Under the pieces are notes generated by a model that had not been told where the DNA came from, searched no databases, and worked only from the letters and a program-made list of their open reading frames with translations. Shown here one piece after another: positions 1-40,255 of a stretch of DNA of 40,255 nucleotides; the stretch's first letter is position 1; each line of letters begins with the position of its first letter. Position numbers and translations under genes: made by a program. Source of the DNA: a virus; IMG/VR virus record IMGVR_UViG_3300027708_000034, positions 82,332-122,586 of that record. One strand, given 5' to 3'.

Positions 1-366
1 ACCTCCAGAGGTAGCAGGAATGCTGGCATCTCGACCAGCTGCACCACCACCACCACCCAGTGTAAGCACACTGATGCCGCTGCCGACAAATGTAGACGTA
101 GTGCCAGTGGTGCCCGCTCCTGATGCCGCAGCACCAGCGCCGCCTGAACCCACTACGATAGAATATGTTTGTCCGCATATCAATGCAATGCTGCCTGCAA
201 GTGCTCCACCTGCACCTCCACCACCTGCCAATCCTTGACTATTACCAACTCCGCCACCCCCACCACCACCAGCTACTACTAAGTATTGTGCAGAGTAGGC
301 AGGCACGGTTACGCTAGTCTGCATATTGAAACTGCCGTTGAAACTTATACCACCGGTGATTATCAT
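1..366 (-). CDS. Glycine-rich phage tail adhesin, N-terminal part (runs off left edge)
   Basis: This reading frame opens with ATG at 366 and stays open to the window edge, giving 122 residues without a stop. The first 25 residues are mixed beta-type sequence. They lead into AQYLVVAGGGGGGVG at about residue 30, followed by glycine/alanine-rich segments with GGGGAGG, GSGGAGAAAS and LGGGGGAAGRD. A 'YLVVAGGGGGG' entry into a poly-glycine lattice is typical of phage tail-tip proteins with a glycine-rich receptor-binding domain, as in T4-type distal adhesins. The gene follows the 133-residue fibre partner gene by 22 bp, at the end of the fibre array, which fits a distal adhesin. No clear Shine-Dalgarno sequence precedes the ATG, so the exact start is uncertain. 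The glycine codons create a long proline-rich open frame on the opposite strand, which is not a gene. Confidence 0.72.
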   Translation of the reverse strand, partial: MIITGGISFNGSFNMQTSVTVPAYSAQYLVVAGGGGGGGVGNSQGLAGGGGAGGALAGSIALICGQTYSIVVGSGGAGAAASGAGTTGTTSTFVGSGISVLTLGGGGGAAGRDASIPATSGG

Positions 367-388
367 GTTAGTAGTTGTAATGTACTTG

Positions 389-790
389 TTAACTGCAACT
401 TAACCCTTGCAACTCGTCTAATGTACTAGCAGTATTTACTAGATCAGTGATGGCACGTAATCTATTTTTTTCTGCTACGACGGTGGTGGTATCTGCGCCA
501 GTTTCCAAAGCTCGCTGGAATAAGATATCTTGTGCTGCCAACAGTGGAGTTCTTTCTGCACGTAGTCTAGTTCTAGTTAATTCTTGTGCCCGTGCAAAGT
601 TGACTGCGACTGTGCCGTCGACTAGTTCCCAGGCGTCAAACCAATAATCGCTCACTGTAATATCATCAGTATCTATGATGATAGAATGTTCAGGCGTGTC
701 TTTGGCCTTGACATAGTCTATATCTAGTTCTGGATTTGGAGCAACAATAGTGACTCCGCCTTTATTGTTTGTATATACGATTGTTTTCAT
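389..790 (-). CDS. Putative tail-fibre assembly/chaperone-like protein, copy 1
   Basis: This is a 133-residue protein encoded directly after the 955-residue fibre gene. Its ATG overlaps the fibre stop codon as TAATG, so translation is probably coupled. The C-terminal part (about residue 50 on) contains FDAWELVDGTVAVNFARAQ and an Arg-rich helix with ERTPLLAAQDILFQRALETG and EKNRLRAITDL. This helical pattern resembles small fibre-assembly proteins encoded after tail-fibre genes (R-x-R-N-x-L-L ... LRDIT type); the family assignment is by pattern only. A paralogue lies at 5494-5898, also directly behind a fibre gene. The two share nearly identical C-terminal sequence while the first ~50 residues differ, which suggests the N-terminus is matched to the partner fibre. 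It could instead be a minor virion component. Confidence 0.7.
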   Translation of the reverse strand: MKTIVYTNNKGGVTIVAPNPELDIDYVKAKDTPEHSIIIDTDDITVSDYWFDAWELVDGTVAVNFARAQELTRTRLRAERTPLLAAQDILFQRALETGADTTTVVAEKNRLRAITDLVNTASTLDELQGLSCS

Positions 791-3657
791 TATATGAATA
801 CCGCCACTGATACGGCTGCTAGGTTTGTTGAAACAAAAGAAGAATTTACTGTTAGAGCATCTATGACAGAAACTGAGCTAGCATAGGCACCAACAACACC
901 TTGACCAACTCCTAGATTTCTAGCCGACGCCACAGTAGAAGCGTAGGCTGTTGGTAATGGATTATTTAAATTTATTTGGAATGATCCTGTGCCACCGCGA
1001 GCTACACTACTGACATTAAAACTCCTATACATAGTCGGCGGAGTCGTGGTTCCATCAAAGTATACAAACGCCCAAGCAAATTTAGCAATTTCTGTACCCG
1101 TGCTGTCTTTTATCACAGGTGCCGTTAATGGAGCAGCTGACAGTATCTGTGCCACACCATTGTACGTATTAGTACCGCTGACATAGCCAATACCGGTACC
1201 TAGGTACGCAGCTTGGAAATAGTTAGCACCAGCTTGAGTTTGTACTGCCACTGTGGTGGCCACATAAACTCGCATGTCAACATAGTCACCGGTGCCGTTT
1301 AGGTATACCATCGCAGATCCCATGGGCCCTTGTGCAGATGCCAACTCTCCCCTATAACCATTGGTGGCATCAAATGTGCCATTCTTGAGGAAATCTACAC
1401 TGCAATTAACCACACTGGCCAGTTGAACCATACCTGTCAGTAGGTAATAACCTGCCGTAGGAGGGCAGAAACTGTAGGCTGGTACCGTCAATCCATTTAG
1501 GGTAACCGGGGATGCCGTGGCATTAAATGCATTGGCATTATCCCAATTCTTATTTGAAAAAGATATTTTAGTCTGCTGTGTACCAGTTAAACTTTGCCCG
1601 CCAGTGGCTGCATAAGTAAAAAATGTAGGCTCCGAACTGGCAACTGCTTGACTGTTGGCCACTGTAGGACCAGTGATATCCAACCAATAGCTGCTGGTAC
1701 TATCGCTGGTATATCGATATATGTCATCTGTTGATGTATTATACCAAATATCACCTGCTGTGGGATTAGCTGGTGGAGTGCTGGTACTGCTGGTACGTAC
1801 TCCGCCACCTACGATATTTCCGCCCACATTCAAATTTCCACCAATGCCCGTGCCACCAGTTACCTGTAGCGCACCGGTCGTAGTCGATGTAGAAGTGGCA
1901 GTACTGGTTATCGTGGCAGTGGATGCTGACAGTAATCCAACACCGGTAATAAATCCACTGCCAGCTACACCGGCAGTTACGATACTGGTGGCAGTTACGA
2001 CACCGCCAACAAATAGTCCGCCACCTATACCAACTCCGCCCACTACCTGTAGGGCACCTGAATTGGTACTGGTTGTGCTGGCAGTGCTGGAAATAACGAA
2101 TGTACTAGTAGTACCAGTATTGGCAGTACCTGCTGCGGCATATTGACCAATAGTGGCAGTGGTGATGATCTGTGCGCCAGCGATGAATGACGCAGTTCCT
2201 ATATAAACAGCACCACCGATGCCAACTCCACCCGTTACTATCAATGCACCAGTCGTAGTTGATGTTGATGTAGCAGTACTGGTTATCGTAGCAGTGGATG
2301 CTGACAAAAATCCAAGACCGGTAATAAATCCAGCACCAGCACCTATAGTTACAATACTAGTGGCAGTTATCACACCACCAACATATAATCCGCCGCCCAC
2401 GCCAACTCCACCTACTACCTGTAGGGCACCTGAATTGGTACTGGTTGTGCTAGCAGTGCTGGAAATAACGAATGTGCCAGTAGTACCTGTACTGGCGGCA
2501 GATGCCGCAGCATATTGACCAATAGTAGCAGTGGTGATGATCTGCGCGCCAGCGATGAATGACGCAGTTCCTATATAAACAGCACCACCGATGCCAACAC
2601 CACCTGTGACAGTCAAAGCGCCAGTGGTAGTTGACGTTGATGTAGCTGTTCCAGTGACTGTGACTGTGGTAGCAGTTATGCTAGTGGCAGTTATTATTGC
2701 TGCGCTTATCAATGCGGCACCAGTGATAGATCCACCTGATCCAGTGGTTACGATCCTACCACCTAGATATAAATCTCCACCAATTCCAACACCACCTGTG
2801 ACTATCAAAGCACCAGTCGTAGTGCTTGTTGAACTGGCTGTACTGCTGATATTAGCGGTGCCAATAGTAGCAGCACCAGTGATAGTGGCTGTGACACTAC
2901 TGATTAAACTAGCACCAGTGATAGATCCGCCAGAACCAGTGGTCACAAATCTACCACCTATATATAAATCTCCACCAATACCAGCTCCGCCCGTTACCTG
3001 TAAGGCACCTGTACTAGTCGATGTCGCAGAAGTTAAATTGGATATGACAAAAGTGGTAGTGGTACCTGTTGTAGATCCTCCTCCACCAGTGAATAGTACA
3101 CCATTTTGATATAAATTACCACCGAAATAGATGTTACCGCCAATGCCCACACCGCCACGTACCTGTAGCGCACCCGTGTTAGTACTGGTGCTGCTGGTAG
3201 TGTTTAATATTATAAATGTGCTGGTAGTACCTGTGCTATTAGACCCGATTGCCTGACCACCCGGACCATATATATTTCCACCAACCCATAAGTCTCCGCC
3301 AATACCAGCGCCGCCACGTACCTGCAGAGCACCTGTTGTGGTACTGGTGCTGCTGGTGGTGTTTAATATTATAAATGTGCTGGTAGTACCTGTGCTATTA
3401 GACCCAATTGCCTGACCACCCGGACCATATATATTTCCACCAACCCATAAGTCTCCGCCAATGCCTGCGCCGCCACGTACTTGTAGAGCACCGGTGTTGG
3501 TACTAGTACTGGATGCTGTGGAAGTTACAGATAGCGTAGTAGTACCTGTGACATTGCCAACGACTCTAATCCATGCTCCCTTGGTGGAATTATAGATGTA
3601 GGTAATACCGTTTGCTACTGCTGTTTGACCGTTTACTGGGGATGCTGGTAATGCCAT
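790..3657 (-). CDS. Repeat-rich tail fibre protein with C1q-like tip (955 aa)
   Basis: The N-terminal cap (residues 1-35; NGQTAVANGITYIYNSTKG, then W) is shared with the next two fibre genes upstream and probably anchors the fibre to its neighbour. Residues ~40-620 hold ten GALQVxGGxGIGGxLYVGG repeats separated by STSTxTGTTSTFVISN-type linkers, predicted to be an all-beta trimeric shaft. At ~634 a GDIWYNTSTDDIYRYT module starts. Residues ~730-820 look like a C1q/TNF-type jelly roll (AGYYLLTGMVQLA, then VDFLKNG). A GTGIGYVSGTNTYNGVAQIL connector leads to a final beta domain starting near FVYFDGTTTPP. The architecture matches the 1642-residue protein, so the two are paralogous fibres with different tips. 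GGAG lies 11-14 bp before the ATG, inside the end of the preceding gene. Ser/Thr/Gly dominate the composition, and several repeat cassettes are near-identical in DNA. Confidence 0.85.
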   Translation of the reverse strand: MALPASPVNGQTAVANGITYIYNSTKGAWIRVVGNVTGTTTLSVTSTASSTSTNTGALQVRGGAGIGGDLWVGGNIYGPGGQAIGSNSTGTTSTFIILNTTSSTSTTTGALQVRGGAGIGGDLWVGGNIYGPGGQAIGSNSTGTTSTFIILNTTSSTSTNTGALQVRGGVGIGGNIYFGGNLYQNGVLFTGGGGSTTGTTTTFVISNLTSATSTSTGALQVTGGAGIGGDLYIGGRFVTTGSGGSITGASLISSVTATITGAATIGTANISSTASSTSTTTGALIVTGGVGIGGDLYLGGRIVTTGSGGSITGAALISAAIITATSITATTVTVTGTATSTSTTTGALTVTGGVGIGGAVYIGTASFIAGAQIITTATIGQYAAASAASTGTTGTFVISSTASTTSTNSGALQVVGGVGVGGGLYVGGVITATSIVTIGAGAGFITGLGFLSASTATITSTATSTSTTTGALIVTGGVGIGGAVYIGTASFIAGAQIITTATIGQYAAAGTANTGTTSTFVISSTASTTSTNSGALQVVGGVGIGGGLFVGGVVTATSIVTAGVAGSGFITGVGLLSASTATITSTATSTSTTTGALQVTGGTGIGGNLNVGGNIVGGGVRTSSTSTPPANPTAGDIWYNTSTDDIYRYTSDSTSSYWLDITGPTVANSQAVASSEPTFFTYAATGGQSLTGTQQTKISFSNKNWDNANAFNATASPVTLNGLTVPAYSFCPPTAGYYLLTGMVQLASVVNCSVDFLKNGTFDATNGYRGELASAQGPMGSAMVYLNGTGDYVDMRVYVATTVAVQTQAGANYFQAAYLGTGIGYVSGTNTYNGVAQILSAAPLTAPVIKDSTGTEIAKFAWAFVYFDGTTTPPTMYRSFNVSSVARGGTGSFQINLNNPLPTAYASTVASARNLGVGQGVVGAYASSVSVIDALTVNSSFVSTNLAAVSVAVFI
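1858..2603. repeat. Two tandem 372-bp units in the 955-aa fibre gene
   Basis: Each 124-codon unit carries a GALxVTGGVGIGGAVYIGTA segment, an IAGAQIITTATIGQYAA segment and a GALQVVGGVGxGGGLxVGG segment. The landmark at 2171 recurs at 2543, exactly 372 bp later. A related pair is present in the 1642-aa fibre at about 6900-7550. Confidence 0.85.
3139..3456. repeat. Two tandem 159-bp units in the 955-aa fibre gene
   Basis: Units encode FIILNTTSSTSTxTGALQVR followed by GGAGIGGDLWVGGNIYGPGG. Stretches beginning at 3202 and 3361 are almost the same over ~95 bases. The same stretch appears in the other fibre gene at 9208-9303, with a more diverged copy at 8889-8985. Confidence 0.85.
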
Positions 3658-3660
3658 ATG

Positions 3661-5457
3661 TTATAACTCCGCACTTATATATGCTGTTCCGCCGTCAATT
3701 ACGCTGCCCGAAGTAAGTAATGCTCTTTTAACGCTGGAACGCACTGCGGCACCTGCTGAACCAGATATTGTAGGTATTATTCGTTTTTCTAAATAATTTA
3801 TCATATCCCACCATCCATTGCTATCGTACTGTGCGCCTTTTGTCAACGTATATATTTTCGCTGTTTCATAATACCTCTGACACAAGGCCAGCTCTGTAGT
3901 AATAGGTCTGCGTTCAAAGGGGGTTGCCACTGTGCCTGGTTCCAGTTGAACCGCACCTATCTGCCAAGTACCAGATATTTGCGCGCCCACTGAGAACACA
4001 ATTTCAATACCAGTTGTGGCAGCAGCGGGTATGATAATATTAGTAGAATATCGTGTGAGCGTACTGGATACTGTGAATGTACCAGTGGCAATTTGTGTTC
4101 GAGTAGGCGATGCTAGTGTACCAAATGTATCCGCAGTATTGGCATAGTATGCTGTCCAAGTCACTGTAGTAAGTAAACTGTTAGCAAGATATGCACTCAA
4201 TGTCACAGTAGTGCCATTAAGTTCGTAACAGTTAACCGCTTCAATTCTCTGACCAAACCCTATAGCAGTTGTACTGGCAGCACCAGTGAACTGATATAGA
4301 TACTGTAGTGCGCCAGAACCTGCTACTTGTTGCCCAGTCACGTTGGCACCAGTTGAGTAGGCATACCAGCGATCCACAGTATAGGCTAGGGCGGCGGCTG
4401 CTGTAATGGTCTGTGACGAACCCGAGTTGCGTTGATCTGTAGTCATGGCCCCATTAATAATCCTATTGTGCATGCCAAGACTATTGGCCGTAATAAACTG
4501 TGTGCTATCTGGCAGTGTAACTGGTCCTATGGATACTGGTGTTTGCTGTGCTGAGTAAATTGATAGTCCAACACCTCCCACATTGGTTACAGTAAAACTA
4601 CTTGTGCTGGCATCCACGACAGGAACGGTTTGGCAGGTCAGTAATGAGGTATTTGTTATAGCAGTCAGTGGTGCTGAGGGTACTGTAAATGCTGCGGTGT
4701 AAACTGCTGTACCCCTAACTATACGTAAATTGGAGATAAAACCAGTATATCTTGTATTTTGTATACTGCCTATATCAACTGTATATCCCGACGGTCCCTG
4801 CGGGGTTCCAGATTTTGCCACAGAAAATGCTTGTATTCCATTAATATACCCTTTTAATGTTGTACTAGAGTTTGTGTAAACCATTGCAATATGATTCCAC
4901 GAATTTAATGGCACGGTTGATGAACTGGTGGCAAAATTTGAACTACCGTTATAGTAAAAGAAAACTAAATTTCCTGAAGAATTTGTTCCAAAAGACCAGT
5001 AGTTAGTGCTGCCGACAGGATCACCATATGCTATTTGTAAAGGGCCCGTCCCACCTGCAGATGCATTTACTGTATTGTAAACCCACATTTCAATTGTATA
5101 ATCAGTATCCCACCACTGTACTGTTGATATATTATATGGAACCGTTAAATATTGTCCGCTTCCGTTGAACGAGTTAGCATACACATTGGTACTCAGATAG
5201 GTCACTGCGTTGGCCACTGTGGGGCCGGTGATGTCCAACCAGTAAAAACCCACGCCGTCTGTGGTGTATCGATAGATATCATCAGTGGCAGAATCATACC
5301 AAATATCGCCTACTTTGGGATTCGAGGGTGCAGTAGCACTGGTGGTGGAAGTTACTGTGGCAACCCTGGTCCAAGTACCGGATGTGGAATTATACACATA
5401 GGTGATACCATTCAGTGTAGTGGTCTGTCCATTTAAAGGTGATACAGGAAAAGCCAT
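3661..5457 (-). CDS. Tail fibre / receptor-binding protein with LamG-like lectin domain (598 aa)
   Basis: The N-terminal cap (NGQTTTLNGITYVYNSTSG, then W) and a GDIWYDSATDDIYRYTTDG module (residues ~45-80) are shared with neighbouring fibres, but the GALQV repeats are absent. Residues ~97-270 form a concanavalin A/LamG-like domain: SFNGSGQYLTVPYN, then YTIEMWVYN, SWNHIAMVYTNSS, GYINGIQ and GFISNLRIVRGTAVY are its usual landmarks. The C-terminal half starts near residue 331 with HNRIINGAM...DQRN and includes QLEPGTVATPFERRPITTEL near 504. Both are common in phage receptor-binding tips with carbohydrate-binding jelly rolls. AAGGA sits 8-12 bp before the ATG, a good ribosome binding site. Its place between two long fibres suggests a short side fibre or spike on the same baseplate complex. 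Confidence 0.83.
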   Translation of the reverse strand: MAFPVSPLNGQTTTLNGITYVYNSTSGTWTRVATVTSTTSATAPSNPKVGDIWYDSATDDIYRYTTDGVGFYWLDITGPTVANAVTYLSTNVYANSFNGSGQYLTVPYNISTVQWWDTDYTIEMWVYNTVNASAGGTGPLQIAYGDPVGSTNYWSFGTNSSGNLVFFYYNGSSNFATSSSTVPLNSWNHIAMVYTNSSTTLKGYINGIQAFSVAKSGTPQGPSGYTVDIGSIQNTRYTGFISNLRIVRGTAVYTAAFTVPSAPLTAITNTSLLTCQTVPVVDASTSSFTVTNVGGVGLSIYSAQQTPVSIGPVTLPDSTQFITANSLGMHNRIINGAMTTDQRNSGSSQTITAAAALAYTVDRWYAYSTGANVTGQQVAGSGALQYLYQFTGAASTTAIGFGQRIEAVNCYELNGTTVTLSAYLANSLLTTVTWTAYYANTADTFGTLASPTRTQIATGTFTVSSTLTRYSTNIIIPAAATTGIEIVFSVGAQISGTWQIGAVQLEPGTVATPFERRPITTELALCQRYYETAKIYTLTKGAQYDSNGWWDMINYLEKRIIPTISGSAGAAVRSSVKRALLTSGSVIDGGTAYISAEL

Positions 5458-5493
5458 TAGTGATCCTTGATTGAAATATTTTGTATGGTAAGA

Positions 5494-5898
5494 TTAAACA
5501 CAGGTCAAACCCCGTAACTCGTCTAATGTACTAGCAGTATTTACTAGATCAGTGATGGTACGTAATCTATTTTTTTCTGCCACGATTGTGGTAGTATCCG
5601 CTGATGTTTCCAAGGCTCGCTGGAACAAGATATCTTGCGCCGCCAATAAAGGAGTTCTTTCCGCACGTAGTCTAGTTCTAGTTAATTCTTGTGCCCGTGC
5701 AAAATTGACTGCGACTGTGCCGTCGACTAGTTCCCAGGCGTCAACAAATTCATCAGATGGGGGCAGGGATTCGGTATCAACTATGATTGCTCCGGGTGGA
5801 CAATCTCTTGCTAAAACTGTTTCGATAGGCAACTCGCCAGATGGTGAACATATGAATACATTCGTACCGTTGGGGTTTTTATAGATTATTGCTTTCAT
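5494..5898 (-). CDS. Putative tail-fibre assembly/chaperone-like protein, copy 2
   Basis: This 134-residue paralogue of the protein at 389-790 is encoded 3 bp after the stop of the 1642-residue fibre. The segment from FVDAWELVDGTVAVNFARAQ to the C-terminus is almost the same as in copy 1, with differences such as TSADTTTIVAE and LRGLTCV. The first ~50 residues (MKAIIYKNPNGTNVFICSPS...) are only distantly similar. Co-location of each copy with a long repeat fibre supports a fibre-specific assembly role, although no biochemical motif proves it. A GGAT element 8-11 bp upstream of the ATG is the only candidate ribosome binding site. A 36-bp gap then separates it from the 598-residue fibre gene. 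Confidence 0.7.
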   Translation of the reverse strand: MKAIIYKNPNGTNVFICSPSGELPIETVLARDCPPGAIIVDTESLPPSDEFVDAWELVDGTVAVNFARAQELTRTRLRAERTPLLAAQDILFQRALETSADTTTIVAEKNRLRTITDLVNTASTLDELRGLTCV

Positions 5899-5901
5899 GT
5901 T

Positions 5902-8900
5902 TTATCCAAAAAATGCAACATACGTTATTGCATCTCGCAAGGCAGCGCCAGCCGCGTTATACGTCTGCATTTGACAATTTGCCGCAGCGGGGACTGAGAT
6001 GGCAACTACTGTATTACCAAAGCCCGTGTTGCCGGTCATTACGTAATTTGCGTTTGGCAGAGCATTAGTAAATGTAATTGTAAAATTTCCGGTAGATTGC
6101 TTAGTCACACTGGACACATTAAAACTACCACTAATCGTCGGCGAGGCTATGGTGCCATCAAACTTTACCCATGCCTTGGCAAACTGCCCAATTTCTACTC
6201 CTGCACTGTCTTTTATCAAAGGTGCTGTTGATGTTGATGCAGATAGTATCTGTGCCACACCATTGTACGTATTAGTACCGCTGACATAGCCAATGCCGGT
6301 ACCAAGATAATAACCTTGGAAAAAACAACCTGGATTTAGAGCAGCCACTGTTGCTGCTGCTCCGCAGTACGCAGAAATATCTATGTAATCTGTGGTTCCG
6401 TTGCAGTAAATTACCGCACTAACCGAACTCTGTACAGCATTACTACTGGCTGTAGCAAAATTATCGCTACCCGATTTATAGCCGCCACCATTTTTACGAA
6501 TTATGATCAATAATTCTTGATTGGTCACTGGAGCTCTTATACCTGCGCTAATCTGATAGTATCCGGCAACAGTAGGTGTAAATGTCGAAGTGGCAGTAGA
6601 ATACATACCAACGGTGTTATCAAATTCAACTTGAGTATAATTAATTTTGGTAGTACCCGCACCTAAACTTTGTGTAACAGCAGTACCATATGAAAAAGTA
6701 GGTTGAGTATATGATGTCACTGCTGTACCGGCTCCAGTAGGGCCAGTGATGTCTAACCAAACACTTGTAGCGCCATCTGTGGTATAACGATAGATATCGT
6801 CAGTTGCAGTATTATACCAAATGTCGCCCACTGTGGGATTAGTCGGTGCTGTGCTGGTACTACTAGTACGTATACCTCCACCCGTGACTGAACCACCAAT
6901 ATTGACGTTACCGCCTACGCCAACACCACCTATTACCTGTAGAGCTCCGGTATTGGTTGAAGTAGAACTAGCAGTGCTAGAAATAATGAATGTAGCTGTC
7001 GTACCAGTACTGGCCGCAGATGCCGCGGCATACAATCCAATACTAGCAGTGGTGATGATCTGTGCGCCGGCAATGAATGAAGCAGTTCCTATATAAACAG
7101 CGCCACCGATGCCAACTCCGCCAGAGACAATTAAAGCACCTGTATTGGTCGATGTAGAAGTGGCAGTACTGATTATCGTGGCAGTGGATGCTGATATGAA
7201 AGCAGCACCAGTTATGTAACCAGTTCCAGTAGCGCCACTTGTTACGAAACTGGTAGCAGTTATCACGCCCCCTACATATATGCCACCGCCAACTCCTACA
7301 CCGCCCACTACCTGCAAGGCACCTGAATTAGTACTGGTTGTACTGGCAGTACTGGAAATAATGAATGTAGCTGTCGTACCAGTACTGGATGAGGAGGATG
7401 CTGCGGCATAGAGACCAATAGTGGCAGTGGTGATGATCTGAGCGCCGGCAATGAATGAAGCAGTTCCTATATAAACAGCGCCACCAATGCCAACTCCGCC
7501 TGCTATAGTCAACGCACCGGTAGTAGTACCTGTGCTGGCTGTGGTATTGAATGTTCTGATGATGTCATCAGTTTGTATTATCGTAGTAGTGACTGTGGTG
7601 AACTGAATCGTCAATTGATTGGCAGTTATATTTCCACCCACATACAAATCGCCACCGATGCCAACTCCACCTGTTACAACCAATGCACCTGTAGTAGTCG
7701 ATGTGCTAGTTGCTGTATCATATACTATTACCTGTGTGGCTGTGGAAAATATAGCATCACCACTGCCATCTGGGTCTATTAATAAATTGGCATTTGAACC
7801 TACTGGATATGTCGTGATACTTGTGAATGCTGCTTGAGGTGCTGTTATTTGCCCGCCAATACCTACTCCACCACGTACTTGTAGAGCACCTGTCGTAGTA
7901 CTGGTGCTGCTGGTAGTGTTTAATATTACAAATGTGCTGGTGGTACCTGTCGTAATACTGCCAGATGTCAATGCTGAATAACCACCGGCGTAAATCGTTC
8001 CACTGACATATAAATCTTTGCCTATGCCGGCGCCACCTGACACTTGCAAGGCTCCGGAATTGGTTGACGTGCTGTTAGTGGTATTTGATATCACAAATGT
8101 ACTGGTAGTACCAGTGGTCACAACTCCGTAAGCAATACCACTGTTAACATCAACGATCGTGCCGCTGATGTATAAATTACCGCCAATACCCACGCCACCT
8201 GTGACTACTAGTGCGCCAGAGTTAGTGCTGGTGCTATTAGTAGTTCCACTGACTAAAATTGTGTTTGTGGCCGTTAAATTCAGTGTGGTAATATAGGCCA
8301 CTCCGCTGATGCTGCCTAAACCGCCATCTGTTATAAAACTGCTGGCATAAACAGCTCCACCAACTCCCAGCCCCCCACTTACAATCACAGCACCACTTTG
8401 CGTACTAGTTGATGTGGCAGTGTTGGCAACTATCACAGGTGTTTTGAATGTACCACTGCTAAATGTTAGATTGGGCGCACTCAAGTTGCCAGAAACAGTG
8501 ACATTCTGAGCACAGATAGAACTGACGCCGGTGATAGATCCAGAAGATGCCGTATTTCCTACAGTTACGACACCACCAACACTCAAATTCTCTCCAATAC
8601 CAACACCGCCTGTAACTACCAAAGCACCAGTTATTGTGGATGTTGAACTGCTTGTGTTAGTGATGAAAACTTGCGACTGGAATGTGCCGCTGTTATATGA
8701 TAGATTTGGTGCTGTTAAACTTCCAGTAACATTGATGTTGGTCACTACAATATTACTAACACCAGTGATGGATCCAAACGATGCTGTACTGCCAACTGTT
8801 ACGTTGCCGCCGATATTAACGCATCCGACGATGCCTGCACCACCACGTACTTGTAGAGCACCTGTGTTGGTACTGGTACTGCTGGTGGTGTTTAATATTA

Positions 8901-10830
8901 CAAATGTGCTGGTGGTGCCTGTACTATTGGATCCAAGAGCTTGTCCGCCAGGACCATATATATTTCCACCGACCCATAAGTCTCCACCGATACCGGCTCC
9001 GCCCGTTACCTGTAGAGCACCTGTGTTAGTGCTAGTGCTACTAGATGTATTTGATATTACGAATGTGCTGGTTGTGCCAGTTGTACCAGCACCAATGATC
9101 CTACCTGTTTGATCAACTATATTGCCGCCAACATATAAGTTGCCACCAATACCTACTCCACCACGTACCTGTAGCGCACCCGTGTTAGTACTGGTGCTGC
9201 TGGTGGTGTTTAATATTATAAATGTGCTGGTAGTGCCTGTGCTATTAGACCCAATTGCCTGACCACCCGGACCATATATATTTCCACCAACCCATAAGTC
9301 TCCGACGATGCCTGCACCGCCACGTACTTGTAGAGCACCTGTGTTGGTACTGGTGCTGCTGGTAGTGTTTAATATTACAAACGTGCTAGTGGTGCCTGTG
9401 GTGGCTATTCCAATGCTACCAGTATAACCAGTAACACCCTGTGTGCCAGTGGAGCCAGTATATCCCTGCGGTCCTTGTGCGCCCACTGATCCCCAATAAC
9501 CATTGGGTCCTTGACTACCTGTATAACCTGAGCTACCAGAATAGCCAATAGTACCCGTACTACCAGTATATCCAGTAGCACCCGAGCTGCCAAGATAACC
9601 GCCACTACCTGTAAATCCAAGAATACCCTGTGGACCAGTCGGACCTTGACTACCAGTATAACCCAACGGTCCCTGTGGACCCACGATAACCCCGACATCA
9701 TTAAAACCGCCAACTCCGCCCACGCCAGTATAGGTCCACAGGTGTCCGTTATAGGTGACGATAATACCGTCACCTATCGTAGGTGAGGGATCTACGGAGG
9801 CAAAGGCCACTGTAGTAGCAGTACTGGTACTACCAACGATTCGAACACTTGTACCATTATTACCCTGACTACCTGTATAACCTGTGGCGCCTATGCTGCC
9901 CCAATATCCATTAGATCCACAATATCCTCTAACGCCTTGGCTACCATCAAATCCCCTACTACCGGCAAACCCAATAGTTCCTGTACTACCAGTATATCCA
10001 GTAGCACCCGAGCTGCCAAGATAGCCACCGCTACCTGTAAATCCCGTTGGTCCTTGTGGACCAGCAACATTGCTAGCTGACCCAGTATATCCGCCTGGTC
10101 CTTGAGGACCTACTGAACCTGAATACCCATATCCTACACTCTGCCCGTTTACAAGCACAGCAGTAGCACTAAATGTGCCACCGACATTTAAATTGCCCTG
10201 TATTCCAACTCCGCCCCCAACAGTCAATGCTCCTGTATATATGTTACTGGATGCAGTAGTTCCGCTAATGTTTAAATTCACGAAACTAGCTGTAGTAGCT
10301 GATAAGGTGTTTGCTGTTATCGTTCTACCAATATTTAAATCGCCGCCAACACCCAAACCGCCTGTTATTACCACAGCACCTGTAGTAGTTGATGTACTGG
10401 CTGTAGTATTAGCAAATGAAACGATATTGGTAGTGGTTGCACCCCTGCTAGTAACTGACTGTAGTGTACTGGTATTCCAAATAGTGATAGCACCAGTACT
10501 ACCACTTATTGCTGTGTCAGTACCTGCGGTAATTGATGTTTGATTGGCAAACTGGTTAACTGTGGCAGTGGTCAGTATCTGTGCGCCAGCGATGTAAGAA
10601 GCTGTTCCGATATAAACTGCACCGCCGATGCCAACTCCACCTCGAACTTGCAATGCTCCGGTATTTGTGCTGGTTGCACTGGTAAAATTGGTAACGGTGA
10701 ATGTACTAGATGTGCCATTCAACGGCTGCGCAACCCTGGTCCATGAGTTATCTGCACTGGAATACTGGTAGGTTATTCCGTCTACTACTAAGATAGTGCC
10801 GTTGGTCGATGTGGTGAACGTAGTTGCCAT
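5902..10830 (-). CDS. Large mosaic tail fibre with collagen-like segment and C1q-like tip (1642 aa)
   Basis: The N-terminal cap (residues 1-35; DGITYQYSSADNSWTRVA) is followed by three GALxVxGG repeats. Two collagen-like Gly-X-Y segments follow (about 233-327 and 380-473; GPQGPxGYTGS type). A ~50-residue insert separates them, containing GTSVRIVG and NGHLWTYTG, a spacer domain also found in the other collagen-bearing genes here. Fourteen more GALxVxGGxGIG repeats follow, then a GDIWYNTATDDIYRYTTDG module (~1335), a C1q-like jelly roll (~1420-1510; AGYYQISAGI, LIIIRKNG), the GTGIGYVSGTNTYNGVAQIL connector and a last beta domain (WVKFDGTIASP, then YVMTGNTGFGN). It is a paralogue of the 955-residue fibre with a longer shaft. 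A TAAATA box lies 5 bp before the ATG and there is no Shine-Dalgarno sequence, so a leaderless late transcript is possible. Confidence 0.86.
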   Translation of the reverse strand: MATTFTTSTNGTILVVDGITYQYSSADNSWTRVAQPLNGTSSTFTVTNFTSATSTNTGALQVRGGVGIGGAVYIGTASYIAGAQILTTATVNQFANQTSITAGTDTAISGSTGAITIWNTSTLQSVTSRGATTTNIVSFANTTASTSTTTGAVVITGGLGVGGDLNIGRTITANTLSATTASFVNLNISGTTASSNIYTGALTVGGGVGIQGNLNVGGTFSATAVLVNGQSVGYGYSGSVGPQGPGGYTGSASNVAGPQGPTGFTGSGGYLGSSGATGYTGSTGTIGFAGSRGFDGSQGVRGYCGSNGYWGSIGATGYTGSQGNNGTSVRIVGSTSTATTVAFASVDPSPTIGDGIIVTYNGHLWTYTGVGGVGGFNDVGVIVGPQGPLGYTGSQGPTGPQGILGFTGSGGYLGSSGATGYTGSTGTIGYSGSSGYTGSQGPNGYWGSVGAQGPQGYTGSTGTQGVTGYTGSIGIATTGTTSTFVILNTTSSTSTNTGALQVRGGAGIVGDLWVGGNIYGPGGQAIGSNSTGTTSTFIILNTTSSTSTNTGALQVRGGVGIGGNLYVGGNIVDQTGRIIGAGTTGTTSTFVISNTSSSTSTNTGALQVTGGAGIGGDLWVGGNIYGPGGQALGSNSTGTTSTFVILNTTSSTSTNTGALQVRGGAGIVGCVNIGGNVTVGSTASFGSITGVSNIVVTNINVTGSLTAPNLSYNSGTFQSQVFITNTSSSTSTITGALVVTGGVGIGENLSVGGVVTVGNTASSGSITGVSSICAQNVTVSGNLSAPNLTFSSGTFKTPVIVANTATSTSTQSGAVIVSGGLGVGGAVYASSFITDGGLGSISGVAYITTLNLTATNTILVSGTTNSTSTNSGALVVTGGVGIGGNLYISGTIVDVNSGIAYGVVTTGTTSTFVISNTTNSTSTNSGALQVSGGAGIGKDLYVSGTIYAGGYSALTSGSITTGTTSTFVILNTTSSTSTTTGALQVRGGVGIGGQITAPQAAFTSITTYPVGSNANLLIDPDGSGDAIFSTATQVIVYDTATSTSTTTGALVVTGGVGIGGDLYVGGNITANQLTIQFTTVTTTIIQTDDIIRTFNTTASTGTTTGALTIAGGVGIGGAVYIGTASFIAGAQIITTATIGLYAAASSSSSTGTTATFIISSTASTTSTNSGALQVVGGVGVGGGIYVGGVITATSFVTSGATGTGYITGAAFISASTATIISTATSTSTNTGALIVSGGVGIGGAVYIGTASFIAGAQIITTASIGLYAAASAASTGTTATFIISSTASSTSTNTGALQVIGGVGVGGNVNIGGSVTGGGIRTSSTSTAPTNPTVGDIWYNTATDDIYRYTTDGATSVWLDITGPTGAGTAVTSYTQPTFSYGTAVTQSLGAGTTKINYTQVEFDNTVGMYSTATSTFTPTVAGYYQISAGIRAPVTNQELLIIIRKNGGGYKSGSDNFATASSNAVQSSVSAVIYCNGTTDYIDISAYCGAAATVAALNPGCFFQGYYLGTGIGYVSGTNTYNGVAQILSASTSTAPLIKDSAGVEIGQFAKAWVKFDGTIASPTISGSFNVSSVTKQSTGNFTITFTNALPNANYVMTGNTGFGNTVVAISVPAAANCQMQTYNAAGAALRDAITYVAFFG

Positions 10831-10835
10831 GTATG

Positions 10836-10843
10836 TATTTACT
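10836..10843 (-). promoter_or_regulatory. Late-promoter-like box before the 1642-aa fibre
   Basis: AGTAAATA on the minus strand (six of eight matches) fills most of the 13-bp gap between the giant fibre and this gene and ends 5 bp before the ATG. No Shine-Dalgarno is visible. Confidence 0.45.
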
Positions 10844-13800
10844 TTAGAAAATAGTTGGGTATTGCACGATTGGACCAGTATAATCTAACCAGAAATTAAT
10901 CACACCATTGGCAGTATATCTATACAATCTATCATTAGTTGTATTGTACCACATGTCGCCCACAGTGGGATCAGCTGGGGAATTACTGCCAGTGGTTGAT
11001 CTAACACCACCTGCTACTATGCTGGTAGCATTAATTTGTCCACCAACTCCCAGGCCGCCTGTTATTACCACAGCACCTGTGGTAGTTGATGTGCTGGCTG
11101 TAGTATTGACAAAGGAAATTATATTGGTAGTAGTTGCTCCTCGACCAGTTATACTTTGTAAAGTACTGGTATTGTTGATAGTGATCGAACCAGTTGTAGC
11201 ACTTAGTGTTATATCTGTACCGCTGTTTAGATTAGTTACACCCAAATTGGTAATCACTATGCTGCCAGTAGCAGTGTTTACACCAATATATGTGCTACCC
11301 GTTGCAGTGGTAACACCGGTATTACTGACAGTTATATTACCGCTGCTGGTACTTACGCTAATGCCAACACCAGCGATAATTGAAGTTTGATTTGCAAATT
11401 GGTTAACAGTGGCAGTGGTTAATACTACATTACCGCTACTATATATCGTGCTGCCCACATACAAGTTTCCGCCAATACCGGCTCCACCTGCAACTTGTAA
11501 AGCACCAGAGTTGGTGCTGGTTGCATTTGTGATATTGTAAGTGGAAATAATATCATCAGTGGTAACTTGTGTAGTTGTTACAGTTGTTAATTGAATAGTT
11601 AATTTTTGTGCAACTATCTCACCACCAACATACAAGTTTCCGCCAATGCCCACACCGCCTGCAACTTGTAATGCTCCGCTATTAGTTGAACTTGCCGCAG
11701 TTGCATTTAGAATTAATATCTTATTGGTCGTACTATTACCACGGCCGGTGACAGTTTCCAGTGTACTGGTATTCCATACTGTTACAATACCATTGTATGA
11801 ATATACCGCAGTGTCAGTACCGGCATTCACAGTGGTTATGCCGCCGCCGCTGCTGATCAATGTGGCGGTGGTCAATATCTGTGCGCCACCGATGTATGAC
11901 GTTTGTCCAATATATAGAGAGCCGCCAATACCTACGCCACCGGTTACAACCAATGCTCCAGTATTTGTGCTGGTTGATTCAGATTGATCACTGATATCAG
12001 TAATTCCGCTAATACTAGCAGTGCCATTTACTTGCAGATTACTATTGATTGTAGTTAATACGCCTGCAGGATCAAGTGTAAGATCACCGGTTTGAGTAAC
12101 TAAGCTACCGCCACTTAATACTAAACTTCCAACGCTAACGCTAGTTGGTAATATTACTGCATTGTTAGATCCGTCGGTTACTGTAAGTTGTCCTAGATTT
12201 CCTAGATTGACTTGTGCATTGCCAAAACTTACATCTCCGGTGTGTTGATTAACTAAGAAACTTTCTCCTACACGGAAATCACCACCTTGATCAACTGTTT
12301 GATAATATACCTTACCACCATTTATCTGTATAACTTCGTCGGCCTGCACAACCAAACTGGTATCATCTGATGAATCTTTACCTGCGCCAATATGACTTAC
12401 GTTAAAAGCAATAAGTTTAATATCGGTACCGGTTCCGTCGGCAGTAACACCACTATTACCAAATATAGCGGCAGATCCTAAACTACGTACCTCAGCACCA
12501 AACTGATGATAGTCAGCAAGGTCAATACTGGTAGCAGTAGCATAGTTTGTACCAGTAGAATAAATTACTTGTAATCTTCCAGGCTCATCAGTGAATACAG
12601 TTGACCCTGAAATTCCATTGGCATGTAACATTAATACAGTATATTCATCTACGACTAATGCCTGCGTCGGTGCTGTAAAAGTTGTTAGGTATTTTGCAAT
12701 ACCTTTACTAACTCTTATATCATCAATATAGCCAGTTAAACCTTCTGTGCTCGTGTAATTTGCGCCAATGTAAACTGCGGCTTGTCCATAGTTGTTAGTA
12801 TCAGCATAAGTAGTTGCTTGTACTGTACCGTTGATAAACAATCTTGTAACATTAGAAGATTTACTAACAGCAATGTGCGTCCAGGTATTTAGAGATACGG
12901 CTGTGCCTGTAATTCGCGTGGTATTGCCAGCAATAAATCTTACTTGGCCAGGGCCTGCAAAACCTATTTGAAAGTTTACGCCGCTGATTGGATGATAATC
13001 AAAAAGAGTGTGAACTGCCCCGGTTACTGATCTGTAAGCCCACATTTCAACGGTCCAGTCGCCTGTACCAAATGCAAAATCCGCATGTGAAGCAATTGAT
13101 AATGCATCACCAACGCCGTCAAACTTTGCACTGCCGGTGCCATATTTTTTAACAGAGGTATCAATACTTACATCACCTAACGCACTTACAATTTTAGCAG
13201 TTCTAGTAGATACAGTATCAAATCCCCATGCAGCCCCATTGATATACACATACGAACCATTAACACTGGCAATAGTTCCGCTGGCCAACGTGGTTCCGCC
13301 GGAAGTTTTATAAAATAATGTATCACCTACGGATAGTGTTCCACTAACACCACCTAGTTTTAATTTTGTTTTACCAGCACCAGTATAACCAGTTGAACTG
13401 GTTACAGCATGTACGGCCTTGTCTGCAAAGTAGAAAAATGTGTTGATAACTTCTGCACGGGCACCATTGGTCATGTATAGACCTGTGGCATTTGGCACAA
13501 TGAACGTTGCTTCGTTGAACATTATTGATGCTTGTGTGCTGGTAGTTGCTACTCGTGCTCCATCAATTTTTACGCCGCCGCCCGCGTCGTGTGCGTCAAA
13601 TCCGTATGGATCACTTGCACTGGTTATGCTACCTTTGGTAATAACACTGAAACGTTCAATATAAGGACTCTTGGTAGTAGTTACTGCACCGGGTGCAAAC
13701 TCAAACGCATAACCCGGTTTAAAGAATCCACCTACAGTGAAATCACTGATCAGTGCATCACCCATGAATAAGAACGCGGTCGCTGTATTAGTAGCAGTGG

Positions 13801-16800
13801 TTGGATATATTATTACTTCACGAAGTCCGGCTCCACGAACATTTACACCTTTTGCTATGGTTAGTGGAAATTCTTCATAGTATGTACCAGGTTGTATAAA
13901 AACTGTATCACCATCATCAGCATAACCAAGTATATATTTTATAGTACGAGCGGGTGCTGACGGATGGCCATTTTTGGTATAGTCATTAACACCTATTACA
14001 GGATCAACATACCAAATATGTTGATTTTGATTTAGTAGATTAATACCACTGGCTACCAACCCGCCGGCGATATTAATATTGCCGCCGATACCCACTCCAC
14101 CAGTAATAACTAATGCGCCGGTAACTGTAGATGTGGAACTTGATGTATTGGTAATTCTAATAGCATCTGGGGTAGTTGCACCATATTGAGTTACACCTGC
14201 TAATGTACTGGTGCTTAAACTTTGAACAGTGGACGTTGTAACAACTTTTGCGCCGCGTTGATATAAATCACCACCAACATATAAGTTGCCACCTATCCCA
14301 GCCCCGCCCACAACCTGTAAAGCACCGCTGTTTGTACCTGCACTATCTGTAATATTGGTTATCAATATTGCGTTAGTGGTGCTGTTACCGCGACCAGTTA
14401 CAGTTTGTAGAGTACTGGTGTTCCATATAGTAATTGATGTACCGCTATTACTGCTTACTGCTGTGTCGGTGCCTGCAAAAATCGCAGTTTGATTCGCAAA
14501 CTGATTGACGCTGGCAGTGGTTAATACTTGCTGGCCATTTTGATATAACGATCCACCGATATATAAATCACCACCAATGCCAACGCCGCCCACAACTTGT
14601 AACGCTCCAGTATTTGTTGAACTGGCAGCAGTTGTATTCGTAATTAATATAGTGTTGGTGGTGCTATTACCTCTACTAGTGACAGTTTCTAGTGTACTGG
14701 TATTCCATACTGTTACAATACCATTGTATGAATATACCGCAGTATCAGTGCCAGCGTTTACAGTGGTTATACCACCACCACTGCTGATCAATGTGGCGGT
14801 GGTCAGTATTTGTGCGCCACCGATGTATGACGGTTGTCCGATGTATAAGGACCCGCCTATGCCAACTCCTCCAGTAACTACTAGTGCGCCTGTATTAGTG
14901 CTGGTGCTACTAGATGTATTTGATATTATGAATGTACTGGTAGTACCAGTAGTTTGGAAGCCGTAAGCAATACCGCTGGTAGAATCAATTATTTTTCCAG
15001 CAACATATAAATCTTTAGAAATACCGACACCACCCCGTACCTGCAAGGCACCTGATGTGGCCCGGGTAGAGTTGGTGGTATTCAATATTACAAATGTGCT
15101 GGTAGTACCGGTATTTTGGAAACCGTAAGCAATACCGCTGACGACATCAACTATATTTCCACGGATATATAAATTGCCGCCTATACCAATCCCGCCGGTT
15201 ATTGTCAATGCACCTGTTGTAGTGGAAGTTGACTCAGTGATATTAGTAATACTAATTGCTTGATCGGTGCTTGACCCCCTGTTGGTAACACTTTGTAGTG
15301 TGCTGGTGTTCCAAATTGTAATTGAGCCAATACTTGCTGAGACTGCTGTATCAGTGCCCGCAGTAACTGAAGTTACCGCAGATGAACTAATAGAAGCAGT
15401 GGTGATTACCAACGCACCTTTTACAGTTAGATTACCTCCAACATAAGCATCTCCACCAATGCCAACGCCGCCTACCACAATCAACGCACCAGTATCGGTA
15501 CTGGTGCTGGCTGTAGAATTAACGATTGCGTAAGTTCCGGTGCCTAAATTATTGGCTATACCTGCTATATTAGCATAGGTACTAGATGATGCAAATATGG
15601 CAATATTAACCAGTGTTCCTGTGTTAAATGATAGAGCAAAGCCAGATGTTGTGGCAAAATTACTAGTGGACGCACTGACTGCAACATTAACCAACGTGCC
15701 TGTGTTAAATGATAATGCAAATCCTGAGGTAGATGCAAATCCTGCATTAGATGATATTAAGGATGCAGTATTAGCAAAGGTTACTACCTGACTATTATTA
15801 CTATATATTGTTCCACCAACATACATGTCTAGCTCAACACCAACTCCGCCTGCTACAGTCAATGCTCCAGTGGTAGACGATGTTGAATTAACTGAGGATA
15901 GTACTGATACTGCACCCGGATTGGTTAGATTACCATCTGTGCCAAATACCCAGGTGTTGAATATGGCTCCAGCATTATTAGGACTTGTCTGTATCGAAAC
16001 ATTATTATCCCAAGCATATAGCTGGTTGTTGCTACTAAAATTGGATATTACTGCGGCTTGTCCAGCACTTGGGTATATGTTAACACCGTTGGATACTGAT
16101 GTGATCAGTCCACCGTCTGGAAGTGTTAATACACCATCTGTACCAAAAGTCCAATGATTGTTTTCAGCACCAATTCCTACATTACCTGTACTCTTGATGC
16201 TGTCGTATCTAGGAGGTAATGTCCCACTCACATAAGAAACTGTGCTGGTAACATCTGTTGAATAAACTGGTCCAGGAGAAAAGAAAGTTTGAACATCAAA
16301 TACGATGTCATTAGCAGGACTTGTTCCGCCAGGGAATGTGGTTCCAGGAATGACTAGATTAACACTTCCTGGGCCATATCCGCCGGCACCCTGAGCCACA
16401 CTCATGTTGGTTATAGTGTCATCTACTTCTAGGGTAAATGTTAAATGAGTGGCTCCATAAGTTACCGGTATATTTGTAAATGTAGTTGGTAGGTAACTCC
16501 AAATAACCGGAGCCAGTGTCAATGACCCGTTGATGTTGGCATCACTGCCAACAAATAACTTTTCACCGATTGCAGCACCGCCCCTAACTTGTAGAGCACC
16601 TGTAGTGGTTGATGTTGATGCATCAGTGTTTAATATCAATACAGCATTAGTGGTGCTATTACCTCTGTTGGTGATAGTTTGTAATGTGCTAGTATTCCAT
16701 ATAGTTATTGACCCAACACTTCCATAGACTGCTGTGTCAGTACCTGCTATGATCGAAGTTACCGCAGATGAACTAATAGAAGCAGTAGTGACTACTAAGG

Positions 16801-19800
16801 CCCCACTTACTTTCAAATCGCCGCCAACATATACGTCACCGCCGATACCAACTCCGCCAGCAACAACTAACGCACCCGTAGTAGTCGATGTGCTAGAGGA
16901 GGAGTTAAATGTGGTAATTATATCATCAGTTTCAACTATAGTGGTAGTTATAGTGGTATATTCTATCGTTAACTTCTGGGCAACGATTTCACCACCAACA
17001 TACAAGTTACCACCAATACCAACTCCACCATATACCTGCAGGGCACCTGTATCAGTGCTTGTACTATTAATAGTGTTTACTATCGTAAATGTACCTGTGC
17101 CAAGTGCCAACGCAACTCCCGCTGTTTCAGCATATGTACTCGATGATGCATAAATTGCATTGGTAACTATAGTGCCAGTATCGAAACTTAAGGCATATCC
17201 AGAAGTTGTGGCAAAGTTAGATGTCGTAGCACTTATTGCATTTGTTACTACGGTACCAGTATCGAAACTTAGAGCATATCCAGAAGTTGTGGCAAAGTTA
17301 GATGTTGTAGCACTTATTGCATTTGTTACTACGGTACCAGTATCGAAACTTAGAGCATATCCAGAGGTTGTGGCATATTCAGCATACGCTACCAATAAGG
17401 AACTGGTATTGGCAAATGTGAGAACTTGACTGCTGCTGCTATATATTACACCACCGACATATAAATCACCACCAATGCCAACTCCACCTGCTACAGTTAA
17501 CGCACCCGAGTCCGTTGATGTAGAACTAGTACTATTAATGACCGAAATACTATTGCTGGTGGTGTTTCCTCTATCAGTGACTGATTGTAGATTACTGGTA
17601 TTCCAAATTGTAATGTTGCCAACAGTTCCATAGACTGCTGTGTCAGTGCCTGCTGTGATCGAAGTTACCGCAGATGAACCAATAGAAGCGGTAGTGACTA
17701 CCAAGGAACCTTTTATTGTTAGGTCTCCGCCAACATACAGGTCCTTACCAATACCCACACCACCTGTGACTATCACTGCTCCAGACTCAGTCGAAGTAGA
17801 ATTAGTGGATGTAGTAATCCTTAAGATTTGATTAATTACCGAAGTACCCAATACACTGGATAATCCGCTCTGTGTTGTAAGGACTTCGGCGTTGTTAAGA
17901 TACGCGGTACCAGCAACATGTAAATCTTGACCAATGTATACAGTACCGCCTATGCCTACTCCGCCAATTACCTGCAATGCTCCACTATCAGTCGAGCTGG
18001 CATTAAAAAACTCAAGGGGGGCTATTACTTTTATCGCCCCTACATCTAAAAACCCGCTGATCGTAGATACGTGATCATATCCAGAAATTTGTAAATTATC
18101 GCCCTTGATGGTGCCAATAACATTTAAATTCTCACCAATCCCCACGCCGCCGGCAACTGTCAGTGCCCCGGTAAATGGATCTGTTGATGTTGATGTACTC
18201 GATAATGTTAGTGTATTTTGATATACTGGTGACTCTGTCCCGTTGCTTACTAGAACATATCCGGGCAGTGATGTGGTTACAAATCCAGTTTGAGTAGAAC
18301 TAATTTGATATAATAATGTACCGGGAGACCCGCCAGTAACAGCAGCAGCATAGTTTGCATTATCCACTGAACCTGATATGGTTCCGCGGAACACACCGTA
18401 GATATTAGTGGCTGTAAAGTCGCCGCCAACAGTTATATTACCATTGACATTTAAATTTTCCCCGATGCCAACCCCGCCCACTACCACTAGAGCCCCATTA
18501 TTACTTGAGGTTGAGCCGATATTATTATTGACTGTTAATACATCATCTGCTTGAAACGGTCCATGTATTATAGAAGTAGCGGTTCCTCTTGTGATAATAT
18601 GATCGAAGGATCCCAAACCATCAACATACACATCGCCACCGATGCCAACTCCGCCGATTACTTGCAATGCTCCGGTATTCGTTGATGTAGATGTTTCCGA
18701 ATTTGTTATTCTAGTCTTGTTACTTAAAACTCCGCCTGTAAAAGTTCCCGTGTTTACAAGATAACCGTTAGCGTAAACATTACCACTAGAATATATGTTT
18801 CCACCAACAGACATGCCGCCTGCTATTTGTAAGGCACCCGTGTTAGCTCCGGACGAATCTGCAATAGAATTGATCATTACAGACCCAACACTTAAATTAC
18901 CAGTTATAGTTGAAAATGTAGATATGTTGAGAGATACTGCATTTATGCTTCCACCAGCAAAAATATTTTCTCCAACTCCCAAGCCTCCATATATCCTTAA
19001 GGCGCCTGTATCAGTAGATGTTGACGACCCATAATTAAGTATAGTTAATACATTAGTGGTAGTAGCACCTCTGTTGGTTACTGACTGTAGTGTGCTGATA
19101 TCACTGACAGTAACATCCCCAGTAGATGATGATACAGATATATCATCACCAGCAAGAATCTTGCTGACGAAATTAGGACTTCCATCTTTTGATGTTAGTA
19201 CCTGAGATCCATTGCTGAATAGATTAGCAACATGAAGATCACCGCGTATGCCCACACCACCATAAATTTGTAAGGCCCCATCATTAATGCTAGTTGATGA
19301 ACTATCATTGTATATTATTAATGGCCCGTATATTTTAGATTGTGTGGTAGTATTAAACGAATAAAAACTATTGACATATGCAACACCCCCAAGATATAAG
19401 TCTTTACCTATACCTGCGCCACCACTAACAACTAATGCTCCAGAATTGGTAGATTCAGAGTTGGTAGTATTGAAAGTTTTGATTATATCATCTGTTTGGA
19501 TGATAGTGGTTGTTATCGTGGTATATTGTATGTCTAACTCTTGCGCGACAATTTTACCACCAACATATAAATCACCACCAATGCCAGCACCACCGGTTAC
19601 AACCAAGGCTCCTGAATTATTTGATGTACTGGCACTAGCATTATTAATTAATATAGTATTAGTAGTAGAACTTCCACGATCAGTTACTGTTTGTAGTGTA
19701 CTGGTGTTCCAAATAGTAACAGCACCGGTGCTAGTGCTTACTGCTGTGTCAGTACCTGCCGTGATCGAAGTTTGATTTGCATATTGATTAACACTGGCAG

Positions 19801-20089
19801 TGGTTAGGATCTCGTATCCACCGATAGTACTCGTTTGGCTGATGAAAACACCGCCACCAACATACAGATCTTTTCCAATACCCACACCACCAACAACTTT
19901 TATTGCACCCGAGTCAGTAGAGGTAGAATTAGTCGAAGTGGTTACAACTATACTGACCGCAGTAAGGGTATTAAGAGCAGTATTACCGCTGTCGATTTTC
20001 CAACCCTGGCCCGTCCATACCCAGGTCCTGACGCCTACAGTGTATACTGTACCTGTACTGGGATTACTGGGGAAGCCTAAAGTTGCCAT
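10844..20089 (-). CDS. Giant repeat tail fibre with beta-helix and nested LamG module (3081 aa)
   Basis: This is one open frame of 9.2 kb. About 27 copies of the GALxVxGGxGIGxxLYVGG repeat alternate with about ten WNTSTLQxVTxRGNSTTN units and three xxAQKLTIxYTTITTT units, implying a very long trimeric shaft. Residues ~2023-2600 differ. They look like a pectin-lyase-type right-handed beta-helix (WYVDPVIGVNDYTKNG, VFIQPGTYYEEFPLTI, GVNVRGAG). A LamG/ConA-like domain is nested inside it (~2316-2480; SAKFDGVGDALSIASHADFA, WTVEMWAYRS, YIDDIRVSKG). A GGKVYYQTVDQGGDFRVG motif closes it. The protein ends just after a GDMWYNTTNDRLYRYTANG module and lacks the C1q tip of its paralogues. A TTFGTDG-type region lies near residues 1250-1400. 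It may combine shaft, lectin and depolymerase-like functions; enzymatic activity is not shown. Confidence 0.87.
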   Translation of the reverse strand: MATLGFPSNPSTGTVYTVGVRTWVWTGQGWKIDSGNTALNTLTAVSIVVTTSTNSTSTDSGAIKVVGGVGIGKDLYVGGGVFISQTSTIGGYEILTTASVNQYANQTSITAGTDTAVSTSTGAVTIWNTSTLQTVTDRGSSTTNTILINNASASTSNNSGALVVTGGAGIGGDLYVGGKIVAQELDIQYTTITTTIIQTDDIIKTFNTTNSESTNSGALVVSGGAGIGKDLYLGGVAYVNSFYSFNTTTQSKIYGPLIIYNDSSSTSINDGALQIYGGVGIRGDLHVANLFSNGSQVLTSKDGSPNFVSKILAGDDISVSSSTGDVTVSDISTLQSVTNRGATTTNVLTILNYGSSTSTDTGALRIYGGLGVGENIFAGGSINAVSLNISTFSTITGNLSVGSVMINSIADSSGANTGALQIAGGMSVGGNIYSSGNVYANGYLVNTGTFTGGVLSNKTRITNSETSTSTNTGALQVIGGVGIGGDVYVDGLGSFDHIITRGTATSIIHGPFQADDVLTVNNNIGSTSSNNGALVVVGGVGIGENLNVNGNITVGGDFTATNIYGVFRGTISGSVDNANYAAAVTGGSPGTLLYQISSTQTGFVTTSLPGYVLVSNGTESPVYQNTLTLSSTSTSTDPFTGALTVAGGVGIGENLNVIGTIKGDNLQISGYDHVSTISGFLDVGAIKVIAPLEFFNASSTDSGALQVIGGVGIGGTVYIGQDLHVAGTAYLNNAEVLTTQSGLSSVLGTSVINQILRITTSTNSTSTESGAVIVTGGVGIGKDLYVGGDLTIKGSLVVTTASIGSSAVTSITAGTDTAVYGTVGNITIWNTSNLQSVTDRGNTTSNSISVINSTSSTSTDSGALTVAGGVGIGGDLYVGGVIYSSSSQVLTFANTSSLLVAYAEYATTSGYALSFDTGTVVTNAISATTSNFATTSGYALSFDTGTVVTNAISATTSNFATTSGYALSFDTGTIVTNAIYASSSTYAETAGVALALGTGTFTIVNTINSTSTDTGALQVYGGVGIGGNLYVGGEIVAQKLTIEYTTITTTIVETDDIITTFNSSSSTSTTTGALVVAGGVGIGGDVYVGGDLKVSGALVVTTASISSSAVTSIIAGTDTAVYGSVGSITIWNTSTLQTITNRGNSTTNAVLILNTDASTSTTTGALQVRGGAAIGEKLFVGSDANINGSLTLAPVIWSYLPTTFTNIPVTYGATHLTFTLEVDDTITNMSVAQGAGGYGPGSVNLVIPGTTFPGGTSPANDIVFDVQTFFSPGPVYSTDVTSTVSYVSGTLPPRYDSIKSTGNVGIGAENNHWTFGTDGVLTLPDGGLITSVSNGVNIYPSAGQAAVISNFSSNNQLYAWDNNVSIQTSPNNAGAIFNTWVFGTDGNLTNPGAVSVLSSVNSTSSTTGALTVAGGVGVELDMYVGGTIYSNNSQVVTFANTASLISSNAGFASTSGFALSFNTGTLVNVAVSASTSNFATTSGFALSFNTGTLVNIAIFASSSTYANIAGIANNLGTGTYAIVNSTASTSTDTGALIVVGGVGIGGDAYVGGNLTVKGALVITTASISSSAVTSVTAGTDTAVSASIGSITIWNTSTLQSVTNRGSSTDQAISITNITESTSTTTGALTITGGIGIGGNLYIRGNIVDVVSGIAYGFQNTGTTSTFVILNTTNSTRATSGALQVRGGVGISKDLYVAGKIIDSTSGIAYGFQTTGTTSTFIISNTSSSTSTNTGALVVTGGVGIGGSLYIGQPSYIGGAQILTTATLISSGGGITTVNAGTDTAVYSYNGIVTVWNTSTLETVTSRGNSTTNTILITNTTAASSTNTGALQVVGGVGIGGDLYIGGSLYQNGQQVLTTASVNQFANQTAIFAGTDTAVSSNSGTSITIWNTSTLQTVTGRGNSTTNAILITNITDSAGTNSGALQVVGGAGIGGNLYVGGDLYQRGAKVVTTSTVQSLSTSTLAGVTQYGATTPDAIRITNTSSSTSTVTGALVITGGVGIGGNINIAGGLVASGINLLNQNQHIWYVDPVIGVNDYTKNGHPSAPARTIKYILGYADDGDTVFIQPGTYYEEFPLTIAKGVNVRGAGLREVIIYPTTATNTATAFLFMGDALISDFTVGGFFKPGYAFEFAPGAVTTTKSPYIERFSVITKGSITSASDPYGFDAHDAGGGVKIDGARVATTSTQASIMFNEATFIVPNATGLYMTNGARAEVINTFFYFADKAVHAVTSSTGYTGAGKTKLKLGGVSGTLSVGDTLFYKTSGGTTLASGTIASVNGSYVYINGAAWGFDTVSTRTAKIVSALGDVSIDTSVKKYGTGSAKFDGVGDALSIASHADFAFGTGDWTVEMWAYRSVTGAVHTLFDYHPISGVNFQIGFAGPGQVRFIAGNTTRITGTAVSLNTWTHIAVSKSSNVTRLFINGTVQATTYADTNNYGQAAVYIGANYTSTEGLTGYIDDIRVSKGIAKYLTTFTAPTQALVVDEYTVLMLHANGISGSTVFTDEPGRLQVIYSTGTNYATATSIDLADYHQFGAEVRSLGSAAIFGNSGVTADGTGTDIKLIAFNVSHIGAGKDSSDDTSLVVQADEVIQINGGKVYYQTVDQGGDFRVGESFLVNQHTGDVSFGNAQVNLGNLGQLTVTDGSNNAVILPTSVSVGSLVLSGGSLVTQTGDLTLDPAGVLTTINSNLQVNGTASISGITDISDQSESTSTNTGALVVTGGVGIGGSLYIGQTSYIGGAQILTTATLISSGGGITTVNAGTDTAVYSYNGIVTVWNTSTLETVTGRGNSTTNKILILNATAASSTNSGALQVAGGVGIGGNLYVGGEIVAQKLTIQLTTVTTTQVTTDDIISTYNITNATSTNSGALQVAGGAGIGGNLYVGSTIYSSGNVVLTTATVNQFANQTSIIAGVGISVSTSSGNITVSNTGVTTATGSTYIGVNTATGSIVITNLGVTNLNSGTDITLSATTGSITINNTSTLQSITGRGATTTNIISFVNTTASTSTTTGAVVITGGLGVGGQINATSIVAGGVRSTTGSNSPADPTVGDMWYNTTNDRLYRYTANGVINFWLDYTGPIVQYPTIF
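11640..11985. repeat. Direct repeat, distal copy, flanking the beta-helix/LamG cassette
   Basis: This copy lies inside the giant fibre gene. It pairs with 14571-14916; the stretch beginning at 11761 is identical to that beginning at 14692 for about 52 bases and highly similar for ~145. The offset is 2931 bp, exactly 977 codons. It encodes GALxV repeat, IGGAQILTTATLISSGGGI and WNTSTLETVT units. Confidence 0.8.
14571..14916. repeat. Direct repeat, proximal copy, flanking the beta-helix/LamG cassette
   Basis: This is the second copy of the repeat at 11640-11985. The segment between the two copies carries the whole beta-helix with nested LamG domain. Differences between copies are mostly third-position changes in the core, so this is a recent or gene-converted pair. 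Confidence 0.8.
17161..17375. repeat. 81-bp tandem repeat in the giant fibre gene
   Basis: Two full 81-bp units (17161-17241 and 17242-17322) and most of a third encode FATTSGYALSFDTGTVVTNA followed by ISATTSN. Units two and three are nearly identical in DNA. A more diverged pair of the same unit lies at about 15600-15760. The 27-residue period suggests a coiled or beta-prism segment that can change length by slippage. Confidence 0.85.
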
Positions 20090-20092
20090 GTT

Positions 20093-20500
20093 TTAAATAC
20101 CTGTAAATTGTATCCAATAAAAATTGTCGCCATCTTTTACATACTGAAATTCAACTCCGTTATCAGTATCAATCCAAAAATCTCCTACCCTTGCCCCCTC
20201 AGGTGCTAATGTACTTATCGTTATCCTAGGAGTATAAAGTGGCGAGCCGCCATTGCTATATACATCGCCATTTACATATAAATTGTTAGTGACAGTGGCA
20301 CTGGTTAATGTTATGTTTGTTAAAGTCTGTGACCAAGCACGAGTTCCGGTGTTGGTTGAAATTAACACCGAGCCGGTGGCATAGGGGAATCCCAAATCCG
20401 GTTCGGCATTGCTTAGGTCTAGGAATTTGTGACGGTTTGCATTGAGCTGACCACCAGAGACCTTTTTTACTCTGCCGCTGAGAAGTCTAGTTTTACTCAT
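20093..20500 (-). CDS. Small fibre-associated structural protein (135 aa)
   Basis: The N-terminus (MSKTRLLSGRVKKV...NANRHKFLDLSNAEPDLG) matches a cap I recognise from fibre proteins of T4-like marine phages. A central NITLTSATVTNNLYVNGD stretch resembles one fibre repeat. The C-terminus (GARVGDFWIDTDNGVEFQYV, then WIQFTG) is a divergent copy of the GDxWYxxxTDxxYRYT module of the large fibres. The gene therefore looks like a miniature fibre: cap, single repeat and end module. Its ATG overlaps the stop of the 113-residue gene by 8 bp, and its stop lies 3 bp before the 3081-residue gene, so all three are probably co-translated. It may connect the giant fibre to the virion or adapt its length. 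Confidence 0.75.
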   Translation of the reverse strand: MSKTRLLSGRVKKVSGGQLNANRHKFLDLSNAEPDLGFPYATGSVLISTNTGTRAWSQTLTNITLTSATVTNNLYVNGDVYSNGGSPLYTPRITISTLAPEGARVGDFWIDTDNGVEFQYVKDGDNFYWIQFTGI

Positions 20501-20834
20501 TGCTTGTTTCTAATATACTTAATACTAGGTTAACACCATTGTTTGCGCCGGCGCTGGCAGTTATTACACCTGCGGTAGGAATAACCAACTTACCAGTTAT
20601 GACGTCTGCCGCATCGTTTGCTGGTATTTCAAAATCTCTCAATAGGGTAAATTCTGTCCCATTCAATATTAGTGTAAATTTAACAGTAACTGGCTCATCG
20701 ATAAGGTTAGTGGCCTGCGCACCAAGCACAATAGTTGTGACCCCTGCAGGGGTTGTATATACCGTGGTAGTAGCAGTAGTTAATTCTAGTGCCTTCGTTT
20801 TAAACGAATTTAACGGTAATGTTGCGGTTGCCAT
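20493..20834 (-). CDS. Small virion structural protein of beta-sandwich type (113 aa)
   Basis: The protein is acidic to neutral and rich in beta-strand patterns: TTTVYTTPAGVTTIVLGAQA, then VKFTLILNGTEFTLLRDFEI, a PANDAADVITGKLVI loop and SAGANNGVNLVLSILE. The 'YTTPAGxTTIV' entry and the 'IPANDA' loop are typical of ~110-residue phage head-tail or tail surface proteins with an immunoglobulin-like beta sandwich. A precise role cannot be assigned. AGGAG lies 10-14 bp before the ATG, inside the last codons of the preceding 1357-residue gene, and the intergenic gap is 4 bp, so translation is likely coupled. It overlaps the next gene by 8 bp. Confidence 0.72.
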   Translation of the reverse strand: MATATLPLNSFKTKALELTTATTTVYTTPAGVTTIVLGAQATNLIDEPVTVKFTLILNGTEFTLLRDFEIPANDAADVITGKLVIPTAGVITASAGANNGVNLVLSILETSNE

Positions 20835-20838
20835 ATTC

Positions 20839-23800
20839 TTATGCTCCTATCGCTAATATATACGGTGTCATTACCGCAAACAAGCTCTTTGTAAATGTTC
20901 TTCCAGAAATAGTCCCTAGGTTATTATTTATCGTTAATTCGTTACCAATTTGGAAGTTACCTTTTTGGTCCGTTCCCGTAAAATAAACCTTGCCGCCGTT
21001 GACTGAAACTGCTTGATTTGCAGTGATTGGCACACCACCTAGATATGGAAGGGCTGCATCTATATTAGTTCCTGCGCCAATCCATTCAAAGTTGTGTGCA
21101 GAGCTTTGTATTTGACTGAATGTCTGGAACGTGATTGTTGTATTGTTTCCGGTGATGTTAGCTGAATTTTCGGCTAGTACTATCACGCAGGTAAATGCTT
21201 CATCTACAACCTTTGCGATAATCCTTAATAGGCCAGCAGCAGTATTACCTTCCACTAAGGTAGCTGATGTGGTAGCCGTCGTATACTGCGGTGTATCATA
21301 TTGCTGCGGCATAGCTATCGAAGTATTTGTGATGATTTTTGGCAGTATTGTAGATATGAAGTAGTATGCGGCGGCGCTGGCCGGTTGTTCACTTGAGGAA
21401 ATTCTCAAGGTCGCACCGTCGTAATATGCTTCACCTGCCACTACAGTTTGACTATTGCCCCCATACATTAAATCATAAGTTACTGCATCAACAACATAGC
21501 CCACATCCCGTTTACATAGGCTTTCACTATATACTAAATTACCAAAAGTTAAATTAATATAAGCGATAGTCTCTGCTTGTATAAATGTTCTATTGGCCAG
21601 CAATAGGTTGTAGGCATTGATCGTAGACGTGGTAGAACTAAAAGTTTGTCCAATAGGAGTTTTTGTATAATCTAGCAAAGGACCATTAACAATGATATTG
21701 GTAATAGTAAATACTGACTGGTCAATCAATGCTACTTCAGCTAGAGTGGCTGTATTTGAGCTGGTTGTTTGAGTTACTGATGTCTGACAAGGATACGCAA
21801 TTTGCTGTCCTAAAATAACCTTCTCTGATATAGTTCTCATGTAATCATACGCAGCCAAAGTTTGTGGTATTTGATTTGCTATGACTGTAGCATAACCATT
21901 GTATCTGTAATAATATACTCCAGACATAACACTTTGTCTATTGCCGCCATGCAGCAGATCGAATGCCACACTTTGAACCATATAAGTAACATCTCTATAA
22001 CAGGTACTAGTATTATAATTAAATGTTGGATAATTTGCATTAATCCAAATCAATGTTTGATCTGCAAGATTATACTGATTTGATATCAGACTATTGTAAG
22101 CATCTACTATATATGAACTGGTAGATATATTACCATTAGGAACAATGCTATCGGTTACATTGGCGGTTCCGGTGCTCAGTATAGATAATATCTTGTTAAA
22201 ATTCGCATTAATTATTGATGTAGCCGTTGAGCTAGTGGTCAGTGTGACAGCTAGGCTCTTGACATAGTTAATCGCAGCGGTTGTAGTTGTAATTTCATTA
22301 AGTATGACATCTATGTAGCCTACATTCTGACTCCAGTATTGCAATCCAGCAAAAAGGCTTTGACTAGTTCCCCCGTAGGCTATATCAAAGGCCAAGCTGT
22401 CTACAATCAATCCAGTGTCTCGATAGCAGGTAGCAGTATTATAATTCCTAACTACAAATTTATTATTGATATAGCCAACAACTTCAGCCTGTATAAAAGC
22501 TCTATTATCCAGCAATATTTTAAAAGAATTCACTAGATATGTGGATGTACCTGCATTCAATGGGATCGGTATCTTAGGTGCTGCTATGCTAGGTCCGTAG
22601 GTGAGTATGTTGGTAATAGTGGTTACTATATGATCTATTATCCTAGTTTGAACTGTTGTGGCTGTTCCGGTATTGATCACTGGTGTTACTGACCGTTGAT
22701 ATGTTGGCCCAGTTACTTTACCTAGGATCAAATCCTTTGACAGCTTGTTTAAGAATTTATAAGCAGCAATAGTTTGAGGGATTTCATTATTAATCACAGT
22801 CGCCGTCGTATCATAACCGTAATAGTACACACCTGCCTGAATACTTTGACGATTTCCACTATGTAGTAGATCAAAGGCAACACTTTGTAGCATATAACCC
22901 ACATCTCTATAACAGGTAGCAGTGTTATATGAACTAAAAGTTGAATTGATATAACTTATAGTAGCATCAGCGATGGCTGTTTGACTTGATATTAATGTGT
23001 TATATGCTGATACGATTCCAGGGTCCGTCGATGCATACGAATTAGGAATAATAATATCTGTTACACCTATTGGCCCGTTTACGATTATATTTGTAAGAGT
23101 ATTGAATAAACTCGTTACCCTATTGGTAGCTGTTGAACTTATTCCAGAAATCGCAGTCAATGCCTGTGTCTCAATATAAGAAATAGCACTGGTTAGTGTG
23201 CTAATTTGATCTACTATCTGACCTGTATATCCAACATCCTGACTCCAGTATTGTAGTCCTGCAAAAGTACTCTGACTGTAGTTGCCGTATAGTAGATCAA
23301 ATGCTATGGCATCAACGATTAATCCAGTATCTCTATAACAAGAAGTGGTGTTATATTGGAAATTACCAATATAGGCAGCAGTTTCTTCTTTAATAAATTC
23401 CTTGTTGGCCTGTAATAATTCAACAGCAGCTATGGTAGCTGATGTAGCACCAGTTGGTGGGTTGAATTGGTATGCTGGTGAGACTCCTACACCATTTTGA
23501 AAAATGTTGATTATGATATCAAATAAGTCGGATATTCTTATGTACGGAGCCGAACCGGGAGTTAGCAGTATCAACGTCTGAGTTTTCAAATAAATCATTG
23601 CTGCTGCGGTCTGTGTTTTTTGCAAATCGATGACTGGAGAGCTAACTGCTCGATAGTAGCTGTTACCAGCTAATACAGTTTGATAATTGCTAGGCAAAAC
23701 CATATCATAACAGACAGACTTTAAAATAGTTCCAACATCCCTGCTGCATTTAAACTGATTAAAATCGAATCCGGGATATGTTTTTAGTATATAGTTAATG

Positions 23801-24912
23801 GTTTTAACTTGTAGTGTGGATACTTCGCTTAAAATAATTTGTCTAGCATTTCTAAGGGCGGCGCCTTCAGCAGACACACTAGGATAGGTGACAACAGTAT
23901 CACCAATGGTTAGTTCGCCAGTTGAGTCAATAGTATAGTAATCGCCGTTGCCAAATCCCACGGCATCGCCAATTGAAGGCACACTGGTTAAATTAGTGAT
24001 GGTGAATACTCTGCCAGTGCTATCGCCAACTACTTTCCCTTCATATTTTACTGCACCGACACCATCTGCATATAAAGCATAATTACCAAAGCTGCTATTA
24101 CTATTTGTAATTGAACAAAATCCGCCGGATTCACATAAGAACCCTTTATCGCAACATATGGTAAACACCGATACTAGCGAAGTATATCCACTGTTAAGCA
24201 TGTGAATACCAATACCGCCTTGATTATACTGCGTAAATGCATCAACCATCATACTCTTGGTACCTAATGCTAGATTGCCGTCAACACGCATGCCTGTGCC
24301 TGTGGTAGTCATGCTGGTACAGTTTTGTACATATGGGCTAGTGGATATAACACCAGCCGATCCGTCAACTGGGAATGAAACTGCCGCCGACGGTGCAATA
24401 TGATCCTTAAAGGTCACATGGGCAATATAGCTGCCATTGTTTACGTAGAATATATCACTAGTAAGTGTTTGGGGTCTAATAGTAACACTACGCAAATTAT
24501 CGCCAATAATTGACACAAAATCAGGAACAACCATGGGACTTATTTCAGTATAATCCCCAGATTTAACAAAAATTGTAGTACCTCGGGTGGCTATTGCTAG
24601 TGCTGCTCGGATTGTTAATTTTGAAGCACCTAAGGTAGTGCCATCGTTGGCGTCGTTGCCGCTTTTACTTACATATAATACATTTTGTACAGCAATCGTT
24701 GGGCCCGATGGGCCTATCGCGCCCACACTACCAGAATATCCTTGGATGCCGCCGTAAGGCAAATCGTTCCAATGTCTGTATCCGTCACCAACTTTGAACA
24801 GATTTGTATCTGTTTCGAGGGCCATTTCACCCACGGCCAGTATAGGATTACCTGTGGAGGTGTTGGCCCATTGGGTTGCGGTACCTCGCCTGAGTTGAAT
24901 TTGAACAGCCAT
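20839..24912 (-). CDS. Beta-helix tail structural protein with CYRDVG repeats (1357 aa)
   Basis: Residues 1-55 (VQIQLRRGTATQWANTS..., GEMALETDTNLFKVGDG) match the N-terminal beta domain of Mtd/hyaluronidase-type phage fibres, followed by a short collagen-like linker (GYSGSVGAIGPSGP). Residues ~75-300 look like a pectin-lyase-fold right-handed beta-helix (LYVSKSGNDANDGTTLGA, TIFVKSGDYTEISP, VSIIGDN). From ~370 on there are six repeats of roughly 130-150 residues, each with a C-x-RD-x-G...AxDLLYGG...AGxYYY signature. Repeats 2 and 4, and 3 and 5, are most alike, so a two-repeat unit was duplicated. I recognise such repeats from marine T4-like structural proteins. The C-terminus has GGKVYFTGTDQKGNFQIG, like the giant fibre. 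A perfect TATAAATA box and AAAAGG Shine-Dalgarno precede the ATG. It may be a baseplate wedge fibre or spike. Confidence 0.85.
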   Translation of the reverse strand: MAVQIQLRRGTATQWANTSTGNPILAVGEMALETDTNLFKVGDGYRHWNDLPYGGIQGYSGSVGAIGPSGPTIAVQNVLYVSKSGNDANDGTTLGASKLTIRAALAIATRGTTIFVKSGDYTEISPMVVPDFVSIIGDNLRSVTIRPQTLTSDIFYVNNGSYIAHVTFKDHIAPSAAVSFPVDGSAGVISTSPYVQNCTSMTTTGTGMRVDGNLALGTKSMMVDAFTQYNQGGIGIHMLNSGYTSLVSVFTICCDKGFLCESGGFCSITNSNSSFGNYALYADGVGAVKYEGKVVGDSTGRVFTITNLTSVPSIGDAVGFGNGDYYTIDSTGELTIGDTVVTYPSVSAEGAALRNARQIILSEVSTLQVKTINYILKTYPGFDFNQFKCSRDVGTILKSVCYDMVLPSNYQTVLAGNSYYRAVSSPVIDLQKTQTAAAMIYLKTQTLILLTPGSAPYIRISDLFDIIINIFQNGVGVSPAYQFNPPTGATSATIAAVELLQANKEFIKEETAAYIGNFQYNTTSCYRDTGLIVDAIAFDLLYGNYSQSTFAGLQYWSQDVGYTGQIVDQISTLTSAISYIETQALTAISGISSTATNRVTSLFNTLTNIIVNGPIGVTDIIIPNSYASTDPGIVSAYNTLISSQTAIADATISYINSTFSSYNTATCYRDVGYMLQSVAFDLLHSGNRQSIQAGVYYYGYDTTATVINNEIPQTIAAYKFLNKLSKDLILGKVTGPTYQRSVTPVINTGTATTVQTRIIDHIVTTITNILTYGPSIAAPKIPIPLNAGTSTYLVNSFKILLDNRAFIQAEVVGYINNKFVVRNYNTATCYRDTGLIVDSLAFDIAYGGTSQSLFAGLQYWSQNVGYIDVILNEITTTTAAINYVKSLAVTLTTSSTATSIINANFNKILSILSTGTANVTDSIVPNGNISTSSYIVDAYNSLISNQYNLADQTLIWINANYPTFNYNTSTCYRDVTYMVQSVAFDLLHGGNRQSVMSGVYYYRYNGYATVIANQIPQTLAAYDYMRTISEKVILGQQIAYPCQTSVTQTTSSNTATLAEVALIDQSVFTITNIIVNGPLLDYTKTPIGQTFSSTTSTINAYNLLLANRTFIQAETIAYINLTFGNLVYSESLCKRDVGYVVDAVTYDLMYGGNSQTVVAGEAYYDGATLRISSSEQPASAAAYYFISTILPKIITNTSIAMPQQYDTPQYTTATTSATLVEGNTAAGLLRIIAKVVDEAFTCVIVLAENSANITGNNTTITFQTFSQIQSSAHNFEWIGAGTNIDAALPYLGGVPITANQAVSVNGGKVYFTGTDQKGNFQIGNELTINNNLGTISGRTFTKSLFAVMTPYILAIGA

Positions 24913-24938
24913 TTTCGCCTTTTAACTACGTGTTCTGA

Positions 24939-24946
24939 TATTTATA
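24939..24946 (-). promoter_or_regulatory. Perfect T4-type late promoter box
   Basis: TATAAATA on the minus strand is an exact match to the T4 late promoter consensus. It overlaps the last codons of the Ig-repeat adhesin and ends 26 bp before the ATG of the 1357-residue gene. That gives a leader of about 20 bases with an AAAAGG ribosome binding site, a normal late-gene arrangement. Confidence 0.7.
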
Positions 24947-27900
24947 CAGAAACTCCGCCGCCGCAAATGCTGGCTATTCCACCATAATTAGTCCCAGGTT
25001 CTCCACCGTCCAAGTTAGGGCTACCACCCATTCCAGCGCCGCCGCTACTGCCTGTATATCCAATTGCCCCTAAATCAACCCAGTTTGCTCCTACCCATAT
25101 CCATAGGTGTGCATTGTCGCCTGTGGCATAAATCGTACCAATAGATCCACCGTAAGGAGTTGGCAATCCCCCGGAAGATCCTACGTATCCACTAATCTGT
25201 AGGCCAGTGCCCTGACTACCTGTATATCCAGTAGATCCAACATAACCGGCGGATCCCTGCGGACCGACTGATCCAGTGTAACCTAAAGATCCGGCATAGC
25301 CCCTGCTACCATTATACCCTACGTCACCCCGACTACCGGTATATCCTATGCTACCTACAGATCCATTATATCCAGCATACCCACGGGAACCATCGTATCC
25401 AGCGAATCCACGAGAACCATCGTAACCAGTAAATCCACGGGAACCATCGTAGCCAGTAGCGCCGACTGACCCATCATAACCAGTAGATCCAGAATACCCG
25501 GTATACCCCCGCGAGCCATCATAACCAGTATATCCTATTGATCCATCATAACCAGTATATCCTCTAGAGCCATCATAACCGGTAGATCCAGTGTATCCAA
25601 CAGTGCCAACCGATCCATCATAACCAACAGCGCCAACTGATCCATCATAACCAACAGCGCCAACTGATCCATCATAGCCAGTATAACCACGTGACCCGTC
25701 ATAACCAGTAGATCCGTAGTAACCGTCTGCGCCCGCTGGGCCTCTGACTGAACCTACATCAGTCCATACGGTGCTACCCCATACCCATAAATGTCCATCA
25801 AAACTTACAATGTATCCATCACCGTTGGTATTTCCACTAGGGGGTAAACTAGTAGATGTAGATACGGTACCAACGATTTTTACTGAGGTACCAGGATCAC
25901 CTTTGCTACCGGCATATCCTGCACTGCCGTTATATCCCGCGCTACCCGCATATCCACCGGGACCTTGTGCTCCGATGCTGCCAGTGTAACCAATAGGACC
26001 CTGTGCTCCGACACTGCCAGCGTAACCAATAGGACCTGTGCTTCCCAAATATCCACCAGGTCCCTGAGGGCCAGTAGGTCCAACTGATCCTGCATATCCT
26101 ATTGGCCCTTGAGCACCTACGCTGCCCGTATATCCCGTGGGGCCTTGTGGTCCAACTGATCCTGCATATCCCAGTGGACCTTGCGCACCTACGCTGCCCG
26201 TATAGCCAATAGGCCCCTGTGGACCGGCGCTGCCTGCATAACCCAATGGGCCCTGTGCGCCTATTGAACCAGCATAACCACCAGGTCCCTGCGGCCCGAT
26301 TGATCCATCATATCCCCTACTACCTGCATATCCTAATGGGCCCTGTGCGCCTATTGAACCAGCATAACCACCAGGTCCCTGAGGGCCAGTAGGTCCAACT
26401 GATCCCGAATACCCTAAACTACCCGTATACCCTTGCGGGCCCTGGGCACCAACACTACCTGTATATCCCCTACTGCCTGCATAACCAATACTTCCAGTAT
26501 ATCCCTTTGCTGCGGTAACAGGCGGCGCTGGATCAATCCTTATTTGGAATGTCCCTATAGCTGATTGCGGGACACTATCTCTAACCGTTACTGAAAAAGA
26601 TACAACACTAGAGCTACTTAACGCTGTTCCTGTTATGTAACCAGTAGAAGTATTATAAGATATTCCATTAAAATTTAAAACAGGGGATATTGAATATGAA
26701 TAATCATTCCCGCTGATTAAAAATCCACCCTGGCCAATGACTGGCTGTAAATTAACATTATCACCGACTGCTATTACCTGTAAACTTTGAGGTACAGATG
26801 CCGTTAAACTCGGTGGAGTCGAAGGAGTGATGGTTAAATTAAATGTGCCAGTATTCGACTGTCTATTTTGATCCCTTACGGTAACTGAATATTGTGTACC
26901 ATTAATAGAAACAATAGGAGTTCCTGAGACAAAACCACTGCCTGTATTAAAAGCTAAACCTAGCGAGTCTATCGCCGGATTGATGTTATAACTTAGACCG
27001 CCGTAGTTTAAATTACTTCCAACGATTGGTTGGAAAGGTGTTGCCTGTGAATATTGAGGCAATACCTTACTAGGCGTAGAAGTTGTTATGGTTATTGGAG
27101 GCGGTAATACTGTTAAACTAAAAGTAGCTGTAGATTTATTAGATTGAGAATCTGCAACTGTAACTGAGTAACTGGCAGTCGACGACACATTCGCAGGTGT
27201 GCCAGTTAATATTCCATTAGATTGACCAATATTCAATGTACCATTAGGTAGACTACCACCACTGATACTATAACTTAATAAACCAATACCGCCCGTAGCA
27301 ATTACGGGTTGTATGCCTGTAGTAGCAGAATTTGCGTATAGCACAACGGTTGTGCCAGTTGCTTGTAATATTATCGAACTGGGCTCTGCTACACTTAGAC
27401 TGATATATTGGGTAGAAGTTTGTCCTGTTACGTTATCAGTGACAACTAATGCATATGTGGCTGTGGTTGAAGTAGTCGATGGTGTTCCGGATATCACACC
27501 CGGAGTAACTAACTGTATGTTAGGGTATTCCGGAAGAGCTGGAATCGTAGAATAACTTACTCCACCCCCGCCGCCGCCAGCATAGTTAATTACTTTAGTA
27601 TTAGACTGTGTCCCTTTTGTTAATTTTACAGTACTGGTAGTTAGCGAAGTGGTGAACGGAGTATATGCTACAGATATCGTAAACTGTGTCGAACTAGTCT
27701 GATTGATTGGCAGACTGTCGGTGACTGTAACTGTATACGTGCCAGTGGTGCTGACTACTTGCGGAGTTCCGCTAATCGTACCATTGGCAAAAGTTAAATT
27801 AGACGGCAGTGTTGGCTGGATACTAAAGTTTAAAGTTCCATATCCTGCACTACCAACAACTACAGGTGTAAAATTAGTAGCAGTACCAACAGTTAATGTA

Positions 27901-30900
27901 TTAGCTGCATACTGCGGTACTGTGGAAATTGTTAGTGCCCTTGCTGCTACAATTGAAAGATTGAATGAACTTGTTCCAGTGCTGCCCAGTAGGTCAGTCA
28001 CTGTTACAACATAATTATTTGATAGTAACTGATTTGGTGTGCCTGATATAATGCCTGTCGATGTAGAGAATACTAACCCACCCAAACTATTGCTGCTAAT
28101 TTGATAACTGTAAGGTGTAGCACCACCAGTGGCAATTACAGGCTGGAATGATGTTATCGGTACTGTGTTAGTCAACGACGGATTCGCATACGCAGCATCA
28201 GTCCTAACACTGAATGCAGGCGGCTGTATCACTAAATTAAATGTACCAGTATTGACTTGACTAGCTTGATCCCTAACTGTTACATTATATGCTGTGGAAG
28301 TAGTATAGTATATTGACGGGGTGCCGGTAACTGCACCAGTGCTGGTATTAAACAATAATCCCGCAGGTAGCGCATTATTGATAGCATATGTTAAAGTTTG
28401 ATATCCTGTGCCCGACGCATTTACTGGTATGAGGCCGCTAGCATATGTTGTCGATACAGCGGTACCTTGCACCAATGTAACATTGGTGATGGTAGTTAAG
28501 GTTATCGGTAATGGGTATGTTACATTTAAATTAAACGACCCAGTATTTGATTGATAGGGATCACTGACTGTGACGCTATATGCAACTGGTCCATTGGTAC
28601 CAGTGGTAGCTACACCTGTGATATATCCACTGGTGCTGACAAAATTTAATCCTGTTGGTAGAGCAACGGGTCCAATACTATATGTATAAGGTGGAGTACC
28701 GCCAGTAGCACCTATGGGCTTTGATGGAAGATTAGTCGTAGCACCAACTATCAAAGGTACAGACAAGGAATTCTGAACGATTGCTATCGGTGTGGAAATT
28801 ACTGATATATTAAATGTACCAGTGACTACTTGATTAGCAGAATCTCTTATCGTTACTGAGTACTGAGTGGGTAACGATAATGTACTTGGAGTTCCAGTTA
28901 ATTCACCAGTGGCTGATCTAATTGCCAAAGAACCATTAGTAGCCCCTGCGAGTGTATAAGTCAACGCACCATACCCACCAACAGCCCTAACAGGGAATAC
29001 GCCACTGGTAGCAACATTCACAGTCAATGTCACTGTAGCAGTTGCCACATATGACAGTGCCGGTGGATTGACAATGCTAATATCTATATTCTTTGAAGAA
29101 CTCAACCCGGTGACATTATCTGTTATAGTCAGTGCATATGAACTTGTAGTAGATGTTGTCCCCGGAGTACCTTGTATTACACCAGGAGATACAAATTGTA
29201 AAGCAGGGTAGGATGGTAACTGAGGGCTGATAGAATAAGTAACACCCTGTTGAGCTCCACCAGTAAATGTGATTAATTGTTGAGTGCTTGTATATACGGT
29301 ATTGACTAAAGTTATCGAACCAGTCGTTAAACTTGTAACTAAATCAGGATACTTTACATACAACGAGAATTGTGTGGATGTAGTTTGAGGTATGGGCAAA
29401 CTATCATAAACATTAATTGTATAAGTTGTTGTATTCAGTCTAGCAGTTGGTGTTCCGCTAATTATACCCGTCGAGGTGGTAAATGTTAGTCCAGCAACAG
29501 TTAATGGCGGGTTGATCCCATATGTTAACGAACCGTATCCATTGCTTAATAAGAATGTGGGCTTAATCGGCAATCCCGCACTGGATCCAACGGTTAAGGT
29601 ATTAGATGCATAGGTTGCAGATGTAATAGCTGATAACGCATTTGGGGCTGCAATAGATATACTGAACGAACTAGTACCTCGAGTACCCACAGTATCTGTA
29701 ATGGTTACTGAATAGGTAGTGGTCGATAATACTTGACTCGGGGTACCGGATATCTGACCAGTGGATGTAGAGAATGTTAGCCCACCGAGATTAATGTCGC
29801 TAATTTCATATGATACATAGGGCTGAGCACCACCTGTGGCACTTACAGGTTGGAATATTGATATCGGTATTGTCTGTGTAAACCTTTGACTAGCATACGC
29901 AGGGTTAGTGGTGACTGTAAATGCCGGCGGTGTTATTACTAGATTAAATGTACCTGTGCTGACCTGACTGGCTTGATCTCTTACTGTTACACTGTATGCT
30001 GTAGACGTAGTCCAATAATATGAAGGACTACCAGTAATGGCGCCGGTATTTACATTAAAAATTAATCCTGCAGGAATCGAAGGACTGATCGAATAAGAAA
30101 GTTGTTGATATCCTCCAGTGGCACTTACTGGAATTAACCCACTAGGATATGTAGTTGATACTGCTGTATTTTGTACTAGAGCAACATTTGGAATCGATGT
30201 TGATAAATTAATCGCAGTAGGTAGTGTTACTGTTAAATTAAATGTGCCAGTATTGGATTGCGGATATTGATCAGTCACTGTGACTGAGTAGACCACTGCC
30301 TGTCCATTAGGTGTGCTAGTAGTCGCAACTCCGGTTATATAGCCGCTGGTCGTGACAAATGTTAGTCCAGATGGCAGTCCGGGACTTATGCCATAAGAGT
30401 ATGTGCCAACTCCACCCGTAGCCCCAATTGGTTTAGATGGTAAGTTAGTAGTCGCACCTGCGACCAACGCCACTGAGTTTAAATTCTTTACGATTGTGAT
30501 TAAACTTGGGGGCGGTGCTACTACCTGTAGGTAGAATGTACCAGTGGACTTTTGAGCCGCTTGGTCAGATATTGTTACTGAATATTGAGTATTCGCAGAT
30601 ACTTGTGTAGGAGTTCCAGATATTAAACCAGTGCCTGCATTAAATGCTAACCCATTGATTGACAGCGTTGGGCTAATTGCATAACTTAATGTTCCGTACC
30701 CCAATGCACTAGGACTGGCTGATACAGGAGTTGCTGAAAACGCAGTGCCAGTGTTTATTACATTGGTTGCATAAGCAGGGTTAACAATGGCAGTCAGCGC
30801 AGGTAATTGATTTACCTGCAAACTGAACTGTGCGTTAACAGTCTGACTGGCTGCATCAGTGATAGTTATTGTGTAAGGTGTAAGGGCATTGTTAAAGGCT

Positions 30901-32279
30901 GTTGCTGTGCCAGATATTACGCCCAAGCTACTATATACCAACCCGGACGGTAGAGGAGTTGATGGACTGATAGCAAAGCTAAATGGCGCAGTTCCGGTGC
31001 CGCCTTGTACTGTTACTGGCGTAAATGGTGTGTATCCAACGCCCTGTGTTAATATAGGGATTGAGCCCGAAACAACTGCTACTGGTATGTTGGGGTTAAC
31101 CACCATGGCAAACTGTGTTGAACTAGTCTGAATTGGTGAAGAACTATCAGCGACTCGTACAGTATAATCGGCTAAACTTGCCGGAGCAATTGGTGTTCCA
31201 GATATGATACCAGTCGCAGCTGATATAGCTAATCCGTTTGGTAATGTTGGGCTAACAATGCTGTAGGCATATGGTGTTACACCAGCACTGGATATCGTTA
31301 CCGGATTGAATGGCGCTATCGCTGTGCCAACAGTAAATGTCTTAGTGCCCACAACTGCTGATGTCACACCCAGTATTACTGGAGCAGTAACCGTTATAGT
31401 TACAGTGGCAGGTGAAGACGTGCCGCCAGCGTTAGTAGCAGTATATGTAAATGTATCAGAACCTGAGTACCCCGACGTAGGAGTATAGGTAATGGTCGTG
31501 CCAACTGCTGTGGCAGTACCATGGGAAGGATTAGATGCTACTGCTACGCTAGTAGGACTGTTAGTCGCACTCAATGTAATAGTATTATTAGTAGAATTGT
31601 AAGGTACAGTCTGACTTACATTAGATGCTACTGGGGGATTAGTCGGCGGGGCAACGGCAGCCGGTTTTAATGTAAATGTAGCTTGTACTGCTCTACTTGC
31701 GCCGCCGCCATCGGTAAATGTTACTGTGTAAAGTTGCTCGGTTATGGCTGTAGCAGGCGCTGTGCCACTTATCTGTATTTCGACTTTATTATAGAGGTTA
31801 TCTACACCATTGACATTAATAGTCGGGACACTTTTTATATATGTCGCTGTTATCCAAGCTGGCAATGCTGGACTAATGCTAATGTTGTAAACTGGGGTCA
31901 CACCTCGGCTAGATAAACTTGTACCTGTGTTAACTTGTACAGCTGATCCGCCGTAAGCGAATACCGTTAGTTGGTTAGTTAATACTTGATTTACCGCGAC
32001 TGTGATTGCGGCTGCTGCATTATTAGGTACTATTCCCGGAACTGCAGGACTACCGCCACTGCCGTAAGGTTTTGGATTACTTGAATATGAAGTCCAACCG
32101 ATTCGAGTACCAGCAATACCCGCTTTGTATGGTGTACCAGCAGAGGCGGTAATTACAACAAATAAATCATTGTCTTGATAGTTATAATCAGTACCAGCAG
32201 GTGCTGCTGTATAAGCAGTCGTAGTGATATTCTTGTTTGCATCAAGAGTATAGGTATAGGGGGAGTAGAATATTGCCAC
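24942..32279 (-). CDS. Giant Ig-repeat adhesin with collagen-like stalk (2445 aa, GTG start)
   Basis: The start is GTG at 32279, because a TAG lies two codons upstream in frame and no ATG is near. Residues 1-230 are a beta-rich N-terminal region. Residues ~246-293 contain a cadherin-like/Big_9-type motif (HGTATAVGTTITYTPTSGYS, then DTFTYTATNAGG). About 17 putative-Ig (He_PIG-type) domains then run from ~300 to 1915, each with a GLxFxxxTGxISGTP core and YSVTVxDxxxQ. Domains 4-9 and 10-15 are a duplicated six-domain block. Residues ~1925-2417 are collagen-like (GPQGPxGYAGS, then GYDGSRGYTGYDGS) with two GHLWxW-type inserts (~2130 and ~2356). The end is NLDGGEPGTNYGGIASICGG. Ig strings plus a collagen rod suggest a very long flexible surface fibre for weak carbohydrate adhesion. 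A TAAATA box is 7 bp upstream. Confidence 0.86.
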   Translation of the reverse strand: MAIFYSPYTYTLDANKNITTTAYTAAPAGTDYNYQDNDLFVVITASAGTPYKAGIAGTRIGWTSYSSNPKPYGSGGSPAVPGIVPNNAAAAITVAVNQVLTNQLTVFAYGGSAVQVNTGTSLSSRGVTPVYNISISPALPAWITATYIKSVPTINVNGVDNLYNKVEIQISGTAPATAITEQLYTVTFTDGGGASRAVQATFTLKPAAVAPPTNPPVASNVSQTVPYNSTNNTITLSATNSPTSVAVASNPSHGTATAVGTTITYTPTSGYSGSDTFTYTATNAGGTSSPATVTITVTAPVILGVTSAVVGTKTFTVGTAIAPFNPVTISSAGVTPYAYSIVSPTLPNGLAISAATGIISGTPIAPASLADYTVRVADSSSPIQTSSTQFAMVVNPNIPVAVVSGSIPILTQGVGYTPFTPVTVQGGTGTAPFSFAISPSTPLPSGLVYSSLGVISGTATAFNNALTPYTITITDAASQTVNAQFSLQVNQLPALTAIVNPAYATNVINTGTAFSATPVSASPSALGYGTLSYAISPTLSINGLAFNAGTGLISGTPTQVSANTQYSVTISDQAAQKSTGTFYLQVVAPPPSLITIVKNLNSVALVAGATTNLPSKPIGATGGVGTYSYGISPGLPSGLTFVTTSGYITGVATTSTPNGQAVVYSVTVTDQYPQSNTGTFNLTVTLPTAINLSTSIPNVALVQNTAVSTTYPSGLIPVSATGGYQQLSYSISPSIPAGLIFNVNTGAITGSPSYYWTTSTAYSVTVRDQASQVSTGTFNLVITPPAFTVTTNPAYASQRFTQTIPISIFQPVSATGGAQPYVSYEISDINLGGLTFSTSTGQISGTPSQVLSTTTYSVTITDTVGTRGTSSFSISIAAPNALSAITSATYASNTLTVGSSAGLPIKPTFLLSNGYGSLTYGINPPLTVAGLTFTTSTGIISGTPTARLNTTTYTINVYDSLPIPQTTSTQFSLYVKYPDLVTSLTTGSITLVNTVYTSTQQLITFTGGAQQGVTYSISPQLPSYPALQFVSPGVIQGTPGTTSTTSSYALTITDNVTGLSSSKNIDISIVNPPALSYVATATVTLTVNVATSGVFPVRAVGGYGALTYTLAGATNGSLAIRSATGELTGTPSTLSLPTQYSVTIRDSANQVVTGTFNISVISTPIAIVQNSLSVPLIVGATTNLPSKPIGATGGTPPYTYSIGPVALPTGLNFVSTSGYITGVATTGTNGPVAYSVTVSDPYQSNTGSFNLNVTYPLPITLTTITNVTLVQGTAVSTTYASGLIPVNASGTGYQTLTYAINNALPAGLLFNTSTGAVTGTPSIYYTTSTAYNVTVRDQASQVNTGTFNLVIQPPAFSVRTDAAYANPSLTNTVPITSFQPVIATGGATPYSYQISSNSLGGLVFSTSTGIISGTPNQLLSNNYVVTVTDLLGSTGTSSFNLSIVAARALTISTVPQYAANTLTVGTATNFTPVVVGSAGYGTLNFSIQPTLPSNLTFANGTISGTPQVVSTTGTYTVTVTDSLPINQTSSTQFTISVAYTPFTTSLTTSTVKLTKGTQSNTKVINYAGGGGGGVSYSTIPALPEYPNIQLVTPGVISGTPSTTSTTATYALVVTDNVTGQTSTQYISLSVAEPSSIILQATGTTVVLYANSATTGIQPVIATGGIGLLSYSISGGSLPNGTLNIGQSNGILTGTPANVSSTASYSVTVADSQSNKSTATFSLTVLPPPITITTSTPSKVLPQYSQATPFQPIVGSNLNYGGLSYNINPAIDSLGLAFNTGSGFVSGTPIVSINGTQYSVTVRDQNRQSNTGTFNLTITPSTPPSLTASVPQSLQVIAVGDNVNLQPVIGQGGFLISGNDYSYSISPVLNFNGISYNTSTGYITGTALSSSSVVSFSVTVRDSVPQSAIGTFQIRIDPAPPVTAAKGYTGSIGYAGSRGYTGSVGAQGPQGYTGSLGYSGSVGPTGPQGPGGYAGSIGAQGPLGYAGSRGYDGSIGPQGPGGYAGSIGAQGPLGYAGSAGPQGPIGYTGSVGAQGPLGYAGSVGPQGPTGYTGSVGAQGPIGYAGSVGPTGPQGPGGYLGSTGPIGYAGSVGAQGPIGYTGSIGAQGPGGYAGSAGYNGSAGYAGSKGDPGTSVKIVGTVSTSTSLPPSGNTNGDGYIVSFDGHLWVWGSTVWTDVGSVRGPAGADGYYGSTGYDGSRGYTGYDGSVGAVGYDGSVGAVGYDGSVGTVGYTGSTGYDGSRGYTGYDGSIGYTGYDGSRGYTGYSGSTGYDGSVGATGYDGSRGFTGYDGSRGFAGYDGSRGYAGYNGSVGSIGYTGSRGDVGYNGSRGYAGSLGYTGSVGPQGSAGYVGSTGYTGSQGTGLQISGYVGSSGGLPTPYGGSIGTIYATGDNAHLWIWVGANWVDLGAIGYTGSSGGAGMGGSPNLDGGEPGTNYGGIASICGGGVSV
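27100..30500. repeat. Duplicated six-Ig-domain block in the 2445-aa adhesin
   Basis: The blocks ~30500-28790 and ~28790-27100 each encode six putative-Ig domains of recognisably different subtypes in the same order. Matching pairs share landmarks such as GATTNLPSKPIGATGG, QNTAVSTTYPSGLIPV / QGTAVSTTYASGLIPV, NLGGLTFSTSTG / SLGGLVFSTSTG and DNVTGLSS / DNVTGQTS. Divergence is much greater than in the fibre cassettes, so this duplication is older. Confidence 0.8.
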
Positions 32280-32286
32280 GATCTAA

Positions 32287-32294
32287 TATTTACC
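32287..32294 (-). promoter_or_regulatory. Late-promoter-like box before the Ig-repeat adhesin
   Basis: GGTAAATA on the minus strand (six of eight matches) ends 7 bp before the GTG start. The only possible ribosome binding element, AGG, overlaps the box itself. Confidence 0.4.
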
Positions 32295-32312
32295 TGTAAA
32301 AATCTATCATGT

Positions 32313-34754
32313 TTAAGCTGAACATATCGGAGTTACAGTTGCTATACAATGAATATAACCCAATGGAGCTCCTGCACAGCACCTTTTGACTACAACAAAA
32401 AGTTGATTACATAATACTCCGCAGCCTGCTTGATAAATGTCTCCGGGTAATGCATAGCAGCATGTCCAATAACCAGGAGCATAATTTCGAGGAGCAGGAT
32501 TTATAAATGCTGCGCAGCAGGCCGCAAATACCTGTTGCTGTGCCCAATATCTTGCAGGGCGAGTTTGCTGCGGATAGTACTCAGATGCGCCGCATCCTTG
32601 GAAAACAATCGATCCCAAATGCCCAATAGTAACATTAGTAAATGTCACACTAGCACCAGTAGAGACATCCTGTCCTATAGATACTGTATATTTGGTCGCT
32701 GTAGTACTGCAACAGTGTGTTACTGTAACACCTGTTCCAGGTTGTATCTCAGTTACATATTTGTTAACGGGGCCGGGAATACCCTGACTACCTGTGTAAC
32801 CAGTGCTACCAACATAGCCACCTTCACCCTTGCTGCCATAATAGCCCATTGGGCCAGTTGGTCCCACTGATCCATCATAACCAGTAGATCCAGAATATCC
32901 ATCTATACCCCTGCTGCCACAATAGCCCATTGGGCCAGTTGGTCCAACTGATCCATCATAACCAGTAGATCCAGAATATCCATCTATACCCCTGCTGCCA
33001 TCGTAGCCGGCCGGGCCCCTAATTACTCCTACATCAGTCCATACTGAGCTAGCCCACACCCATAAGTGTCCATCGAAACTTATAATATATCCGTCACCGT
33101 TAGCACCGGTATAAGGTATTGGTAAACTGGTTGATGTAGATAGGGAACCAACAATTACTACCGATGTCCCGGGATCACCCTTGCTACCGTAATATCCAGT
33201 AGGACCAACTGAACCATCATACCCAGTAGATCCAAAGTAGCCAATGGGACCAATTGATCCGGAATAACCTATAGGGCCGATGGATCCATCATAACCAGTA
33301 GATCCAAAGTAACCAATGGGACCAACTGACCCATCATAGCCAACTGACCCATCAAATCCAGTGTAACCGCGCGAGCCATCATAGCCAACTGATCCATCAA
33401 ATCCAGTGTAACCGCGCGATCCATCATAACCAACTGATCCATCAAATCCAGTGTAACCGCGCGATCCATCATAACCAACTGAACCATCATAGCCAACTGA
33501 TCCATCAAATCCAGTGTAACCGCGTGAGCCATCATATCCAACTGACCCAGAATAACCAATAGATCCATCATAGCCAACTGAGCCATCATAGCCGGTATAA
33601 CCTATAGATCCATCATATCCAGTAAATCCACGTGAACCATCATAGCCAACTGAGCCATCATAACCAACTGATCCATCAAATCCAGTATATCCGCGTGAAC
33701 CATCATATCCAACTGACCCATCATATCCAACTGATCCAGCATAGCCAACTGAGCCATCATAACCAACTGAGCCATCATAGCCAACTGATCCATCAAATCC
33801 AGTATATCCGCGTGAACCATCATATCCAGCTGACCCAGTATACCCAGTAAATCCACGTGAACCATCATAGCCGGTATAACCTATAGATCCATCATAGCCA
33901 GTGGATCCAAAGTACCCAATATCGCCTACTGAGCCAGTATACCCAGTATAACCACGCGAGCCATCATAGCCGGTATAACCTATAGATCCATCATATCCAG
34001 TGTATCCAAAGTACCCAATATCGCCTACTGAGCCAGTATACCCAGTATAACCACGCGAGCCATCATAGCCGGTATAACCTATAGATCCATCGAATCCGGT
34101 GTAACCACGTGAGCCATCATAGCCAACTGACCCAGAATAACCAATAGATCCATCATAGCCAACTGATCCATCAAATCCGGTATATCCACGTGATCCATCA
34201 TAGCCTGTATACCCTCTGGAGCCATCGTATCCCACTGAACCAGAATAACCGATATCACCTTTACTACCAGTATACCCGCCAGCATCTCCTTTTTGGCCTG
34301 AACTACCAGTGTATCCAATGCTGTTGACCACTGTCATACCACAAGAGAATATTCTACCGCCAACTACTAAATCACCACCTATGCCAACGCCTCCCTCAAC
34401 CTGCAATGCTCCGCTATTAGTAGAAGTAGCAGATGTAAGATTTTTAATTAAAAATGTACTAGTAGTTCCAGTAGATGTGGCCGATACCCTAATGGTTACT
34501 ACAGTTCCAGAACTAGTAACTATAAGGCCTTCACCTACAAAGTCTAACAAACTGGCTTTGTTAGTTAATGTAGTTCCTTGTAATGCTACTGCTATATTAC
34601 CTATGCCAGATAATGGTTTACCGCCAGGAGTGACGCCGTCAGACAGTCGCAGCTCGCCTGTGAACTTGTCGTAGAATATTGTACCTTCTTGACCAATGAA
34701 GGTGTTTATGGTCTGGGTTACTACCTGACCAGCTTGTATCTTAAAAATGGACAT
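32313..34754 (-). CDS. Collagen-like tail/neck fibre with cysteine-rich tip (813 aa)
   Basis: Residues 1-50 include IGQEGTIFYDKFTGELRLSD followed by GVTPGG, a virion-attachment cap found in T4-like phages. One GALQVEGGVGIGGDLVVGG repeat lies at ~110-137. Residues ~150-660 are Gly-X-Y collagen-like sequence built mostly of GYDGSVGYDGS and GYTGFDGS triplets, poor in proline. A spacer domain at ~527-581 (TSVVIVGS, DGHLWVWASSVWTDVG) interrupts it. The last ~150 residues hold 13 cysteines, several as CC pairs (HCCS, AACCAAF, WTCCYA, KRCCAG), which is unusual for a phage fibre and could bind metal or form disulphides. GAGGGGAG precedes the ATG by about 10 bp and sits in a possible GGGT/ACCC hairpin loop. 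It is the first gene of the uninterrupted fibre array. Confidence 0.85.
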   Translation of the reverse strand: MSIFKIQAGQVVTQTINTFIGQEGTIFYDKFTGELRLSDGVTPGGKPLSGIGNIAVALQGTTLTNKASLLDFVGEGLIVTSSGTVVTIRVSATSTGTTSTFLIKNLTSATSTNSGALQVEGGVGIGGDLVVGGRIFSCGMTVVNSIGYTGSSGQKGDAGGYTGSKGDIGYSGSVGYDGSRGYTGYDGSRGYTGFDGSVGYDGSIGYSGSVGYDGSRGYTGFDGSIGYTGYDGSRGYTGYTGSVGDIGYFGYTGYDGSIGYTGYDGSRGYTGYTGSVGDIGYFGSTGYDGSIGYTGYDGSRGFTGYTGSAGYDGSRGYTGFDGSVGYDGSVGYDGSVGYAGSVGYDGSVGYDGSRGYTGFDGSVGYDGSVGYDGSRGFTGYDGSIGYTGYDGSVGYDGSIGYSGSVGYDGSRGYTGFDGSVGYDGSVGYDGSRGYTGFDGSVGYDGSRGYTGFDGSVGYDGSRGYTGFDGSVGYDGSVGPIGYFGSTGYDGSIGPIGYSGSIGPIGYFGSTGYDGSVGPTGYYGSKGDPGTSVVIVGSLSTSTSLPIPYTGANGDGYIISFDGHLWVWASSVWTDVGVIRGPAGYDGSRGIDGYSGSTGYDGSVGPTGPMGYCGSRGIDGYSGSTGYDGSVGPTGPMGYYGSKGEGGYVGSTGYTGSQGIPGPVNKYVTEIQPGTGVTVTHCCSTTATKYTVSIGQDVSTGASVTFTNVTIGHLGSIVFQGCGASEYYPQQTRPARYWAQQQVFAACCAAFINPAPRNYAPGYWTCCYALPGDIYQAGCGVLCNQLFVVVKRCCAGAPLGYIHCIATVTPICSA
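33186..34290. repeat. Collagen-type tandem coding repeat of the 813-aa gene
   Basis: Units of 9 to 45 bases encode GYDGS, GYTGFDGS and GYDGSRGYTG triplets. Several ~54-bp units between 33330 and 33530 are almost identical in DNA. The period follows codons, with glycine every third residue. Confidence 0.85.
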
Positions 34755-34778
34755 CTGGGTCTTTCTCCCCTCAACCCT

Positions 34779-35027
34779 TTACGGTAACTCTTTGGTTTCC
34801 GGATCAAGCTCGTCTTGTGTAAGATCTTTGATTATGGGACTTATTTTGCCTACTTGGGCTTTTTGCAACTCAAGTTGCTGTTGTAATGGCGAGACCATTA
34901 CTGGATCCTCTATTGGAACACTGGGATCAATGGGCTCATCCGAATTTGTCATATCGACTTCAGGATCTCCGTCGCCATTGATTTTAATGGTGATTGGTAC
35001 GTTGATTACAAATTCTCTGGCTCTCAT
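34779..35027 (-). CDS. Small acidic protein of unknown function (82 aa)
   Basis: The first 20 residues (MRAREFVINVPITIKINGDG) are beta-like. The middle is acidic and proline-containing (DMTNSDEPIDPSVPIEDP). The end is helical with SPLQQQLELQKAQVGKISPI. The 'PLQQxLELxKAxxGK' pattern resembles small proteins I recall from T4-like environmental phages, but no function is known to me. It lies 8 bp downstream of the metallopeptidase gene and 24 bp upstream of the first fibre gene. A CATAAATA late-promoter-like box ends 5 bp before the ATG and no Shine-Dalgarno is present, so leaderless translation is possible. It may be a scaffold, chaperone or partner of the metallopeptidase. Confidence 0.62.
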   Translation of the reverse strand: MRAREFVINVPITIKINGDGDPEVDMTNSDEPIDPSVPIEDPVMVSPLQQQLELQKAQVGKISPIIKDLTQDELDPETKELP

Positions 35028-35032
35028 AGTAG

Positions 35033-35040
35033 TATTTATG
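35033..35040 (-). promoter_or_regulatory. Late-promoter-like box before the 82-aa gene
   Basis: CATAAATA on the minus strand (seven of eight matches) ends 5 bp before the ATG, the distance at which T4-type late transcription would start on the A of the start codon. It overlaps the end of the metallopeptidase gene. Confidence 0.55.
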
Positions 35041-35458
35041 TTATGGGTTTGCTCTTCAGAAATTCGGGATATTGCTTGTTGAAATGCCTCATAACAACGC
35101 CTGCTACCTGATGCGCTTGATTCTCTTCAGGGCTTCCTGTACGGCCGCTATCATTGTTTAATTCATGCTCAACGCTTTGTTTATAGTGAACTAATTCATG
35201 TGCTAATGTGCGTAGAATATCATTAGGATGACGATTCATTAAAGCTACAGTTAACGTATTATTGCTGTTATCAAAGCGTCCAAATGTTGGTTGTTCTTCA
35301 TCATCGACCATTGGAACAAACTCCATTTCGGGTAAAGAATCAAGTTCAATATAGTGCATGGCCAAAGGAATAAACTTCTGGAACATTTCCATGAAGTTAT
35401 CTTTATGGGAGGACATTGATTGATCTGCACCTTCGCACAGTAATTCTTTGATAATCAT
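35036..35458 (-). CDS. Small zinc metallopeptidase, HExxH type (140 aa)
   Basis: The key motif is LAHELVHYKQ, with H87, E88 and H91 as the zinc-binding HExxH. GSPEENQAHQVAG at ~108-120 offers E111/E112 as the third ligand, an arrangement like short SprT-like/gluzincin peptidases. Similar stand-alone metallopeptidases of about 140 residues occur in the structural region of T4-like marine phages. The region before the motif (EMEFVPMVDDEEQPTFGRFD, then LTVALMNRHPNDILRTL) fits a compact beta-sheet plus active-site helix. There is no signal peptide, so it should act in the cytoplasm or inside the virion, perhaps processing a structural protein. A TAAATA box ends 6 bp before the ATG and no ribosome binding site is visible. 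The natural substrate is unknown. Confidence 0.8.
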   Translation of the reverse strand: MIIKELLCEGADQSMSSHKDNFMEMFQKFIPLAMHYIELDSLPEMEFVPMVDDEEQPTFGRFDNSNNTLTVALMNRHPNDILRTLAHELVHYKQSVEHELNNDSGRTGSPEENQAHQVAGVVMRHFNKQYPEFLKSKPIT

Positions 35459-35649
35459 AATGTGTATTTAGTGCCAGTTACTTTATCTGGCGCACACTAC
35501 GCGGTGCAGTTCAATTGCGCGGACGCCCGGGCAAGCAAGCCTGCCCCCGTGACGACAACGGTCCCTAAGGTGAGATCTATACTGGACTATATGGATTACG
35601 TGTCCGATCCGTTCCATCGTCCTCCGGGTATACCGGATAATCATTGGGA
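35459..35649. other. Intergenic spacer, no convincing gene
   Basis: This 191-bp stretch between the nuclease stop and the metallopeptidase start is the longest gap between real genes. It is visibly richer in G+C than its surroundings at about 35485-35550. It contains a weak hairpin (GGGCA at 35529-35533 pairing with TGCCC at 35542-35546, 8-base loop) without a following T run, so it is not a good terminator. Open frames on both strands cross it but run into the nuclease gene in antisense or are implausibly Arg-rich. The left end carries the late-promoter-like box of the metallopeptidase gene. It may be the remnant of a lost gene or of the insertion that brought the nuclease. Confidence 0.5.
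35465..35472 (-). promoter_or_regulatory. Late-promoter-like box before the metallopeptidase gene
   Basis: ACTAAATA on the minus strand (six of eight matches to TATAAATA) ends 6 bp before the ATG. No Shine-Dalgarno is present, so the transcript would be leaderless or nearly so. Confidence 0.45.
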
Positions 35650-36465
35650 TTATTCTGCTGCATTTGAACCACACTTGGCTCTTTTAGCCTTGGTCAACGC
35701 TCCAAAGTCCACAGGCCATTCCTGTCCAGGATTTAGTTCTCGAGCATTAGTTGGGAATTTATATTGCACACCTGCTATTTTTTCAATTTGATCAACAGGT
35801 ACCCTAAATCTAGTTAGGTCGTTGCCTAAATTAACATAGGGTTTTGTATGAGGGAACATCCATCCGGCAATCTCGTGTGTTTGATTATTGATTACGATTT
35901 TGTAATAGCCATGTGGAACAATAACACCGTTACCAATAGTAGGATCACCAGCGCCATATAATGCTCCAACGTAGATAGTAAATGCTTGATTGCGTTGAAC
36001 TGCCCAGCCTCGGACCGAAGTCTCTAACAATTTCCAAATTCCACGATTTAGGCTCCCATGTTGGGGATACATGTTGGTCATCAAGAAACTCTCGTATTCT
36101 ACTTGCTGAGTCCAACTCAAATCCCCGTCCGGTGCAGCATGTCCCTTGTCGTACCCGGTCCCAGCATAGTCGTCCGGTCTCGCACCGTTTGGGACTGATG
36201 CATCCGCTACAAAAGCATTGGTACGAGGGAAACATCCAAGGGCATTTTGTGGTAGTAGTGTGTACGCTACATACACGGGGATCTTTACGGGAGCATCGTA
36301 GGCCACTAGATATGCTTCACGGCAAATTGGCACGGCTGTACGTTGTGTTTGTGCAAAGCCATATGGGCTGTGTACTTGGCATGCCTGCGGTGGCAAGGGC
36401 GCACGTTGTTCCCAAGCAAATGCCTGTGTGGATAGGATCAGCAATCCTAGAAGTAATCGTTTCAT
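35650..36465 (-). CDS. Secreted DNA/RNA non-specific endonuclease (271 aa)
   Basis: The protein belongs to the NUC1/Serratia-nuclease-like beta-beta-alpha-metal family, which cuts DNA and RNA using a His base and an Asn-bound Mg ion. Residues 1-17 (MKRLLLGLLILSTQAFA) form a clear signal peptide with an AFA cleavage site. The catalytic motif appears as GYDKGHAAPDGD, with H109 as the expected base and Lys in place of the usual Arg of DRGH. NMYPQHGSLNRGIWKLLE supplies N131 and N140 (metal ligand) and E147. VGALYG and IVPHGYYKIVI follow, as in the family. Four cysteines after the signal peptide are consistent with periplasmic folding. It would reach the host periplasm or outside if processed by Sec. 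AAAAGG lies 7-12 bp before the ATG, with a TTAAATA box upstream. It probably derives from a bacterial gene. Confidence 0.88.
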   Translation of the reverse strand: MKRLLLGLLILSTQAFAWEQRAPLPPQACQVHSPYGFAQTQRTAVPICREAYLVAYDAPVKIPVYVAYTLLPQNALGCFPRTNAFVADASVPNGARPDDYAGTGYDKGHAAPDGDLSWTQQVEYESFLMTNMYPQHGSLNRGIWKLLETSVRGWAVQRNQAFTIYVGALYGAGDPTIGNGVIVPHGYYKIVINNQTHEIAGWMFPHTKPYVNLGNDLTRFRVPVDQIEKIAGVQYKFPTNARELNPGQEWPVDFGALTKAKRAKCGSNAAE

Positions 36466-36487
36466 AGAGGTACCTTTTAAGTACTAC

Positions 36488-36495
36488 TATTTAAC
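36488..36495 (-). promoter_or_regulatory. Late-promoter-like box before the nuclease gene
   Basis: GTTAAATA on the minus strand matches six of eight bases of the T4 late promoter box TATAAATA. It ends 22 bp before the nuclease ATG, which leaves a leader of about 16 bases containing AAAAGG. Confidence 0.45.
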
Positions 36496-36504
36496 CAAAC
36501 TATA

Positions 36505-39500
36505 TTATTTGGTCACTCTAAATGTAAAGCTGCCAATATGTCGGCATTCTATAGTAGAATCGGCCCAGATAGTGAATCCTTTGTTACGGGCCTTGCCGCA
36601 GAAGTCATTGTCCTCACTAATGGTATTGGCATGATCTATCGCGCTGTGATATTCAAACTGTGGATATCCTACTGACTGGAACACTTCCTTCTTGACCAAT
36701 ACACAGCCAAATCCGCAGCCCATGATCTGTACCAGTCCCCGGCCTTTTAGCTTGTCATGTGGCATGTTGGTTACCCCGCCATGTCCATTGTCTTCATATA
36801 TTTCTAACACATGTTGGTCAGGTTTACGTTGTATATACAGCCCGCTGACGATATCTTTGTTATGCGACAGTAATTTCTTCAGTGTATCACGTTCAAAGGC
36901 AATGTCGCTATCCACTGAGAATAGATAGTCATAGCTCTGTACAGTCCAGTGTGCGATTAGATTTCTTACTTGGTCGATGTTATAGCCGTAGAATGTTTGG
37001 AAGTCTACTTCGTATCCATCTGGAACTTCTAAATCATAGATAGATTTAAAAGTTTCAGGTTCGATGTATTTGGCCGTAGGTATTCCAACTAGGATTCGTT
37101 TCTTGTTCTTATCCCAGGGCTTGGTTTCCTGTACAGCAACAGACTGGCTCATGAGTCTGCGGGCTATGTCATGTAACTGGGGTTGTATGGTAGTATCATA
37201 TATCACACGCTCACGATCCAAAGCGCCGCCTGTCAGTGTAGGATCGCTAGTGGTCACAGCAAACTTGGTTTCGAAATCTAAATTAGCAATGAAGTAATTG
37301 GGCTTGCCCATGGCAATCTGTAGATCGAAGATGTAATTGTCACCAAAGAACACATCCAAGCCACTGGGAATAGGATGCCATGATGCCTTGTGACAGAAGA
37401 ACATGCTGCCAAATCCATATGTGTGCTTGCCCGGAGCCCATTTTACAATATCAATGCGCTTGTCAGTGATGGGTATCTGATTGAACACTTCGATGCCTGG
37501 ATGCAGGCCAAACAGTCCATTGCTGGGAGTCAGCATGTTTTGCAGTCGATCAAACACTTTCGTATCAAAGACAACATCATCGTTGACTATACATAATCTA
37601 TCGTACAATGCTTGCTCAACTCCAAAATTCCATGCAGGGTTTACAAAGGTATTGCGTCCTGGATCGAACATGCGTATCTTAGGATGATGGAGATCAGCAG
37701 GGGTGTTGGTGCTATCATTGTTAATGATGATAATTTCACCAACTGCCTCACAGTCACATAATACATGTAGGAAGTTTACAAACTGATCAGCCACACGCCA
37801 CATGGTGGGCACGATCACACTATACTTTTCTACTCGACGCTTGTTGACTATATCCCTGGCTGCTCTATTCTGTTCCTCAGCATTGACTTTATAATCATTC
37901 AACGGACTGGCATCGTTGTAGTTATAAACAACATCCTGTAGGCATTTTACCTTGCTGGGATCTGCTGCTTCTATCAAGGCATAGAATACGCTGCCATCAC
38001 CGCCTGCCTTGTACCATGTGCCATCGTCATATTGAAATAGGTCATCAGACAGGCCATTCATCAAACGCTTCTTAAACGTGCGCAGATGTGTATAGGGCAG
38101 TATCCAATTGAAGTGATGCTGTCTGTATGCACCTTGTCTTTTTACTTCTTCGGGATAGGGTTGGCTAATCAAAGGAATGTTATCAACCATGCTCCAGCAG
38201 GATCCATAGGTAAATTCAGTGGTACCATCATAGATAGTGTTGTAGTAACTGAATAGTGTGTTGTCATTGATCAAGCTGTCATCACCATCTAGTATGACGA
38301 CGATGGCATCATCCTCTACTATGGAACGTATAGCCTCTACTTGATTGCGAACAGCACCCATGTTCTCATCCTTGCGTATGCAGCTGAATTTTTGGAATAT
38401 ATCACGAGGCAGTCTATATACTGCTTCTACAGCATTGCCCATGCTACGATCTGAGGATGCATCGTCGATTATGATATGGTGGTAGTTGCTGTAGTCCTGC
38501 TGCGCCACACTCTGTATACAACGTTCGATGTGTTGTTCAGCATTGTACATGGTGCTAATCACTACGATCTTTTGTTCCTTGCCGCTTTTGTAATCTTCTA
38601 GTTCAACTGAGTTGTGATATCTGCGTCCGTATATCTTGTGCAGTCTGCGATTGATCTTAGTGACTTCTCTATATTCTGCTGCTGGCAGATAGGCACCACA
38701 CTCGCGGAACATGTGTTGACGCCATTGTCTTGCTACGCTATCCCACCCTGCGATGTCTTTGATGATGTTGCAGTAATATTGCTTTTGTTGATGTAGGTAC
38801 TTATTATGATATGCTTCCACTACCACTTGCACAAACTTGTCTACTTGGCTGGGTAAATCAATATGCTGGAACAAGTTATTGGGTTCCACGGCATAGTCGA
38901 TTAGGTAGCAGGCCTGCTCCAATGCGATTTCCTCCAGCCCACCAAACCTGCAGGTAATACTAGGAGTATTATACATCAAACTTTCCAGTGTGCTGATGCC
39001 ATATGTCTCGGGAAAGGCACATGGATAGATCATGAAGTTGGCCTTGCTCAATATGTTGGCAATCTCATTCTGTGGTATGACACCTGTGAAGTCGATGCCT
39101 CGTTCAGCATTGACTGGGTCAGCTGCCATGACGCGCCAATCTTTTTCCTGTTGATCAGGTTCCGAGCTTTCACTGAATCTATAGTAGCCGCCGACGATCT
39201 TTAATTGTGCATCAGGGATCTGTGCTTTGACTCTAGGCCAGATATGATTGACTAAAGGCATCATACCTTTGGTAACTGACGCATTGTAGACAAACAGGTT
39301 GGGATCTTTGGCCTTGATATCTACTTCAGGATTATAGTTGTAGGCACCATTGCGTGTGATAAAAATCTTACGTTTGAGTACTTCAAAATTGCGCCTCTTA
39401 CCGTGGTCGCAGTTTAGCACGTAGGTAGTATGCCAATCGCTAAGTGTGAAGATATCTGTGATTCGATCTGCAAGTGCCAATTCTTCGATCAATAAGTCGC

Positions 39501-39894
39501 CTAAACAGAATGTGTCGTGCATCCAAAGGATACGCATTTTGGCCCGACTCAATATCCTATCATATAGATTCATACCATGGAAGGGCCAAGCACGGCGGTC
39601 ATTTAGCTTGTCATACTGCCCGGGATCAACGAATGGAATTACTGTTCGGCTGCTGATCACTATGTCAAAATAGTGATCCTGTGCCAAATCGTTTAAGTTT
39701 CTGTAGGTCACACGATCATAAACACCTGGGACGGCGTGATCGATACAGTTATTGAAAACTGTAACTTCGAATCCCAAAGCTGCTAGTTCCTTGCTCATCA
39801 AAGTAACTGCGCTTTCGCTGCCGCCTAATCCCTGTTTGAATACTGTGGTACCATCGTAGGGTATGCCGATGATGTCGATAATAGCGATTTTCAT
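36505..39894 (-). CDS. Four-module glycosyltransferase fusion (1129 aa)
   Basis: Residues 1-410 resemble a GT-B fold GT4 enzyme: GGSESAV at 24-30, and FPETYGISTLESL near 293 is the E-x7-E donor-binding motif. Residues ~441-690 are a GT2/GT-A domain: VVISTMYNAEQHIERCIQSV, IIIDDASSDRS, and LDGDDSL near 534 as the DXD site. Residues ~689-900 are a second GT-A-like module (YSVIVPTMWRV, EIIIINNDST, NDDVVFD near 769). Residues ~930-1129 are a third (RILVGIPTAKYIEPETF, VDSDIAF near 993, then SEDNDFCGKARNKGF). There are no membrane segments, so it acts in the cytoplasm. It could assemble or cap a glycan on virion proteins or alter host surface sugar precursors; the sugar donors are unknown. No Shine-Dalgarno is present; a consensus sigma70 promoter ends 7 bp before the ATG. 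Confidence 0.86.
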   Translation of the reverse strand: MKIAIIDIIGIPYDGTTVFKQGLGGSESAVTLMSKELAALGFEVTVFNNCIDHAVPGVYDRVTYRNLNDLAQDHYFDIVISSRTVIPFVDPGQYDKLNDRRAWPFHGMNLYDRILSRAKMRILWMHDTFCLGDLLIEELALADRITDIFTLSDWHTTYVLNCDHGKRRNFEVLKRKIFITRNGAYNYNPEVDIKAKDPNLFVYNASVTKGMMPLVNHIWPRVKAQIPDAQLKIVGGYYRFSESSEPDQQEKDWRVMAADPVNAERGIDFTGVIPQNEIANILSKANFMIYPCAFPETYGISTLESLMYNTPSITCRFGGLEEIALEQACYLIDYAVEPNNLFQHIDLPSQVDKFVQVVVEAYHNKYLHQQKQYYCNIIKDIAGWDSVARQWRQHMFRECGAYLPAAEYREVTKINRRLHKIYGRRYHNSVELEDYKSGKEQKIVVISTMYNAEQHIERCIQSVAQQDYSNYHHIIIDDASSDRSMGNAVEAVYRLPRDIFQKFSCIRKDENMGAVRNQVEAIRSIVEDDAIVVILDGDDSLINDNTLFSYYNTIYDGTTEFTYGSCWSMVDNIPLISQPYPEEVKRQGAYRQHHFNWILPYTHLRTFKKRLMNGLSDDLFQYDDGTWYKAGGDGSVFYALIEAADPSKVKCLQDVVYNYNDASPLNDYKVNAEEQNRAARDIVNKRRVEKYSVIVPTMWRVADQFVNFLHVLCDCEAVGEIIIINNDSTNTPADLHHPKIRMFDPGRNTFVNPAWNFGVEQALYDRLCIVNDDVVFDTKVFDRLQNMLTPSNGLFGLHPGIEVFNQIPITDKRIDIVKWAPGKHTYGFGSMFFCHKASWHPIPSGLDVFFGDNYIFDLQIAMGKPNYFIANLDFETKFAVTTSDPTLTGGALDRERVIYDTTIQPQLHDIARRLMSQSVAVQETKPWDKNKKRILVGIPTAKYIEPETFKSIYDLEVPDGYEVDFQTFYGYNIDQVRNLIAHWTVQSYDYLFSVDSDIAFERDTLKKLLSHNKDIVSGLYIQRKPDQHVLEIYEDNGHGGVTNMPHDKLKGRGLVQIMGCGFGCVLVKKEVFQSVGYPQFEYHSAIDHANTISEDNDFCGKARNKGFTIWADSTIECRHIGSFTFRVTK

Positions 39895-39901
39895 ACTACT
39901 A

Positions 39902-39929
39902 ATTATACATTAGCAGCGGGCAGTGTCAA
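39902..39929 (-). promoter_or_regulatory. Consensus sigma70 promoter of the glycosyltransferase gene
   Basis: On the minus strand TTGACA (39929-39924) is followed by a 16-bp spacer and TATAAT (39907-39902), a perfect match to both bacterial sigma70 hexamers. Only seven bases (TAGTAGT) separate the -10 box from the ATG at 39894, so transcription would begin at or next to the start codon. This suggests transcription by unmodified host RNA polymerase, hence early or constitutive expression, unlike the late boxes of its neighbours. Confidence 0.75.
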
Positions 39930-39945
39930 GGTTCTTGGAGAGCAG

Positions 39946-40138
39946 TTATGCTACTGGGGTGATGCTGATCAATCCAGCAGTACCTGCTTGAAGCACGTTG
40001 ACTGTGCTGGTGCTGTCCAATTTAAAATGCTCGCACGAATTGGATGGCATCAATATGCAAGTAGCTGTACTGACTGTTCTTCCACCAAATGCTACGAAAG
40101 CTGGTTAGATGTATTCTATGAGTGGCCACTCTTAGCAT
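39946..40138 (-). pseudogene. Small structural-type gene, probably frameshifted
   Basis: An ATG at 40138 overlaps the stop of the fibre fragment upstream as TAATG, the same coupling seen at 790. That frame gives MLRVATHRIHLTSF... and stops after 38 codons at 40022. A second frame, open from 40104 to a stop at 39946, reads AFVAFGGRTVSTATCILMPS and ends with STSTVNVLQAGTAGLISITP followed by VA. The second frame has the look of a small phage beta-sandwich structural protein but has no start codon before the ATG at 40050. A single-base shift near 40102 would join the two into one ~63-residue protein. It could be a broken gene, a sequencing error, or a 34-residue ORF starting at 40050. Confidence 0.4.
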
Positions 40139-40255
40139 TATGCAAATCCCGTAACCAAACTAGCGTAGTACACACTGCCAGTATAGGTGATAGTTAATAG
40201 GTCAACGGAACCAACTGCGGTGCTTAGAGTTTTGAGTCCGCCGGCAAACTTCATA
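40138..40255 (-). CDS. C-terminal end of a tail fibre protein (enters at right edge)
   Basis: The frame enters from the right edge (first full codon at 40254) and stops at 40138, giving 38 residues. It contains KFAGGLKTLSTAVGSVDLLT and ends YYASLVTGFA. The pattern 'KFAGGxKTLSxxxGxxDxLxITYxGxxYYASLxxGFA' is a widespread C-terminal ending of phage tail fibre tips. The ATG at 40254 is probably an internal methionine. This shows that fibre genes lie on both sides of the glycosyltransferase-nuclease block. Confidence 0.7.
   Translation of the reverse strand, partial: MKFAGGLKTLSTAVGSVDLLTITYTGSVYYASLVTGFA

Follow-up and report, generated by a model that had tools for sequence, protein, structure and literature searches.

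The window (the whole stretch of viral DNA that was analysed, 40,255 nucleotides long) contains a gene for a fibre protein built mainly of shaft units of the TSTxTGALxVxGGVGIGGxLYVGG type. Its features are listed below in order from the N to the C terminus of the protein; L009 denotes a related phage and L040 a third phage with which the window was compared.

10844–20089, minus strand: fibre gene, encoding 3081 aa, with ~26 shaft units and two non-shaft inserts
15871–16591, minus strand: second non-shaft insert (~aa 1175–1405), without a Pfam or PHROG match
14553–14905, minus strand: repeat copy X (the N-terminal copy), the shaft unit at aa 1734
14691–14743, minus strand: 53-nt exact core in X, the longest exact run of the pair
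12024–14389, minus strand: exchange cassette, with low synonymous divergence to L009 (LamG excepted) and to L040 (12430–12024)
14066–14389, minus strand: two shaft units travelling with the module (aa 1922 and aa 1991)
13208–14062, minus strand: opening part of the module, of beta-helix type by DUF1565 match (5e-5) and fold prediction
12704–13117, minus strand: nested LamG/concanavalin A-like domain (PF13385, 1.8e-17), replaced relative to L009
12005–12703, minus strand: last part of the module, beta-rich, with a FRVGxSFLVNQxTGNVSF motif
11622–11974, minus strand: repeat copy X' (the C-terminal copy), the shaft unit at aa 2711
11760–11812, minus strand: 53-nt exact core in X', the longest exact run of the pair

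Taken unit by unit, the shaft has a different best relative from place to place and is thus a patchwork. Exact direct repeats of at least 22 nt number 84 in the window, several of them longer than the 53-nt core of X and X'. A megablast search of the fibre against named phages returned zero matches. The second non-shaft insert, flanked by a 74% repeat pair (15266–15522 and 16652–16908, 1386 bp apart), returned nothing beyond one short match when used as a query; with it, the beta-helix/LamG module is not the only non-repeat globular module of the fibre, as a first-pass annotation of this DNA had held.

The module itself, residues 2010–2695, is beta-rich and lies between X and X', where the same annotation had placed it; the LamG_3 and DUF1565 profiles and the fold model agree with that assignment. 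The LamG_3 profile (PF13385) scored 64.3 bits against a curated cut-off of 27.6, and the module as a whole belongs to the PHROG 13163 family, annotated as a baseplate wedge subunit (6.2e-179, profile positions 254–926 of 976). An AlphaFold2 model of the module, at a pLDDT of 84, found its closest fold matches in proteins of cyanophage ACG-2014f (TM 0.76–0.79), and the main fold of the module is likely to be a beta-helix. The top PDB fold match was the CBA120 tailspike TSP2 (PDB 6w4q, 5w6p), yet with a TM of only 0.2 and 10% identity. LamG is an insert within the beta-helix, because it is cleanly absent from three homologues (L035, L037 and L039) and because a fold is predicted even for the LamG-less L035 module (pLDDT 83, pTM 0.79). 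No enzyme family matched the module above cut-off, and no relatives of it were found in bacterial and archaeal genomes. Fold matches across the LamG range were set aside as functional evidence, many of them being generic jelly-roll proteins.

The proteins of Synechococcus phage ACG-2014f (Kyanoviridae), termed 'baseplate wedge initiator' and likewise of PHROG 13163, have ~41–43% protein identity over 90%. They carry the same module, with LamG inside the beta-helix part and the same predicted fold; the protein that hosts it is ~1000 aa long in ACG-2014f, in contrast to the 3081-aa repeat shaft of the window. Elsewhere the module occurs in proteins of 979 to >4500 aa, at places that vary from close to the N terminus, through the middle, to close to the C terminus. 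At the same locus in eight related contigs that share conserved neighbour genes (two of which, L071 and L072, look like one phage), the fibres range from 1014 to 3193 aa and the module is missing in 7/8, occurring only in L009/L070. Related phages had been proposed as a source of the same shaft without the module, and L069 retains the C-terminal shaft but lacks the module; identity to this part is 60% across 412 columns and rises over the final 200. The fibre frame of L070 is broken near the N terminus (~4889–5214), which is either real or a sequencing error.

Between L009 and the window, DNA identity is high from 14389 to ~12140, reaching near 99% from 14389 to ~13500 as against ~60–70% in the shaft upstream; on both sides of the shared stretch the shaft is no more similar than any two shaft units. 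Synonymous divergence to L009 is 0.07 in the leading shaft units (14395–14066), 0.13 (14062–13208) and 0.28 (13207–13118) before LamG, 2.1 within LamG (13117–12704), and 0.58 (12703–12503), 0.15 (12502–12143) and 0.90 (12142–12005) after it. Two conserved upstream genes differ from those of L009 by 1.40 and 1.65, values at saturation. With low synonymous divergence (0.07–0.15) confined to the cassette, against 1.40–1.65 in these genes, the cassette moved between phages as a unit. The two leading shaft units (aa 1922 and aa 1991) moved with it: L009 is their sole close relative, with 100% and 99% protein identity, the next best relative standing at 45%. L040 has 12430–12024 in common with the window, at a synonymous divergence of 0.16, and changes into an unrelated domain directly after this segment.

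The edges of the cassette are abrupt (14389 and ~12140/12024). The crossover at 14389 falls inside a conserved WNTSTLQTVTxRGNSTTN tract of a shaft unit, a position that could be chance because in many shaft units this tract accounts for much of the length. Only two recent exchanges were found, one nearly complete (L009) and one partial (L040). An all-against-all comparison of the homologues gave no further recent ones, the other close pairs being alike along the whole gene and therefore read as products of vertical descent. The compared sequences are metagenome contigs, any single one of which could be a chimeric assembly, and short-read assembly near repeats calls for added caution; the separate contigs and the 7–15% synonymous change argue against a chimaera.

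The repeats X and X' that surround this cassette had been proposed as its boundaries. Their position was correctly described in the first-pass annotation: the two starts are exactly 2931 bp apart and in frame. The frame carries no evidential weight, since repeats within the coding sequence of a repeat protein necessarily keep the reading frame. The description 'near-identical' fits only the protein, with 95% identity over 117 aa by non-synonymous count: DNA identity is 84% over 300 nt (family D10, 11622–11921 and 14553–14852) or 82.4% over 353 nt by BLAST, with 62 differences in 351 nt. Non-synonymous divergence is 0.047 and synonymous divergence ~0.88, with many silent sites saturated, and the duplication is therefore old. 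The 53-nt core exceeds the length expected from evenly spread differences (p ~0.001, codon-column shuffling), which suggests a short local gene conversion between the copies. X and X' are an old duplicate of one shaft unit, in which selection keeps the protein alike and which short gene conversion has probably touched. The edges of the cassette lie in the stretch between the two copies, not at them.

It is a serious possibility, if somewhat short of probable, that X and X' are ordinary shaft units that selection on the fold, and now and then conversion, keeps alike, and that they flank the module by coincidence. By position alone, 27% of the 325 shaft-unit pairs in the fibre span the module; the protein is preserved while silent sites drift, and the second insert is likewise bracketed by related units. 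The pair is nevertheless the top repeat pair of the fibre by a wide score (358 bits, the runner-up 168), and only ~1% of unit pairs sit as close around the module.

An insertion scar, in which arrival of the cassette by unequal exchange of shaft units duplicated X on both sides and the copies diverged later, is a less likely account, although several observations fit it. The two units are by far each other's closest relatives (91% protein identity, against ≤61% for any other relative), X' begins only ~30 nt past the module end, and the IVAQ unit comes after X', as it does in the module-less L069 fibre. The left cassette edge, however, stops ~160 bp short of copy X, and the 0.88 between the copies is 6–12 times the divergence of the cassette from L009. 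X and X' are too diverged, relative to the cassettes (0.07–0.15), to date from the L009 exchange or to be its scar; an older first arrival could fit. The suggestion of an inserted receptor-binding module is itself supported by the module, which has moved between phages, varies in position among fibres of different length and is absent from this locus in 7/8 related contigs.

A built-in switch, in which recombination between X and X' would often drop 977 codons and give a mixed population with long and short fibres, is very unlikely, and programmed excision is unsupported. The arithmetic behind it is correct (3081 − 977 = 2104 aa), and the in-frame pair is the strongest in the fibre, has a 53-nt exact core and stands one cassette and a few shaft units apart, its patch of exact identity suggesting earlier contact between the copies. 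Many silent sites are saturated between the copies, however, whereas known switches have long repeats that are identical, and the pair is not conserved: in 0/25 homologous fibres is the module bracketed by a comparably strong repeat pair. No contig has the repeat core in another context, an exact search of other viral contigs for the 53 nt having found none in a set that may miss near relatives, and a deletion form lacking the module between X and X' was seen in no assembled contig. Many other repeat pairs in these genes could equally delete other segments. With the edges of the cassette lying between copies that are older than the exchange, an excisable element ending at these repeats is not supported. 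X and X' do offer some potential for in-frame loss, 53 exact nucleotides making a deletion possible in principle. A switch would matter more if true, and there is no sign of one.

The nested LamG domain has a different nearest relative from the rest of the cassette. The backbone of the module is nearest to L009 (93%), while LamG is nearest to L032, with 57% protein identity as against about 41–50% to L009. The replacement edges lie at ~13117 and ~12735. Synonymous divergence is 2.1 in LamG and 0.13 beside it, and LamG was replaced separately inside the recently exchanged cassette. A donor from the same phage was rejected, the other LamG domains there being only 27–34% alike. That the difference from L009 instead reflects fast adaptive change or diversity-generating hypermutation is highly improbable: LamG is in general less conserved than any other part of the module and a neighbouring gene has an Mtd_N domain, of a family known from phage with a diversity-generating retroelement, but the LamG silent sites are near saturation and accompanied by indels, and a reverse transcriptase (PF00078) was not found in the four, possibly incomplete, records searched.

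Exchange of an internal fibre module between phages by ordinary recombination, with the nested LamG domain lost, gained or replaced independently, is very probably the correct reading of the locus: host-recognition fibre mosaicism, probably assisted by the shaft repeats. The exchanged cassette comprises two shaft units and the beta-helix module with its nested LamG; repeated shaft DNA would help crossovers, and the beta-helix would act as a scaffold. LamG, to judge from its domain type only, may bind a surface glycan, and its replacement would then alter binding and host range. The fibre would represent a clear natural case in which an internal cassette moves between phages and a lectin domain nested in it is replaced separately. 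If shaft repeats guide the exchange, giant repeat fibres would be partly explained as recombination platforms, and LamG domains would be parts to test for host-surface binding. A broader proposal, that the shaft repeats are standing landing sites at which modules are inserted, lost or exchanged in frame while a lectin slot is exchanged alone, giving two-level combinatorial host recognition, is speculative and on present data rather improbable. No recombinase was detected in the 122-kb record of the phage, with RecA and RecT profiles included in the search; the record may be partial.

Receptor-binding parts move between phages, and adjacent conserved sequence has been proposed as an aid to their recombination (PMC10408124; PMC10579305; for T4 relatives, PMC2993671). 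Classical exchange of tailspikes and fibres as described there keeps a conserved N-terminal anchor and swaps the C-terminal part, whereas the cassette in the window is internal, begins in shaft DNA and holds a second, separately exchanged domain. Exchange of receptor-binding parts is already known; less usual is a cassette that lies inside the fibre and encloses a lectin exchanged independently of it. The window also resembles the host recognition cluster known from cyano- and pelagimyophages, a hypervariable region that contains concanavalin A, collagen and major-tropism-determinant domains and glycosyltransferases (PMC7029224): all four domain kinds are present. Variation in that cluster is at the level of genes, whereas the exchange in the window took place within one gene. 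Searches of the 122-kb record, which may be incomplete, for the sheath, Gp23, RecA and Terminase_6N families found none, the Gp23 search having lacked a positive control.

Several further features were seen among the neighbouring genes. The Mtd_N gene (ORF 20839–24912) has ~230 extra residues (aa 594–823, ~22444–23130, minus strand) relative to four relatives of ~1050 aa, and these residues appear to form another inserted module. A small gene of phrog_20196 occurs twice (389–790 and 5494–5898, minus strand, 5105 bp apart), each copy adjoining a fibre gene (790–3657 and 5902–10830, minus strand); the two fibre genes have long exact repeats in common (69 nt at 3389/9236), and the arrangement looks like a duplicated unit of fibre and small gene. 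Beside the fibre cluster lie a DNA/RNA non-specific endonuclease (PF01223; 35650–36465, minus strand) and a protein of 1129 aa that contains several glycosyltransferase domains (36505–39894, minus strand). Elsewhere in the same phage, three stretches of one protein (L097:15576–17729, minus strand; ~77.9–80.1 kb of the record) match LamG domains, and the phage therefore has several lectin-like proteins. A collagen-like gene (32313–34754, minus strand) holds an exact repeat of 88 nt, in copies 99 bp apart, that is longer than any other in the window, and is a likelier site of copy-number change than the 2931-bp pair.
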